A DNA stretch of 58,980 nt from a virus: positions 1-58,980 of the IMG/VR virus record IMGVR_UViG_3300020470_000900. The stretch is one strand, 5' to 3'. The notes beneath the pieces are model-generated. The model searched no databases. It worked only from the letters and a program-made list of their open reading frames with translations, and had not been told where the DNA came from. Each line of letters starts with the position of its first letter. Positions within the stretch are counted from its first letter, which is position 1. Below, piece by piece: positions 1-58,980 of the stretch. The position numbers were made by a program, and so were the translations under genes.

Positions 1-185
1 ACGTTATCACGGTTGACAATAGTTCTCGGCACGTAGTAAATATCTTGCCCGTAAATTTCAATGCTTTCTACAACTAAGTTTTCCATGAACTTCTGCTCTT
101 GAGCAGAACCATTAATGTTTAATCTAGCAGAATTAGTATAGTCAGACTGTACGTAATCCTGTGCTGGTGAATTTGAATATGCCAT
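1..185 (-). CDS. 14: Neck protein gp14 homologue (partial, 3' end outside window)
   Basis: The first 61 codons are visible, starting at the ATG complementary to 183-185. The stretch ENLVVESIEIYGQDIYYVPR resembles the N-terminal part of T4 gp14, which has a similar ENLVVE-type segment followed by a YY motif. In T4, gp13 and gp14 form the neck that closes the filled head and docks it to the tail. The gene directly follows the gp13 homologue with a one-base gap, the same order as in T4, which strengthens the call. The remainder of the gene lies off the left edge. Confidence 0.85.
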   Translation of the reverse strand, partial: MAYSNSPAQDYVQSDYTNSARLNINGSAQEQKFMENLVVESIEIYGQDIYYVPRTIVNRDN

Positions 186-186
186 A

Positions 187-993
187 TTAACCTATTAAAT
201 CTATAGGTGGAAGTTCATAACGATCACGGAGTTCTTTCTCCATGTCCTGTTTAAACGTAGATGCATCTTCTAAGATTTGACGACCATTAAGTGTAACTCC
301 ACCTAACATTTGTATGCCATCATACTTACTTAAGTTGCGACCCCACTGTTGCTGGAAAAGTGCTTCCACATAATCTTTTAACCAGTTATCATTATACATT
401 CCTGTATTTGTTTCTGGATCTTGACGCATTAAACAATCAACCATAATATAATCACCAGTAGTAATTTGGTCCCAATCCATATCAAGACTTAACTTACCAC
501 CATGTTCATTCCATCCAATTCTACGATTGGCTTGAGAATTGGTTACCCAATCTAAAGTTTCAAGATATTGGGAAGTCATATAATAATGTAATATCTGTCC
601 ATGAGTCATGGCATAGATATCATTCAAAAATATCTGATACTTAATATTAAATATATTACCAGGAACAATACTAGATGCACCAATGTTTGTGTAAACATGA
701 TTAATACCTAGCATTCCAGGTGGTGTAGAAACATAGTTATTAACACCATACCAATTAGTTGATCCTTGTTGTGTTTCTGATTGAGCTGCAGTTTTAATTG
801 CATCAGTAACCTCAATTTTCATCCAAGCTTTATAACTTCCGTTATAATGATATTCTTGATAATAATCAATTGCTTCTTCTATTAAATCATCCAATTGCTC
901 AGTAGCAACGTTGATATCTATCGTAGGATATCCTAGTCTGCGAAGAGCATAATCCTTCAATTCAGTTTTAGTTGCTGGTCTTGTAGCTGACAT
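187..993 (-). CDS. 13: Neck protein gp13 homologue
   Basis: A 268-residue protein with the gp13-like N-terminus (LKDYALRRLGYPTIDINV, then a DDLIEEAIDYYQEYHY helix) typical of T4-like neck proteins; T4 gp13 has about 309 residues. It is expected to form the neck with gp14 at the head-tail junction. The start at 993 is the only ATG before the conserved segment; its Shine-Dalgarno is weak (AAGATAA directly upstream). It lies five bases after the large fibre gene and one base before gp14, so it is probably co-transcribed with both from the late promoter at 7641. No anomalies seen. Confidence 0.88.
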   Translation of the reverse strand: MSATRPATKTELKDYALRRLGYPTIDINVATEQLDDLIEEAIDYYQEYHYNGSYKAWMKIEVTDAIKTAAQSETQQGSTNWYGVNNYVSTPPGMLGINHVYTNIGASSIVPGNIFNIKYQIFLNDIYAMTHGQILHYYMTSQYLETLDWVTNSQANRRIGWNEHGGKLSLDMDWDQITTGDYIMVDCLMRQDPETNTGMYNDNWLKDYVEALFQQQWGRNLSKYDGIQMLGGVTLNGRQILEDASTFKQDMEKELRDRYELPPIDLIG

Positions 994-998
994 TTATC

Positions 999-3900
999 TT
1001 AAGCGAATGATTGGATAGTCAAATTAGTAACATCATTAGCACCAACGGTTTCTCCCTTCTTGAAGAATCCGTCAACATTATCAACGGTGACTGAAGTAGC
1101 ACCTAGAGCAGTGATAACAGCAGTCGAACCTGAAGTACCACCTGTAATAGTTGCACCAACTTCCATCGTTGCGATATCTGATAGTGCAAAGGTTGCGTTA
1201 GTAAATACGGCAGCAGTGTCTAATGAAGAACCATTACCGTGGATAGCTGATACTGGGAGTGTGCAACCGTTACCATGTATAGCAGAGACTGAAGTCTGTG
1301 CATCACCATTACCACCTGATATAGTTATAACTTCGGAGTTTGCATAACCAGATCCATCTGTGTTAACTGCAACAGCAGTAACATTTCCACTTGCATCAAC
1401 AGTGATGTTAAGTGTCAATCCTGTACCAGAACCAGATGAGGTTGTAGCAACGTTGTTGAATGTACCCTCAGTATATCCAGTACCAGCAGCACTGATAGAA
1501 CCAAGTGTATTAACTCCAGTTGCATTTGAGTTGACGATAGTAATTGTATCAGAAGCAGCATAACCAGTACCATCATCAGCAATAGCAAGACCGTCAATAA
1601 CACCGTTAGTAACACCTGTAATATTAACTACTAACCCAGTTCCAGAACCATTTGTCTGTGTTGTAATATTATTTGCTGTAGTATATCCAGTACCACCAGA
1701 AGCGATAGAACCAAGAGTCTTAACACCAGTAGCGTTAGCGTTAACAATTTCTAGTGTCTCACCAATTGCATATCCAGAACCAGCATTATTAACAGAAACG
1801 TTAATGATTGCTCCACCAGATGCTGTAATGTTAAGTGTAGCACCTGATCCTGAACCAGATGATGTTGTAGCAACACCAGTTGCTGTAGTGTATCCTGTAC
1901 CACCAGCCAATGTACCCAAGTTAAGAGCAGAAACACCACCTAGATTTGGGTTGGTTATTGTTAGTGTATCAGTTATTAGATAGTCACTACCAGCAGCATT
2001 AAGTGAAAGACCTGTAATAGCACCGTTACCATCAACAGTAGTATCAACTGTTAATCCAGAACCAGTACCACCAGTTGTTGCTACACCAGTTGCATTGGAG
2101 TATCCTCCAAGACCACTGTTAGTAATAGAACCAAGAGTTGTAACAGAACCTGGTGTTGGGTCTCCAGATAGATTCAACACTAATGTAGTTGAAGTTGCAA
2201 GGTTGTTAAGCATTGCACTAAGTTGTTCAAAAGCATTATCAAGTTTTGCCTGTACTCTTGCTTCTGTGTAATAGAGGTTTGTACCTTCTGCTAGATCAGC
2301 AGTATCATGGTTATTAAGGTTTGCTGCCTGTGTTGCAGAAGCAGCATTACCTGAAGTATCTTGGTTACCTGCTGTATTAACACCTGGAAGATTAATTGAT
2401 GCAGAACCATCAAATGCAACACCACCAATGTTGACTGAAGCAGCCAAGGCAGTAGCAGTAGCAGCATTACCAGATGTATTCTGAGTACCAGCAATGTTAA
2501 CACCAGCAAGATCTATATTTGCTGAACCATCAAATGCAACACCACCGATTGTCTTAGATGCTGCGAATTTTGTTGCTGTATCAGCATTACCAACTAATGC
2601 TCCACCAAAACTAGGTGCAGTAACTCTTCCGTTAGCAGCATTAAAGAGGAAAGTAGATCTACTCTTAACTCCTAGATTACCAGTTGCATCAGTGGCAAAT
2701 AGTACGTTGCAAGTTGTATCAGTCTGCTCATCAGAAACTGTAACTGTTGTTGCTATGTCTGCTGTACCTGTAAGGTCTCCAGTAATAGCAGTTATGTTTG
2801 CAGCATCTGCATATATTCCTTGCCATCTAACTGAAGTAGTACCTAAGTCATATGTGCTATCAGCAGCAGGATTTAAATCTTTAGCAGTAGAAGTTGCAGC
2901 AACTAGGTTACCTGTAACATCTCCTGTGAGTGATGCTGTAATTACATTAGCAGCAAAGTTACCTGAACCGTCACGTAGGACAAGGTTGTTTGATGCGTTA
3001 GTGGACGCTGAAGCGACGTTAATCGTTGTATCACCTGATACACCATCTGCATTAGTTAACGTGATTCCAGACGATGCTGTGACCTGTAGAGTACGTTGAG
3101 AATATGTACCATTTCCTGTCCTTACAACATAACCAGTACCAGACTGTGCAGCAAGTGCAGATATATCTGTATCATTAAATGTTGTTGTTAGTGTAACAGC
3201 AGCAGAACCATCAATGGATACATTACCATCAACTACACCATCAAGTGTTAATACTCTAGCAGTCTTCCAAGCATCAGCAGAAGTTGCGTTACCTAAGAAT
3301 CCAGCACCAGCACCAGCAGCACTAGCAGCAGTAATTTGATTAGCAGCAAAGTCTCCAGAAGCATCACGATTAACAACTGTAGATGCTGTATTAGCACTTG
3401 CAGTTGTCATATTATCCAAACGGTCAACGTTTAGATTATTAACTTTAGTTGTAGATGTAACAACGAATGGAGCAGTACCATCAGCAAGTTGAGAAGTTAT
3501 CTGTCCATCAACTGTTAGAGTACCGTCAATATTTACGTTGTTATCTACATCAAGAGCAGTACCACCACCAGTAAGATTTAAAGAACCAGCTCTAAGAGCA
3601 CCATCTGTACCAGCGTGTACTTCAGAATTATTTGTTGCATCTGTTAAGAAAGCAAATTGGTTTGATGAGTTATCAAATCCAAAGAAACCAATCTTAGCAG
3701 AACTATCATAATAGCGGAACTCAACACCACGGTCTTTAGCATCATCACTTGAAGGTGCAGTGTCTCCACCAAGAGTTATGATAGGATCATCTAGAGTTGT
3801 TACTGTAGAATTGACAGTAGTGGTTGTACCATTAACAATTAAGTTACCACCAACAGTAAGGTCATTATGTAATGTTGCATCACCAGTAGAATTGGTTATC

Positions 3901-6900
3901 TTAAATGCATTTCTTCCATTACCTGAATCGTAAACTGTAAAGTCTCCACCAATCCAAGTCTTCTTCTGAACAGTTAAACCACCTTGAGATTTAAGAGCAA
4001 CACTTGTAGCACTTAATGAAGATGCATCTTGAGTACTACTAATATTTGTTATATCAGCAACATCAAGTTCACCATTAAAATCGGCATTCTGAGTTACTAT
4101 AAGATCTGCATAACATCTTACATCACCACCAAAAGCAGTTTGCTTAGTAACACCAAGACCACCATCAAGTCTTACAGCACCATCCATGCTGAAGGAACCT
4201 GATATGTCTTGTTGTGTAGTGTTATCAAAGTTTGCTACTGAAGAGCATTGGAACCCAGTAACAATATCAATTCCTTGATAGAAATGTGCATATCCATTAC
4301 ATGACAAACTCTTATCATTACAGTTAACATGTAATGCATAGTTTCCGTCAGTAGCATTAACCTGGAACATATCATTGGTTACTGTTCCATCAACAGTTAA
4401 CCTACCTTTAAACACGTTGACAGAAGGAGAACCAGCTCCAACACCAGTAACTAATGAAGTCTTAATAAAGGTCTCACCAGTTTGTGTATCAACAGTAAAT
4501 CTATCTTCTGTACCAGCAGCATTTTGAATTTTGAAATCTTTATTATCTGCCTTGATGGTAACATCATCATTTAATGTAGTAGCACCATCAACATTAAGTG
4601 TACTATCAAAATCAACAGCACCCTTATTGTTTAAGTCTCCTTCATTTACTGCATTACCAGTAGCAGAAGCAATGGTAAACTTATCAGTTGTACCAGAACG
4701 AACTGCAAAGTTACCATCAACATCTACAGTTCCATTAAGTTCTGTATTACCAGCAACGTCAAGTGTACCTTGAATATCCGTATTACCTGTAGCACCTAGA
4801 ACACTAAATTTAACTGTGTCTCCAGATGCTTTTTTACCAACAAATAATCCCTCTCCAGAACCTGTACCACCAACGTGTAGTGTTGTATTAACACCAGCAC
4901 CACCAAAGACTCTTAAGTTAGAAGTGTTATGGTTTGAATAACTTGGTGTGTATGCAGCAACAGAACCAGCACGTAGTTTATATCGGACAGATAGGTAGTT
5001 CCTTAAACCGTAGTTCTCAGTTGCGTCTTCTTGTTGGTTAAAGTCACCGTTCAGATAGATGTCACCGTTAAACAATACATCCTTATCAAAGTAACCACCA
5101 CCATCTACTCTTAATGCACCATAATCACTATTCTGAATTGAGTGAGGAGCACCAGATAGAATATCTGGATTGTCTGTAGACTCAAAATGAACTAGGTCAG
5201 CAACATTTAATTTACCTTCAGTGTTAGTATCACCATTATCTGTATCAACTGTAAACTTATCTGTACCGTTAGCAGTTTGAATCTTGAAGAACTTACCATC
5301 TGCTTTAATAGTAGTAGCATCAGATACATCTAAAGTACCAGCAATAGCAGTATTACCAGATGCTGCTACAACATTAAACTTGTTAGAATTAATATTAAGG
5401 TTGTTAGTTATATCAACAACACCATAGAATGATGCATTACCAGTTGTTGATTGTAGTTCTACTCTAGTAGTTCCACTACCATTGTTTAATTGAAGTGTCT
5501 TAGATGCACCTTGAATAGTAACACTGTCATTAAAACGACCTGTACCGTGAGTAACAAGGTTTGTGTCTATATCTACTGAACCACCGATATTAACATCATC
5601 TCCAATACCAGCACCACCAGCAACTACTAAGTCTCCAGTAGTATTAGATGTTGAGTTAGTATTAGTTGTTAGTTTTAAATTTCCAGCAATGATCCCTGCA
5701 TCTGTTCCAGAGAATACCTCTGAGGTATTTGTGGCATCGTAGAGGAATGTGAATGCTCCTGCATGTCCTCCAAGATCGTTGGCGTTATCATCGTAACCAA
5801 AGAATCCAACCTTTGCCGAAGTGTCATAATATCTGAATTCAACTCCTCTGTCCTTATTGTCATCTGAACCTGGAGCAGTATCACCACCAAGAGTAATAAT
5901 AGGATCATCCAACGTAGTAACGGTTGAATTAATTGTTGTAGTCGTTCCATCTACTTGTAAATCCCCCATTATCTGAACTTTACCACTGGTGGCTCTATCG
6001 TCACCAGGATCGAGAATCATAGTAGCAGCATCAGATGCTAGATAATCCCCTTGAAATCTCATTCCTTCTACGTGGACTTTACCATTAGCATCATTAGCAG
6101 CAATACTAACTTTATCTTCTGCACCAATGATTACGTGACTCTCACCAGTACCTAAGTTAGTTGCAAAAATACTTACTGTTCTATTGGATGCAGAATCTTG
6201 TGTAGACTGTATGGTTAAATTACCATCACCAGTCTTGTCTAAAGTTTGATTAACTCCTCCATCCAGAGTGATGTCAGGGTCTGACCAATACTGTCTTACA
6301 TTAATATCGACTTCACCAGCACCACCATCACCAGTATTATTAGCACCGAAGAGAAGATTGCCTGAAGTATCGTTGACTTTAGCATAGTTTAAATAATTGA
6401 AACCTCTGTATCCAGTTGTTGCTGTAAGTTCCTGATCTAATTCAAAGTTCTCTACAGAATTTCCATCAGCAAAACCGATACGTTTGTTTTGTAGTTGACT
6501 ATTGTCAACAGAATTAGCAGCAATACTAACATGTCCTGTTGCTGCTACATCAAAATCTTCTTGTGCAAATGATGCAAGTCCTTTCTGCTTTGTACTAACA
6601 GCAGCTAAGTATCTCCAAGACCCAGTATCACTACCATCAGTATGAGTTGGAGCTCCTTGTCCAGCAGCAATTCCCAATATCGCTTGATAAAGATTACCAC
6701 CATTAGTAATTTTATCATCACGAACATAAACAGTAGAAGCATTATATGCTAATGCTTCAGTTCCCTCTACAGCAGTTGCAATAGGTATGTCTGCAGCAGC
6801 AGTAAATCTACCATAATCATCAACAGTAAATGCTGTAGTATTAACTGTCTGTGAACCAGCTACTGAGGTAAGTGATGCTGTATTATAATCAGCAGCAGTT

Positions 6901-7604
6901 ACAGCAGTTGTTATTAAATCAATTGTTGGGTTTCCACCTATACCACTACCATCTGTAATAGCAATTCTTGAAGTACTACCCTGAAGAGTTCTAGTTGCCA
7001 TCACATTGGCAGAAGTTCTAGCAATCAATCCAGTTGTAGTAATACCAGCAATTGCAGCAAGGTCACCATCGTAAGGCATAGCAGAAGAACCTTCTACAGT
7101 ACCATCTAGACCATATGCAGCAAGAGTTGTTGGTGTTGACGCATTTTTAACTCTACCCTTAGCATCTACTACAACCTTAGTATAAGTTCCTTCAGATGTT
7201 GATGTACCATCATAATGAGGTAATGTTGTAACAAGTTCTAATGATGTTACTAGATTTAAGTTAGAAGAACCATCAAATACACCAGATCCTTGAACGTCAT
7301 CAGAGAGTTGAATCTGACGTGTTGAAGCAAGTCGTGTAGCAGTAGAAGCATTACCAATTAGAGTTGATGTAATAGTCGCTGCAGCAAAATTACCATCAGC
7401 ATCCCTTTGCACCAATGTGTTTGCCGTATTAGATGTTGATTCAACAGGACGCTCATACCTCAAAGAGTTCCACGCTGAAACGCCATCACCAATTTTAAAT
7501 CGACCAGTGTCTAATTCTATCCCTAATTCACCTTGAGCAAGTGTTGGGTTGGAGTTTGCCCATTCCTGAGCACCACCTCTTCTTAACTGTATTCTATTTG
7601 CCAT
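999..7604 (-). CDS. Giant tail fibre-like protein with Mtd-N-type N-terminal domain
   Basis: A 2201-residue structural protein. Residues 3 to about 55 (IQLRRGGAQEWANSNP through GRFKIGDGVSAWNSLRY) match the N-terminal domain of the Bordetella phage tropism determinant Mtd, widespread in phage fibres and tailspikes. The body is a long low-complexity, Thr/Asn/Asp-rich beta-strand succession (LDVAGNTELNGTVDVDG-like units), as expected of a trimeric fibrous shaft. A module of about 90-110 residues occurs twice (about 540-650 and 1250-1340). The C-terminal 300 residues are tandem Gly-rich GTGY/GSGY repeats followed by two VSAIHGNG octapeptides. A late promoter and RBS precede it, downstream of a terminator, so it begins its own late transcript with gp13 and gp14. 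I infer a receptor-binding or whisker role from context; no enzymatic motif is visible. Confidence 0.8.
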   Translation of the reverse strand: MANRIQLRRGGAQEWANSNPTLAQGELGIELDTGRFKIGDGVSAWNSLRYERPVESTSNTANTLVQRDADGNFAAATITSTLIGNASTATRLASTRQIQLSDDVQGSGVFDGSSNLNLVTSLELVTTLPHYDGTSTSEGTYTKVVVDAKGRVKNASTPTTLAAYGLDGTVEGSSAMPYDGDLAAIAGITTTGLIARTSANVMATRTLQGSTSRIAITDGSGIGGNPTIDLITTAVTAADYNTASLTSVAGSQTVNTTAFTVDDYGRFTAAADIPIATAVEGTEALAYNASTVYVRDDKITNGGNLYQAILGIAAGQGAPTHTDGSDTGSWRYLAAVSTKQKGLASFAQEDFDVAATGHVSIAANSVDNSQLQNKRIGFADGNSVENFELDQELTATTGYRGFNYLNYAKVNDTSGNLLFGANNTGDGGAGEVDINVRQYWSDPDITLDGGVNQTLDKTGDGNLTIQSTQDSASNRTVSIFATNLGTGESHVIIGAEDKVSIAANDANGKVHVEGMRFQGDYLASDAATMILDPGDDRATSGKVQIMGDLQVDGTTTTINSTVTTLDDPIITLGGDTAPGSDDNKDRGVEFRYYDTSAKVGFFGYDDNANDLGGHAGAFTFLYDATNTSEVFSGTDAGIIAGNLKLTTNTNSTSNTTGDLVVAGGAGIGDDVNIGGSVDIDTNLVTHGTGRFNDSVTIQGASKTLQLNNGSGTTRVELQSTTGNASFYGVVDITNNLNINSNKFNVVAASGNTAIAGTLDVSDATTIKADGKFFKIQTANGTDKFTVDTDNGDTNTEGKLNVADLVHFESTDNPDILSGAPHSIQNSDYGALRVDGGGYFDKDVLFNGDIYLNGDFNQQEDATENYGLRNYLSVRYKLRAGSVAAYTPSYSNHNTSNLRVFGGAGVNTTLHVGGTGSGEGLFVGKKASGDTVKFSVLGATGNTDIQGTLDVAGNTELNGTVDVDGNFAVRSGTTDKFTIASATGNAVNEGDLNNKGAVDFDSTLNVDGATTLNDDVTIKADNKDFKIQNAAGTEDRFTVDTQTGETFIKTSLVTGVGAGSPSVNVFKGRLTVDGTVTNDMFQVNATDGNYALHVNCNDKSLSCNGYAHFYQGIDIVTGFQCSSVANFDNTTQQDISGSFSMDGAVRLDGGLGVTKQTAFGGDVRCYADLIVTQNADFNGELDVADITNISSTQDASSLSATSVALKSQGGLTVQKKTWIGGDFTVYDSGNGRNAFKITNSTGDATLHNDLTVGGNLIVNGTTTTVNSTVTTLDDPIITLGGDTAPSSDDAKDRGVEFRYYDSSAKIGFFGFDNSSNQFAFLTDATNNSEVHAGTDGALRAGSLNLTGGGTALDVDNNVNIDGTLTVDGQITSQLADGTAPFVVTSTTKVNNLNVDRLDNMTTASANTASTVVNRDASGDFAANQITAASAAGAGAGFLGNATSADAWKTARVLTLDGVVDGNVSIDGSAAVTLTTTFNDTDISALAAQSGTGYVVRTGNGTYSQRTLQVTASSGITLTNADGVSGDTTINVASASTNASNNLVLRDGSGNFAANVITASLTGDVTGNLVAATSTAKDLNPAADSTYDLGTTSVRWQGIYADAANITAITGDLTGTADIATTVTVSDEQTDTTCNVLFATDATGNLGVKSRSTFLFNAANGRVTAPSFGGALVGNADTATKFAASKTIGGVAFDGSANIDLAGVNIAGTQNTSGNAATATALAASVNIGGVAFDGSASINLPGVNTAGNQDTSGNAASATQAANLNNHDTADLAEGTNLYYTEARVQAKLDNAFEQLSAMLNNLATSTTLVLNLSGDPTPGSVTTLGSITNSGLGGYSNATGVATTGGTGSGLTVDTTVDGNGAITGLSLNAAGSDYLITDTLTITNPNLGGVSALNLGTLAGGTGYTTATGVATTSSGSGSGATLNITASGGAIINVSVNNAGSGYAIGETLEIVNANATGVKTLGSIASGGTGYTTANNITTQTNGSGTGLVVNITGVTNGVIDGLAIADDGTGYAASDTITIVNSNATGVNTLGSISAAGTGYTEGTFNNVATTSSGSGTGLTLNITVDASGNVTAVAVNTDGSGYANSEVITISGGNGDAQTSVSAIHGNGCTLPVSAIHGNGSSLDTAAVFTNATFALSDIATMEVGATITGGTSGSTAVITALGATSVTVDNVDGFFKKGETVGANDVTNLTIQSFA
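1290..2170 (-). repeat. Tandem GTGY/GSGY-type protein repeats at fibre C-terminus
   Basis: About four to five units of roughly 65-70 residues read as TLGSI..GTGYT...TTSSGSGTG..LNIT....I..V.....GSGY....ETL.I.N.NATGV. DNA-level similarity between units is visible by eye but diverged. The units probably form a beta-rich stack near the distal end of the fibre. Shorter relatives of this motif occur in gp7, gp8 and the 1384- and 785-residue proteins. Confidence 0.75.
3590..3860 (-). repeat. Duplicated fibre module, downstream copy
   Basis: Encodes NGTTTTVNSTVTTLDDPIIT, then KDRGVEFRYYDSSAKIGFFG and a DATNNSEVHAGTDGALRAG segment. It matches the upstream copy at 5660-5990 almost residue for residue but lacks about ten residues in the GFFG...AF loop. 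It reads as an internal duplication within one fibre. Confidence 0.8.
5660..5990 (-). repeat. Duplicated fibre module, upstream copy
   Basis: Encodes DGTTTTINSTVTTLDDPIIT, then KDRGVEFRYYDTSAKVGFFG and DATNTSEVFSGTDAGIIAG. It is the partner of the copy at 3590-3860. The longer loop (NDLGGHAG) distinguishes it. The module resembles a recurring block in marine phage fibres; its structure is unknown to me. Confidence 0.8.
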
Positions 7605-7640
7605 TTTATTGGAACAACTCTATAAAACATGCTTCCAAGT

Positions 7641-7648
7641 TATTTATG
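7641..7648 (-). promoter_or_regulatory. T4-type late promoter (CATAAATA) for the fibre/gp13/gp14 unit
   Basis: The minus strand reads CATAAATA, matching the late-promoter -10 of T4-like phages (TATAAATA; NATAAATA in cyanophages), recognised in T4 by the gp55 sigma factor. It sits about 37 bases upstream of the fibre start and immediately downstream of a terminator, as expected of a new transcription unit. Confidence 0.7.
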
Positions 7649-7650
7649 TC

Positions 7651-7680
7651 ATTAAAAAGGGGGAATTAAGTTCCCCCTTT
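7651..7680 (-). terminator. Rho-independent terminator
   Basis: On the minus strand a 10-bp perfect stem (AAAGGGGGAA / TTCCCCCTTT) with a 5-base loop is followed by TTAAT, giving a U-rich tail. It lies two bases after the stop of the 82-residue protein gene and just before the next late promoter. Confidence 0.88.
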
Positions 7681-7682
7681 CT

Positions 7683-7931
7683 TTATTCTGCAGTTGTGAG
7701 ATTATCTGCTATCTCTTCCTCTGGTCTTGGAGGTTCTTCAGCAGGAGTATCCTGATAATACTGTAGAGCCTCTATAGCACCTTGAAGCTTTAGTGCTACT
7801 ATTTCATTTTCTTTGATTTTCTTTGCTAGCTCCTCATTTTCTTTAACGGTATTGTTAAACCGTTCTTGAAACTGTGCTAACATCGCTTCTTGGGACACCT
7901 TTTCTACAGGTGCGGTTGCATCATCTGTCAT
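7683..7931 (-). CDS. Small coiled-coil protein, unknown function
   Basis: An 82-residue acidic protein with a central heptad-like helix (FNNTVKENEELAKKIKENEI) and a Pro/Glu-rich tail. It overlaps the previous gene by the four-base ATGA arrangement, so the two are probably translationally coupled. The position between the DUF4815-type baseplate protein and the fibre suggests a small structural, chaperone or assembly role. I do not recognise a named family. It is the last gene before the terminator at 7651-7680. Confidence 0.75.
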   Translation of the reverse strand: MTDDATAPVEKVSQEAMLAQFQERFNNTVKENEELAKKIKENEIVALKLQGAIEALQYYQDTPAEEPPRPEEEIADNLTTAE

Positions 7932-8155
7932 TTTTTGTCTTGAACTAACGTTAGTAAAAGTGTTTTGATTTCACTCATCTCTGATTTTAACTCAGAAACT
8001 TCATTTTGTAAAGCTATCTGCTCACCCCTTTTCTTCTGTTCAGCATGATAAGCTTTCATATACTTATCATATGCTGCCTTATCAGCAGACTCAATACATC
8101 CAGAGCTGGTGTCTTTCCACCAGCCATCTTTATCTTTTATAGGTAAATATCCCAT
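7928..8155 (-). CDS. Small protein with C-terminal coiled coil, unknown function
   Basis: A 75-residue protein. The N-terminal part is rich in Gly and Trp (MGYLPIKDKDGWWKD) and the C-terminal half is a predicted coiled coil (LQNEVSELKSEMSEIKTLLL). It starts in a TAATG one-base overlap with the stop of the 2392-residue protein and ends in an ATGA overlap with the next gene, a compact coupled pair. It resembles short conserved proteins in cyanophage structural clusters, but I cannot name a function. Confidence 0.75.
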   Translation of the reverse strand: MGYLPIKDKDGWWKDTSSGCIESADKAAYDKYMKAYHAEQKKRGEQIALQNEVSELKSEMSEIKTLLLTLVQDKK

Positions 8156-11100
8156 TATATAGCAAGAGCAATTGCTCGTAGATCCATTATCTTAGGTACA
8201 CTAGCTTGGTTTTGAGATACAAACAATATCTTAATTTGATACTGTGTAAAGTCTAATCCACTAACTTCATATCCATAATCTCTATAAACTTCTTCATCAG
8301 TAGTTGCTGGAATTACGGAATCACTGCCAGTAGGGAAGAATTCCCATCCTAAAGTCTCTATGTTATCAGTAGAACCTGCAGGTAGCACTCTATATAGAGG
8401 CTTGATATGTGTATCTGGTGGTCGGGTAGCACTAAACATTAATTTAATAGCACCAGATGGATTGGTAAGAGTAGCAATCTTAGTAATGTAAACCGCTTCA
8501 TGCTCATCACCAACTGGTAATAATGCAGAATTAATATTAGTTGGACTATTGATTCTATTAGATGTTAAAATAATAGACATCCTATCTGTATCAATTATAG
8601 GTGATACATTTTCTTTTTCACTCTTAAGTGTTAGATCTAATCTAAATGACTTAGAACCTGACAACTCAGCAGATTCATTAATCTGTGAACATATCAACTG
8701 TGGAGATAAGAACTCATTATAGTCATTTAATACTACATCAAAAAACTCACCTGTATTTGAGAATGAATTTTGTGATAGTGCTTGTCCATCCCCAATAGAT
8801 GTTCCACTAATAGTATTAACTGTACCATCTACTGAAGTCTTAGGTAATATAAGTTTTTGAATTTGTGGTGTCAAAACTTCATACTGAATATTTTGAGATG
8901 CTTCAATATGATTACCACCAGATTTAATTCCTAATCTAGCAATTGAGTTTGTTGTTAATTCATAAGAATCTAATGTTGGTGATAGAATTGCAGCATGAGT
9001 TTTATTCAATTCTGGTAATGGTATACCATCTAAGTTGTAGCAATGTACTGTACTATCATCACTATGAGTAACAGCAGTAGTTCCATCTACACCTCTTTCA
9101 TAAGCAGTAATAGTTTTACCATCACCACTAATAGCAGAGTATGAAATAATCTCATCGTCTATTTTAATATAACCAACATTTGCTGTTCCAACAGTACCAC
9201 CATTAATGATAGTATGGAATGCAGTACCATCATTAACTTGAATACTTGTATCAGCAGCAGATATAGATGACGTTAGATATGTTGTAGAAACTTCTGAAGC
9301 AATATCAGCAAGAGTTACATTATTATCATTATCATGCATTCCATGATTTGAATGGAATACTTTAACCTTTCTCTGAGCACTTGTATATGTTGGAGATGTT
9401 GATGGGAATGCATCACTAACAGCACCACCTTCAATGACATCACCACTATAAGTTACAACGTTAACTGTTGCAGTTACAGAAGATTCACCACCTGTAATAG
9501 TTTCAGTAGATGCAGTAAAGTCAGTAGAAACATATTTCAAAGTTAGTGTATTAGTTCCTGGAGTCCAAGTAACAACTTCTGCAGTAGGAGATGTTGCTGA
9601 GTTACCAGTAATTGTCTCACCAACACTGAAGTCACCAGATGCACCTGTTACAGTCATAGTAGCAAGTGTCTTAGATGATACTAATCTATTAGAAATAACA
9701 CCACCAGTATTAGAACCAGCAGACCATGTTCCTGAGATGTCATTAATTGTTAAAAGAACACCACCAGCACTAGAAGCAACTGATTTAATAGTACCTTCAG
9801 CTAATGTTGTCTTTTGATAAACACGAGCACCAGCACTGAATGGTAATGTTGTAGAATTCATAACCAACTGCAATTCAGGTTGGAATGTTTGAATTGCATC
9901 AGGTTGTAATATAATCTTACCTCTATTACCTCTATCCAATGGAGCATTATTTAAAGTAAGTCTAGAAGCAACAGATGTATTGAATACTGCTCTGTTAACA
10001 ATAAACTTCATATCTTCATATTGGTCAGCAGTCCACGTTGTTGCGTTCTGTGACTTGAATAGAACACCAGCATAAGGCTGCTCAGATATAGTTCTGTCTC
10101 CAGTAATATCCAATTCACCCATTCTAGAAATCCAAACTTTATATGTATTGGAATCAGAGAATAGAACAAAACAATGTTCTTGAGATTGAGGAATATAAAC
10201 TGGTGCTCTAAATGTAAATCTAGTTGCAACAGCACCTGTCTCAGAGATCTGTACTTGTTCTGGAGTTAGTGTTGTATCAGAGAAAGGAAGAATCGTAGTT
10301 GTAGGATATCCATTCTCCATAGTTCTAACTTGCATAGAGATAGGAATATTAACATCCTTAGAAGCAAAGTAGATATCAACTGAAGTAATAAATGTACCAC
10401 CTTCTTCATCAACCAAGAATGATTGTGCTAGTGGATCCCACCAACCAACCTGACGAGTTTCTTCTCTAATAGTTGTAGTAATACTCTGACTTTGAGTTTG
10501 AGTATCTTGAGTAACCTCTGCATTTCTAATAGAAAGGATAACTTCTTGAACTGTATTCAAAGAACCAGTTGACCTGTACTCTACCTGTGCAGCAGAATCT
10601 ACAGTTCCTGGAAGTCTAGAATCATTTTCATTAGTAGTAAATCTTAATAATCTTGTACCAGTAGCCCAACGAGGATTAGTATCAATTCCAGCATCAGGTA
10701 TAAAGAATGATGCTCTATACTGTCCTCTTCTGTCTGAAATACATCTACGGTCTTTAACAACTGCTCTAGCACCCGAAGCACCTTCTAGTACTTCTCCAAC
10801 TTGAACGTTACCAAAGTATTGACCTACAGCTTGAGCAGCAAGAGACTCTGTATTAACGTTAATAAAGTTAGTTGTTGATGCATATGATGAAGGAAGTTCC
10901 GTATCATCATAAGGATTGTATGTAAAGTAATCGTTAGGTGCAGCAACTTGCAACTTACATCCACTAGTCAAACCAGTTACAGTTTCACCTTCAACAAATG
11001 GTGTAGAATTTGTTCTAGAGTCTACAGTAGAATCCTTAATAACCTCAATAATTTTAGGTGTTAAATAAGCATCAACTCTTTGTCCATCAAAGAATACAAA

Positions 11101-14100
11101 GAATGATGTTCTGGGCTTCATACGAACAACATTAACATCTACGTTTCTAGAACGAATCCAAGGAATAGATGTAGATGAAAGAACTTGATCACCAGCATTA
11201 ATTCTATCAATTCTAGGTACAACTCTTGTTCTAATACCAGATCTTGTTTGATTAGTTACAGATTCAACTCTTGTTGTTTCCATAACTGCACGACCCCAAC
11301 CACCTGGAAGACGGTTAGGTTGTCCTGAATTCCAACGTCCTGTACTTGTTGTCTGCTCTCCAGTCCAAGTAGTCTGCCAACTACCCCATTGTGTTGGTGC
11401 AAAACCATTTTGATCAACATTAAAGCTAGCAGCAGTTGATTCAAAATCACCTTCTAAGTTCTGTACATTCTGTGGTACTCTATTTGTTTCAACCCAGTCA
11501 TCAGATGCTGGAGTTAAATCAATACGTCCAATATAAGCAAAAACGTTAAATGGGTTTACATTTTCAACTCTTGAAGCATATGGTTGTACAATTAATGGTT
11601 CCTCTTCATATGGTAATGTTATAATAGGACCAGTCTTCTGATAGTTCTGAGATAATGAATCATTAACAACTAGAGAAACATTTGTTGTATAGTGAGAAGG
11701 ACGGCAAAGACCATATGAGAAATCTAATGATGCAGCCCAATCTTGTGACTTAGTAAGAGACTTAGAATGATCTGTAAAATCATCTACAATGAATCCATTC
11801 TTTAAACGATTCTTACCAGAAGCATCAGTTATCTCAACGTTGAATGTATCAGTCTCTAACATATTAAGAGAAGTATAATACTCAACACTACCAAGGCGTT
11901 TTTCAATAGCCCCGATATCTCTCATAGTAAATCTCTTATTATCAGACTTGATAATAGTTACATCATCAGCAGGTTCAAATCCATAAGGCTTATGTCTTAA
12001 GACTGCTAACTGCATACCATCTTGTAAACCTTCTGGTTCAAGTGGAATCTCTGCAGACTTACCTTTAATTATTTGGAATTCACCATTAGGTAGTATATAA
12101 ATTTTATCAATTCTTCTTAGATACCAATCAATATCACACTTAAAGTTACTATTGATTTTAGGTACATCAAATAATGTAGCAGATGGTGTTCCTGAAGTTG
12201 GGAATACTCTTGACTTAAAGTCAAATGTAGAACAGTTTACAAATGCTGGAGAAGAAACTGATCCTGTTCCTGTATAAAGATTCTTACAACCTGGACGGAA
12301 GTCTAAGTAATCTGCTAAGAACTTCTCTCCATATATTGTTACATCCTTATAATCAGTATTCAAGTAAGATTGTCCACCGAAGTAATCTCCAGTAGCAGAA
12401 TGACTATAATAGTCTAATACAATTTTTAATTTTCTAATCGGAGTTGCAAAACCCTTTCTTCTTACTAACTTAGAAGGTCCATAGAAGAAATCAGTTTGAC
12501 CATTCTCCAAAACATATCTGTCAGTAATTACCTTTGAACCTTCGACAATAGATCCAACAGCATCATTAATAATACCACTAATAGCAAGGTTATTACTATC
12601 AGTACCCTCAACTGTTTCACCAGATACAAATACACCATCAAGATATATGATAGTTAATTTTAAAGTACTTGTATTAAAGTCAACAACCATTGCTCTTGCT
12701 TTGGATGTCTTACCTGTAACTACAGTACCAGTGGCAAAGAAAGTTGGTTCAACTAATGTAATAGATGGGATTATAGGATCCTCTTGGTCTAAAGATTCGT
12801 ATATTGCATGAATCTTATATCCATCCATCAACCCAAGAGAAAGTTCTCTATCCTCAATTCTTGTACCATAAAGGTTTGAATATGTTAATCCATAATTTAA
12901 CTTATCTTTGTTAGAGATAGTCTTATTAACTTTCATAACAAACATCTTCTGTGCTGCTTTTGTCTTTCTAGCAGTCACGTTCTTAGAAACAGTTGCTGTT
13001 ACTTTAATAGATGTAATATTTGTTAGGTTATCAATCTGGATAGTTGTTTTATCAGCAGAAGTAAATGTTGTATATCCTAAAGCACCAGAGTTTGCTGTAT
13101 CAATTGGAAGTTGATCACCAATAGGATAAGTACCATTAGTACCACCCATTACCGTTAATGTGTAGTTCTCATTAGTAATTGCTTCAAACTGTTCATTCTC
13201 TGGTAGAGTAATTGATACAGAATCTGATGCAACAGTTTGAGCATCAAATGTTCTACGACAAACCATTGATTCATCAGAGATACTCTTGATGTATGGCTTA
13301 GGCATTTGACTCAATAGAGATGAATCTAGAGTATCAATTAACTTAGATCTATAACGAATTAGAGTTGTATATGTTCCTGCACTAGGATAGTTAGAACCTG
13401 GAGGAGTTACATTAACTGTCTGTGCCGAATAATCAAAAATACTTAAAGTATTACCACTACCTAAATTTGCTGGTGTTACAAAATCAACAGTAACATATGT
13501 TGTTGCAGAGAAGTATATTCTATCTCCTGGTCTTAGGTCAGCAGCAAAGTTTGATTGTAAACCTGTAATCTTTTCAGAACCACCAGTAGCATCATAAGTA
13601 AATGTTGCACCCTGAACAATCTTAGCATCATCTAATCTAAGATCTGATGTAAATTCTATTGCTTGAGTACTCTCATCTCTTGCTACAAGTTGTCTTGCAT
13701 CAGAGTATTGATATACATGTGTATTACTAATTACATCTAATACTTCACCATCAAGAAGTAATGATTCACCTTTTTGGAAAGTACCTTCTACTTGATATAA
13801 CTGGAAATGGTTACTAGTGGTAGCAGATATAATATATCCTTTAGCACCTGATGTCATACCAGTAAGTACTGAACCTTGAGAAACAGTTTTAGATGAAGCT
13901 ATTTGAACTACAGTAATCATCTGTATGTCAAATAGATTTAATTTATATCTATCATCTGCATCACCAAATGTACTATTAGGATCCTGAACAAACTCACATG
14001 AAGAAACTCTAGCATATCCAATTATATTACCCTGAGCATCACCAGGAGTTGCTGTAAATTCATCATGCAATTCTACAGTCTGATATGCATTACTAATAGT

Positions 14101-15333
14101 AGAACCAGAAACATTAGGGAATCCATACAAATTACTAATATGTGAATAGTTACCTAATGTAAATCCTATATTAGTATTCTGTTGTGAATTAGTATCTCTG
14201 GGCTTCTCCAAATCAACATAAGTTGGAGCCATAGTTTTGATTCTATAACCTCTAACATATGCAGTTCCTGGACCGATCTCAATAGAATAAAGATTCTCTG
14301 CAGCAGTAAATCCACCACTGGTTGTTTCTCCAGCAGTATATACACCATTATTAAATCCATCATTTAGGTTATCTCTCATAGAGATCTGGAAGTCTTGTAC
14401 AACATAGTCTCCAGACTCTTCATATGTTCTTAATGCTAATGATTTTTCTAACTCACCAAAAGCAGTACGGTCAACAAGTTTCTCAATCTTATCACCGTTA
14501 ATACGAAGTAATTCGATGAAGTCTTTATCAGCATCATCTGTAAGTAATTTCTTAATTAAGTTGGTTGTTATTCTGAACCTATGAGCACCAGGAGCAGCAT
14601 AATTAGATGTGCCTGCAGCGTTATCATTGAGTGATAAGTCATCTTCTGGGGTGACGATTGACTCAAGGATTTCGAGTCCAATTCTATATTTTGGAGAGGT
14701 TCCATATTGATCAAGAAGGATATACTGATAGGGTACGTCAACAAAGAATCCTCTGATGAAATAAACACCAGGTTGCACATAAGCAACAGAACCCTTTAAA
14801 ATTGAAGCAGTAGGTAGAAGTTGTGCGAATGGTGAACCAACCTCAATCAAAGTACTACCAAAGGTAATGTCAGATTCAGTGACTAATTGTTCGTTATTTG
14901 AGAAAGTAGTTTGGTTATTTGCTGTACCACCAGACTCAATATACTTAACATATATTGTGATATAACCTTTCTCAGATTCTGTTGCAGATATACTATAAAG
15001 TACTTGTGCTTTAACACCAGAGGTTAGACCTGTAATTATCTTACCGTCAAGTTGACTACGATACGATTCTACGTCAGCACCCAAGAAACTCTCTTGAAGT
15101 AATATACAGTCAACTGATTTATCATAACCAATCTGGCCAGGTATGACCATCGCACCATCTTTAAATGTATGCGACCCCATATTCTCAATCTGATTCTGCA
15201 TAAGAGATTGAGACTGTGTAAGTTCTCTTGCCTGTATAGGGAATCCAGGACGGAACAGCACTCGATAAAAGTTCTTACTCTTATCAAAGTCGTCGTAATA
15301 CGGTGTTACGTTTAAGTTAGTATTTTGTGCCAT
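8155..15333 (-). CDS. DUF4815-type giant virion structural (baseplate-associated) protein
   Basis: A 2392-residue protein. The N-terminus (TPYYDDFDKSKNFYRVLFRP, then a GFPIQARELTQSQSLMQNQI helix and DGAMVIPGQ) is the signature of the DUF4815 family of cyanophage and other phage structural proteins. The middle contains recurrent ...GE.V.G.TSGA.A.V... beta-hairpin units. The C-terminus ends with FTQYQIKILFVSQNQASVPK and a DLRAIALAI tail. It lies immediately downstream of gp8, the place of T4 gp9/gp10, so a role as tail pin or peripheral baseplate component is a reasonable inference. Some cyanophage annotations call related proteins gp10-like or VrlC-like; I am unsure which applies. No catalytic motif is apparent. 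Confidence 0.8.
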   Translation of the reverse strand: MAQNTNLNVTPYYDDFDKSKNFYRVLFRPGFPIQARELTQSQSLMQNQIENMGSHTFKDGAMVIPGQIGYDKSVDCILLQESFLGADVESYRSQLDGKIITGLTSGVKAQVLYSISATESEKGYITIYVKYIESGGTANNQTTFSNNEQLVTESDITFGSTLIEVGSPFAQLLPTASILKGSVAYVQPGVYFIRGFFVDVPYQYILLDQYGTSPKYRIGLEILESIVTPEDDLSLNDNAAGTSNYAAPGAHRFRITTNLIKKLLTDDADKDFIELLRINGDKIEKLVDRTAFGELEKSLALRTYEESGDYVVQDFQISMRDNLNDGFNNGVYTAGETTSGGFTAAENLYSIEIGPGTAYVRGYRIKTMAPTYVDLEKPRDTNSQQNTNIGFTLGNYSHISNLYGFPNVSGSTISNAYQTVELHDEFTATPGDAQGNIIGYARVSSCEFVQDPNSTFGDADDRYKLNLFDIQMITVVQIASSKTVSQGSVLTGMTSGAKGYIISATTSNHFQLYQVEGTFQKGESLLLDGEVLDVISNTHVYQYSDARQLVARDESTQAIEFTSDLRLDDAKIVQGATFTYDATGGSEKITGLQSNFAADLRPGDRIYFSATTYVTVDFVTPANLGSGNTLSIFDYSAQTVNVTPPGSNYPSAGTYTTLIRYRSKLIDTLDSSLLSQMPKPYIKSISDESMVCRRTFDAQTVASDSVSITLPENEQFEAITNENYTLTVMGGTNGTYPIGDQLPIDTANSGALGYTTFTSADKTTIQIDNLTNITSIKVTATVSKNVTARKTKAAQKMFVMKVNKTISNKDKLNYGLTYSNLYGTRIEDRELSLGLMDGYKIHAIYESLDQEDPIIPSITLVEPTFFATGTVVTGKTSKARAMVVDFNTSTLKLTIIYLDGVFVSGETVEGTDSNNLAISGIINDAVGSIVEGSKVITDRYVLENGQTDFFYGPSKLVRRKGFATPIRKLKIVLDYYSHSATGDYFGGQSYLNTDYKDVTIYGEKFLADYLDFRPGCKNLYTGTGSVSSPAFVNCSTFDFKSRVFPTSGTPSATLFDVPKINSNFKCDIDWYLRRIDKIYILPNGEFQIIKGKSAEIPLEPEGLQDGMQLAVLRHKPYGFEPADDVTIIKSDNKRFTMRDIGAIEKRLGSVEYYTSLNMLETDTFNVEITDASGKNRLKNGFIVDDFTDHSKSLTKSQDWAASLDFSYGLCRPSHYTTNVSLVVNDSLSQNYQKTGPIITLPYEEEPLIVQPYASRVENVNPFNVFAYIGRIDLTPASDDWVETNRVPQNVQNLEGDFESTAASFNVDQNGFAPTQWGSWQTTWTGEQTTSTGRWNSGQPNRLPGGWGRAVMETTRVESVTNQTRSGIRTRVVPRIDRINAGDQVLSSTSIPWIRSRNVDVNVVRMKPRTSFFVFFDGQRVDAYLTPKIIEVIKDSTVDSRTNSTPFVEGETVTGLTSGCKLQVAAPNDYFTYNPYDDTELPSSYASTTNFINVNTESLAAQAVGQYFGNVQVGEVLEGASGARAVVKDRRCISDRRGQYRASFFIPDAGIDTNPRWATGTRLLRFTTNENDSRLPGTVDSAAQVEYRSTGSLNTVQEVILSIRNAEVTQDTQTQSQSITTTIREETRQVGWWDPLAQSFLVDEEGGTFITSVDIYFASKDVNIPISMQVRTMENGYPTTTILPFSDTTLTPEQVQISETGAVATRFTFRAPVYIPQSQEHCFVLFSDSNTYKVWISRMGELDITGDRTISEQPYAGVLFKSQNATTWTADQYEDMKFIVNRAVFNTSVASRLTLNNAPLDRGNRGKIILQPDAIQTFQPELQLVMNSTTLPFSAGARVYQKTTLAEGTIKSVASSAGGVLLTINDISGTWSAGSNTGGVISNRLVSSKTLATMTVTGASGDFSVGETITGNSATSPTAEVVTWTPGTNTLTLKYVSTDFTASTETITGGESSVTATVNVVTYSGDVIEGGAVSDAFPSTSPTYTSAQRKVKVFHSNHGMHDNDNNVTLADIASEVSTTYLTSSISAADTSIQVNDGTAFHTIINGGTVGTANVGYIKIDDEIISYSAISGDGKTITAYERGVDGTTAVTHSDDSTVHCYNLDGIPLPELNKTHAAILSPTLDSYELTTNSIARLGIKSGGNHIEASQNIQYEVLTPQIQKLILPKTSVDGTVNTISGTSIGDGQALSQNSFSNTGEFFDVVLNDYNEFLSPQLICSQINESAELSGSKSFRLDLTLKSEKENVSPIIDTDRMSIILTSNRINSPTNINSALLPVGDEHEAVYITKIATLTNPSGAIKLMFSATRPPDTHIKPLYRVLPAGSTDNIETLGWEFFPTGSDSVIPATTDEEVYRDYGYEVSGLDFTQYQIKILFVSQNQASVPKIMDLRAIALAI

Positions 15334-15337
15334 TCGT

Positions 15338-16870
15338 TTAGAACTCGATTACGATTTTAATGTCTTCTACTTGGTCGTTTGCACGACTAATTGCTCTCCT
15401 ATTATCTATGTAAACAACCTGACCGCTATTTGACTTAATCTCTGGTTTAGCATATCCAGAGTTAAATCTCATACCCAAGTCATACTCGGTGTTATTAATA
15501 GTTCTAGAAGAAGAGTTTGGAACTGCAGGGAAGTTTACATCTGGTTGACCAGCTGCACCTGAAGTTGCTCCACTTATAACGTTAGAACCATCAAACTCAT
15601 TCTGTGTACCAGTAACTTCTGGGAAGATACCATCAATTTCATTTTGATAATACTTCAAGACTTTTGTTGTGGCATTCCAGGATATAACCCTTCCACGTGC
15701 AGTAACGTTTGTACCACCAACAACTCTAGTTTGAGTGATAATTTCGTCAGGGACATAGTTACCTTGGAATGTTGGATTGAATATAACTGCTTTAGTAGCA
15801 GAAACTGTAAGATCTGATATCAACTCAGTTGTACCAAACTTAAGAGGATTGGATATTAAACCAATTCTTCTGTAATCGTTATCAACTGGGAAGTCTCCAG
15901 CACCTTCATCATATGATAGTTTAGCGTTAATCATAACTCGGAATGCACCAAGTTCGATAACAGTGTCACTACCATGACCACCTGGAGGTGGGATGATTAC
16001 ATCGACCTGACCACCTTGACCAGTACCAATACCAGTAATATTGTCAACAGAAATTTTACCAAAGGTATATCCAGTACCACCACTAGTAACAGTAGCAGAA
16101 ATAATTTTACCTCCATCGACAACAATAGAAACCCTACCGCCAGTACCGTCACCGTTAATAGAAACATTATCATAAGTACCGTTGTTGTAACCTGTACCTG
16201 CAGCATTAATAACTACAGTGTCAACTTCACCTTCAACAGCATTTGTTTTAACTGCATCATTGGTGAACACAGGCATATAGTCGTTCGAGAAGAACTTAAG
16301 AACGGATGCAACAGGGATAGTATACATATACTTCCATCTGTAACCATCACCAGTCGTAACAATAGAGGTAGATGTACCAGTAGGTTCAACCGTAGAAGGT
16401 TTTCCGTTAGGATCACTAGGAGAAGTACCGTTATAGATGCACTTATAAACTTGATACTGAGAGTTTACAACGTAAAAGTCAGAGTCATATAGTTTAGTAG
16501 CACCAGAAGCAGCAGTCTTACTTGGAGAATAGTCATGTCTATACATGTCATAGGTGAAACCTAATCCACCAGTAGTTTGTTCTGGGGAAACCCAGTCGAT
16601 TCTACGAGAAACTTGTACAGTATCAGAAGCGAGGACTCTCTTCAACGATATCATGTCATCGTAAGAACCCGAAAATTCGGAGAATGAATCAACTGCCTGT
16701 GGAGGCGAGTTTTCATTATCCCAAGATTGTGGTCTACCTATAAAAAGGTATACACGATCTCGTGTCGCACCTGCATCCGTATCGGATTGCGTTGGGTCTG
16801 GACCTTCGAGAGCCTTAATAAATTTTAATGCTGAAAAAATCCTAAATTGATCAGTTAATAGAGCTGCCAT
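15338..16870 (-). CDS. 8: Baseplate wedge protein gp8 homologue with repeat insertion
   Basis: A 510-residue protein. Its start (LLTDQFRIFSALKFIKALEG, then YLFIGRPQSWDNENSPPQ) parallels the T4 gp8 N-terminus (KFRTEKMLNFY, FGRSEPW). The DGYRWKYMYTIPVASV segment matches gp8 GDGYVWEYLYEIP, and the C-terminus VYIDNRRAISRANDQ matches gp8 YMENRPPIIMAMDQ. T4 gp8 has 334 residues. The excess is largely an insertion of GTGY/GGTGY repeats at about residues 210-295 (genome about 16240-15990) and a GATSGA unit near the end. It is expected to dimerise in the baseplate wedge with gp7, gp6 and gp10. The late promoter at 16897 lies 27 bases upstream. Confidence 0.88.
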   Translation of the reverse strand: MAALLTDQFRIFSALKFIKALEGPDPTQSDTDAGATRDRVYLFIGRPQSWDNENSPPQAVDSFSEFSGSYDDMISLKRVLASDTVQVSRRIDWVSPEQTTGGLGFTYDMYRHDYSPSKTAASGATKLYDSDFYVVNSQYQVYKCIYNGTSPSDPNGKPSTVEPTGTSTSIVTTGDGYRWKYMYTIPVASVLKFFSNDYMPVFTNDAVKTNAVEGEVDTVVINAAGTGYNNGTYDNVSINGDGTGGRVSIVVDGGKIISATVTSGGTGYTFGKISVDNITGIGTGQGGQVDVIIPPPGGHGSDTVIELGAFRVMINAKLSYDEGAGDFPVDNDYRRIGLISNPLKFGTTELISDLTVSATKAVIFNPTFQGNYVPDEIITQTRVVGGTNVTARGRVISWNATTKVLKYYQNEIDGIFPEVTGTQNEFDGSNVISGATSGAAGQPDVNFPAVPNSSSRTINNTEYDLGMRFNSGYAKPEIKSNSGQVVYIDNRRAISRANDQVEDIKIVIEF

Positions 16871-16896
16871 TTCCTAGTGACTATTGTCCTCTTGTT

Positions 16897-16904
16897 TATT
16901 TATG
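16897..16904 (-). promoter_or_regulatory. T4-type late promoter (CATAAATA) upstream of gp8
   Basis: CATAAATA on the minus strand lies in the short gap between the stop of the 1384-residue protein and the gp8 start, 27 bases from the ATG at 16870. The position and exact match to the late -10 support a late promoter driving gp8 and the DUF4815-type gene. Confidence 0.7.
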
Positions 16905-16905
16905 T

Positions 16906-19900
16906 CTATTGTGAGCGAACTATAGTTGAATACTCGATTCGTTTAATTCTATATCTCGCTCCACCATTACCAACTGCATCTTCACCACCTAATATTGCTT
17001 GAGCAGCCGCTCCAGTTCCAGTGGTATCACCAGTAGCAGGGGTAAATGTTACTGTGGGATGAAGGGCATAAAACCCATCAACACTTTGTACTATTCCAAA
17101 TCCACCACTAGTAAGAGTAATATCTTTTACTTGGTCACCAGCAGTTGTCATATTAACAGTACCTGTCGCTTGAATATCACCAATATCCTCAACAACTAAT
17201 GTTGGTGGTGCAGTATAGTTAGTTCCTGGATTCTGAATTACAAAATCTACTACAGTTGTATTATATGAAAATTCATATAAGTAACCATTTACGCCCTTAT
17301 TAACATCACCAGTATTATATGGAGTTATATCTTTAAGTTGTAAAACACTATTTACAGGATCCCAAGAAACAACTGTTCCTCTTACACCTGAAACAGAACC
17401 AGTTACAATTTCATTAACACCAAATGATAAATTATTTGAAAGAGTAGGATCCAAGAACAAGTTAACAATCGACTCATGTTCTACACCATCAGTTAATGTT
17501 CCTGCAGCACTAATGGTTGCATATTTAAATGGAATAGCAGCATCTTTAATCTGGTCACCAACTTGGAATAAAGTTGTATTTTGTCCACCAAGAGTTTCTT
17601 CAATACCATATAATGAAAAATACATACCACCATCAAGACTAATTTGATTTTCAAAAGTTGTGCCAGTATTAACAAGATCTATAATACCATCTCCAGCACC
17701 ATCCAATTCATCATCATCTTCAAACTTCTTATCTATCATAAGACCAATAGGAACTGTTAATGTAACAATACCTGGTCCTCCAAGATCATCTAACAGAACA
17801 TGAGGGTTAAATCCACCAGGAGCACTATTAGCAACACCAGCATCAAACTGAACAATAGCATCTTCAGTTGATGGTCTACCACCATCAATAAATGCTAATT
17901 CATCTACTTCAAATGTAACTAAAAGTTCTCTTGTAAATTTATTAAAGTCATAAACTTTAGCAACCTTATTACTAGCATTCTCAACTTTTCTAATAACTCT
18001 GTCACCTACATTAAATTCATATGCTGATGAACCATCAGGATTATTCTGTCCAATATCAAGAATAACTCTTTGGTCATAATTAAAGTTTACACCTCTGGTT
18101 AATCCTGAGAATTTACCAGGAGCTTTATTTGTATATGCAATTGTTTCCTTATTAAGGATAATAGTACCAGAACCAGGATATGCATCTGTAGAGTCAACAT
18201 ATATCGTTGTATCTGATGGAGCAACATCTTTAACAAGACCTGTAAGATAATTAGCACCTGAGTTATATGCCTGTCTTGCTCTAGTCTTACGTTTAAGGTT
18301 AACAAGTTTAGTGAATATAACTGAGGGTGGATTAATATATCCACTACCAGGGTCTGTAACTACTATTTCACTGATAGAACCTTGAGCAATTCTTGCTTCT
18401 GCTTTTGCTCCTATACCTCCACCACCAGTAATTAAAATATAAGGAGGTTCTTCATAGTATTCACCAGCATCAACTATAGAAATATTTTTAACTTGCCCTA
18501 ATGTGTCAACAGATGCAGCACCTTCAGCACCTTGTCCACCACCACCTTCAAAAATAAGTGTTGGAGGAGTTGCATACTCTCTACCACCATTCATTAAAGA
18601 AAGACCAGTAACTGTTTGTACTATAGGACTACCAGTACCACCACTACCTTCTCCACCTAAAATTCTTGCTGTTGCAGGACCAAAATAATTATCTCCCATT
18701 TTGGTCATCTTAACATAATCAATCTGGCCAGGATTTGCAGTACTTAAAACAATTTCACCTTCTGCTCCACCTGGAAAAACGTCTGCTGCCTGTGGAAGAG
18801 TATCTCCTTCAAATACTGGTTTACCGTAAAATCTAGGACCAATAACATATGGATAGACAGGATTACCTGAACCATCCTCTGTCATAAAGTAAGCATAGGT
18901 TCCATTTGGATATTCTGGAGTTACAGCAAATCTACCATTATACTCATCAAGAGTACCTTGATTATCCCAAATATTATCTTCAACTAGATCTCCCATTACA
19001 TAACCATCTTGGACAGTTCTTGTTCCTATTTCAGCAGATGTATAACCAAAGAAATATAATGCTAATGGTGCATCTACAGGAACGAGAAATCTTATCTCTC
19101 TAGAAGAAGCTGTATTAAATCCAGCATTATATGCAGCATACGTTACTTCAGATCCTTCTAACCAATAACTAATACCAACTCCATTATACAAATATGAGGA
19201 ATCTTGAGGAGTAGATGATACATGCCACCCATCTTCTGATGTAGATAGTAACATCTGATTATTAATCATAGATGCATCATTCTGTTGGAAGATATATGTA
19301 TTACCTCTTAAAAGATTTAAGAATGATACCTGACTACCATCAAAATTGTAAGTACCATTAGCAAGAGTTACTGCATAAGTTACAGTTGCTGGTGTAGTAA
19401 TTTGTGGTCTTGCACCTGCTATTTCAGCACCTGTTTTTAATCTATATCCACTAGTTTCTCTTTCAACTGAACCACTACTATTATATCCATAAGGACCGTA
19501 AATTGGATAACCATCATAAGACATACCTAAGATCTTAGAATGTCCATCAGCATGTCTACTATAATCTGGTGAAGCACCACCAGAATAATAATCAGTAATG
19601 TAATAATCATTAGTTGGTGTATGTGCTTCAACTGTAGGGTCTAAGATCATATAACCTTCATGACCTTCATGACCAGACATATATCTGTGATTCTTACAAT
19701 AATAGTAAATACGATTAGTCTCATCCTCATTCATTATGAATAAAGGTTCTAACTCATTTTCATAATCTGTAGATGGTGCTGCACTTGCACCTGTACTATT
19801 ATAATAAAGTGACCCACCATTCAATAAACCATCCTGTGTAGTACTGAACTGCATAGGATGATTATCTACATGATGATTTCCAGGTGAATTACTGGGGTCT

Positions 19901-21060
19901 GATTGATTCCACCTAATTAAATAATTTCTTTGAACTTTAATACCTTCAGGAGAAAGATAATATTGACCTGGAACAAATGGTCCAAACTCTGCAGCATCCG
20001 TTCCAAAATCAATATAAAAAATACCGTTAGGGAAATATGTTACTGGTTCTGCAATTCTAAAACTAAAACCAGTAGAACCTAAAAGTACATCATCTTCAGC
20101 AAATGTATTTTTAAGATCTCTTAGATATACATGCGTAATTACTCCTAGATTATTCTTTACAATCTTTGCAATTTCTCCTCTACCATTACCACCAATTTCA
20201 TCTACTGTTCTACCAACTTCAATCACACCCAAAGTTTCATCAACATTTTCAACTTGTAACATTACATTATCAAATTCTACCTTAATATTCCAAGTAAATT
20301 GTTGTTGCTTACCCCAATCAAAAACACCATTCTTAGCAGCGAATTCACCAATAGTTTTACTAGACTGATAATAATAAACTGCATTATCAACTACAGTATG
20401 ATGCACACTACTATTTTTAATATGAGTATGTTTTACAGCATCTATTGTGAATCCTGGAGGTGGACTTCCATCTGGACCCCATTCTGGTGTATGAAGTAAT
20501 CCACCATTCGCTAATATACCAGTAACTTTATCTAATTGTTCTTCTCTAGTATCAGGATTTGGTACATCTTTACCACCCCTGTATATAAATTCTTGATTAA
20601 ATGGTCTATCTACTAAGTAACTTTGACCACCTGGTTCTCTTTCTTGATCTATAATAGAAGGCTTGGGACTATTATCAGAAGTAATAGTAATCCTATCTGA
20701 GTTGGCACTAAATGTTCCTACGGTTGGAGAGTTTGGATGTGTCTGCCATATCCTATTGATATCAAATGAACTAACAACATTAGGAGTATCCTGAGATGGA
20801 ATTATTTGTAACCTTAAAGGATCGTATCCCTTACCTCTTTCCAATACTCTAACGTGTATTATCTTACCAGATTCATCATCGATAATAGGGTATAGTAATG
20901 CTTCTTGGTCGGGAGTACCACAACCAGTAATAGTTAAACGTGGAGGATCCTCTTGAGAATATGAATCTCCTCCGTCAACTACTCTTACTGCACGAACTCC
21001 AAAAACTTCATCAAATATAGGTTCAATTACAGCACCACTTCCAGGAACAGTTCTTGCCAT
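16906..21060 (-). CDS. YHYH- and cupredoxin-domain virion structural protein
   Basis: A 1384-residue protein. After an N-terminal Gly-rich region, residues about 355-475 resemble a type-1 copper fold with NHPMQFS upstream and YYYCKNHRYM downstream (ligand set His, Cys, His, Met). Next comes a YHYH-type domain (SKILGMSYDGYPIYGPYGYN ... EYNGRFAVTPEYPNGTYAYF), interrupted by a second cupredoxin-like copy at about residues 580-690 that has lost its ligands. The remainder carries several GGREYATPPTLIFEGGGG-type repeats and GSGY motifs, ending with RIKRIEYSTIVRSQ. It lies six bases from the preceding cupredoxin-tipped fibre gene and is probably co-expressed with it. Given the neighbours, it is most likely a fibre or baseplate decoration; the copper ligands suggest metal binding, but function is inference. 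Confidence 0.75.
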   Translation of the reverse strand: MARTVPGSGAVIEPIFDEVFGVRAVRVVDGGDSYSQEDPPRLTITGCGTPDQEALLYPIIDDESGKIIHVRVLERGKGYDPLRLQIIPSQDTPNVVSSFDINRIWQTHPNSPTVGTFSANSDRITITSDNSPKPSIIDQEREPGGQSYLVDRPFNQEFIYRGGKDVPNPDTREEQLDKVTGILANGGLLHTPEWGPDGSPPPGFTIDAVKHTHIKNSSVHHTVVDNAVYYYQSSKTIGEFAAKNGVFDWGKQQQFTWNIKVEFDNVMLQVENVDETLGVIEVGRTVDEIGGNGRGEIAKIVKNNLGVITHVYLRDLKNTFAEDDVLLGSTGFSFRIAEPVTYFPNGIFYIDFGTDAAEFGPFVPGQYYLSPEGIKVQRNYLIRWNQSDPSNSPGNHHVDNHPMQFSTTQDGLLNGGSLYYNSTGASAAPSTDYENELEPLFIMNEDETNRIYYYCKNHRYMSGHEGHEGYMILDPTVEAHTPTNDYYITDYYSGGASPDYSRHADGHSKILGMSYDGYPIYGPYGYNSSGSVERETSGYRLKTGAEIAGARPQITTPATVTYAVTLANGTYNFDGSQVSFLNLLRGNTYIFQQNDASMINNQMLLSTSEDGWHVSSTPQDSSYLYNGVGISYWLEGSEVTYAAYNAGFNTASSREIRFLVPVDAPLALYFFGYTSAEIGTRTVQDGYVMGDLVEDNIWDNQGTLDEYNGRFAVTPEYPNGTYAYFMTEDGSGNPVYPYVIGPRFYGKPVFEGDTLPQAADVFPGGAEGEIVLSTANPGQIDYVKMTKMGDNYFGPATARILGGEGSGGTGSPIVQTVTGLSLMNGGREYATPPTLIFEGGGGQGAEGAASVDTLGQVKNISIVDAGEYYEEPPYILITGGGGIGAKAEARIAQGSISEIVVTDPGSGYINPPSVIFTKLVNLKRKTRARQAYNSGANYLTGLVKDVAPSDTTIYVDSTDAYPGSGTIILNKETIAYTNKAPGKFSGLTRGVNFNYDQRVILDIGQNNPDGSSAYEFNVGDRVIRKVENASNKVAKVYDFNKFTRELLVTFEVDELAFIDGGRPSTEDAIVQFDAGVANSAPGGFNPHVLLDDLGGPGIVTLTVPIGLMIDKKFEDDDELDGAGDGIIDLVNTGTTFENQISLDGGMYFSLYGIEETLGGQNTTLFQVGDQIKDAAIPFKYATISAAGTLTDGVEHESIVNLFLDPTLSNNLSFGVNEIVTGSVSGVRGTVVSWDPVNSVLQLKDITPYNTGDVNKGVNGYLYEFSYNTTVVDFVIQNPGTNYTAPPTLVVEDIGDIQATGTVNMTTAGDQVKDITLTSGGFGIVQSVDGFYALHPTVTFTPATGDTTGTGAAAQAILGGEDAVGNGGARYRIKRIEYSTIVRSQ
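18830..19540 (-). other. YHYH-type domain in the 1384-residue protein
   Basis: Diagnostic segments are GMSYDGYPIYGPYGY at the start, then DEYNGRFAVTPEYPNGTYAY and YPYVIGPRFYG at the end. The same order and wording occurs in gp7 (about 42390-42010). Here the domain is split by a degenerate cupredoxin-like insert. Confidence 0.7.
18990..19320 (-). other. Degenerate cupredoxin-like domain (ligands lost)
   Basis: RGNTYIFQQND, LLSTSEDGWHVSS and LVPVDAPLALYFFGYTSAE align with the C-terminal domain of the 21067-22293 protein (GMTYAFDN, HPFRIQSSQG, TVPMDAPAILYYQCTLHAAM). The positions corresponding to His, Cys, His and Met are replaced. This reads as a duplicated fold that no longer binds copper. 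Confidence 0.55.
19640..19990 (-). other. Cupredoxin-like domain with intact H/C/H/M ligands
   Basis: DNHPMQFSTTQDG followed about 50 residues later by YYYCKNHRYMSGHEG supplies the His ... Cys-x2-His-x2-Met pattern of a type-1 copper centre. Extra His residues (GHEGHEG) follow. It is inferred from spacing and similarity to the C-terminal domain of the neighbouring protein. Confidence 0.55.
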
Positions 21061-21066
21061 ATTTTA

Positions 21067-22293
21067 TTAACCGATTACGTTGATTACGCCATTCATAGCA
21101 GCGTGTAATGTACACTGATAATAAAGAATAGCTGGAGCATCCATAGGAACAGTCCAATAAAGAACAGCAGTTCCACTACCAGTTTGACCAGCAGTATATG
21201 GGTTACCACTCAAACCTTGACTACTCTGTATTCTAAATGGGTGTGCAGATGCTTGAACAGTATTATCAAAAGCATATGTCATACCCTTCATAACAGAAAG
21301 AGTTGGATCAGCAGTTGCACTAGCAAATCCAGGTCCAGCAATCGTATAGTCAGATGAACCATTAGCATTTACTTCCCACCAAGTAATAGGACTGCGTGTA
21401 ACAACCCAATTAGTACCATTATAAAATAACGAATCTCCTTGTACTAAACCACCAACATCAGTATCAGTTAAATTAGCAAACGTAGTAGTAAGAGTTCCAG
21501 AAAAATCTACTGTTACAGTATCACCAACAACATTTGTTGTTATATTAGTTCCACCAGCAATAGTTAAAGTATCTGTTTGACTATTAGCAGTTGTAGAACC
21601 AGTATCACCAGCAACAGTAGCAAATAAGTTTACAGAACTAACTCCAGCAGCATCATCACCTGGTTTCCATTTAGCAGCAGTTGAATCCCATTTAAGAACT
21701 TGGTTATTTGTAGGAGCAACAGTAGTTGTATCAACGTCTGCTAATAAATCAACACTAGAATACTCTGTTGCTAACTTTGCTCTTACATCACCAACACCAC
21801 CTGTAGTAATATTAATGTTAACATATGGATTATCGTCACCATCTACAGTAAAGAAAAATCCACCATAAGATGCAGCAGAAGGTGCATTACCCAATGCTGG
21901 AAATTCATTTTTATATCCTACTCTCGTGGGGAAATCAAAATCTCCAGTCGCACCATCAAAAGTAGCAGTAACACCGCCAGCAGAGATAGTAACATCTCCT
22001 GTCCCATTGGGAGCGAGAGAAATGTTTCCATTACTTGAGGATATAATAGAATTTCCATTTACATCCAGTCCTGATGTTAAAGTTGTAAGATCTGACGGTA
22101 AGAAATTACTGCCATTATAGCGGAGAACTTGACCAACAGCAGGGTTTGTGACACTAAGTTGTAAATTAGTACCATTACCAATTGCGGAATATATCTCATT
22201 GAAATTGTCGTTAATCTTGTCGCCTCCACCACGGAGGGTATCCCCCGTGTTGTCATTAGCTACCGTACCAAGATTTAGTGATTGCTTAGCCAT
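21067..22293 (-). CDS. Fibre-like protein with C-terminal cupredoxin-like domain
   Basis: A 408-residue protein. The N-terminus (SLNLGTVANDNTGDTLRGGG, then DKINDNFNEIYSAIGNG) is a recurring attachment or trimerisation-type start of cyanophage fibres. The middle is a low-complexity beta-shaft (GNISLAPNGTGDVTISAGG). The last roughly 95 residues form a cupredoxin-like domain with HPFRIQ and YYQCTLHAAMNGV, giving His, Cys, His, Met in the order of plastocyanin-type proteins, although with Cys-x2-His-x2-Met spacing. The gene has its own late promoter, which overlaps the stop codon of gp7, and is followed after six bases by the 1384-residue YHYH protein that carries related domains. Role as a short fibre or baseplate appendage is inferred. 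Confidence 0.75.
   Translation of the reverse strand: MAKQSLNLGTVANDNTGDTLRGGGDKINDNFNEIYSAIGNGTNLQLSVTNPAVGQVLRYNGSNFLPSDLTTLTSGLDVNGNSIISSSNGNISLAPNGTGDVTISAGGVTATFDGATGDFDFPTRVGYKNEFPALGNAPSAASYGGFFFTVDGDDNPYVNINITTGGVGDVRAKLATEYSSVDLLADVDTTTVAPTNNQVLKWDSTAAKWKPGDDAAGVSSVNLFATVAGDTGSTTANSQTDTLTIAGGTNITTNVVGDTVTVDFSGTLTTTFANLTDTDVGGLVQGDSLFYNGTNWVVTRSPITWWEVNANGSSDYTIAGPGFASATADPTLSVMKGMTYAFDNTVQASAHPFRIQSSQGLSGNPYTAGQTGSGTAVLYWTVPMDAPAILYYQCTLHAAMNGVINVIG
21070..21360 (-). other. Cupredoxin-like domain at fibre C-terminus
   Basis: Key residues are His in SAHPFRIQ, then Cys, His and Met in YYQCTLHAAMNG. The MDAPAILYYQC strand resembles cupredoxin strand G leading into the ligand loop. No signal peptide is present, so it would be displayed on the virion rather than exported. 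Confidence 0.6.
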
Positions 22294-22314
22294 TTATCGC
22301 TACAATTTTTTAGT

Positions 22315-22322
22315 TATTTATG
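22315..22322 (-). promoter_or_regulatory. T4-type late promoter (CATAAATA) overlapping the gp7 stop codon
   Basis: The minus strand reads CATAAATA; bases of the gp7 TAA (22318-22320) are part of the motif. It lies 22 bases upstream of the start of the cupredoxin-tipped fibre gene. It would allow this gene and the next to be transcribed without reading through the 24-kb gp7 gene. Confidence 0.7.
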
Positions 22323-25300
22323 TTAATATTTCAGGGTCTACTAACTCTTCACCATATAGTGAAAGGTCAGGAGCAGTCCAATCATCAGGAACTGTTGTTT
22401 CAACCTCGATATTAGGATTCTTATATCCAGTACCTTGGTTATTAATAACAACTCCACCGACACCAACTAGTGCGTTAATATCTCCTTCAAAACCAGATAT
22501 AGAGTCAACTCTAACATTTGGTCTGCTTGTGTATCCAGATCCACCTGAAGTAACCTGTACACTATTAATAAATCCTGAAGTTAGATTTGCCTGTGCTTGT
22601 GCGTTCTGTCCGAACACAGAACCAAGATAGTCGAATGTAATTAGAGAGTTTGAAGACTCAATAACAGCAACCTCTCTGTCTGATGTCTCACCTTGGATGT
22701 CAATAAAGTCACCAGGTTCGATAGGTGGAATAACTTCAGCAGCATCAACGTCTGCCTCAGAACCAACGTAAGAGAACCCAACAAATGTGGAACCTACACG
22801 AGGAATCTCAGAGAAGATGATACGTGAACCAACCAATTCAAAACCAACGCCTGGTTCCTGAATAACACCGTTAAGAGAAACGATAATATTATTTTCAGGT
22901 CTAATGGTTGTAGACTGAACACCATCCGTAAGCGTTAGTGAGTAGAATACATCATTACGCTTGAGGTTGAATGACTGACGTAAGGAGTCGAACTCGAATG
23001 AAATATCATCCAACTGTCTCAACTTACCTACGTAGAATCCTGTGAATGATGCACCTAAATCTGGTGGTTCTGTGAACTGAATAGAATCAGAGAATGCTGT
23101 ATAAGCAGCAGACGCACCAGGTGGTTGAAGAATACCATTAACAAATACAAGAAGATGTCCAGCTGGATCTGGTAGGTACTGAGTACCATTACCAGTAGAA
23201 AGTTTGAATGTAGTTTGAACTCCATCAAATCCCTTGAATGCTCTCTTAACACGTGCGAGAAGTGGAACCTTATTTACCACGATTGCCTTATAATTATCGG
23301 CACTGATAATGGCATCCTTAGTAACAAATGTTCCTTTGATATCACTTAGATAAACTCTCTTAAGAGTACCGCTATCACGTATATCCTGAATTAACGCTGA
23401 ACCAGCACCAGGTGTGACAACCCTTGTAGTTACAGATGCGTAACCAACTGGGAAGTTATTTCCAATTCCATAATCACCTACGAGATCTCCATTTGTAAGA
23501 GGTGTTCCTTGGAAATCAGCAACATATAAGAAGTTGTTATCTAGATCAACTTCAGAAATTATTGCATAATTATCAAAGTCCTGTATACCACCAACAACCT
23601 TATAAAGTCTCTGACCAACAGTAAATTCATTCAATCCACTAATGATTGAAATACCCAAGCGTGTATATCCAGCAGATGCGATTCTGTCACCAACTGATAT
23701 ATCAAAACCATCAAACTTACTAACTTCAATATATTGTCTAGAAACTTCAGGATAAACAACAGAAGTTGTTTCAAATGAACCTAATAGAGTTTCAGTATCA
23801 ACTGTCAAAGTACCACCTGTATTATCAAGTACAGCAGCTTCTGTACGTATGAAGTCAGTTGGAGTAGCAGTTGCACCACTAGTGTATGCCTTGAATGGAA
23901 CCGATGCCTCAAATGTACCCTTAAGGTCTATAATTTGAATACGATCTGTAATTACACTAATCTGTCCTGTTGGTGGTAATTGTGCTCTATCAGATTCAAC
24001 AATATCAAGAGCTGCAAATGTACCAGCATTCATTATCACATCTACGTATCTGTAGTTCTCATCTTCCCATAATCCATGAACAGTTCCATTTACAGCATTG
24101 TCAGATACCTTTCTAATAGTCTCACCTATCCAGAATGGTCCATCTGTTATCACAGCATCAAATCGTAATCTCTGATAGATGTTAACAATCTCACCTTCAT
24201 TAACAGTCATAGTTTCTAATTCTGCATATGCACCACTATTAAATCCATACAAGTAATCAGAATCATTTAATCCACCACCTAAACCAATTGGTACTTCTCT
24301 AGTTCCATATGTGTAGGTAGGCATACTAATACCATTGTTAACAGTGATATTAGTGTAGAATGTATCTAAACCTAGTTGTCCTTTTAGAATATCTAAGTTA
24401 CTTCTGATACATCTAGTTACTGACTTATCATTGTAGTATGCAGAAGAGTTAGCATCAAAGTACTTAATATAACTTGCAGCAGGTGAAGGTGATACAAGTT
24501 TGTTACTTATTGCTTCACTTGCGTAAGTTTCTAGAGCACCTAAAGCATATGTCTTAACATTATACTCAGTATCTGCGTAGAATATTTCACCAAGTTGAGA
24601 AGTATATGGGTCAATAGTACCAACAGATAATTTAGCACCCCACATATACATACCACTTGCACCATCACCCAAGTATGATAAAGAATTAGTAGTATCATAC
24701 ATTAAGAATTGAGCACGTAATTCACTAAATCCAAAGGATATAGTTGTTGTGATATATGCTCTATACCATCCATTACCATAAGGTACTGAACCATATGCAT
24801 CACCACTTATACCACCTTGAGGTTGGAATAATGTTCCAGCAGTTCCTGTAGCAAGATCTAAGTCAAAGAATACATCTTGCTGACCAACTGTACCAGCATC
24901 CATAACAAGACCGAATCTAACTTTATTAAATTCATCTCCTTTAAAGAATACTGAGAATGTATATTGTTGATTATCATCATCACTAGCTGCTCCACCTTCG
25001 TCAAAACTATTGTTAGTATCATCAAACTTAATAGTTCCATCATCCCACGTATCATAAGATGTTAAACTATAGTTTCTACTAGTATAGTGATATCCATTAC
25101 TCTGATAAGCAATTAATTTTTCTGCAGTTTGTGTACCATCTGGTGCTTGTGCAAAATCATCACTAATAACAATATAACCAGGAAGCCAATCAAGTCTTAT
25201 TTGCTCTGGATTTGAGAATAAGTTAGGTGCAGATACCTGACCTTGAATATTAGATTGAATATTCTTAGCAAAAGCGATAGTTCTAACATTTGCTGGTTTG

Positions 25301-28300
25301 TTAAACCAAGTATATGGATAACCAACTCCACCTACCTTAACATTTGCTACAACACCAGAACGTGTTCCTTCAAGTCTGTCATTTGCTTCCCAAGGAGCAC
25401 CATACCATTTTCCAACAACTAAGAAACTACCTTCACTCTTATATTCAAGAACTACAGCAGATCCACCACCAGCTCTTTGACTGAATATCATCTCACCGAC
25501 TTCAAAAGCACCAGTAACATTTTCAATTTCAATGTTATGTGCTACTCCTGTATCAGTAATATCAGTTGTAATTAAATCATGTACTAAATTAGTAACAATG
25601 GTATTGAGCCAATCATCATATTGCCAAACAGAAGCACCGAACTGCTGTGATACAAGAGTTGTAATCTCTTCTTTATAGTAACTCTGGTTGAAGAGTAAAT
25701 TCTTAGCAGCACCTCTCATTGCCAACTTACCAGGAGCAAGTATATTAAGAGCAATATCAACCAATTCCTTGAATCTAGTAACAACTGGACTCATATCAAT
25801 TGGTGATAATAAATCTCTATACGCTTCTATAGTAGTGTAGTTAAAGTTATATGCTGGAGGAACTTCATTACTATCTTTAGTATACAATCTATTAAGAATT
25901 GCATGCTCACCTAACCACTTCATCTGCTCAATAGCATATGTTGTTGCTAATAACTCATCTTCGATGTAGTTAATTTGCATTGTAGTGGATAGATAATTTT
26001 CCATTGCAGCAATAGTGCTATTATTTCCACCTGTTTGCAAGTCAGAGATAATACCCAACATAATAAGAGATATGTCACGTTGACATGTTTGAACGCCACC
26101 TGGTTCTGGATATAAGAATGCATTATAGTAAGGACCACCTTCTGCTAATTGGAATTGGAATTCATTGGATACTAATGTTGTTATTTCATCAGCAATTGCT
26201 TTTCTATTGAAGTATAATCTATCAGCAGATATTGCAAAGTCACTATTTGTAGGAGCAATGATATCATTAGCAGTTGCAACTAACTCATCAATCGCTTCCT
26301 GAACATCAATACAATCACCAGGAGCAGTTATACCATTAGCAGTTGCACTAACGAATGTATGTGCAGCAGTATTACTAATAGGATAATCTGGTTCCTTATT
26401 AACGTTAACAGTTACTGTGGTTGCTGTTACTGCAAGGATCTTAAGATTTCTACCGCTTGCATAATCCTTACCATCAGGAGTACCAGCAACACCAGTAGGT
26501 CGTGGATATGTACCATTCGCAGTACCAGTTCCAGGGTCACAAGAGAATGTTAATGATCCATCTGCTATCTGAATATATCTTCCAACAATAAGTGAATGAG
26601 AACCAATTGTGATTTCCAAATTACCTGAAGTTGGACTATACACTGCTCCAGTTGCAGTAAATTGAGTTGCTGTTGATTGTGTGATACCCCAATCACCAAC
26701 TATAATTTTATCAGTATTATCATAAGTTAAATTACCAGTTATCGCTTGCTTCATGTAATGTGCAAGACGTAAATGTGCATATGCAGATTGGAATAACTGT
26801 AAGCGAATGTGTAAGATTACATCATTAGCACCAAGATATCTCCTAGCAACGTTAACTGTATTAAAGTTACCACCTTGTCTAAGGTCTTTAATAAACTCAG
26901 TAAGAATTAATGCTAAGTCAGTCTTACATTGTAAAGTACCATTACCACTACCATCAGCATTTCTAGGCATATCCAAAAGTAAGTCTGGATATAGATTAAG
27001 CATATCGTAAGATGCTTTATCTACAATAGGACCAGCATTTGCTTCTATTAAATCTGCAGCATCTTGGAATCTGTACTTGCTATCAGCACCAATTTGATTT
27101 GCATAGATTATATCATCAGTAGAATTGTGTAATGAAACTGGGAATGTTTCTTCCAAATATGCATATACACGTCCACCAAGGAATTCGTTATCTGGATCTG
27201 AAGATAGTTTTGATACAGAACCAAGATGATCTATAGGTGATGGACTATTAGCATCTTCTAAAGTATCTGTAACTATATCAATTAAATTTTCTATAGTTGC
27301 TTGAACATCTACACAATCACCTACACTATAATCCATAACAGTAACACAATCAGTTTCTGCAGAAACAAATGAATGCTTAGTTAAGAGTTTCTTAACTGCA
27401 CCAGGGTCAGCACTTGAGAATGTGTGAGCACTTGCTGGTTGATAAGAAACATTATTATTACTTGCATTACCTGTAAATGTATGTGCATAATCACCACCAG
27501 TTACAACTGCTGCTCTCTTAATACAGTTAGTTGCATATGTTTTACCAGCTACAAATGTATGTGTAGTAACGTTAGTAGAAGGTGTTACATCTAAAACTTG
27601 TACTTGGAAAGTATATGCTGTTAATCCTGTAGATAGAACCTTCAACCACTTACCACTTGCAGGGTCAGTTGCTCTTGGGTATCTGTGCTCAGTAGCATTA
27701 CCATCCTTAGTACATGTAAATGTTAATGAATTATCATCAAACTTAACATACTCACCTGCATCCATATTATGAACAACATTAGTTGTAACAGTCATTATTC
27801 CTGTCCAACCACTATATGTTATTCCAGTTGGTGTGTACTTATCATATACTGTATAGAAAGCATGTTCTGTGGTATTGCTAATAGCACCATTAGATATGTT
27901 AACAGTAACAGAAGTTGAAGTTGTAGCAGTAATAGGATGAGATTTGTTATAACCCCAGTCACTTGTACGAGGATAGTAGTGAATAGTACTACCACCATCT
28001 TGAGCACAAATAAATCCAAATGATTGTTTAGCAATCTTAATACCATCACCTACACTAAGTTCATGAGCACCAATATCAATAGTCAACATTCCAGTAGTAG
28101 GATCATATGCTGTTGTTGAACCAGCTGCCAATGAAGGATTGTATCCTTTGATAGGAGACTTACCAACATTAACCTTAATCATACCATTCTGTGCTCTAAC
28201 ACCATTAGTTGCAGCACTTAAGAAAGCATGAGTAGAAGTGTCTGAAGATATTCCTACATTAACTTCAAATGTATCATTAGTCTTATTTGAAATAGCTAAC

Positions 28301-31300
28301 CATCTTCCACTTACAGGATCAGTTGGTCTTGGATACTTATGCTCTGTTGTATATCCATCTAGATTACATTTGAATGTTAATGACTCATCAACAAGTTGAA
28401 TGTAATCTCCATTGTTAAGTCCATGAGCAGCCAATGTGATTACCATCAATCCACTAGCAGGAGTGAATACTGCATTAGAAGCAGTACCTGAATTATAATA
28501 TACGTCTGTTACAGGAATTGATTTCTCAGAACCATATGGATCTGTTGCACGTGGATATGTCTTAGTAGCAGTATTGCCATCCATATCACATGTGAACTGT
28601 AAAGTGTTATTCTGTATAACAATACTAGAACCTTTACGCATTCCATGTTGACCAATTGTTAAGGTCATATCACCTGTTGATGCATCGTAAGTAGCAGCAG
28701 ATGGTGTAAATGTCTGATTAGTTCCAGGTGTACCTACATTAACTGTTATTGAAGTAGCGTCTGTAGCAATAACTGGCAATTCTTTACCAGAAGTACGAAC
28801 ATCATGTCCAGGTCTAGGATAAGATTTAATGGACTGGTTATTGTCCATTGTACATGTAAATCTAATAGACTCATCTTCAATGATTACGAAATCATCAGTT
28901 GTAATATCATGAGCAAGAAGGTCTATCTGTAAATTACCATTACTTGTATCGTATGTTGCAGAAGTAGGATTATATGGTTTATAATTTTTATTAAATGAAG
29001 TAGGACCAACATTAACAGTAAATGAGTTTGTATCAAACTTAGTAATTGGTAATACTTGCTTAGATGAAGGATCTGTAGTACGTGGATACTTATGATTTGA
29101 ACCCCTATCATCATATTCACATGTCATGGTTAATCCATGATCATCAATAGCAATTGCTCTACCTTTCTTCTTAAAGCATCCAGCCTTAGCACCTGTAAGA
29201 GTATGTGTATAAGCACCACCAGTTCTAATTACAGCACGTGTTAATCCATTTGTTACAGCAGATTGGAATTGGTGAGTAGTGGTATTAGAAGAAGTACCGA
29301 CATTAACAACAAAAGTATCTTTAGTAACACTAGATACTTCCAAATATGTACCGCTAGCTGGGTCAGAAGAACGTGGATATGTATGATCAGTCTGATAGTT
29401 ATCTTGTAAACAACGGAATGTTATTGAACCATCGTCAAATTTAACCATGTCTCCATTTTCAAATCCATGATTAGGAACAGTCACGGTCATTGAACCAGTT
29501 CCAGGAGTAAATGCAGCAGCAGTTACTGTGAATTTCTCTCCACCAGGAACAAATTCGTGTGTATAATCACCACCAACAGTAAATGCTTTATCTACTGTTA
29601 ATCCACCCTTCCAAACGTGAGTGTATTGTCCACCACACTTAATAGCATCTGCACTAGCAGATTGGAATACGTGAGTTGAAGTATTTGAAGATATACCAAC
29701 ATCAACTGTAATTACACCAGTTGGTCTCTTCATGCTGTTTGCAACAAAGTTTACAAAGGTGTGAGTTGATGTATCACTAGACTTACCAATAAAGACATCA
29801 AATGTATCTGTCTGAACATTATCTAATGGTAACCACTCAAAGTAAGATGGGTCTGTACGTCTTGGATATGAATGGTTTGTAGCATCACCGTCTTTAGCAC
29901 AAGTGAATGTTACTGCATTCTCATCTAATCTAACCTTATCATTTGCTTTAACCAATCCATTAGCAACTGCTGATACCCATACGTGAGTTGTATTATTGGA
30001 AATAGGTTGATCACCGAATGCATTTCCAACAGTCATACTGAAATCGTTAGCACTTGTGCGAAGAATTGGGAAGAATCTTCCACTAGCAAAATCACTAGGT
30101 CTTGGATATGAATGGTTAGTAGAATTACCATCTTCAGCACAAGTAAAGACTAAAGAGTTATCAGCAATTTTAACCATATCACCAGTTACAAATCCATGAT
30201 TAGCAGATACTACGAATAGTTCACCTGTTGCTGGATTAAATGTTGTACCACTTTCTGCAGTCTTTGTAGTTGGAGCAGATAATCCATGACCAGCTAGAGT
30301 TATGGTCATCATACCTGTGGTTGGATTATAATCTGCATCAGTTGGAGTATGAGATGTAGTCTTAACTTCCTGAACATAAGTTGCAGTATTGTATGCATAG
30401 TCAGCACCACCAGGAGCATTAGAACCAGATGCACGAGGATATGTCTTATCTGTTGTCTGACCATCAAGATCGCAACGGAATGTTAATGAATCTTGCTCGA
30501 TGTATACAGAATCACCAGCTCTTGTAATACCATTTTGAACACAACTTACGAAGTTATGAGTGTAATCACCACCAGTAATTACAGCACCCGATAAAGATGA
30601 ATGATAGTTATGAGTACCAGCATGACTAATTGCGGTATTTGGTGATTCATTAACGTTTACCGTAATAGTTGTTGCATCCTTAGCAATAATATTCAATGCA
30701 GTATTGTATGCATAGTCTTGATTATCACTTGTATTAGCACCATATGATCTTGGATATGACTTCTGAGTAGAGAATCCATCTCCACCATAATCACAAACAA
30801 ATGTAATTGAATTATCTTTTAATCTTATACTAGTTCCAACTGAAAGACTATGTGTACCAATGGTAAGTACTAAGTCTCCAGATACAGGATCGTAAGTAGC
30901 ATTAGAAACATCAAAGTCTAATTGTGGTGAAGTTCCTACGTTAACATCAAATGTATTATCAGTAACGTTAGAAATTAACATCCACTCCCCAGATTTAGGG
31001 TCAGTAGATCTTGGATAAGTATGCTCACTACCGTGTTGGTCTAATGAACATGTTAATGATATTGCATTATCAGCAACCTTAATCTTATCTCCTATCATGA
31101 ATCCATGATTAGGAATTGTAATTGTCATTACACCAGTTGATGCAATATAATTTACATCAGTTGCTGTATGAGTGGTAGCATCCTTAATCCAATGATTACC
31201 AACAGTCAAGTCCATAATACCTGTCTCAGGTACATAGGTAGCAGCAGAAGGTGTGTATGCTGAGAACTTACTCTTACCAACATTAACAGTAAAGGAATTA

Positions 31301-34300
31301 TTATGAACCTTAACACCGTTAGATGTTCCAGAAACGAATGTATGTGTATAAGCACCAAATAGAGTTCTACCAACAAATACATCAAATGTAGTGTTAGTTG
31401 AAGCTTCTACAACACTCCATCCTCTTCTAAACACTGGGTCAGTCTTACGAGGATATGCATGGTTTGTAGCATTTCCATCTTTAGTACAACTAAAGGTAAT
31501 AGCACCTTCTTCAAATCTAACTAACTCACCAGCAACTTTCATGCAAGGATTAGCGGTTACACCAACACATGTATGCTCACTAAGATCTTGAGACTTACCA
31601 ATAAACAAATCAAATGTATTTTCAGTTCTATTCTGTGCAGGTAACCATTGATCTCTTGCAGGGTCACCTGGACGTGGGTAGAAGTGGTCTGTTGTCTCAT
31701 CATCTAATCCACAACGGAATATAAATGCACCATCATTAAGTCTAACAAGGTTACCATTGTATACCTGATGAGCAGATGATGTAATAGTTAACATTCCAGT
31801 AGCAGGGTCATAAGCAGCACCAGTACAATTTCTAGTACTTGGTGGATTTAATAATGAACCGATAGTAACGGTCATCATACCTGTTAATGGGTTATATGAT
31901 GCATCAGTTGCAGTCTTATCAATTTCAGAAATATCAATAACGTCAACAGCAGTACCACGAGCAGGGTCAGTTAATCTTGGATATGCGTGGTCGGTTGCTT
32001 GACCGTCCATATTACATGAGAAGAGGAATGCTCCATCTCTAAGTCTAATGCTATCACCAACCATTAAATTAGGATGTCCACCTAATCCAGGAGAACCAGG
32101 AGCAGAAGAAGTGATTGTTAATGCACCAGTTACAGGAGTATAGCTTGCACTAGAAACATCATATGCAATATTATGTGTCTTACCAACATCTAAAGTAATT
32201 GTATTATCCTTATGAATAATACCATTAGGATCTGCAGACTTAAATGTATGCAATGAAAGGTCAGTAGATATACCAACATTTACATCAAATGTATTAGTAG
32301 TTACATTAACAATCTTATGCAATCTACCGCTAGCTGGATCTGTAGAACGTGGATATCTATGCTGAGTTATGTTGTTGTCCAACAAGCACTCAAATGTAAG
32401 TGATTCATCAGCAATACGAACTTTATCACCATAAGCAAATCCATGATTAAACACCGTTATTGTTAATAAACCTGACTCAGGTGTATATGATGCAGAATTT
32501 GCAGTATGAGTAGTTCCTTCATATAGAATAGGTACACTATCCTGATAGATGAAATCATTTTCTCTTGGATATTTCTTAACAGACTGCAATCCATCCATAG
32601 TACATCTGAATGGAAGACTACCTGTAGCAACCTTAATATTTGTACCAGCTCTCAATCTATGCTCACCAATAGTCATCTTAAGAAGACCTGTTGAACCACT
32701 GTATGTTGCAGCAGTAGGATTGAATATTACGTCAGGTGTTTTACCAACATCAACTTGGAAAGTTGTTGAGTCAACAATAACAACATCTAACCAACCTTGA
32801 CTTGCATGGTCAGAAGCTCTTGGATACTTATGCTCAGACCTATTCTGATCCATAGTACAAGTAAACGTTAGAGACTCATCTTCAATTTGAAGTTTAGAAC
32901 CTGCTGTAAGATTATGAGCACTAGCAGTTGTACATGTAAGCATACCAGTAACAGGGTTGTATCCACCACCATTGATTGATAATGATGTTTCACTAAACAA
33001 ACCATGTGATGCTTTTAATATTTTTAATTCGCCAGTTGCAGCATTATATTCTGCTCCTGAAGGTGTAAATTTAGTTGCAGCATTACCACTAGATTCTGTA
33101 ATACTAGTATCAAATTTTTGCTTATGTCCATGATGACCTTGAACATCCCAAGCATCATTGGTTATGATATATCTTAAAATTTGATTTAATTTACCATATG
33201 TCCAAACAGTTTCTACAATTTCATTTTCAACGTTGAGTAATTTGACATTGTTTACATCTTCTCTATCAACATAGTATGATGCAGCAGTCCAAATCTTTTC
33301 ATTACTACCATTACGTAAATCGGATGCAATAGACCTACAAATATCTTTAACATCATCTTGGCAATTTACACTACCATTAATGACAGTGAAATCTGGGAAT
33401 TTCTGTTCTAGTAGATATACTGCCTCTTCAGCAATGAAGTCTAAGTTAGATTCAATCAACGTAGCAGCATTGTAATACCTATTAGTATTTCCAACAAAAC
33501 CTCTAGAAACTGCTCTACCAACATTAACTGTAATTGTAGTACCAGTTACTGAATCAATTGTTAATGCTACTCCATGTGCAGGGTCAGTTGGTCTTGGATA
33601 TCTATGCTCAGTTGCATGATTATCCTTATCACAAGTGAATGGTAACTTATCAGTACCAATAGTTACAGTATTAGATGTTGTAAAACTATGAGATCCAATA
33701 GTCAATACTAAAACACCAGTCTCACCATTATAAGTTGCGTCAGTAACATCCTTTACAGTTCCATCGTTAAATGTAAGAGCAGCATTTGAAGTACCAGCTA
33801 CAAATGTATGATTACCAACATAACGAACGGTAGAAATTATAGCATCGTTATTGAAATATTCTCCCTTTGTGAATGACTCAGAACCAGACCAATCTTGTAC
33901 CCATTGCTGACCATCTTTACCATCAAAATGAAGTAACATCTTAGTATTATCATCACCTTGGAATATCCCAGCTAAAGGTGTAAATGCACCAGAATATCTG
34001 ATATTGTCAGAGATTCTTACCTCATCAATATGACCAATAAACCCAGTTGAGAAAGCATAACCAACACCAATAAAGAGTGGTTTAGCAACGTATGTTGTAG
34101 CATCAGTTCCTGTACCAACCTCAACACCATCAATATACAACTTACCAGATGTACCTGTTCTAGTGTAAGCAACATGAGCCCATGTATCAGCAGTTAGAGA
34201 TGTTCCAACAGAAGTTACAAGATCTGCATTATTAACATTCCAACGAACTTGACCACTTTCAACATATACTCTCAATGCAACTTCATTAGCACTTGAAACT

Positions 34301-37300
34301 CTTGTATCAAAAATATCAATAGTTCCACTTAATGAAGAAGAATCAGGACGTACATAAAATTCAAAAGTAAAGTCACCAGTACCAAAAGCAATTTCAGAAG
34401 TTGTTTGACACCAGATATAATCTGTTGTTCCAGCAGTTAATTCTAATGAACCAGCACCATACTTCTTCTGTGCTGTATCAATCTGAGCATTACCAGCAAA
34501 AGTAAAATCAAAATAGTCTTCACCATTAGACTTAGTTCTACCAATCTTACCAAGATATACTGTATTACGTGCTTGGTTATATCCAATAACTTCAGCCTTA
34601 GTATCTCTAGATCTTATAACTTGACCAGAACTAAAGAATCCATTTCCTTCTTTATCATAGAAGGACATTTTTCTAACCTTACCTTCTTCACCAGTTACAA
34701 ATTCATTGGTATTATTACCATATTCAATCTTATAATTACGAATATTCTCATTAAGTTGTAATGTTCCTGTTAAATTATTAAATGGAACAATATAATTGTT
34801 AATCTGTTCATTAGCTGGGAAGTTACCATTATAAGGAGTTAGATTATCAGTAGCATCAACAATACTTACTGCAGATGATGCAATGTCATCTAAGACAACA
34901 TTTGGATAAGTCTGAGATGTAATTCTGTTGAATAATAATCCAAAGAATGAAGAACCAGGAGAGATGTCAACCTGACCAATAAATTCTTGAGTTACAGGAT
35001 CTTGATAAGCAGATGTTGAAGTAATTCTTGCTATAACACCAGACTGTGCTCCATAGATAACATCATTCAACTGAATATCAAATAATCCAGGTGTTGATGT
35101 ATATGTACCTGCAGTCTTACTTAAAGTTAATTTATCAGTAACCTCAATTTTAGTACTATAAAGTGGAGTATCATCTTGCTGATTCTGTGCAGTTGTACCA
35201 AGAACATTTCTTACAACTGTAAGTGATGTTGATTCTGCATTATCTACAGTGCTTATAAGAGTAAAGATTTCAGATCCTACCTGATAATTAACATTTGCAT
35301 CAAATGTTCCTATAGGTACTGGTTGGTCAGTATCTGCAGTTGGGTCAACAACTTCAAATACAGTTGTAGAAGGACCAATAGAATACCTTAATTTAGCAAT
35401 AGGCATCTCTTGACCAGTTTCTAAGTTAACTGCTTCAACCTTTGCAGTATTACCTTCTAGGTTTGTAATATTTTCACCAAAAGTATATAATCCTATACTT
35501 CCAACTGGAGTTACAGATGCTAAGTTTCCAGCAAATCCTGTTGCTACAACGTTACATAGTTCACCAAGTACAAAACTACCATCAGTTATATAACCAGTAA
35601 CTACATTACCAACTACTTTCAATACAGTAAATCTAGCATCAGAAGAACTACCCTTAATCTCATTACCAAGACCAGGATAAATTCCACTAGGATTATTGAA
35701 TATCATTTCATATCCCTGAATAGGCTCAATAGTAACAGAAGCATATTTAACACTTGCTGGTGGTTTTGGTGGTTCAGTGAATACTATAGAATCCTGTTGG
35801 ATTGTAAATGCTGTCTCTGGGTTCTGTACAACACCATTCAAGACAACCATTAACTGATTTGCGTTAGCAACAACAGTACCACCATTAACTGTTAATGGGA
35901 ATGAAGTCTTAATACCATCAAACTGGTCTGATATATCATCAACTCTCTGTACAACAGAAGTTAGAATGTTCTCAGAAGATGTCAATCTCTTCTGTCTGAA
36001 TAGTACTTCTGTATTATTAAACTCAGTATAAATTGGATCTACAAGAGCAAAGTTTTGAATATTTGGAACAATTGCTTCTTGAGCAAGTTCTACAGACTTA
36101 GTAAGTTCAAAGAAAGTATCTTTATTAGGAATCTCTCCATACTCATTCAAGTTCAACTCACCAAACACCTTAAACGATGCAGGGTGAACGTTTCTGATTA
36201 GAATTTCTTTCCACTCACTAATAGAAACAGCAGACTTAACAGCATAAGAGAAGTCTTGATAGTAGTAAGAGTCTTGAATCTTCTGAATAATTTCAGATGG
36301 CTTACCAACATCATCAATGAATTGACCAGTAGTTTTAGTGATAGAACCAATATCTAGAACACCACGAGCAAACTTAAGGTCACTAATAGTACCAGAAGAC
36401 TTAGAAATAACACCAGTTATTTGTTCACCTTCTGAAAATACACCATCATAATCAACAATCTTAAGAATTCTAGGTCCAATCTGCCAACCAGAGTTAGTTG
36501 AAACATATCCTTGTGCTGTTGCTGTCTCTAAAGAATCACCTTGATAAACAAGTTCACCTTCAAGGAAGGTAGAAGTAATAACATTAGCAGTAGCTTCACC
36601 ACCGAATGATTCAGTTAAGATACTCTGACGACCATCACCAGCGTTAACAAATGATAGTGCATCACCCAATTCTGCGTTTTGAGGAGTAATAGCAATCTTT
36701 AATTGATCATCTTCTAGAGAGTTTGCACTACCAGAAATTGCATAATAAGTAGTATTTGGATTAAGACGACCTGTTGCACCAGCAGATAGAGGATAATCAG
36801 CACCATCTCCAGTATCTGTTACAGCAACACTAATTTCAGCACCATTAGTAATACCATGTGGATAAGCAAACTGTAATAAACCTAAGTCGAGGTTTACAAC
36901 GTAGTTGAATGAAGACCTAAGACTTACACTAGGAGTAGAAGAATATCCAGCACCTGGGTCTTTAACTTCAATAATATCCAATCTACCATTCTTAATAGTT
37001 GCTTCAGCAGTTGCTCCAGATCCACCACCACCTGTAATAACAACAGTAGGTGCTAATGAATATCCAGAACCTGGATTTGTAACAGTAATACTCTTAAGAA
37101 TACTTGTAGAAGTTAACTGAGCATTAAGTGGGAATGTAATCTCAGGACGTAAAGTATAGTCATGGGGATAATCATAACCAAAGTTATTGTTCTTAAGTTT
37201 CTTAATCTTACCAACCTTATCACCCTTAGTAAAGATAGATGCTTCAGTACCGAAAGGTGGTATAACAACTTGTAAATCTGCACCAGATCCTGTAAGACCA

Positions 37301-40300
37301 GCACCAAGAATTCCAGGAACACCTTCAACGTCAATTGAAGCACTAGTATATCCTTTACCTGGAGATGTGACAAGAACTTCTTGAATCTGACCTGGAATTG
37401 TTATACCTTCATCATCTTGCCCATCAGCAACAGTAATTTGAACAAATCCACCTTCACCATCACCAGCAATAGGTACACCATTATATGTTCCTACAGCATA
37501 TTCAGTTCCTGGTTCAACAATTTGAACTCTTTCAATCTTTCTTGTAGATGCAATACCAGTAACAATAGGTAACTTAGTATAGAAACCACCTGGATTAATA
37601 ATACGAATATCACCAATAGCACCAACTGCCTTTAATGAACTTGTAGTATATGATGTTCTTGAAATATCACCAATACCTTCTGGTTCATTTAATAATGGGA
37701 ATTTAAATACATCAGCACCACGAGTAATTGTTTGACCAGAAGTACTGCTAATTGTAAATGTACCAGTATAAGGTGAATCTGTTACATCAAGATAACTGTC
37801 AGAAATTACAGGAGAATCTTCACCAGTTCTAGAAGGATCGAAATAGTAAGAGATATTAGTAACTATATCATTATCAACTTTCAACTTAACTGATGGATTT
37901 GGTTCTCCTTGACCAGTTAAACCAGGAGTTCCAATTCTTTCAATAGAGTTGAATGAATATTCCAACTTATAAAGATTATCCTTAGCAAAAGATAAATTAC
38001 CACCAACAAGTGTAGAATGACTTAAATCAAAGATATACTGGTGTCCATAGTACATCTTTAGAGTTGGAGACTTAACAAATATACCAACACTAGCAGCATT
38101 AGTTGCAGGAGCAGTTATAGCAGTTTGTGGTAACTTGTAAGTAAATTCAAGTGGACTTACAACAGTATCAACAGCAAATGCACCATCATACTCATCATAA
38201 ACAAGACCACTATCTGTTTGTGATGGATTACCATCAACATAAACAATTTCACCTTCAGATAAGTAATGACTTGTTCCTGTGATTACATAGACCTCATCGC
38301 TATTATTAACAGCAGTTATTTGAAGTATTCTTTCTAGATTAGAAATCAATGTAATCTTAGTAACACCTGTTAAATTTGTTATCTGACATGTATTGTAATT
38401 AGCATTGAAAGATATATCGTTAGATGTAAGTGAAACTACAGATCCAACAATAAACGATGAACTACCACCAATTTCATCAATTCTAACTGAATAGTCACCT
38501 ACATTAAACGGTTTAAATCTAGCAAAGTCATCTAAGTTATTAGTACCACCAATATTAGCAGGAGCATCATAAGTGGACATATCAATGTCAAATGTTCCAG
38601 GAGTTGTATTGTTTACCTGTGCGAAGGTATATGCCTTCATTTCATTAACATCATTTGGAACAGGACCAACTATTCCATAAGTATCTTGTTCATCAAATTG
38701 CTCACTAACTAAAATACCAGTGTTTAAATCATTACTCCAAGGATTATTCTGAACAGCAACATAAATTTTTCTGTTAGGTATATCAGATTTAATGATATAT
38801 CCACTATTAATGAAGTTACCATTAGAAAGATTATTAAGTCTTAACTTAGCACCAGTAGTGAATATGAACGGTTGATTTATAGTTAACTCTTGAATATTAT
38901 CAATTTTAACTGTATTAGTAACCTTAAAGAAATACCTATCCTTAACTACAGCAGATACTTGTAATTTTTGAGAACCTGGAGAAGGAACAGTTGCTGTTCT
39001 AGAACTCCAAATATCATTAGTATATGTTAATGTCTCCGTACCAGGAGTCATTGTTATAGTAGCATCATCAAAGTCTAAAGTTTGTAGACCTGCATCACCC
39101 AATGCAAAATCAGCTTCACCTATTGTCATTGAAGATCCAGTAACAGGAGTTACAGCAGTTCTGACAAATCCTAATTGAGTATTAGTTTGTACACCTTTAT
39201 CACCCAATCTAGTAGCATCAGCATTCTTATCTACTTTTAAATTCCATGCATTATGGTCAATATAATCATACTTGGTTAAATTATTAGTAAACCAAGCAGT
39301 GTCTGTCCAAGCAAAGTCCAATGCAAATGATGCAACAGGAGGTAAACTTGAAATATCAGAAGGTACAGTAACAGGAACTGCTCTATTTCTTAATCTAATA
39401 TTATCAATAAAGAACTGACCTTGATAATTCTGATTGAAATCTGTAGCACCAGTACCAAAACCAATCTGGTTACCAAAGTATAGATCTTTAGTAGCAAATG
39501 AAGTATTTGATAATGTACCACTTATTACTTCTATACCATTAACATATGCTTTAAATACATTACCTTCTTTCCTTACAGCAATGGTTTGCCAACTATTGTC
39601 AGCATACATTGTTGTTTGTGTGGATGATTGTCCAGAACCATTAATTAACTGAGTTGTTTGGTTGGTAATAACCATCTGCAACTCACCAGAGGAATTATCA
39701 TATCCTAACCATAGTCCACCAGTAGCATCTCTAGCACCACCAATACCCATTATAGTTTGAACATTTTGTGATAAAGTCTGAGATTGTGATCCAGATTTGT
39801 ATATAAAGAACTCTAAAGTCCAATCATTTGCTAATGTTGTACCTAAATCAGTTCCAGCAACCTTAAGATAAGAATTTTCCCATGTAGAACTAGACCCAGC
39901 TGGTTGATAACCATAGATCTTTGCCATATTATCATCATAAGTTATAGCATTACTTGCTCCAACTGAAGTTAAAGTATAGTTGCCAGTCAGATCTGTTTGC
40001 TCATTAGCAGCAAAATCGAAGATAAACTCATTTCTATTCCATTGAGTTTGACCAGAAAGGTAAACATCACCAGAATTATCAGTATTAACTGAATGAACAG
40101 TTATACCTTCAATACGGTTTTGATTAAATTCATTAGTTGTATGATTCTTAATAATACCATTATATCCAATCTTAACTGAATCTACGGTTTTAACACCAGT
40201 TGTACTATTGTCTCTACTAAATGCAACATTTAAATCTCCAAATATATCGATAGAACTCCTATCTGCCATAGTGATATCTCTACCAGGAGCAACATAACGA

Positions 40301-43300
40301 TAATTCCAAATTATACTACCAGTTCTACTAACTTTACAAACCCAGAAACTATCTTTCTGTGTAGGATCAGACTTAAGTCTTAATGAAGCAGAAATATAAC
40401 ACTCATTAAATTCGTCAAAGACAAGACTACCATCAACTAATGAATATATGGATGTACTGTACTCTTTAATAAAGTCTATATTAATTGCACTTGTAGTTAA
40501 AGTTGCTTTACCAAATGCAAGATTAACATCAGTAGTAGATTGATTTAACCCCACTTCCATTATGAAGTATAATTCAGTAGCTCCCTCAGTGGTCGTTATG
40601 ACCTTCATATCTACAATCTTTTCAGATTTACTAGTAGATACAAGCTTTCTCTTAATAGCAAAATTACCAGTACTGTCAATAGATGCTAAAAATGCATCAT
40701 ATGGGTTACTGGAATTTGTATTAGTATAACCACCAATAATGAAACGAGTATCACTCCATTTTTGAATTGCAGATACATGGTCAGCACGAGTAGCACCAGA
40801 GATACCAGCATATCCTTTCTGGAATTGTAATCCAGCACTTAATCCATTTTCTGCCTGAGTATACTTAGCAAGTATAACATCTGGATTATATGCGTTAAGT
40901 AGATTGGAATTTGGCTTATTATTACCAACAACCCAAACATCAAGACCATCTACATAAAGTTTTTGGAACTCTGTATAGTACTGTCCATCAGTACTTTCTA
41001 AAGTATTCTCCCACTCTTTAACACCTGTAGCAGATAATTTAGCAACAAAACCTACTGTATTTCCAACAGCATCCTTTGTTTTACCACAAATAAAGATCTC
41101 TTTATTATCACTAACGTAAGTATCATTAATTTTAACATAATTCTGATTTTCAAGTTTAGAAATATAATAATCTGCTTTCTTAAAGACCTGTGGATGAGAT
41201 AATATAACACGAGGATTGGATGTATATCCAGAACCAGAATTTAAAATATTAACTTGATCAATAGCACCAACAGTTGATACAACTGCTTCTAATTTTCCAG
41301 AAGTACCATCACCATCAATTGTAATAGTTGGTGGAATGTCTGTATTGTATCCAGAACCTCTTTGGTCAATAATAATCTCTTCTATACCTTTATATTGACG
41401 AACTACAAACGTTTTGTTTGTATTCTGCATTATAGGAGTATAATCTATATAAACAACATCACCAGCAATTAGATTATGGGGATCTGCTGTCTGTAAGACA
41501 CCATAATTAGCACCACTAATATTCTCGAAATCATATGAAGCAACTGATTCACCCTTGATTTTTGAAATACGAGCAGATACACCAGCTCCATCAGTATCGG
41601 TATTATCAAATATTAATCTATCATCTACCTGATAGTTCTTACCTGTGTTCTCAACAGTAAATCCAGTAACAGAAGCATCTTCAAATTTAGTTGTTGTTTC
41701 AACTTCAATATCAACTTTAGAGTCAAATTTAACTTTAGGGAAGTAATCAAATAACTGTAAAGGTGACTCCTCAAACATTTGATCGGGGTCAGCAGTCTCT
41801 TCTGGACCTATAATTCCATCTCTATTCTCATCCTCCACTTCAAACAACAAGATCTCGCCATCTTCAGTTGTTAAAGCAGCAGTAGAAGCATTAGGAACCC
41901 TTTCAACATCAATATCAACATTCTCATAAGGGTCTCTATAACGTACAACTCCAGTTGGTATATTTTGCTGAATTGCATTTGCACTAAGGTTCCATTCATC
42001 AACAACAGAGTTGAAACTTGGTCCTATAACATATGGGAAAAGTGGACTACCTGCATCAGTAGCATCAATAGTAACGAAATAAGCATAAGCACCATCAGGG
42101 AAATCAGGAGTCTTACAGAAACGACCATTATACTGGTCTAAATCACCCAATCCAAAACTATACTCATAGTCTTCTACAAAATTACCAGCAGGCTCTTCTG
42201 TTAATAATGGACCAGCAGTTCTATTTGGATTTGGATTAGTAGTATCATCATAAACCAATTCATCCTTTAATTTGTAAGAAGTTCTAAGTCTTACAATGGC
42301 AGAACTTTGGTCAGTAGGATCATTATATCCATAAGGACCATAAATTGGATTACCATCAAATGCCCAACCGATAATTGGAGAGTGAGTTAACTGCTCTTCT
42401 TGTTCGAGAATATTTCCTGTGCCAATTTCTTCATAAAGGTTATCTCCAAGAATATATCTCATCCTTTGAGGATTGGATAGGTGAGCATACTCACCACCAT
42501 ACTCATTATTGTAACCAGTAAATACAGAACCTTTAGCAGTATCAAACTGTGAAGTTGCTTGAAGGTTATAATTCCATTGGAATACATTTGCAGTAAAGGT
42601 AGCATTTTGTCCAACAGAAGTCAGATTAATGATTGTTGTACCTTGAACGTAGTTAATACCTTTATTAATGATCTCAATATTAGTAACCCTACCAGCATTT
42701 TCACCATCAGTATCAATAGTAGCACGAGCAACAGCACCAAATCCTTCACCTTGAACAGTTACTTCAGGTGCAGTAGTATATCCAGATCCAGCAGAAATGA
42801 TAGCAATAGATATAATTCTACCATCATTAACAATTGCTTGTGCAACAGCACCTTTACCAGAACTTAATGTTACTGTTGGACTTGAAGTATACTCAACACC
42901 ACCATTAGTAATACCAATAGACTGAATAGGTCCACGAACAGATGCAGTACCAGCAGCACCATTTCCACCACCACCAACAATAGTAATAAGTGGTTGTGAA
43001 GTATACCCAGAACCGCCTGAGTTGATTAGAATACGTGAAACTGACCCTTTAGTGATAATAGCAGTTGCAGCAGCACCAGAACCGCCTCCTCCAACGATTG
43101 ACACCAATGGAGATGAAGTATATCCAGAACCGCCATTAGTTACAGTAATCTCACTAAGAGAACCGTTAACTACAACACTTGCAGTTGCACCTTCTCCTCC
43201 ACCACCTGTCATAGTAATTGCAGGAGGAGATGCAGCATCATATCCAGATCCAGCATTAGTAATGCTAACATCGGTTACAGCACCAAAGGTTTTTGCTTCA

Positions 43301-46300
43301 GTTGACTTATAAGACCAAATTGATACACCATTTACCCAAGTACCAATCGGACCTGAAGAAATAGCATTCTTAGTTGAAATTGTAGTAGGTACTTTAGGGA
43401 ACCTATTTAATTTACGTTGGTTACCTGGAAGTAGAGCAGAACCAGGGAATGGACCTATCTCATAGTTAGGAATACCTGTAGAAGCAACATAAACATAATT
43501 ATCATTAAAGAATGAGTTTTGTATGTTAGTGGTATAAGGACTAACTGCATTATTAACAGCAGAATTAATAGATTTACCTTTATTAAGGTCAACAGATACT
43601 AAAATATTACCCTGTGGTATAACAGTAGCAGGTTGAGGTAGATTATACTGGAATATAAGGTCACTATCCCTAGAAGTTACTAAGAATGTTCCGTTATAGA
43701 TGATTGGATTAGCACCATAAATGGTAACCTGATCTCCAACCAATAAACCATGAGGATTGGTACAAGTTATAGTAGCAGACTGATTATTAACACCACCATA
43801 AGTTACAGTGTCAACATCAATCAACTTTTTGACGTTATACAACCAAGTAGTAAGTTCTGGACCAATACCAGTACCACCAAGCTTAGAAACCGTTAATTTA
43901 TCTCCAGGTAAGTAATAAGAACCTGTATCTGTTAATGTAGTTTGTTGAGCATCAACAATACCAACAATATTCATTACAACTTCTTGAGGAGTTCCCTTAT
44001 TAAGGTAAACTCTAAAGTTTGATGTTACTTCAGTAGCAGAATCCCAATCTTCAACTATATTATTAACTGAACGAGTACATTCAATAAACTGGTTAAGTGA
44101 TTTCTCTTTATATTGTACAAGTTCTGCATCAGATCCAGTACCGATTAAAAATTCACCGTTTCTTTCTGGCCAACCGATAGTAGAGTCAACTGTAATAATA
44201 CCATCGGTAAAATTCAAAGGCTCTGCAAGTTTAGTCTTATATGGAACTGTAAACGTACCATTAATAGTTTCTTCAGAAAGAACCAATTCATATATTGTTA
44301 GTTCTGAAGTTTTAATAGAAATAAAGTTTTCTACAAGAGCACTTGCTGCTTGAACATTATCATCTGCTATATCTCTATCTTGTATCAATAAAGCATCTTT
44401 TATATTATTAGAATCACCACTAACCAAAGTTGCCCGAAGAATTGTATCAATAGACCAAGTAGCATCAGAAGGCTTAATTATTTGGTCTTTTGGATATGAA
44501 ATGCTTACAGTTTCACCATATAATAACTTAAAGAGATAAGCAATACTATAAGAAGTACCTTTAGAAGCATAAAAGTCCTTAATAGTCTTAATTGCTGTTC
44601 TAACGTCAATTTGAGAGTAATCTAGAGAAGGTACATCAGGTAAGAACTGTTCTGTATACTTATCAAGCAATCTCTTGATGAATAACGCATCTAAACATTT
44701 AACAGGAGTATTTGTAACTGCTGTAGCTGCTACTGTAACATCAGAGAATATTGCATTACCATCTTCAGAATATTCTTTAATACCACTTGCTGCTCTAGCA
44801 CATCCTTCAAATTTTGCTTTACTATATCCAGTACCATTTTGATTTACTGTAAATCCAGTAACTTCATTAAGTCCAACTGTAGCAGATGCTTCTGATGAAG
44901 GTGGTTCTTGAATAAAGATAGTTGGAGGTTCAGTTGCACTATATCCAGAACCAAAATTGGTTATATTAATATCAATAATCTGACCATTGAAAATAGATGC
45001 AACAGCAGTAGCTCCAGTACCACCAGCATAGTTACCAAGTTGATCTACTCTTTCATCAACAATATAAACTGATGGAACATCTTGATATCCACTACCACCA
45101 TTTAAAAGTTCAATATCGGTTACTCTTCCATCACCATCAACTTTTGTTTGGAGAATTTGTGCTCCTGTTGGATCTACAACAGCAACTCTAGGAGTTCCTA
45201 CATATCCCTGACCAGCATTTAATACCTCAACAGAAGTAATTCTTCCATCTGTTAATACTGCCCTCAATGATGCTTTAATACCATCTTCTTCAGTAGGTTC
45301 ATCAATATAAATGTCAGGTACAGTTGTATAACCAATACCACCATCAAGTACAGTTATACCACCACTAACAGAACCGTTAGATATTGTTGGAGGGGCAATT
45401 TTACCGCCTCCAGGTTGCCTAAAGCTAAGTCTAGGTGTGAATGTATATCCACTACCTGAATTAAGTACTTCTAGTCCACTAACAGCACCATTTGTAACAG
45501 TTGCTCTAATACTTGCTGTTGTAGAACCTGGTTTTGTAGGTGCTTGAACATCTACTAAAGGTGGGTTTGTATCACTATATCCATATCCTCCATCAAGAAG
45601 AGAAACACTCTTAATACCATTAACTAATGCAGTTGCAGCTGCTCCAGATCCATTTTCAGACTTAATAGAAACTTTTGGTGGATATTCAAACCTATAGTTA
45701 CTACCATTAGTATTTGTAGAAATACCAGTTAAAGTACCAGCATCATCTATACGTGCATACCCAACAGCACCTGCACCGAAAGAAGGAATTGGTGCTTCAA
45801 CAGAGTATAATGATAAGAATCTACCATTTAAAGGTGCTTCTTTAAATATAAACTGATTTCCATCAATAAAGAAGTCTACTTTTGGAATAAGAAGTTTATT
45901 ATCATAAATCGCTAAAACATACTCATCTATAACAGGTTCGTATGAAACACCACTTCTTGTTATAGTAAATTGACGCTTACCTTCACCAAAACTATTAGAT
46001 ATATTATCAATTGAAACAATATTACTTTCAACAAAACCACTCAAATATGTAATGAAAGTTAAATCTGCCCCATCAGCATCAAGTTTTTGTCTAGGAGCAG
46101 TTGTGAAGATTATATCAGTACCTTCTACAGTATAATCTATATTAGGAATTAGAACCTCACCATAAGACTGTACAATCAAATGTTGTGCAGAAGGTGGAGC
46201 TACAGGATTATTTTGAGAAGTTAATGAGAATTTTTGAGTAGTTCCATCAAATAATGCCAATGGACTTGCAAGACCCAACCACTTTAATTTAACCTGTTCG

Positions 46301-46665
46301 TATGAAATACCTGGACTTAAAGCAATATTAGGAGCATGACTTACAGATTCATAGTAAATTACTTCATCACCAATTAGAATAGATCCATCGTTCTCTAAAA
46401 ATGGGTCTACACTCTCTACTACTACTGTATCATTAGTTATTCCAAGGGGTTCTACTATCTTCGTTGCACCATCAAGTATTCCTATATCCAGTTTATCGAT
46501 ATCCAGATATTGTAAGAAATTGTTTAAAATATTTTGTCCTAGTCCAGTTTTCTCCTGCGATCTATAATAATATTCAATGAATTTATTAAAGAGAGGATAC
46601 TCATCCTCAACGAACGCTGGAGTCAGTGACTTAACTGACTGGGAGACTTTATTGATATTTGCCAT
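22318..46665 (-). CDS. 7: Giant gp7-type baseplate wedge initiator (8115 residues)
   Basis: One uninterrupted frame of 8115 codons between gp6 and a fibre gene, the place of T4 gene 7 (about 1032 residues). The N-terminus (SLTPAFVEDEYPLFNKFIEY, then YYRSQEKTGLGQNILNNFLQ) and the DFYASKGTSYSIAYLFKLLY segment near residue 700 are typical of cyanophage gp7-like wedge proteins. In order follow GSGY repeats (about 300-600 and 1120-1340), a YHYH domain (about 1420-1555), a beta-propeller-like region (about 1825-2210), a LamG-like domain (about 2210-2430), further Gly-rich repeats, a second LamG-like domain (about 4045-4250), 20 YPR modules (about 4300-6780) interleaved with helical Cys-anchored modules, a CBM-like domain (about 7140-7370) and a C-terminal FVNGILQPPG / SLNGVIQEPG repeat pair. 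It starts five bases after gp6. The N-terminal role in the wedge follows from homology; the domains beyond it probably project as fibre or adhesin. Confidence 0.85.
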   Translation of the reverse strand: MANINKVSQSVKSLTPAFVEDEYPLFNKFIEYYYRSQEKTGLGQNILNNFLQYLDIDKLDIGILDGATKIVEPLGITNDTVVVESVDPFLENDGSILIGDEVIYYESVSHAPNIALSPGISYEQVKLKWLGLASPLALFDGTTQKFSLTSQNNPVAPPSAQHLIVQSYGEVLIPNIDYTVEGTDIIFTTAPRQKLDADGADLTFITYLSGFVESNIVSIDNISNSFGEGKRQFTITRSGVSYEPVIDEYVLAIYDNKLLIPKVDFFIDGNQFIFKEAPLNGRFLSLYSVEAPIPSFGAGAVGYARIDDAGTLTGISTNTNGSNYRFEYPPKVSIKSENGSGAAATALVNGIKSVSLLDGGYGYSDTNPPLVDVQAPTKPGSTTASIRATVTNGAVSGLEVLNSGSGYTFTPRLSFRQPGGGKIAPPTISNGSVSGGITVLDGGIGYTTVPDIYIDEPTEEDGIKASLRAVLTDGRITSVEVLNAGQGYVGTPRVAVVDPTGAQILQTKVDGDGRVTDIELLNGGSGYQDVPSVYIVDERVDQLGNYAGGTGATAVASIFNGQIIDINITNFGSGYSATEPPTIFIQEPPSSEASATVGLNEVTGFTVNQNGTGYSKAKFEGCARAASGIKEYSEDGNAIFSDVTVAATAVTNTPVKCLDALFIKRLLDKYTEQFLPDVPSLDYSQIDVRTAIKTIKDFYASKGTSYSIAYLFKLLYGETVSISYPKDQIIKPSDATWSIDTILRATLVSGDSNNIKDALLIQDRDIADDNVQAASALVENFISIKTSELTIYELVLSEETINGTFTVPYKTKLAEPLNFTDGIITVDSTIGWPERNGEFLIGTGSDAELVQYKEKSLNQFIECTRSVNNIVEDWDSATEVTSNFRVYLNKGTPQEVVMNIVGIVDAQQTTLTDTGSYYLPGDKLTVSKLGGTGIGPELTTWLYNVKKLIDVDTVTYGGVNNQSATITCTNPHGLLVGDQVTIYGANPIIYNGTFLVTSRDSDLIFQYNLPQPATVIPQGNILVSVDLNKGKSINSAVNNAVSPYTTNIQNSFFNDNYVYVASTGIPNYEIGPFPGSALLPGNQRKLNRFPKVPTTISTKNAISSGPIGTWVNGVSIWSYKSTEAKTFGAVTDVSITNAGSGYDAASPPAITMTGGGGEGATASVVVNGSLSEITVTNGGSGYTSSPLVSIVGGGGSGAAATAIITKGSVSRILINSGGSGYTSQPLITIVGGGGNGAAGTASVRGPIQSIGITNGGVEYTSSPTVTLSSGKGAVAQAIVNDGRIISIAIISAGSGYTTAPEVTVQGEGFGAVARATIDTDGENAGRVTNIEIINKGINYVQGTTIINLTSVGQNATFTANVFQWNYNLQATSQFDTAKGSVFTGYNNEYGGEYAHLSNPQRMRYILGDNLYEEIGTGNILEQEEQLTHSPIIGWAFDGNPIYGPYGYNDPTDQSSAIVRLRTSYKLKDELVYDDTTNPNPNRTAGPLLTEEPAGNFVEDYEYSFGLGDLDQYNGRFCKTPDFPDGAYAYFVTIDATDAGSPLFPYVIGPSFNSVVDEWNLSANAIQQNIPTGVVRYRDPYENVDIDVERVPNASTAALTTEDGEILLFEVEDENRDGIIGPEETADPDQMFEESPLQLFDYFPKVKFDSKVDIEVETTTKFEDASVTGFTVENTGKNYQVDDRLIFDNTDTDGAGVSARISKIKGESVASYDFENISGANYGVLQTADPHNLIAGDVVYIDYTPIMQNTNKTFVVRQYKGIEEIIIDQRGSGYNTDIPPTITIDGDGTSGKLEAVVSTVGAIDQVNILNSGSGYTSNPRVILSHPQVFKKADYYISKLENQNYVKINDTYVSDNKEIFICGKTKDAVGNTVGFVAKLSATGVKEWENTLESTDGQYYTEFQKLYVDGLDVWVVGNNKPNSNLLNAYNPDVILAKYTQAENGLSAGLQFQKGYAGISGATRADHVSAIQKWSDTRFIIGGYTNTNSSNPYDAFLASIDSTGNFAIKRKLVSTSKSEKIVDMKVITTTEGATELYFIMEVGLNQSTTDVNLAFGKATLTTSAINIDFIKEYSTSIYSLVDGSLVFDEFNECYISASLRLKSDPTQKDSFWVCKVSRTGSIIWNYRYVAPGRDITMADRSSIDIFGDLNVAFSRDNSTTGVKTVDSVKIGYNGIIKNHTTNEFNQNRIEGITVHSVNTDNSGDVYLSGQTQWNRNEFIFDFAANEQTDLTGNYTLTSVGASNAITYDDNMAKIYGYQPAGSSSTWENSYLKVAGTDLGTTLANDWTLEFFIYKSGSQSQTLSQNVQTIMGIGGARDATGGLWLGYDNSSGELQMVITNQTTQLINGSGQSSTQTTMYADNSWQTIAVRKEGNVFKAYVNGIEVISGTLSNTSFATKDLYFGNQIGFGTGATDFNQNYQGQFFIDNIRLRNRAVPVTVPSDISSLPPVASFALDFAWTDTAWFTNNLTKYDYIDHNAWNLKVDKNADATRLGDKGVQTNTQLGFVRTAVTPVTGSSMTIGEADFALGDAGLQTLDFDDATITMTPGTETLTYTNDIWSSRTATVPSPGSQKLQVSAVVKDRYFFKVTNTVKIDNIQELTINQPFIFTTGAKLRLNNLSNGNFINSGYIIKSDIPNRKIYVAVQNNPWSNDLNTGILVSEQFDEQDTYGIVGPVPNDVNEMKAYTFAQVNNTTPGTFDIDMSTYDAPANIGGTNNLDDFARFKPFNVGDYSVRIDEIGGSSSFIVGSVVSLTSNDISFNANYNTCQITNLTGVTKITLISNLERILQITAVNNSDEVYVITGTSHYLSEGEIVYVDGNPSQTDSGLVYDEYDGAFAVDTVVSPLEFTYKLPQTAITAPATNAASVGIFVKSPTLKMYYGHQYIFDLSHSTLVGGNLSFAKDNLYKLEYSFNSIERIGTPGLTGQGEPNPSVKLKVDNDIVTNISYYFDPSRTGEDSPVISDSYLDVTDSPYTGTFTISSTSGQTITRGADVFKFPLLNEPEGIGDISRTSYTTSSLKAVGAIGDIRIINPGGFYTKLPIVTGIASTRKIERVQIVEPGTEYAVGTYNGVPIAGDGEGGFVQITVADGQDDEGITIPGQIQEVLVTSPGKGYTSASIDVEGVPGILGAGLTGSGADLQVVIPPFGTEASIFTKGDKVGKIKKLKNNNFGYDYPHDYTLRPEITFPLNAQLTSTSILKSITVTNPGSGYSLAPTVVITGGGGSGATAEATIKNGRLDIIEVKDPGAGYSSTPSVSLRSSFNYVVNLDLGLLQFAYPHGITNGAEISVAVTDTGDGADYPLSAGATGRLNPNTTYYAISGSANSLEDDQLKIAITPQNAELGDALSFVNAGDGRQSILTESFGGEATANVITSTFLEGELVYQGDSLETATAQGYVSTNSGWQIGPRILKIVDYDGVFSEGEQITGVISKSSGTISDLKFARGVLDIGSITKTTGQFIDDVGKPSEIIQKIQDSYYYQDFSYAVKSAVSISEWKEILIRNVHPASFKVFGELNLNEYGEIPNKDTFFELTKSVELAQEAIVPNIQNFALVDPIYTEFNNTEVLFRQKRLTSSENILTSVVQRVDDISDQFDGIKTSFPLTVNGGTVVANANQLMVVLNGVVQNPETAFTIQQDSIVFTEPPKPPASVKYASVTIEPIQGYEMIFNNPSGIYPGLGNEIKGSSSDARFTVLKVVGNVVTGYITDGSFVLGELCNVVATGFAGNLASVTPVGSIGLYTFGENITNLEGNTAKVEAVNLETGQEMPIAKLRYSIGPSTTVFEVVDPTADTDQPVPIGTFDANVNYQVGSEIFTLISTVDNAESTSLTVVRNVLGTTAQNQQDDTPLYSTKIEVTDKLTLSKTAGTYTSTPGLFDIQLNDVIYGAQSGVIARITSTSAYQDPVTQEFIGQVDISPGSSFFGLLFNRITSQTYPNVVLDDIASSAVSIVDATDNLTPYNGNFPANEQINNYIVPFNNLTGTLQLNENIRNYKIEYGNNTNEFVTGEEGKVRKMSFYDKEGNGFFSSGQVIRSRDTKAEVIGYNQARNTVYLGKIGRTKSNGEDYFDFTFAGNAQIDTAQKKYGAGSLELTAGTTDYIWCQTTSEIAFGTGDFTFEFYVRPDSSSLSGTIDIFDTRVSSANEVALRVYVESGQVRWNVNNADLVTSVGTSLTADTWAHVAYTRTGTSGKLYIDGVEVGTGTDATTYVAKPLFIGVGYAFSTGFIGHIDEVRISDNIRYSGAFTPLAGIFQGDDNTKMLLHFDGKDGQQWVQDWSGSESFTKGEYFNNDAIISTVRYVGNHTFVAGTSNAALTFNDGTVKDVTDATYNGETGVLVLTIGSHSFTTSNTVTIGTDKLPFTCDKDNHATEHRYPRPTDPAHGVALTIDSVTGTTITVNVGRAVSRGFVGNTNRYYNAATLIESNLDFIAEEAVYLLEQKFPDFTVINGSVNCQDDVKDICRSIASDLRNGSNEKIWTAASYYVDREDVNNVKLLNVENEIVETVWTYGKLNQILRYIITNDAWDVQGHHGHKQKFDTSITESSGNAATKFTPSGAEYNAATGELKILKASHGLFSETSLSINGGGYNPVTGMLTCTTASAHNLTAGSKLQIEDESLTFTCTMDQNRSEHKYPRASDHASQGWLDVVIVDSTTFQVDVGKTPDVIFNPTAATYSGSTGLLKMTIGEHRLRAGTNIKVATGSLPFRCTMDGLQSVKKYPRENDFIYQDSVPILYEGTTHTANSASYTPESGLLTITVFNHGFAYGDKVRIADESLTFECLLDNNITQHRYPRSTDPASGRLHKIVNVTTNTFDVNVGISTDLSLHTFKSADPNGIIHKDNTITLDVGKTHNIAYDVSSASYTPVTGALTITSSAPGSPGLGGHPNLMVGDSIRLRDGAFLFSCNMDGQATDHAYPRLTDPARGTAVDVIDISEIDKTATDASYNPLTGMMTVTIGSLLNPPSTRNCTGAAYDPATGMLTITSSAHQVYNGNLVRLNDGAFIFRCGLDDETTDHFYPRPGDPARDQWLPAQNRTENTFDLFIGKSQDLSEHTCVGVTANPCMKVAGELVRFEEGAITFSCTKDGNATNHAYPRKTDPVFRRGWSVVEASTNTTFDVFVGRTLFGAYTHTFVSGTSNGVKVHNNSFTVNVGKSKFSAYTPSAATYVPETGIMDLTVGNHWIKDATTHTATDVNYIASTGVMTITIPNHGFMIGDKIKVADNAISLTCSLDQHGSEHTYPRSTDPKSGEWMLISNVTDNTFDVNVGTSPQLDFDVSNATYDPVSGDLVLTIGTHSLSVGTSIRLKDNSITFVCDYGGDGFSTQKSYPRSYGANTSDNQDYAYNTALNIIAKDATTITVNVNESPNTAISHAGTHNYHSSLSGAVITGGDYTHNFVSCVQNGITRAGDSVYIEQDSLTFRCDLDGQTTDKTYPRASGSNAPGGADYAYNTATYVQEVKTTSHTPTDADYNPTTGMMTITLAGHGLSAPTTKTAESGTTFNPATGELFVVSANHGFVTGDMVKIADNSLVFTCAEDGNSTNHSYPRPSDFASGRFFPILRTSANDFSMTVGNAFGDQPISNNTTHVWVSAVANGLVKANDKVRLDENAVTFTCAKDGDATNHSYPRRTDPSYFEWLPLDNVQTDTFDVFIGKSSDTSTHTFVNFVANSMKRPTGVITVDVGISSNTSTHVFQSASADAIKCGGQYTHVWKGGLTVDKAFTVGGDYTHEFVPGGEKFTVTAAAFTPGTGSMTVTVPNHGFENGDMVKFDDGSITFRCLQDNYQTDHTYPRSSDPASGTYLEVSSVTKDTFVVNVGTSSNTTTHQFQSAVTNGLTRAVIRTGGAYTHTLTGAKAGCFKKKGRAIAIDDHGLTMTCEYDDRGSNHKYPRTTDPSSKQVLPITKFDTNSFTVNVGPTSFNKNYKPYNPTSATYDTSNGNLQIDLLAHDITTDDFVIIEDESIRFTCTMDNNQSIKSYPRPGHDVRTSGKELPVIATDATSITVNVGTPGTNQTFTPSAATYDASTGDMTLTIGQHGMRKGSSIVIQNNTLQFTCDMDGNTATKTYPRATDPYGSEKSIPVTDVYYNSGTASNAVFTPASGLMVITLAAHGLNNGDYIQLVDESLTFKCNLDGYTTEHKYPRPTDPVSGRWLAISNKTNDTFEVNVGISSDTSTHAFLSAATNGVRAQNGMIKVNVGKSPIKGYNPSLAAGSTTAYDPTTGMLTIDIGAHELSVGDGIKIAKQSFGFICAQDGGSTIHYYPRTSDWGYNKSHPITATTSTSVTVNISNGAISNTTEHAFYTVYDKYTPTGITYSGWTGIMTVTTNVVHNMDAGEYVKFDDNSLTFTCTKDGNATEHRYPRATDPASGKWLKVLSTGLTAYTFQVQVLDVTPSTNVTTHTFVAGKTYATNCIKRAAVVTGGDYAHTFTGNASNNNVSYQPASAHTFSSADPGAVKKLLTKHSFVSAETDCVTVMDYSVGDCVDVQATIENLIDIVTDTLEDANSPSPIDHLGSVSKLSSDPDNEFLGGRVYAYLEETFPVSLHNSTDDIIYANQIGADSKYRFQDAADLIEANAGPIVDKASYDMLNLYPDLLLDMPRNADGSGNGTLQCKTDLALILTEFIKDLRQGGNFNTVNVARRYLGANDVILHIRLQLFQSAYAHLRLAHYMKQAITGNLTYDNTDKIIVGDWGITQSTATQFTATGAVYSPTSGNLEITIGSHSLIVGRYIQIADGSLTFSCDPGTGTANGTYPRPTGVAGTPDGKDYASGRNLKILAVTATTVTVNVNKEPDYPISNTAAHTFVSATANGITAPGDCIDVQEAIDELVATANDIIAPTNSDFAISADRLYFNRKAIADEITTLVSNEFQFQLAEGGPYYNAFLYPEPGGVQTCQRDISLIMLGIISDLQTGGNNSTIAAMENYLSTTMQINYIEDELLATTYAIEQMKWLGEHAILNRLYTKDSNEVPPAYNFNYTTIEAYRDLLSPIDMSPVVTRFKELVDIALNILAPGKLAMRGAAKNLLFNQSYYKEEITTLVSQQFGASVWQYDDWLNTIVTNLVHDLITTDITDTGVAHNIEIENVTGAFEVGEMIFSQRAGGGSAVVLEYKSEGSFLVVGKWYGAPWEANDRLEGTRSGVVANVKVGGVGYPYTWFNKPANVRTIAFAKNIQSNIQGQVSAPNLFSNPEQIRLDWLPGYIVISDDFAQAPDGTQTAEKLIAYQSNGYHYTSRNYSLTSYDTWDDGTIKFDDTNNSFDEGGAASDDDNQQYTFSVFFKGDEFNKVRFGLVMDAGTVGQQDVFFDLDLATGTAGTLFQPQGGISGDAYGSVPYGNGWYRAYITTTISFGFSELRAQFLMYDTTNSLSYLGDGASGMYMWGAKLSVGTIDPYTSQLGEIFYADTEYNVKTYALGALETYASEAISNKLVSPSPAASYIKYFDANSSAYYNDKSVTRCIRSNLDILKGQLGLDTFYTNITVNNGISMPTYTYGTREVPIGLGGGLNDSDYLYGFNSGAYAELETMTVNEGEIVNIYQRLRFDAVITDGPFWIGETIRKVSDNAVNGTVHGLWEDENYRYVDVIMNAGTFAALDIVESDRAQLPPTGQISVITDRIQIIDLKGTFEASVPFKAYTSGATATPTDFIRTEAAVLDNTGGTLTVDTETLLGSFETTSVVYPEVSRQYIEVSKFDGFDISVGDRIASAGYTRLGISIISGLNEFTVGQRLYKVVGGIQDFDNYAIISEVDLDNNFLYVADFQGTPLTNGDLVGDYGIGNNFPVGYASVTTRVVTPGAGSALIQDIRDSGTLKRVYLSDIKGTFVTKDAIISADNYKAIVVNKVPLLARVKRAFKGFDGVQTTFKLSTGNGTQYLPDPAGHLLVFVNGILQPPGASAAYTAFSDSIQFTEPPDLGASFTGFYVGKLRQLDDISFEFDSLRQSFNLKRNDVFYSLTLTDGVQSTTIRPENNIIVSLNGVIQEPGVGFELVGSRIIFSEIPRVGSTFVGFSYVGSEADVDAAEVIPPIEPGDFIDIQGETSDREVAVIESSNSLITFDYLGSVFGQNAQAQANLTSGFINSVQVTSGGSGYTSRPNVRVDSISGFEGDINALVGVGGVVINNQGTGYKNPNIEVETTVPDDWTAPDLSLYGEELVDPEILT
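22330..23240 (-). other. gp7 C-terminal NG-x-x-Q-x-P fibre repeats and last GSGY unit
   Basis: Two consecutive units follow the pattern FDG/FDS ... F.L ... LLVFVNGILQPPG / IIVSLNGVIQEPG ... I.F.E.P..G..F.GF. A third copy lies near 35990-35750 (FDGIKTSFPL, VVLNGVVQNP). This unit type is common in phage tail fibres. A GSGYTSRPNVRVDS unit closes the protein. Confidence 0.65.
24560..25250 (-). other. Carbohydrate-binding-module-like (jelly-roll) domain in gp7
   Basis: APDGTQTAEKLIA, YTFSVFFKGDEFNKVRFGL, GNGWYRAYITTTISFG and MYMWGAKLSVGTIDPY are the ordered strands of the CBM-like domain often found in cyanophage fibres. A glycan-binding role is inferred from the fold type. Confidence 0.6.
25690..27070 (-). 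repeat. Helical Cys-anchored modules in gp7 (two copies here, one near 33150-33470)
   Basis: Modules read C-[QK]-x-D-[IVL]...I...I.DL..G.N..T with the cores CQDDVKDICRSIASDLRNG (33370-33310), CKTDLALILTEFIKDLRQGG (about 26930) and CQRDISLIMLGIISDLQTGG (about 26080). Each is followed by a second helix. A shortened relative (CIRSNLDILKGQLG) lies near 24400. They separate or flank the beta-rich YPR modules. Confidence 0.65.
26320..33770 (-). repeat. Array of 20 C...D...H-x-YPR protein modules in gp7
   Basis: I count 20 modules of about 90-130 residues with the core [LI]-x-F-x-C-x-x-D-x-x-x-x-x-H-x-Y-P-R-x-x-D-P. The core is preceded by Y.P..G.LTITI..HGL..GD.I.I.D.S and usually followed by T.DTFDVNVG.S...STHTFVSA..NGI. 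Nineteen run from about 33770 to 27480 and the last lies at about 26670-26320. The Cys and YPR are present in all 20; the His is replaced by Lys or Gly in a minority. Copies are clearly diverged at DNA level. Confidence 0.85.
33920..34530 (-). other. LamG/concanavalin-like domain 2 in gp7
   Basis: FTFEFYVRPDSSSLSGTIDI, WAHVAYTRTGTSGKLYIDGV and FIGHIDEVRISDNIRYSG are typical of LamG-type domains, and MLLHFDG closes it. A glycan- or ligand-binding role is inferred. Confidence 0.75.
39380..40030 (-). other. LamG/concanavalin-like domain 1 in gp7
   Basis: WTLEFFIYKSG, WQTIAVRKEGNVFKAYVNGI and QFFIDNIRLRN follow the strand order of a LamG-type domain. It directly follows the propeller-like stretch. 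Confidence 0.7.
40040..41190 (-). other. Beta-propeller-like region in gp7
   Basis: Repeated blade-like units: NKEIFICGKTKDAVGNTVGF with VAKLSATGVKEWENTLES; LDVWVVGNNKP with DVILAKYTQ; RFIIGGYTNTN with AFLASIDSTGNF; ECYISASLRLK with WVCKVSRTGSIIWNYRY; and GDVYLSGQTQW. The x-Y-x-x-G...A.L...G...W pattern resembles bacterial SBBP-type propeller blades. About five to six blades; fold is inferred. Confidence 0.55.
42010..42400 (-). other. YHYH-type domain in gp7
   Basis: GWAFDGNPIYGPYGYNDP, RLRTSYKL, DQYNGRFCKTPDFPDGAYAY and FPYVIGPSFN match the YHYH-type domain of the 1384-residue protein. Here it is contiguous, without the cupredoxin insert. Confidence 0.7.
42620..43290 (-). repeat. GSGY...P...GGGGSGA repeat cluster B in gp7
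   Basis: Five to six tandem units of about 30-35 residues: I.V...GSGYTSSPLVSIVGGG, GSGAAATAII, then the next. The high identity between neighbours suggests recent tandem duplication or gene conversion. Confidence 0.8.
44880..45750 (-). repeat. GSGY-type repeat cluster A in gp7
   Basis: About eight diverged units of about 35 residues (GSNYRFEYPPKVSIKSENGS, GYGYSDTNPPLVDVQAP, GSGYTFTPRLSFRQPGGG, GIGYTTVPDIYIDEP, GQGYVGTPRVAVVDP, GSGYQDVPSVYIVDE, GSGYSATEPPTIFIQEP). They form an elongated beta-rich segment just after the conserved gp7 N-terminus. Confidence 0.8.
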
Positions 46666-46670
46666 CTAAG

Positions 46671-48701
46671 TTAGAAACAACTAGAAGTGAGAGAACCTGT
46701 ATTATTAATTGAAGTAACTTCAACTAGAGTTGGTGCTTGGTTAAACACCTTTGGTGTCAAACTATTTAGAGGTACAGTAGGAGGTGGTGTTGTACCAACT
46801 GGAGCTACTGTGACTTCAGGATTAATGACATTGATTATTGTTCCAGGAGTTGATGCTGGAATAGTAGAACTGTTAGAAGGTATAAACAGAGTTGGTAATT
46901 GAAGATCTGTTGGTAATAAAGATGTGTCAATCACACTACCTGTGCCAGTAACAGCATCAGAAAGATTTAAATTGGTAGTTGCTGGAACATTATCCCCAGC
47001 TCCTACTATATTAATTGGTCCTATGCAAATATCACCAGTTTCATAATTTATAGAACCTGCGGAAGTATTGGTGTATACCTTCTTATTTCCAGTATTATAG
47101 AAGGTTCTCAACTTACCAAAACCATCGTCTTCAAACTGTTGATCAACACCAGGTCTATCTGCTGTTCTGAAATTACCAGATAGTATTACTGGTTCTTTCT
47201 TACAACCAGTAGTATCACTATCAACGTTACTTGGAGCACTATCATATAGGGATGAACCTGTTGATATACAATAAGTATTAGTTTGATTTGTTTGAGGTTT
47301 AATATACTTCAAAAGTGATGTTTGTACAGAAACATCACTAATTGCCTTATTGGATAAGGTAATTGCTTTTTGGAACTGCTGATTTCTAAATGTTGAGTTG
47401 AAGTTATTAATTTGAGTTTGAGTTGCCCAATCATTAACAGAACTCTGTATATTAGTCTTAATTTCAGATGTATTGTTAGTTACTCCAGTGTCATATAAAG
47501 CAAATACTTTAGGATAGACATAAAGTTCATCTGGGTCAATAACTACAGGGTCAATAGATGCCATTGCATAACTTCTAAGATCTGAAGCAATAGTCTTCTT
47601 AGTAGCATCATTTAGAGATGAACCTGTTTTAGTCTTAATTGCAATATAAACCTTACCGTAAATTGGTGGATTTAATGAGTCACCACCATAAGCAATAACA
47701 GAATCTGCATTAGAATATATTTTCTTAGTAATTACAGCATAATCTTGTGCTGTAACTGCTCTATATTGAGAAGAGTAATATCTGGGAGCCATATACTTGA
47801 TAGACTCTACAGTCTCAGAAGGAGAACCTTGTTGTGATTTTTCTTTTGTTGTTAAAGTAACATCACCACTTGAAGGTTTAATTCCAAGACTATCTTCTAG
47901 ATCTCCAATAAATGTAAATTTCTGAACTTCATTTGCTTCTTGACCAGAAGTAACTAAGTACTCTAAATTAATTATTTCACCGTCTTTAAGTTTTCTACCA
48001 ACACTGTCATCACCAAACCTTATTTCGTATCTTTGATCTTCTCCTTCAGCAATAAAGTAAACCCTAGTTGTAGCAGTCAAATTAGTAACTGTATCAACTA
48101 AATTATACAAATCTGATGTAGTAGATGCTTCGTTTGGTTTAACAGTAACTGTTAAAGTGTCTATATCTGCATCTTCAGCAGGAACTATGTAATTTTGACT
48201 CTCAAAACTACTTACAGTATATGAAAAATCTACAATAGATCCTTCACGAATCATTAGATTATCAAATATTGCAATACCAGTGGTCGTATTAACCTCTACA
48301 GTAGTATCAGAAAGGACATTCCATATAAAGTTACCTCCACTTGCTACAGGCCCCTTAGAAAGCGTTAAACTACTAGGATATGCACCATTTGTTTGTGAAG
48401 TTTGTACCTCTAAATGTAAACATGCCTTAGAACATGTAATTGACCTTGGTACATAATTTAAAAGCTTTGCTATATTAACAATATTATCTCTTAATGTCGC
48501 AGAAGGAAGAAATGCTTCATTCATTGACATGTTAGCATTAAATGCACTATAATAAGTGTTATATGCTAAAGTATCAATAAGATAGGATAATCCTGACCCC
48601 TCAAAATCATAATCTGAAAACTCATTTCTAGTTCTCAGATAAGTTTTGATAGATGATTTAATATCCTCAAAATCTAATGCTGTCAGATTATTCGGTTGCA
48701 T
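46671..48701 (-). CDS. 6: Baseplate wedge protein gp6 homologue
   Basis: A 676-residue protein, close to T4 gp6 (660). The N-terminus (FEDIKSSIKTYLRTRNEFSD, then YDFEGSGLSYLIDTLAYNTY and NANMSMNEAFLPSATLRDNI) is the classic gp6/baseplate J-like wedge start. RYYSSQYRAVTAQDY and VYIAIKTKTG are in the expected middle. In T4, gp6 dimers link neighbouring wedges into the inner ring of the baseplate. The gene begins with a one-base TAATG-type overlap with gp25 and ends five bases before gp7, matching the conserved 25-6-7-8 order except for the two fibre-like genes inserted before gp8. Confidence 0.92.
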   Translation of the reverse strand: MQPNNLTALDFEDIKSSIKTYLRTRNEFSDYDFEGSGLSYLIDTLAYNTYYSAFNANMSMNEAFLPSATLRDNIVNIAKLLNYVPRSITCSKACLHLEVQTSQTNGAYPSSLTLSKGPVASGGNFIWNVLSDTTVEVNTTTGIAIFDNLMIREGSIVDFSYTVSSFESQNYIVPAEDADIDTLTVTVKPNEASTTSDLYNLVDTVTNLTATTRVYFIAEGEDQRYEIRFGDDSVGRKLKDGEIINLEYLVTSGQEANEVQKFTFIGDLEDSLGIKPSSGDVTLTTKEKSQQGSPSETVESIKYMAPRYYSSQYRAVTAQDYAVITKKIYSNADSVIAYGGDSLNPPIYGKVYIAIKTKTGSSLNDATKKTIASDLRSYAMASIDPVVIDPDELYVYPKVFALYDTGVTNNTSEIKTNIQSSVNDWATQTQINNFNSTFRNQQFQKAITLSNKAISDVSVQTSLLKYIKPQTNQTNTYCISTGSSLYDSAPSNVDSDTTGCKKEPVILSGNFRTADRPGVDQQFEDDGFGKLRTFYNTGNKKVYTNTSAGSINYETGDICIGPINIVGAGDNVPATTNLNLSDAVTGTGSVIDTSLLPTDLQLPTLFIPSNSSTIPASTPGTIINVINPEVTVAPVGTTPPPTVPLNSLTPKVFNQAPTLVEVTSINNTGSLTSSCF

Positions 48702-49120
48702 TATCCAGCTCTTTGTAAAACAAATTTAACTTCTTCAACAATAGGTATACCTACAATTTGATATGTTATAGTTACTGCTAGTTTATTATTTCCTGAAAAA
48801 GGAACAGCATTAACTTCTCTAAGTTGTACTCTACTTTCATGTTGATTAATGGTATTTATTATCTCACTCTTAATTGCGTCTACACTAAACGCATCTAGAG
48901 GTTCAAATAACATAGCATATACTTGGCAACCTATAGTAGGTTGAAATAATTTCTCACCAGGTGATGTCATTACCAAATTCCTGATAGACTGTTTTATGGC
49001 ATTATCATCTTTGACGGCAGATACATCGTCAGTAAATGGATTTTTGCCAAAAGCCATACCAATATCTTTAAATGACCTAGACTTTGCTAGATCTTTACTA
49101 CTAATCGGTTTCAGTGCCAT
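48701..49120 (-). CDS. 25: Baseplate wedge protein gp25 homologue
   Basis: A 139-residue protein (T4 gp25 132). FAFGKNP-like N-terminus (IGMAFGKNPFTDDVSAVKD), AIKQSIRNLVMTSPGEKLFQ and PTIGCQVYAMLFEP are hallmark segments of the gp25/lysozyme-like (GPW_gp25) wedge family shared with R-type pyocins and type VI secretion. It is a core wedge component next to gp6. The 5' end overlaps the 52-residue gene by 20 bases. Transcription is probably from the late promoter at 49282. Confidence 0.93.
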   Translation of the reverse strand: MALKPISSKDLAKSRSFKDIGMAFGKNPFTDDVSAVKDDNAIKQSIRNLVMTSPGEKLFQPTIGCQVYAMLFEPLDAFSVDAIKSEIINTINQHESRVQLREVNAVPFSGNNKLAVTITYQIVGIPIVEEVKFVLQRAG

Positions 49121-49259
49121 TATCTTTAGGTGACTTATTATTAATATCTCTTCGCATCAATTTATCACTTCTGGGGTCTGTAATCAAATATTTACAGTAC
49201 TCCCACCCATTCTTTTTAAACTCATCGCTCATATCAACTGGTCTATTAGCAACAGACAT
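49101..49259 (-). CDS. Conserved 52-residue cyanophage-type protein
   Basis: An ATG at 49257-49259 opens a 52-residue frame: it begins MSVANRPVDMSDEFKKNGWE, contains YCKYLITDPRSDKLMRRDI and ends with TETD and a TAG at 49101. It is short and charged, with a Trp-Glu-Tyr-Cys core. It lies just downstream of the late promoter and overlaps gp25 by 20 bases, which suggests translational coupling. I remember similar short proteins preceding gp25 in cyanophages, but function is unknown. Confidence 0.75.
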   Translation of the reverse strand: MSVANRPVDMSDEFKKNGWEYCKYLITDPRSDKLMRRDINNKSPKDNGTETD

Positions 49260-49281
49260 AATATTAGGAGATATCCTTTAT

Positions 49282-49289
49282 TATTTATC
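49282..49289 (-). promoter_or_regulatory. T4-type late promoter (GATAAATA) for the gp25-gp6-gp7 unit
   Basis: GATAAATA on the minus strand sits in the gap between the 2OG oxygenase stop (49292) and the 52-residue gene start (49259), 22 bases upstream. This is the correct place to separate the enzyme cassette from the wedge operon. Confidence 0.65.
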
Positions 49290-49291
49290 GT

Positions 49292-49906
49292 CTAAAATTT
49301 GATATTGAATGATAGACTTATTCTTTCATTATCAGTAGTATTAGTCTGAATACCATGCATCAACCATCCAGGAAATAGCATTATGTTCCCTTCTTCAGGT
49401 TTATACTCATGACGAGGGGTTAAACCAGAAAATACCTTAGATGTACCTAAATGGGGGTTTGGAGTTTCAAAGAAGAGATTTCCATCTTCTCCATTGGTCT
49501 TAATATAATAAACACCCGATATATCTGTATTCCCATGATGGTGTATATGCCCATAATTACCTTTTTTAAATAACGAGAACCAAGATTCTGTAATTTGACA
49601 ATTTCCGTTATAATTTAAATATTGACAATAGTTTACGATATGCTTTGATAATTCTTCAACAAACACATTCATTTCATTATCTTTGACTACATTCAATTTA
49701 AACCATATATCAGACAAATAATGACTAGACCAACAAGGATTCATTTCAAATTCAGTCTTTTTCAAAGCACTGAACATTTCATGTTGAATTGCATCAAAAT
49801 TACCCACCTTAGCGGAATAGATGGGTGTTGGGTATAGATTTTGGATTACATCATCATTATTGATGATAAACCTATCACTCACATGAGCTGGATTTACATC
49901 AGGCAT
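49292..49906 (-). CDS. 2-oxoglutarate/Fe(II)-dependent oxygenase-like protein
   Basis: A 204-residue protein of the short 2OG-Fe(II) oxygenase type common in cyanophages (PF13759/TIGR02466-like). YPTPIYSAKV opens the fold. Candidate Fe ligands lie in GHIHHHGNTDISGVYYI (His120-His124) and the distal His184 in PGWLMHGI; Arg195 in ERISLSFN would bind the 2-oxoglutarate C5 carboxylate. The family hydroxylates proteins or small molecules; the substrate here is unknown. The start overlaps the stop of ho1 by one base, so both are probably translated together. It is followed by the late promoter at 49282. Confidence 0.85.
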   Translation of the reverse strand: MPDVNPAHVSDRFIINNDDVIQNLYPTPIYSAKVGNFDAIQHEMFSALKKTEFEMNPCWSSHYLSDIWFKLNVVKDNEMNVFVEELSKHIVNYCQYLNYNGNCQITESWFSLFKKGNYGHIHHHGNTDISGVYYIKTNGEDGNLFFETPNPHLGTSKVFSGLTPRHEYKPEEGNIMLFPGWLMHGIQTNTTDNERISLSFNIKF

Positions 49907-50631
49907 TAACGAAACCTTTTAGAGAATGTCATTTCCTCAACAAACCCTTTAAGAGCACTAAGAACCAACTTTCTGAAAGATACACTTGCTTCACCCTGTA
50001 TTTCTTCAAACATGTACATATTCAAACGAAATGCATAATTTGCTTCTACTACTATAGCATTAACATCTGCTTGGTCAACATCTATCATAGTATCAAGAAC
50101 TCTTCTATATGATTCTTTAAATCCTTTCTTATCCCAGATCTCAGGAAATTCATAGAACGCTAATCCTTCATTATCCAAATCTAAAGCATTTTTAGCAATA
50201 CCACCGAGAATAACACCACCAGACAGATCTCCCATGTATCTTGTGTAATGATGTGCTATTAACAATTTTGGATTATCGTTTGCTACTTCTTTAATACGAT
50301 TTACGTACTGCTGAGTCGCTTCTGTCGGATATATCTGCTCGTTCCAGTCATCACCCCAAAAATACTTACAATCAGCAATTAATGCGTCTTTTCTTGCCAA
50401 ACCATTTAATCTAATGGGTCCAACATAAGGGTCACCCTTAAGTCTTTCCATTTCAGACTCCATAGCCTCATATACAAAGTAAAAATTAGCAATTAATTGA
50501 CGATAGTTGCTCTTATTAACAACTCCTTTAAGAAATTGCTTGACAAAGGTAGTATTCTCTGCCATAGTGTGAGCTTTCTTCGTTCCCATCTTCAATTGTA
50601 GGGAAAATGGACCTTCTTGTAGTGTTGTCAT
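49906..50631 (-). CDS. ho1: Heme oxygenase (biliverdin-forming)
   Basis: A 241-residue heme oxygenase of cyanobacterial length. The proximal heme ligand is His21 in MGTKKAHTMAEN; the distal-helix motif is RYMGDLSGGVILG (Gly-Asp-Leu-Ser-Gly-Gly at 134-139); YRQLIANFYFVYEAMESEM forms the expected helix. The enzyme cleaves heme to biliverdin IXalpha, Fe(II) and CO with ferredoxin electrons, feeding phycobilin synthesis. It is a known cyanophage auxiliary metabolic gene, often found with pebS or pcyA, which do not appear in this window. It sits two bases after a tandem 2OG oxygenase and overlaps the next 2OG oxygenase by one base, in an enzyme cassette within the structural region. Confidence 0.95.
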   Translation of the reverse strand: MTTLQEGPFSLQLKMGTKKAHTMAENTTFVKQFLKGVVNKSNYRQLIANFYFVYEAMESEMERLKGDPYVGPIRLNGLARKDALIADCKYFWGDDWNEQIYPTEATQQYVNRIKEVANDNPKLLIAHHYTRYMGDLSGGVILGGIAKNALDLDNEGLAFYEFPEIWDKKGFKESYRRVLDTMIDVDQADVNAIVVEANYAFRLNMYMFEEIQGEASVSFRKLVLSALKGFVEEMTFSKRFR

Positions 50632-50633
50632 GA

Positions 50634-52196
50634 TTATTCAAAAAATAAATTGCCTGAAAGAACGTATCTACCATCAATAGGTGATTCTGGTACTTTATGA
50701 CTCATTCTGCCATCAAATAGAATCAATTTACCCTCTGCTGGTTCAATTACCGTATTATTGTCTTTAAACATAAGTGGTGGGCTACCTTCTGGACATTTGA
50801 TGTAGTATGCAAAGGAACGTGTAGAAGTTCTATGATTATGCCAATCAATATGTGTACCTTTATCATACCTAACACCCCAGATCTCCGCATTAACTGGATA
50901 TAAACCATTAACTGCAGACATATAATTTTCAGGAAATAGAACTAAACGCATCCAATTCCACAACTTCTCCACTTCTGGACATTTAACGTGGGCATCCCAA
51001 CCAGTCATATGAGCTTTACACGCTTGTGGTGTAAATTCAAATGGTGGTTGTTTATCAATCCACTCCACCATTCCTTTATTATCTCTTGCCCAAAATGGGT
51101 ATTCCCATTCATCGAGTATAAAATCATAATTTTTTGGCATTTCTTTTTCCTTTCCTCCTCCTAATACAGTATTTCCTCTACGATTCTCATCAGGTGAGAA
51201 GTATTTCCTAAAATCCAGATAGTTAATATTCATTTCATCAGTATGAGTAAATCCCTTTGAACTATACTTCATTTTTGGTTGAAATGATGAAACTATAGGT
51301 GTAGACTGCTTTGGTTCCTTACCTTTGATCTCAACCTCATGTGCATATGTTATACATTGGGATATATCTCTACCTGAAGGTACTTTTCCATGTACCTCTC
51401 GTTTAAATTGTAATTGTTGTTCACCATTAAAATCAACAACACGATTTAGATCTGTCGTTCTATATTCTTCAAGTTCAGGCTCTCTATGACTAATACTTCC
51501 TAAAATGGGAGGAGTCTCATAAAAATCCGTTTTAGTATCAAGAAATATATTTCCAGATACGGTAATTCTATCTTCATCGCAATTATAAAACGGATATACT
51601 CCATGTTTTAAACCAGAAGGGAAGAATAACATAGTTCCTTCTCTTTTTTGATCCATTTTATAAACATATCCTTGAAGTTTACCTAACATATCCGTAAAGG
51701 AAAATTCAAAGTCTGATACTACATTACCATTTCTATTCTGACCAATATGGAGATCATTCTGAACTTTTGAATCCGTAGGTATCTTCAACCAAATAACGAA
51801 ACTATAAACACCAGAATGATTGTGTATTGGATTAAATTCGTGTTGTTTTTGATAATTTACCCACCAATTATTCAAATAATACGGATGTTTACCCTCAACA
51901 GGTATATGACGACCCATATTATCAAAAGAATCACCATACTTATCACATAATGGTGATAAAGTATTCTTCCAGAAGATATTATCAATATCTTCCAATTTAT
52001 AACTGTTGTCTATATGACCTACTAAGGTTTTGTTATGAACTTCTCCTTTCTGTTCAATACATTTCCAAATATGGTCAAGTTGTTGAGGTTGTAACTCAAT
52101 TTCTAACCATCCTCCTACACTAGGTATTACCGCAGTAACACCTTCCCAGTCTGTAGGTATTTTATGTGCATTATCATCATAAGGGTGCTGTTCCAT
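50634..52196 (-). CDS. Tandem 2OG-Fe(II) oxygenase-like protein (two domains)
   Basis: A 520-residue protein with two double-stranded beta-helix halves. The N-terminal domain shows FNPIHNHSGVYSFVIW (His125, His127), then PSGLKHGVYPF (His198) and DEDRITVSGN (Arg210). The C-terminal domain shows THIDWHNHRTSTRSFAYY (His449-Asp451 or His453-His455), then DGRMSHKVPES (His500) and DGRYVLSGN (Arg510). A roughly 200-residue linker joins them. Both halves keep plausible Fe and 2-oxoglutarate residues, so a fusion of two oxygenases is more likely than one active and one dead copy. Substrate unknown. It starts directly after the TAA of the 49-residue gene and precedes ho1. Confidence 0.8.
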   Translation of the reverse strand: MEQHPYDDNAHKIPTDWEGVTAVIPSVGGWLEIELQPQQLDHIWKCIEQKGEVHNKTLVGHIDNSYKLEDIDNIFWKNTLSPLCDKYGDSFDNMGRHIPVEGKHPYYLNNWWVNYQKQHEFNPIHNHSGVYSFVIWLKIPTDSKVQNDLHIGQNRNGNVVSDFEFSFTDMLGKLQGYVYKMDQKREGTMLFFPSGLKHGVYPFYNCDEDRITVSGNIFLDTKTDFYETPPILGSISHREPELEEYRTTDLNRVVDFNGEQQLQFKREVHGKVPSGRDISQCITYAHEVEIKGKEPKQSTPIVSSFQPKMKYSSKGFTHTDEMNINYLDFRKYFSPDENRRGNTVLGGGKEKEMPKNYDFILDEWEYPFWARDNKGMVEWIDKQPPFEFTPQACKAHMTGWDAHVKCPEVEKLWNWMRLVLFPENYMSAVNGLYPVNAEIWGVRYDKGTHIDWHNHRTSTRSFAYYIKCPEGSPPLMFKDNNTVIEPAEGKLILFDGRMSHKVPESPIDGRYVLSGNLFFE

Positions 52197-52346
52197 TTAA
52201 CGTCCTTGTCCTCTATATTTTTTAGACTTCCCATTACGAGAACTAGCACTAATTATAGTGTTTTGAGATCTACCTTGACGTGTTTTTTTAGGTCTTGCTG
52301 GAACATAGTTACCACTATCATTCCACGCTCCTTTTGCTTTTGCCAT
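52197..52346 (-). CDS. Conserved 49-residue basic protein
   Basis: The ATG at 52344-52346 opens a 49-residue, Lys/Arg/Ser/Asn-rich frame: MAKAKGAWNDSGNYVPARPK, then KTRQGRSQNT and KSKKYRGQGR, ending at 52197 in TAA immediately followed by the ATG of the next gene. It is short, basic and probably disordered, consistent with an assembly or RNA/DNA-contacting peptide, but no function can be given. I recall close relatives in many cyanophages, close to the PAAR gene. Confidence 0.75.
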   Translation of the reverse strand: MAKAKGAWNDSGNYVPARPKKTRQGRSQNTIISASSRNGKSKKYRGQGR

Positions 52347-52348
52347 AA

Positions 52349-52894
52349 TTAAATTCCAATGTATACATTTGCACTACTGCCTGCAATTACTGATTTACAG
52401 GGATATTCAGTAGTTCCGTTACCTAATGGGTCACCTATTCTTGCTACGTATTTACCGTTAATTCTAACGGACTTTGACGAAGCAAATGCCTTACGTTTAT
52501 GCCCTGTAGAGGGTTCACGACCAGCTGCAGTACCTACTACGCAATGATATGCTGGAGTTTGCTCAGTATTAGTGCAATCCTCATTTGCAGACTTGGTAGT
52601 ATGTATTGTAGGTGTAGAATGAGGGATTAACTCATCTCCATCTAGTATTGGTATTTTACCATTAATTACCACATTTGTCACCTGCGTACTTGTATCGGGT
52701 AATTGCCTTTCTGGTGGCCACCAAGTAGTAGGATCCATCTCCTCAACAGTCTTTGGAACTATATTAGCATCCAAAGGTGAATGTGGACAATTAGAAAGAG
52801 TACCACCACCAAACCCAGGATGGTGTATTGAAGGTAAAGAAGTACCGTGTCCAGTACAACTTCCGTTATATGTTGCAATAGATTGTGTACTCAT
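52349..52894 (-). CDS. PAAR-like spike tip protein (gp5.4-type)
   Basis: A 181-residue protein with the PAAR-type arrangement of Pro/Gly-rich, His/Cys-containing beta hairpins: GTSLPSIHHPGFGGGTLSNC near the N-terminus, then VTNVVINGKIPILDGD, and KSVRINGKYVARIGDPLGNG near the end with KSVIAGSSANVYIG. Repeated G/VN-I-N-G strands and conserved His/Cys suggest a metal-bound pyramidal tip capping the central spike, as T4 gp5.4 does for gp5. It overlaps the 785-residue gene by the four-base ATGA arrangement. No enzymatic extension domain is fused. Confidence 0.8.
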   Translation of the reverse strand: MSTQSIATYNGSCTGHGTSLPSIHHPGFGGGTLSNCPHSPLDANIVPKTVEEMDPTTWWPPERQLPDTSTQVTNVVINGKIPILDGDELIPHSTPTIHTTKSANEDCTNTEQTPAYHCVVGTAAGREPSTGHKRKAFASSKSVRINGKYVARIGDPLGNGTTEYPCKSVIAGSSANVYIGI

Positions 52895-55248
52895 GGTAGA
52901 TATTCTCCCGTATTAAATGGATTTCCATACTCTGCAATTGCATCACTCCATACATTAGCGGATTTAGTCAATGAATTGTACATAGGTAGTGTTCCTACAG
53001 CATTCCATGTTTTACATCCAGATCCAAGAAGCGGTGACATAGTATATGTTGTAACAGTATTTCCGCTACTACTATTGACATTACCTGTATTAGGAGGACT
53101 ACATCCTATATGTCCACACCCACTATTAACAGGTGTGCATGTTAATGTGACATTAATGTCTACTTTCTTGGTTGCATCAGCTCTATATTGACGCATATGG
53201 TATTTAGTATAGGTAGAAGCATGCGGTAAACCGCTAAAACGTCCTTGTACAGTAGTAACCATGCGTTCACGGTTAACAGCATACGCAGGAACTGCCACTT
53301 GTGTTATATCTTCTATGTCTTGTAACCGCATTTCTTTGTTACGATCCTTCTCATGTACCAATACATCACCAAACCAAGCTGGATATATGTCACCTACATG
53401 CAATAATGAGTAATTAACTGCGAATTTTGCGTCAAATTCCTCCATAGTTGCACTCTTATAGTGATATTGAGGCACTTTTTGCACTCTATTTAAGTCTGGA
53501 TCTTGTTTTAATGCGATTCTTGGTGCAAAATCGACATCAACTTGCTGTCTAGGATGCCTTAACCAACAATCTGCTACTTTACTCAACATTTCTGCGTCCG
53601 TTCCACCAGGAATTGAGTTAAGAATGTCCTGAAAATCACTAACATCCGTATCTCTATACGCTGCATTATCAATAATATTCGTTTCTTCCTTAAAAACGTT
53701 CTGTACATAAATTTTTGGTAATTGTCCACCAACATGAGAATATCCTGAACCGCCACGACTGACTTTAACTCCTGTAAGCACTCCATTAGTCCATGCTGCT
53801 TTAACTTCTGCTTGTGTTCCATTAGCAGCTTGAGGTGGAGTTACTATAAGTTTTGGTATTCTTCCATATTCATTCCATCCAGATCCACCATCTACAAGTT
53901 GCACACCAGTTAAAATACCATTAGTAATAGTTACATCAACAATTGGGTTTCTAAGTACATTATATGTGTCTGGAGCGTTCTCATCTACGTCTGCAGGGAC
54001 ATATTGGATGGATTTATCCAAAAATTCGTAAAATCCGACTAAAATTGCCCGATCTGGGACTCTAAAACCCGCTTTTACCGTAATAACATGGTTTCTATTG
54101 CTAGTATACTGCGTTTCTTTAGCAAAATCGCTCCCATTTCCATCAATATAGGCAATATGGTAAGGAAAATTGTCTAAATCGGTGTGAAATACTCTAGTAA
54201 TTGCATGTCCGTTAATAGTGTCTCCAGCACGTAAAACATCGAACCCTTCTTGCCCTTCTGTTGCTTGGTACGCTTGTACTGTCTTTACTCTTAAATTTAA
54301 ATTTAGTACGGAGGTACTATTATCAGGATGCGTATGTGTATACTCTAAAGTAAACGTTTGACCAGCAGTATAGTTCACTCCTGGTGATAAGATCTCTGAA
54401 ATAGTCCACGAAGTACCTGAGAATGTTGTGGTTGCACCGCTATCGTCATATACTGCCTTAATTCTTGCCTTTACACTGAAATTTGTGGACGCTCCCGAAT
54501 TTAGGGTAAAGATTTTAAAGTCATCAAAGAACTCATCCCCTGCCATATAAGGATTATCACCAGAAATGTACTCTGTACCGACTACAGTGTTCTCGTTCCA
54601 TACGTCAGTCCATGTGGTTCCGTCGTCAGAGACCTCAAAATCAGAAACTCCATTAGGTAATGTGGTTGAAAGCGAGTCATAACTGAATACAACCTTCTTA
54701 CTAAGGGTTCCTATTGAAAATAGAGTCGGATGAGGGCAGTCGGGGTCGGCACACCCACATTCAGCAGCACCAGGTACATCATATCTTATTGTGGTTGTCG
54801 CAGGAGTGCATGTAAACGCCCCACAAGGGTAGCAAGTGTCTGTAGATGAACTTGCACCTGTCTGGGTGTTTGTAACGGTCTCAGTCTCTATATGGTAGCA
54901 AGGAGTACCTACTACACCTGCATCGTTTGAAGTGTCATACAGATAGGAAAACCATGTATCTGAAAAACCGTGGTCATATGATAGACCATCTGGATAATAA
55001 TCAAAATATAATGTCTCTCCACATGCTGACTTAGTATACTTACCACAATTCGCTACACTACTACCACTTAATGCGATAGATGGGTACATTATCGTACTAC
55101 CATCCCTTCCAGGGATATTATACGCTCCTCCCCTTATCGCATTACTTGGATATTCCTTAAATTCTACTAATGTAACTCCTTCTCCTGTTCCAGGCTCAAA
55201 CCTTTCACAGGAAGTAGAACTACAATCATTCTGTGGGCTGCACCCCAT
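52891..55248 (-). CDS. Cysteine-rich virion structural protein with GSGY repeats
   Basis: A 785-residue protein. The N-terminal 180 residues contain many cysteines in clusters (MGCSPQNDCSSTSC, TDTCYPCGAFTC, AAECGCADPDCPHP) and the C-terminus has another group (LTCTPVNSGCGHIGC). Around residues 450-520 are two GSG[WY]-type repeats (GGSGWNEYGRIPKLIVTPPQ; GGSGYSHVGGQLPKIYVQNV). A conserved-looking segment YPAWFGDVLVHEKDRNKEMR precedes the C-terminus. A GAAGGT Shine-Dalgarno eight bases before the start supports 55248. It lies upstream of the PAAR gene, so I infer a hub, spike or fibre part. I do not recognise a T4 equivalent. Confidence 0.7.
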   Translation of the reverse strand: MGCSPQNDCSSTSCERFEPGTGEGVTLVEFKEYPSNAIRGGAYNIPGRDGSTIMYPSIALSGSSVANCGKYTKSACGETLYFDYYPDGLSYDHGFSDTWFSYLYDTSNDAGVVGTPCYHIETETVTNTQTGASSSTDTCYPCGAFTCTPATTTIRYDVPGAAECGCADPDCPHPTLFSIGTLSKKVVFSYDSLSTTLPNGVSDFEVSDDGTTWTDVWNENTVVGTEYISGDNPYMAGDEFFDDFKIFTLNSGASTNFSVKARIKAVYDDSGATTTFSGTSWTISEILSPGVNYTAGQTFTLEYTHTHPDNSTSVLNLNLRVKTVQAYQATEGQEGFDVLRAGDTINGHAITRVFHTDLDNFPYHIAYIDGNGSDFAKETQYTSNRNHVITVKAGFRVPDRAILVGFYEFLDKSIQYVPADVDENAPDTYNVLRNPIVDVTITNGILTGVQLVDGGSGWNEYGRIPKLIVTPPQAANGTQAEVKAAWTNGVLTGVKVSRGGSGYSHVGGQLPKIYVQNVFKEETNIIDNAAYRDTDVSDFQDILNSIPGGTDAEMLSKVADCWLRHPRQQVDVDFAPRIALKQDPDLNRVQKVPQYHYKSATMEEFDAKFAVNYSLLHVGDIYPAWFGDVLVHEKDRNKEMRLQDIEDITQVAVPAYAVNRERMVTTVQGRFSGLPHASTYTKYHMRQYRADATKKVDINVTLTCTPVNSGCGHIGCSPPNTGNVNSSSGNTVTTYTMSPLLGSGCKTWNAVGTLPMYNSLTKSANVWSDAIAEYGNPFNTGEYLP

Positions 55249-55924
55249 TGGTCTTACCTTCTAGTTTATCAACCCTCTTGTTAAGTGCTCCTATAAGGAA
55301 ACTTAAACCTGAGACTTGCTGTTCCATACTAATCACCCTTGATTGGATTACACCATCAAGTCTTGTCTCAAATGACTCCATTTTAGTATGAAGAGCATCA
55401 AAGTTCTCTTGTAAAGTCATAAACTTAGATTTGCCTTCAGGACTAATCATAAACTCTTGTAGTATCCTTTCAGGTCGTTCCATTTCACCAAGATACTTCT
55501 CCATACCCTCTAGACGTTTATGAAGTACCTCAATACACTGATTAAGTGCAACGTGTGCTTCTTGGTTGTCATCTAAACAGTACTTAATCCATTCCCAATC
55601 CATTTCTTCACCTTCTGCACTATTAGGTATAGGAACGTCTACTCTAGCATCTCCTTTCATAAGATCATCTAAGAAATCATCGATTTTATCTCTCTTATCC
55701 AACTCCATAGCAGTACCTATACCACCTTTCTGTATCTTATCAAGATCTGGAGGTAGGTCTTCATCTGTTAATTGTCTCTCATAAGGAGTTTCCATCTCCT
55801 TCTTTGCTAATTCTATTGCTGCTAGATACTCTTCATGATCTTGTTTATCAAGTTCTGTAGGTTCGTTAGCATCAAATGGTGATGGATCAGTAGTAGCTAC
55901 TTTAGGCAGTTGTTCTTCAGTCAT
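55226..55924 (-). CDS. Acidic coiled-coil protein of unknown function
   Basis: A 232-residue protein, strongly acidic in its first 110 residues, followed by long helical heptads (QCIEVLHKRLEGMEKYLGEM; HTKMESFETRLDGVIQSRVI; GALNKRVDKLEG) and an acidic end. It is consistent with an oligomerising assembly chaperone, scaffold-like or tape-associated protein, but no family is recognised. It overlaps the small AbrB-like gene by 8 bases and the cysteine-rich gene by 23 bases, evidence of one transcript. Confidence 0.75.
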   Translation of the reverse strand: MTEEQLPKVATTDPSPFDANEPTELDKQDHEEYLAAIELAKKEMETPYERQLTDEDLPPDLDKIQKGGIGTAMELDKRDKIDDFLDDLMKGDARVDVPIPNSAEGEEMDWEWIKYCLDDNQEAHVALNQCIEVLHKRLEGMEKYLGEMERPERILQEFMISPEGKSKFMTLQENFDALHTKMESFETRLDGVIQSRVISMEQQVSGLSFLIGALNKRVDKLEGKTNGVQPTE

Positions 55925-56075
55925 CTTTCAATAATTTAAGAGTGTTTTCATCTATACTATAATTTAGCACTTCACCAACCTCCCAATTTAGTTCGGAGTA
56001 TACCTCCTCTGGGATGTAGATGATAGGATCTCCATAATCATCTTCCTCTATATTTAATGTGAATCTCTTGGACAT
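55917..56075 (-). CDS. AbrB/SpoVT-like small protein
   Basis: The ATG at 56073-56075 opens a 52-residue protein: MSKRFTLNIEEDDYGDPIIY, IPEEVYSELNWEVGEVLNYS, then IDENTLKLLKDD. The pattern strand, charged turn, P-x-E-hydrophobic helix, W-E-x-G-[DE] and two strands is that of swapped-hairpin AbrB/MazE DNA-binding domains, which are small and dimeric. Similar proteins occur in other cyanophages. It could be a transcriptional regulator of the downstream structural operon, but no target site can be shown. It ends with an 8-base overlap of the next gene. Confidence 0.7.
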   Translation of the reverse strand: MSKRFTLNIEEDDYGDPIIYIPEEVYSELNWEVGEVLNYSIDENTLKLLKDD

Positions 56076-56078
56076 ATC

Positions 56079-56294
56079 TCATAGGCGATTAATTTGCTGA
56101 TTTGTAGATGGATGTTTAATCTTCCAATCCTCCCACAAGGTATATAGTGCCTCTACATCCTTAGTGATACCCTTCTCTATCGCATAATCTGCACAAGCAT
56201 ACATGCGAACTTCTAGGTGGTTCTCTTTAGTGATTAGTTTCTCTAAACACCATGTCCGATCATCTTGGTAATCTTGAAAAAACTCTGGGGGCAT
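56079..56294 (-). CDS. Small helical protein of unknown function
   Basis: A 71-residue, largely helical frame: MPPEFFQDYQDDRTWCLEKL, ENHLEVRMYACADYAIEKGI, DVEALYTLWEDWKIK. No family is recognised, though the text resembles conserved cyanophage hypothetical proteins. Upstream, GTATAAAAAATG leaves no obvious Shine-Dalgarno, so the start is uncertain. It is probably first in the transcription unit running into the structural genes. Confidence 0.6.
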   Translation of the reverse strand: MPPEFFQDYQDDRTWCLEKLITKENHLEVRMYACADYAIEKGITKDVEALYTLWEDWKIKHPSTNQQINRL

Positions 56295-56486
56295 TTTTTA
56301 TACTGGGAAATTTTTTTGTAATTTTGTATATATCACTTGCGTTTGGGAACCTTTGTAGGTTAGGGTAGTTTGCTTTTTTAATATAACGGCCGCATCAAAG
56401 ACCGAGAACCCCCATCACAACTGCGATTTGGGCGGAGTTCTTTACATTTAGTACGCTAATTAACTGTCCTGAGTGTTACATAAGCA
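56295..56486. other. Intergenic region with a possible structured hairpin
   Basis: No gene was found between the terminator and the 71-residue gene. On the minus strand GAACTCC (56434-56440) can pair with GGGGGTTC (56406-56413) around an inner segment capable of CAA/TTG pairing. A TATAAA box lies next to the start at 56294. Whether this is an RNA element, an attenuator or chance is undecided. Confidence 0.3.
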
Positions 56487-56515
56487 TTAAAAAGGGAGTG
56501 CTGTTTAACACTCCC
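56487..56515 (-). terminator. Rho-independent terminator
   Basis: On the minus strand GGGAGTG pairs with CACTCCC (7 bp, loop of 8 bases), followed by TTTTTAATG. It lies ten bases downstream of the stop of the 76-residue gene. Confidence 0.85.
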
Positions 56516-56524
56516 ATTCTAACA

Positions 56525-56755
56525 TTATGCTGCTAGATTGTCAAGAACTGTTTGGTCAATCTCTGTCACGTTTGTAACATTTTTCAACCACTTATTTATG
56601 TGGCGAGATGTAGTAACTGACCAGAATTTAGATGTTCTAACATAACCTTCAGAAGGTAAATATGCTGCAACTGGTGTTCTATAACTGAAGAAGATTTGAG
56701 TTCCGTCGTTGATAGTAACTTCGTTCTGATTAGCAGCAATAGGTGTTAGTTTCAT
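56525..56755 (-). CDS. Conserved 76-residue phage protein (DUF8033-like)
   Basis: Sequence segments NQNEVTINDGTQIFFSYRTP, EGYVRTSKFWSVTTSRHINK and an end rich in Asn, Thr and Val recall a small family of conserved cyanophage proteins (DUF8033, by memory). The pattern is a short beta sheet followed by a helix; function unknown. The start is supported by AAAGGA upstream. It has its own tandem sigma70-like promoters and a terminator, a monocistronic unit, so it is probably expressed early. Confidence 0.8.
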   Translation of the reverse strand: MKLTPIAANQNEVTINDGTQIFFSYRTPVAAYLPSEGYVRTSKFWSVTTSRHINKWLKNVTNVTEIDQTVLDNLAA

Positions 56756-56786
56756 TTAGGATTAATCCTTTGTTTGTTACTCTCTT

Positions 56787-56814
56787 ATTATAATCCCTCA
56801 GAGGTAACTTACAA
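56787..56814 (-). promoter_or_regulatory. Sigma70-like early promoter P1 (TTGTAA-16-TATAAT)
   Basis: On the minus strand TTGTAA (56809-56814), a 16-base spacer and a perfect TATAAT (56787-56792) lie about 32 bases upstream of the start at 56755. The host sigma70 holoenzyme would use it early in infection. Confidence 0.65.
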
Positions 56815-56905
56815 CAACCTCTGTGCCACTTTGTTGACTGTCACACCTTATGTGTTACTTAAGGGGGCAAGATCTTACATGGGTTTGTGTTACCTCTCAA
56901 GGTAA

Positions 56906-56934
56906 ATTGTACCATAATTTGTGATACTTTGCAA
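56906..56934 (-). promoter_or_regulatory. Sigma70-like early promoter P2 (TTGCAA-17-TACAAT)
   Basis: On the minus strand TTGCAA (56929-56934), a 17-base spacer and TACAAT (56906-56911). It would give a leader of about 145 bases before the 76-residue gene, running through P1. Confidence 0.5.
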
Positions 56935-56994
56935 GAAATGTGTGATTTCTACGATATACTTGACAGTCGGTAATTAACGTGCTAAGACTACATT

Positions 56995-57087
56995 TTCTCC
57001 ACAGGTTTTCCACAGGTAATTAACACTCAACCTAGTTTATTTAACCATTTAATTGTTTTCCACAAAAACACGATTTACTGTGGAAAA
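56995..57087. promoter_or_regulatory. Cluster of TTTTCCACA (DnaA-box-like) sites
   Basis: Plus-strand TTCTCCACA (56995-57003), TTTTCCACA (57006-57014) and TTTTCCACA (57056-57064), plus the complementary TGTGGAAAA (57079-57087). The last pair forms a 9-bp perfect inverted repeat around 14 bases. TTTTCCACA is the DnaA-box consensus I recall for cyanobacteria. The first two boxes form a tandem 12-mer ending in CCACAGGT. Confidence 0.55.
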
Positions 57088-57090
57088 GTA

Positions 57091-57231
57091 TCATTTAGTG
57101 ACCCATAATCTATGCTTTCTAATGTATTCCCACTGTATGATAATTAACTCCTTAAGTGTTATAAACACATAGTGTAATTGTTCTCCGTAAGTAACATCGT
57201 AGTGAGGGTAATCGTTCTTGTTATTTGTCAT
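57091..57231 (-). CDS. Possible 46-residue small protein
   Basis: The ATG at 57229-57231, overlapping the upstream stop in TAATG form, opens MTNNKNDYPHYDVTYGEQLH, then YVFITLKELIIIQWEYIRKH, ending in TGA at 57091. The tight overlap and amphipathic helix argue for a gene, but the length is small and no family is recognised. It ends four bases before the TTTTCCACA inverted repeat. Confidence 0.5.
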   Translation of the reverse strand: MTNNKNDYPHYDVTYGEQLHYVFITLKELIIIQWEYIRKHRLWVTK

Positions 57232-57506
57232 TATGGGTCAATGTATCTTCCGTCTTGTGATTTATACATAGCAGCACTATTTGTCTGCTCTTCCGTGTTA
57301 GTTTGTAATTCTAATTCATCCCAGTATTTGTTATTACATAAGAGGTTAACTTCTCCATAAGGATAACAAGAATGTTCTGCTAATTCGGGCGGTTTCTTCC
57401 ATCTTTTAAGTGTTATAGTTATGTACATTTTATCGATGAAATTAACCTCTCCTATTTCATCTTTCCAGCGTACAACTTGCCCCTTCTTAAACTCATTGAA
57501 ACGCAT
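57231..57506 (-). CDS. Small conserved phage protein, unknown function
   Basis: Begins MRFNEFKKGQVVRWKDEIGE, with VNFIDKMYITITLKRW strands and Cys-containing CYPYGEVNLLC. The start at 57506, not the upstream ATG at 57533, is chosen because GAGG lies eight bases before it and the homologous-looking fold begins there. The N-terminal half looks like a small SH3-like barrel (KKGQVVRWKD). Probably an accessory host-interaction protein; function unknown. Confidence 0.7.
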   Translation of the reverse strand: MRFNEFKKGQVVRWKDEIGEVNFIDKMYITITLKRWKKPPELAEHSCYPYGEVNLLCNNKYWDELELQTNTEEQTNSAAMYKSQDGRYIDP

Positions 57507-57519
57507 GTAATTACCTCTG

Positions 57520-57711
57520 CTAATTGTCAACAATGTCCCAAAACCATCCTATTGATTTTATATAATCAAAGCATGAAAATCGTGGGAGATCTTTATATCT
57601 TTCGCCCCTAGAGTTTCTAACACCATCCATGTATAATTCTAGGTCACTAATTGTTTCAAACGTACCATGTAATTTGTCGTCTGAATCATATACTTTATAT
57701 TGCATAATCAT
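57520..57711 (-). CDS. Small protein of unknown function
   Basis: A 63-residue frame: MIMQYKVYDSDDKLHGTFET, ISDLELYMDGVRN, FDYIKSIGWFWDIVDN. It begins in a four-base ATGA overlap with the preceding gene, so translational coupling is likely; the third codon is a second Met and could be the true start. It reads as a small alpha/beta domain. No family recognised. Confidence 0.65.
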   Translation of the reverse strand: MIMQYKVYDSDDKLHGTFETISDLELYMDGVRNSRGERYKDLPRFSCFDYIKSIGWFWDIVDN

Positions 57712-57980
57712 ATGTGTATATAATATCTTAGGTCGCCAGATATCTCACCATGAATGTTATTTTCTGGGTCATCTTTTAACCTACAAAATCTTCTTACTGG
57801 GACAACTGCTACACAATCTTCATCCCAACATAGGGCATCTTGTTGTAACATATCATCTGAAAATGATTGTAATTCTGTTAACAAATCAAGGTAAGTCATA
57901 GTGTCGTTTGTGTTAAATTGGTGAACATAACTATCCCATCCTGTTGTTAATGTATTCCAGGGGATTAGGATAGGGTGCAT
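57708..57980 (-). CDS. Small protein of unknown function
   Basis: A 90-residue protein (MHPILIPWNTLTTGWDSYVH, DLLTELQSFSDDMLQQDALC, DEDCVAVVPVRRFCRLKDD). It overlaps the previous gene by one base (TAATG) and the next by four. No recognised family. The three Cys residues are separated too widely to be a zinc finger. Confidence 0.65.
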   Translation of the reverse strand: MHPILIPWNTLTTGWDSYVHQFNTNDTMTYLDLLTELQSFSDDMLQQDALCWDEDCVAVVPVRRFCRLKDDPENNIHGEISGDLRYYIHI

Positions 57981-58297
57981 TACTTATAGTGTACCATATT
58001 GTCGAGGTTGTTAACATTTTCACTCGGCAAATCTGTGCCACTCTTTGTTACATACTCCTTAATAATTGCGTATGCTTGATTAAAAATAGGAGTGAAATCT
58101 AACTCTCCTCGCAAACAATGAGCGAGTTCATCTATCTGCTCTGATGTTAAACAATGGTCAGGATGTCTGACATCACATAGAGGGATAGTATGCTCTACTA
58201 ATTCATTCAAATTAATAGTGATTTCGTAATCTCGATATACTGGCATAGGAGGATTAGGGTGTCTTTGTTGATAATCAGGAGTGATGATTACATCCAT
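57980..58297 (-). CDS. Small protein of unknown function
   Basis: A 105-residue protein (MDVIITPDYQQRHPNPPMPV, YRDYEITINLNELVEHTIPL, then a helical half LTSEQIDELAHCLRGELDFT). It is the first gene after the terminator at 58316-58346. A CTAAATA motif lies at 58305-58311, too near the start for a confident promoter. No function recognised. Confidence 0.65.
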   Translation of the reverse strand: MDVIITPDYQQRHPNPPMPVYRDYEITINLNELVEHTIPLCDVRHPDHCLTSEQIDELAHCLRGELDFTPIFNQAYAIIKEYVTKSGTDLPSENVNNLDNMVHYK

Positions 58298-58315
58298 TCG
58301 TTGTTATTTAGAGAT

Positions 58316-58346
58316 AAAAAAATCGGGGCGTGGATAACCACAACCC
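58316..58346 (-). terminator. Rho-independent terminator
   Basis: On the minus strand GGGTTGTGG pairs with CCACGCCCC across a TTAT loop (one mismatch and one G-U), followed by GATTTTTTTATC. It lies downstream of the 42-residue gene. Confidence 0.75.
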
Positions 58347-58362
58347 TGAGAGATCTTGTTAA

Positions 58363-58491
58363 TTAGATACATAAATCTTCAAACCTTGCTTTAGCAATAG
58401 ACTCGCATTGTTCCTCATCAAATTGAGGATATTCTTCTAATACTTCCTCATAGATTGTTTCTAATAGTGCCTCATGATGTAAAACTGACAT
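58363..58491 (-). CDS. Conserved 42-residue acidic protein
   Basis: The ATG at 58489-58491 opens MSVLHHEALLETIYEEVLEE, then YPQFDEEQCESIAKARFEDL and CI, ending in TAA at 58363. It is a short acidic helical pair. A GGAG lies about ten bases before the start. Very similar short proteins occur in cyanophages from memory; function unknown. It is last in the right-hand gene group before the terminator. Confidence 0.7.
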   Translation of the reverse strand: MSVLHHEALLETIYEEVLEEYPQFDEEQCESIAKARFEDLCI

Positions 58492-58496
58492 AATAA

Positions 58497-58724
58497 TTAA
58501 ACTCCAATTAATGATAATGAGTTATGATGTTCTTGTTTTAAATGTAAACAAGTACGGTGAATTTGGAAGAGCAAACTCATATTAACTCCCTCCCAATCTG
58601 TCCAGTCTGATACATAATCTTCGCAGTCAAAATCACCAGTCCCATCTACACATAGTGGGCATGATTTGAAATCTAGATTATCATCAACCCAGAAGATTCT
58701 ACCAAAAGCGTCACTACTATACAT
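58497..58724 (-). CDS. Small protein with a CxxC...C motif
   Basis: A 75-residue protein starting MYSSDAFGRIFWVDDNLDFK; the start at 58724 is preferred to 58751 because a strong GGAGGT lies eight bases before it. CPLCVDGTGDFDC supplies three cysteines in a tight group that may bind a metal or form a disulfide. The gene overlaps its upstream neighbour by eight bases. Function unknown. Confidence 0.65.
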   Translation of the reverse strand: MYSSDAFGRIFWVDDNLDFKSCPLCVDGTGDFDCEDYVSDWTDWEGVNMSLLFQIHRTCLHLKQEHHNSLSLIGV

Positions 58725-58977
58725 GATAAGTAACCTCCGTAGATGATACAAACTGATGACAATTTGAGTGGTCTACGTTATTATCAACGTACTCAAATTT
58801 GTTAATTTTGTCATAAACTTCATTGACATATTGCTGAGTTGTCATTATTCTTTTAGACATAGTTTGACCCATGAATGTAAGAATTCTGAGAACTCTATCA
58901 TGATGTTTAACATTATCCCATGTTTTTACAGGATAGTAGTCACTAACCATGTGACCATTTTTAGAAGAAAGTTGCAT
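58717..58977 (-). CDS. Small protein, possibly truncated by the window edge
   Basis: An 86-residue frame (MQLSSKNGHMVSDYYPVKTW, DNVKHHDRVLRILTFMGQTM, IMTTQQYVNEVYDKINKFEY). The start at 58977 lies three bases from the window end, so an upstream start cannot be excluded, and an internal Met at codon 10 is an alternative. It reads as a small helical protein; no family recognised. It ends eight bases inside the next gene. Confidence 0.55.
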   Translation of the reverse strand: MQLSSKNGHMVSDYYPVKTWDNVKHHDRVLRILTFMGQTMSKRIMTTQQYVNEVYDKINKFEYVDNNVDHSNCHQFVSSTEVTYHV

Positions 58978-58980
58978 AAT

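Follow-up and report, generated by a model that had tools for sequence, protein, structure and literature searches.

The closest described relatives of the giant protein analysed here are the T4-GC969 / phrog_701 proteins of marine T4-like cyanophages, represented by SSM1_102 of S-SM1, ORF_101 of S-TIM4 and HOU57_gp047 of S-P4. T4-GC969, to which the S-SM1 orthologue SSM1_102 is assigned, is among the 41 proteins found in purified S-SM1 virions according to PMC3037559. The domains within the protein resemble, on the one hand, the phycobiliproteins and bilin-binding globins (PF00502; BBAGs, PMC10151467) and, on the other, the β-barrels of E1_FCCH (PF16190) and of endosialidases (PF12195). The module characterised by a YPR motif is already catalogued as phrog_1276 (325 aa), an entry with function unassigned that gives neither fold nor role; 19 stretches of the array described below match it at E 3.9e-199. 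Cyanophages also carry bilin genes, and in the account of PMC3037559 the purpose of pcyA/pebS "remains a mystery" and that of cpeT "remains unresolved", while PMC2984593 calls the benefit of bilin genes to Prochlorococcus phages "unclear".

A giant protein of the baseplate cluster

The window (IMG/VR record IMGVR_UViG_3300020470_000900, positions 1 to 58,980) is a contig of a T4-like cyanophage, and the module array lies within a single ORF of 8,115 aa (Table 1). The N-terminal 4,222 aa of its product matched phrog_701 with 7425.7 bits, and comparison with the proteins of S-TIM4, S-SM1 and S-SSM5 gave 71–72% identity over about 4,080 aa. The giant protein thus has both the homology over a long range and the gp6-X-gp9 synteny expected of a T4-GC969 / phrog_701 member, and it shares its position, a collinear N-terminal part and both domain types with the proteins of S-SM1, S-TIM4 and S-P4 named above. 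The N-terminal part is 62–72% identical across at least 3,700 aa in nine orthologues and 44–60% identical in S-ShM2 and ACG-2014d, and the C-terminal part is also collinear between the window protein and those of S-SM1 and S-P4. Compared with 11 aligned orthologues the window protein is the longest (8,115 aa versus 6,064–7,041 aa) and contains 20 YPR modules versus 0–9. A 7,312-aa ORF of P-SSM4, outside this alignment, contained 13 module matches. By sequence and synteny, the array region forms the middle part, variable in length, of a giant virion protein that marine T4-like cyanophages encode in their baseplate cluster; its site on the virion is suggested by synteny.

Table 1. Features of the giant protein locus, with positions in the window; barrel and fold assignments are predictions.
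Feature	Position	Strand	Basis
gp6 baseplate wedge, upstream neighbour	46671..48701	(-)	phrog_219; 72.8% to S-SSM5 gp6
Giant structural protein of the virion, 8,115 aa, of the phrog_701 / T4-GC969 type	22318..46665	(-)	flanked by gp6 and gp9; family match, S-TIM4 synteny
N-terminal part, collinear with cyanophage orthologues	33787..46659	(-)	orthologue alignment
YPR barrel module 1	33511..33732	(-)	profile match 1.6e-29
Phycobiliprotein-fold domain A, C-Q-D-D at aa 4435	33103..33501	(-)	AF2 and VIA Z 12.2; PF00502 E 0.0055, below cut-off, at 33325-33501
YPR barrel module 2	32737..32961	(-)	profile match
Stretch inserted compared with S-SM1, containing modules 3-19 (aa 4644-6430)	27376..32736	(-)	S-SM1 has about 7 residues there (4611 to 4619)
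YPR barrel module 3	32509..32703	(-)	profile match
YPR barrel module 4	32266..32487	(-)	profile match
YPR barrel module 5	31927..32142	(-)	profile match
YPR barrel module 6	31591..31812	(-)	profile match
YPR barrel module 7	31363..31557	(-)	profile match
YPR barrel module 8	30928..31149	(-)	profile match
YPR barrel module 9	30643..30894	(-)	profile match
YPR barrel module 10	30346..30561	(-)	profile match
Incomplete module lacking both Cys and YPR, 21st match of the profile	30268..30330	(-)	i-E 0.00094
YPR barrel module 11	30019..30240	(-)	profile match
YPR barrel module 12	29779..29997	(-)	profile match
YPR barrel module 13	29290..29511	(-)	profile match
YPR barrel module 14	28999..29208	(-)	profile match
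YPR barrel module 15	28729..28953	(-)	profile match
YPR barrel module 16	28489..28689	(-)	profile match
YPR barrel module 17, core of structure-predicted stretch 28171-28485	28246..28467	(-)	profile match, AF2
YPR barrel module 18	27892..28107	(-)	profile match
YPR barrel module 19	27592..27816	(-)	profile match
Phycobiliprotein-fold domain B, C-K-T-D at aa 6580	26686..27096	(-)	family membership only, profile i-E 4.7e-25
YPR barrel module 20	26395..26640	(-)	profile match
Phycobiliprotein-fold domain C, C-Q-R-D at aa 6861, just beyond the initially annotated array (26320-33770)	25843..26259	(-)	family membership only, profile i-E 1.4e-26
gp9 wedge / tail-fibre connector, downstream neighbour	21067..22293	(-)	phrog_677

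The YPR modules and their conserved cysteine

The initial annotation had described twenty modules without a known fold, each with a conserved Cys, usually near an Asp and a His, and had suggested metal binding, a disulfide or a cross-link. The count was confirmed, with exactly 20 YPR motifs in the ORF from nt 33600 down to 26500 and, in all 20 copies, a Cys 11–13 residues upstream of the Tyr. Shuffling the protein at the same composition (200 shuffles) gave on average 0.45 YPR and 0.01 Cys-YPR motifs. A profile search added a partial copy (aa 5446–5466) that lacks both Cys and YPR, and as the 4,593-aa open frame of another locus (L017) gave 21 profile matches, the 20 modules of the window are no record. 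Over the ungapped 40-residue core the copies have a mean identity of 36% in amino acids and 52% in nucleotides, and their YPR and Cys codons differ, a divergence which argues that the array is not a recent DNA duplication.

The structure predicted with AF2 for the stretch around module 17 was all β with a pLDDT of 95.1, in agreement with the compact β domain of a phage tail or baseplate protein first proposed. The absence of a known fold was not supported, as the top matches were the barrels of E1-FCCH (VIA Z 7.4) and of phage endosialidases (6.8–7.2), followed by V-/F-ATPase barrels (5.2–5.8). At E ≤ 1 the Pfam family E1_FCCH was matched by 19 of 107 modules and End_beta_barrel by 12; within the window region E1_FCCH reached 10.2 bits against a curated cut-off of 29.5, and End_beta_barrel was absent from the Pfam listing. 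Since the best Z lies below 8 and the Pfam scores are subthreshold, the module is confidently predicted to be a β-barrel that resembles the E1-FCCH and endosialidase barrels, a resemblance rather than proven membership. To our knowledge the F-x-C..D..H/K-x-YPR..DP loop with its near-invariant Cys is not part of either barrel family. The barrels may serve as interchangeable spacer or adhesive units on a baseplate-attached arm.

The Cys is kept in 607 of 612 distinct modules, which makes it more conserved than the YPR, and in 307 of the 312 modules outside the search pattern. An Asp follows at +3 in 87% of alignment rows and in 18 of the 20 window modules. This conservation would suit metal coordination by the Cys together with the Asp and His close to it, or a disulfide or cross-link between neighbouring modules. 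The proposed His proved less constant: H-x-YPR is present in just 14 window modules, five having Lys and one Gly at this position, so that the three or more invariant ligands of a metal site were not found. Among the 312 pattern-free modules His (126) and Lys (117) are nearly as frequent, and the two variants differ in loop composition. Alignment columns 30/32/34 (L/F/C) have a hydrophobic fraction that rounds to 1.0 and alternate with the mostly polar columns 31/33, a pattern from which the thiol is expected to point into the interior of the barrel. Each module has a single conserved Cys. A metal site is disfavoured by the exchange of His for Lys and the expected interior position of the Cys, and metal binding or cross-linking is considered unlikely.

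The near-invariant Cys would instead point into the core of an ordinary barrel as a buried residue that holds no ligand, the loop being closed by the YPR and Asp. This reading is fairly probable, and the column alternation, the confident barrel model and the variation in module number between collinear flanks are consistent with it. A buried Cys can, however, usually be replaced by Ala, Val or Ser, and its retention in 607 of 612 modules suggests some chemical role beyond burial. The β domain and the extreme Cys conservation of the initial annotation stand, the lack of a known fold is unsupported and metal binding is weakened; by its own standard, a match to a characterised fold or a Cys buried without ligand or partner, that interpretation is largely refuted.

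Helical domains related to phycobiliproteins

Three helical domains among or beside the modules had been missed earlier. Domain A alone was structure-predicted (AF2 pLDDT 91.1), and domains B and C were placed by the family profile. The model of domain A has a predicted globin fold with biliprotein topology, and its best VIA match had a Z of 12.2 over 115 residues at 2.2 Å, a value to be read with caution because helical models below a Z of about 13 can reflect a common arrangement. The best 50 of 286 Foldseek rows and the 50 VIA rows listed were biliproteins or derivatives (8u0f and 6fzn, which we take to be structures derived from biliproteins), with Foldseek E-values all above 0.001 among the matches listed.

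A profile made from phage sequences only gave 161 matches among all PDB sequences (best E 2.7e-6), of which the best 60 were all phycobiliproteins or relatives, with the phage C-x-R-D aligned on the bilin Cys. Alignment of the helical-domain and biliprotein profiles with hhalign gave 95.1% over 58 columns. PF00502 was matched at E ≤ 1 by 27 of 94 domain members, against two for the next family, and at E ≤ 0.1 in 13 of 15 cyanophage genomes (one above the cut-off) versus 2 of 14 control genomes. In the reverse direction, a profile of 20 cyanobacterial biliproteins searched against 4,957 phage ORFs returned seven matches at i-E ≤ 0.1 (0.0032 to 0.061), all within the helical domain; reversed decoys returned none. 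The window domains scored just 12.1–13.4 bits against the curated PF00502 cut-off of 22.2, which was passed by one of 15 relatives (ACG-2014b, 22.8 bits), and for this reason homology and fold are claimed here rather than a curated-family call.

Such similarity might have arisen by convergence on a short helical motif, given that the best sequence match spans just about 58 of 126 profile positions, the reverse matches are weak and middling Z values are common to many helical models. Convergence is nevertheless judged very improbable, as the 60 profile matches, the 100 structural rows among those listed and the seven reverse matches all belong to one superfamily, the profile alignments agree on the Cys register and the decoys gave nothing at the same threshold.

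In common with phycobiliproteins and bilin-binding globins the phage domains have the predicted globin fold and the bilin-site Cys with Asp at +3, and an Asn conserved in 96% of the phage family aligns with residue 47 of phycoerythrin α. Unlike phycobiliproteins they sit in a virion protein, the Arg of CxRD is often Asp or Thr, and bilin binding is only a candidate property. Most VIA rows listed for domain A begin at residue 25–28 of the biliprotein chain, so the N-terminal X/Y helices, which mark a light-harvesting antenna through α-β assembly, are missing there. Domain A has no room for these helices; 13 residues separate the end of barrel 1 (aa 4385) from the start of its profile match (aa 4399). 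A biliprotein-like domain of S-TIM4 even has four barrels inserted after helix B and before the helix that carries the Cys. Structure prediction and profiles thus show an array region built of 20 YPR barrels and three phycobiliprotein-family domains that keep the bilin-site Cys and Asp.

Bilin site retention and possible bilin loading

The bilin-attachment Cys is retained in 177 of the 199 domains, and every one of these 177 has Asp at +3, compared to 6 of the 22 Cys-less domains; after thinning of relatives the values are 117/117 and 4/18. Ten of the 22 belong to one divergent group whose alignment is gapped where the Cys should be, and leaving these out gives 177/177 versus 6/12, so the coupling of Cys and Asp is partly one event. 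Exact CxRD occurs in 91 of the 177 Cys-bearing domains, with CxDD in 57 and CxTD in 16. All three window domains have Cys with Asp at +3 (CQDD, CKTD and CQRD), domain C alone having the full CxRD.

The helical domain was found in 367 of 50,697 phage records, with names starting Synechococcus, Cyanophage, Prochlorococcus or Marine, and in all but one of the 18 marine cyanomyoviruses that were checked; S-PM2 alone has 13 domain-family matches, some partial. It was absent from the four non-cyanobacterial phages tested (T4 and Pelagibacter, Methylophilales and Ochrobactrum phages), from the freshwater Synechococcus phage S-CRM01 and from P-SSM2, which carries a bilin reductase. The Prochlorococcus phages P-HM1 and P-SSM4 carry the domain, Prochlorococcus being described as without phycobilisomes (PMC2984593). 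CpeT-type bilin-lyase genes accompanied the domain in 14 of 17 records and were found in none of the 8 records that lack it, while bilin-reductase genes did not track it (5/17 versus 1/8, p 0.62). The T-type lyase CpcT serves Cys-153, and CpeT probably likewise, which is not the site of the phage domain (PMC10452541).

The best overall explanation, which we hold to be probable, is a giant virion protein of the baseplate cluster made of YPR barrels and phycobiliprotein-family domains, with putative bilin uptake. While the particle is assembled, the helical domains would bind, through their conserved Cys, a bilin made by the host or by the phage, which would make the virion arm a biliprotein; this bilin may help the domain to fold, protect against light or sense it, or hold the loop in which barrels are inserted. 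Uptake of bilin is the single function rated most likely for these domains, although tentatively. Against it speak the lack of the domain in P-SSM2 and S-CRM01, the bilin-reductase genes that do not follow it, its presence in Prochlorococcus phages, the different site served by T-type lyases and the single full CxRD among the window domains. The domains could also be homologous to biliproteins yet bilin-free, a co-opted helical spacer or host-docking mimic with a structural Cys and Asp, and to this we give somewhat less than an even chance. It accords with the 22 domains that lack the Cys, the frequent CxDD and CxTD variants, the missing X/Y helices in most domain A alignments and the lack of association with bilin-reductase genes, while the joint loss of Cys and Asp (less marked without the gapped group), the restriction of the domain to cyanophage or "Marine" names in the phage collection and the co-occurrence of CpeT genes speak against it.

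These results allow some of the large unannotated share of cyanophage tail proteins to be read anew as biliprotein-like domains, and show that tail arms grow by a variable number of barrels of the same type between collinear flanks, in S-TIM4 inside a biliprotein-like domain. A domain of phycobiliprotein fold that keeps the attachment Cys, in a protein family detected in virions, is a concrete candidate substrate for phage bilin enzymes, and if bilin loading is true the phage bilin genes, a published mystery, would gain an acceptor. It is possible, if rather doubtful, that marine cyanophage virions are biliproteins and that at least part of the activity of phage pcyA/pebS and cpeT, fed by ho1, is directed at the tail protein of the phage itself and not at the host antenna; the virion bilin might then assist folding as a cofactor, shield the infecting particle from light or act as its light sensor.

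Genomic setting and copy number of the YPR array

The 58,980-base viral contig carries a T4-like cyanophage baseplate cluster, which encodes a PAAR protein and one more wedge protein besides the genes tabulated below. Gene order and size are shared with phage S-TIM4 (gp6, giant ORF, gp9, 1,384 aa ORF, gp8, 2,392 aa ORF), where the counterpart of the 2,392 aa ORF is annotated VrlC. Among the records the label gp7 is given to different neighbouring ORFs, so T4 gp7 was dropped as a name for the giant protein and T4-GC969 is used, with the proviso that relatives bear other cluster numbers too. Many GSGY-type repeats are visible in its translation. A 2OG-Fe(II) oxygenase ORF is also present in P-SSM2, where it adjoins gp25.

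Features of the window, with the domains recognised in the giant protein
Feature	Position	Strand	Remarks
2,201-aa ORF	999-7604	-	flanked by the 2,392-aa ORF (VrlC position in S-TIM4) and a head-tail adaptor
Wedge protein at the gp8 place	15338-16870
gp9-type connector	21067-22293
Giant ORF	22318-46665	-	8,115 aa; contains the array
Helical domain C	25843-26259		after module 20; family profile i-E 1.4e-26
Helical domain B	26686-27096		between modules 19 and 20; family profile i-E 4.7e-25
Helical domain A	33103-33501		between modules 1 and 2
LamG-like domains	34006-34407		giant protein aa 4087-4220; E 6.9e-28
YHYH domain	42058-42588		giant protein aa 1360-1536; E 2.1e-29
gp6	46671-48701		72.8% identical to Synechococcus phage S-SSM5 gp6
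Two 2OG-Fe(II) oxygenase-matching ORFs	49292-49906 and 50634-52196	-	in the baseplate cluster, with gp6 on one side and the PAAR/wedge genes on the other

The giant ORF contains exactly 20 YPR motifs, every one with a Cys 11-13 residues upstream, compared with averages of 0.45 YPR and 0.01 Cys-YPR in shuffled versions of the same protein. The 20-copy array described in the initial annotation is real. Cys and YPR of the proposed core are present in 20 of 20 copies, the His in 14.

Eleven cyanophage orthologues are collinear with the N-terminal part of the giant protein, from residue 3 to about 4,100-4,300, with identities of 62-72% in nine and 44-60% in S-ShM2 and ACG-2014d. Residues 6431-8114 are also collinear in the orthologues with complete alignment lists (all but S-TIM4, P-RSM4 and ACG-2014d). 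The number of modules per orthologue ranges from 0 to 9: nine in S-P4, six each in S-TIM4 and P-RSM4, three each in S-MbCM25 and ACG-2014d, two each in S-SM1 and S-SSM5, one each in ACG-2014a, ACG-2014b and S-RIM2, and none in S-ShM2. The more distant P-SSM2 and P-HM1 proteins contain 11 and 6. In S-SM1 about 7 residues replace window residues 4644-6430 (modules 3-19), and module 20 is likewise absent. The S-SM1 orthologue is SSM1_102, a T4-GC969 protein. PMC3037559 reports the detection of 41 proteins in S-SM1 virions after purification, T4-GC969 being one of them, so this family is a component of the virion. From the synteny we infer a location in the baseplate.

Of 50,697 phage records, 266 contain the YPR module; their names open with Synechococcus, Prochlorococcus, Cyanophage or Marine. 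One module searched against the plasmid collection gave no match. P-SSM2 (AY939844) has additional YPR matches in separate open frames of 332, 1,329 and 617 aa (18304-18894, 228884-229138 and 215768-215944), distant from the baseplate cluster. A 188,235-base locus assigned to Nonlabens xiamenensis 1Q3 (L142, NZ_RMVE01000006.1) contains YPR pattern matches and eight helical-domain matches; its size and content point to a cyanophage genome assembled together with that of the bacterium. MAG appears in the titles of 21 of the 26 genome_contigs stretches, which are probably misbinned phage contigs.

Fold and conserved cysteine of the YPR module

Module alignments were built from 13 of the 20 window modules (A1) and from 107 of 413 non-redundant candidates (A2; 517 before redundancy removal), with a locus from a phage record (L010) excluded and the loci that are parts of the window (L001-L008) removed before counting. 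Using the 107-module alignment with window positions 28171-28485 as query, an all-beta model was predicted with a mean pLDDT of 95.1 and a pTM of 0.85, in keeping with the compact beta domain proposed initially. The best VIA match was the FCCH domain of ubiquitin E1 (Z 7.4, 78 residues, 3.1 Å), accompanied by phage endosialidase barrels (Z 6.8-7.2), a phage head-to-tail protein (6.5) and V-/F-ATPase barrels (5.2-5.8), scores that, being below 8, are not decisive alone; all Foldseek E-values were above 0.001. The commonest Pfam names on the 107 modules agreed with VIA, being E1_FCCH (19 of 107, best E 2.9e-4) and End_beta_barrel (12 of 107, best E 2e-3). The best predicted viral structures matched the model at TM of at least 0.9; among them are proteins with the annotations baseplate wedge initiator and long tail fibre. 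On these matches the modelled YPR barrel resembles known barrels and its fold would not be without parallel, contrary to the original description of an array with no known fold. The module is already present in PHROGs as phrog_1276, with no function listed there. The FCCH domain is named after the neighbouring catalytic cysteine of E1, and the name does not imply the phage Cys.

Cthe_2159 (11 of 107), SNN_transmemb (8 of 107) and DUF7243 (6 of 107, best E 6e-4) were set aside because they had no support among the listed structural matches. A match of the module profile to iota-carbonic anhydrase in the PDB (whole-sequence E 1.2e-4) was treated as chance, as it lacked any single significant stretch; the window region alone gave no PDB match by sequence. 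In modules 7, 10, 12 and 14 a TH-type strand, for example THNFVSCVQNGI in module 10, takes the place of the Y.P.TG.MTIT start. The modules may therefore be daisy-chained, with each barrel's tail supplying the first strand of the next.

The Cys is kept in 607 of 612 distinct modules from the fetched loci, most of which were found with a pattern demanding F, C, D, H, YPR and DP, those from viral_contigs being a lower bound. The 312 modules that do not match this pattern are a fairer sample, and contain Cys in 307, YPR in 260, H-x-YP in 126 and K-x-YP in 117. Columns 30, 32 and 34 (L, F and C) are hydrophobic in a rounded fraction of 1.0 of the rows and alternate with mostly polar columns; given this alternation the thiol should face the barrel interior. 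The initial annotation had suggested metal binding, a disulfide or a cross-link at the Cys, with Asp and His nearby. When coupling of Cys, Asp and His was sought, loop variants were seen instead, the His and Lys forms differing at residues 38-41. With a Cys that probably faces inward and a His so often replaced by Lys, a constant Cys-Asp-His metal site is unlikely. A characterised fold, or a Cys buried without ligand, had been named as speaking against the initial reading; what was found is a resemblance to known barrels and a Cys that is probably internal, so the initial reading was wrong in part.

Helical domains predicted to belong to the phycobiliprotein family

An initial clue to the nature of the three helical domains was a low-scoring match to Pfam Phycobilisome (E 0.079). 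A profile of 94 phage domains, taken from 114 (alignment A3) and including no biliprotein, gave 161 matches at E up to 10 against all PDB sequences (best E 2.7e-6), the best 60 of which were all phycobiliproteins or close relatives, with the phage C-x-R-D aligned on the bilin-attachment Cys. PF00502 was matched by 27 of the 94 domains at E up to 1, and any other family by at most 2. At E up to 0.1 it was found in 13 of 15 cyanophage genomes, in ORFs of 3,482-7,041 aa, with one match exceeding the cut-off; the control genomes gave 2 of 14, including a cyanobacterium. In reverse, a profile of 20 cyanobacterial biliproteins (two wrong or doubtful ORFs of 22, L206 and L209, being omitted) gave 7 matches among 4,957 phage ORFs at i-E up to 0.1 (best 0.0032), all 7 in the helical domain, and none against the reversed sequences. 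Profile-profile comparison with the biliproteins gave 95.1% over 58 columns, about 58 residues being alignable.

Domain A was predicted with a pLDDT of 91.1 and a pTM of 0.84. The best 50 of 286 Foldseek matches were biliproteins or derivatives only (best E 0.03, probability 1.00), as were the 50 listed VIA matches (Z 12.2 to 11.0, 107-122 residues, 2.1-2.7 Å), a Z reachable by chance for helical models, so weight was given to the agreement of sequence and structure in pointing to a single superfamily. On this agreement the phycobiliprotein fold and homology of the helical domains are proposed with high confidence, and by profile domains B and C would belong to the same family as A. In S-TIM4 four YPR barrels lie inside a helical domain, separating its first helices from the Cys helix.

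The bilin-attachment Cys is kept in 177 of 199 near-complete distinct domains (coverage of at least 75%, from 262 distinct rows), and Asp follows at +3 in all 177. The Asp is present in 6 of the 22 Cys-less domains, 10 of which are a set of divergent sequences gapped in the Cys column; without that set the comparison is 6 of 12 against 177 of 177 (Fisher 1.6e-8), and after thinning of relatives 4 of 18 against 117 of 117. The motif is CxRD in 91 domains, CxDD in 57 and CxTD in 16, the window copies being CQDD, CKTD and CQRD. In biliproteins, according to PMC10151467, the bilin is bonded to the Cys of CXRD and hydrogen-bonded by the two remaining motif residues. The tendency of Cys and Asp to be lost together would fit a ligand pair. 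Bilin binding in at least some family members is judged somewhat less likely than not. Domain A is without the antenna-building X/Y helices, and is therefore not a light-harvesting subunit.

Occurrence of the helical domain and of bilin genes

A tblastn search with the S-SM1 domain matched 367 of the 50,697 phage records; the names of these start with Synechococcus, Cyanophage, Prochlorococcus or Marine. By profile it was detected in 14 of the 15 cyanophages first examined, P-SSM2 being the exception, and also in S-PM2 (13 matches, some partial), Syn9 and P-SSM4; the profile did not find it in T4, in the Pelagibacter, Methylophilales and Ochrobactrum phages, in the freshwater cyanophages S-CRM01 and Ma-LMM01 or in the podovirus P-SSP7. 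In S-PM2 (AJ630128), where no YPR match was found, the 13 domain matches lie in two other large ORFs of 3,340 and 3,792 aa (55549-57945 and 166195-170268), and the domain is therefore not confined to the gp6-gp9 protein.

Genes for CpeT-type lyases occur in 14 of 17 records with the domain and 0 of 8 without (p 1.5e-4), or 14 of 17 and 0 of 3 among cyanobacterial myoviruses only (p 0.018), in a small and non-independent panel of 25 author-picked records, 15 of them chosen for a module, gp6 or N-terminal match and two (S-TIM4 and P-RSM4) nearly identical. The association is a hint and no test, and none was found for bilin reductase genes (5 of 17 against 1 of 8). In PMC3037559 the function of pcyA/pebS in phages is described as 'a mystery' and that of cpeT as 'unresolved', and in PMC2984593 the advantage of bilin genes to Prochlorococcus phages is described as unclear. 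PMC7029224 names further domains found in structural proteins of pelagimyophages and cyanomyophages, the phycobiliprotein-like one being absent there, and no description of such a domain in a virion was found among the titles and starts of abstracts listed from the open literature.

That the virion of such phages carries a bilin is a step less probable than bilin binding by some family members, and is rather doubtful. What is new is that phycobiliprotein-family domains with a conserved putative bilin site accompany the barrels in a cyanophage virion protein.
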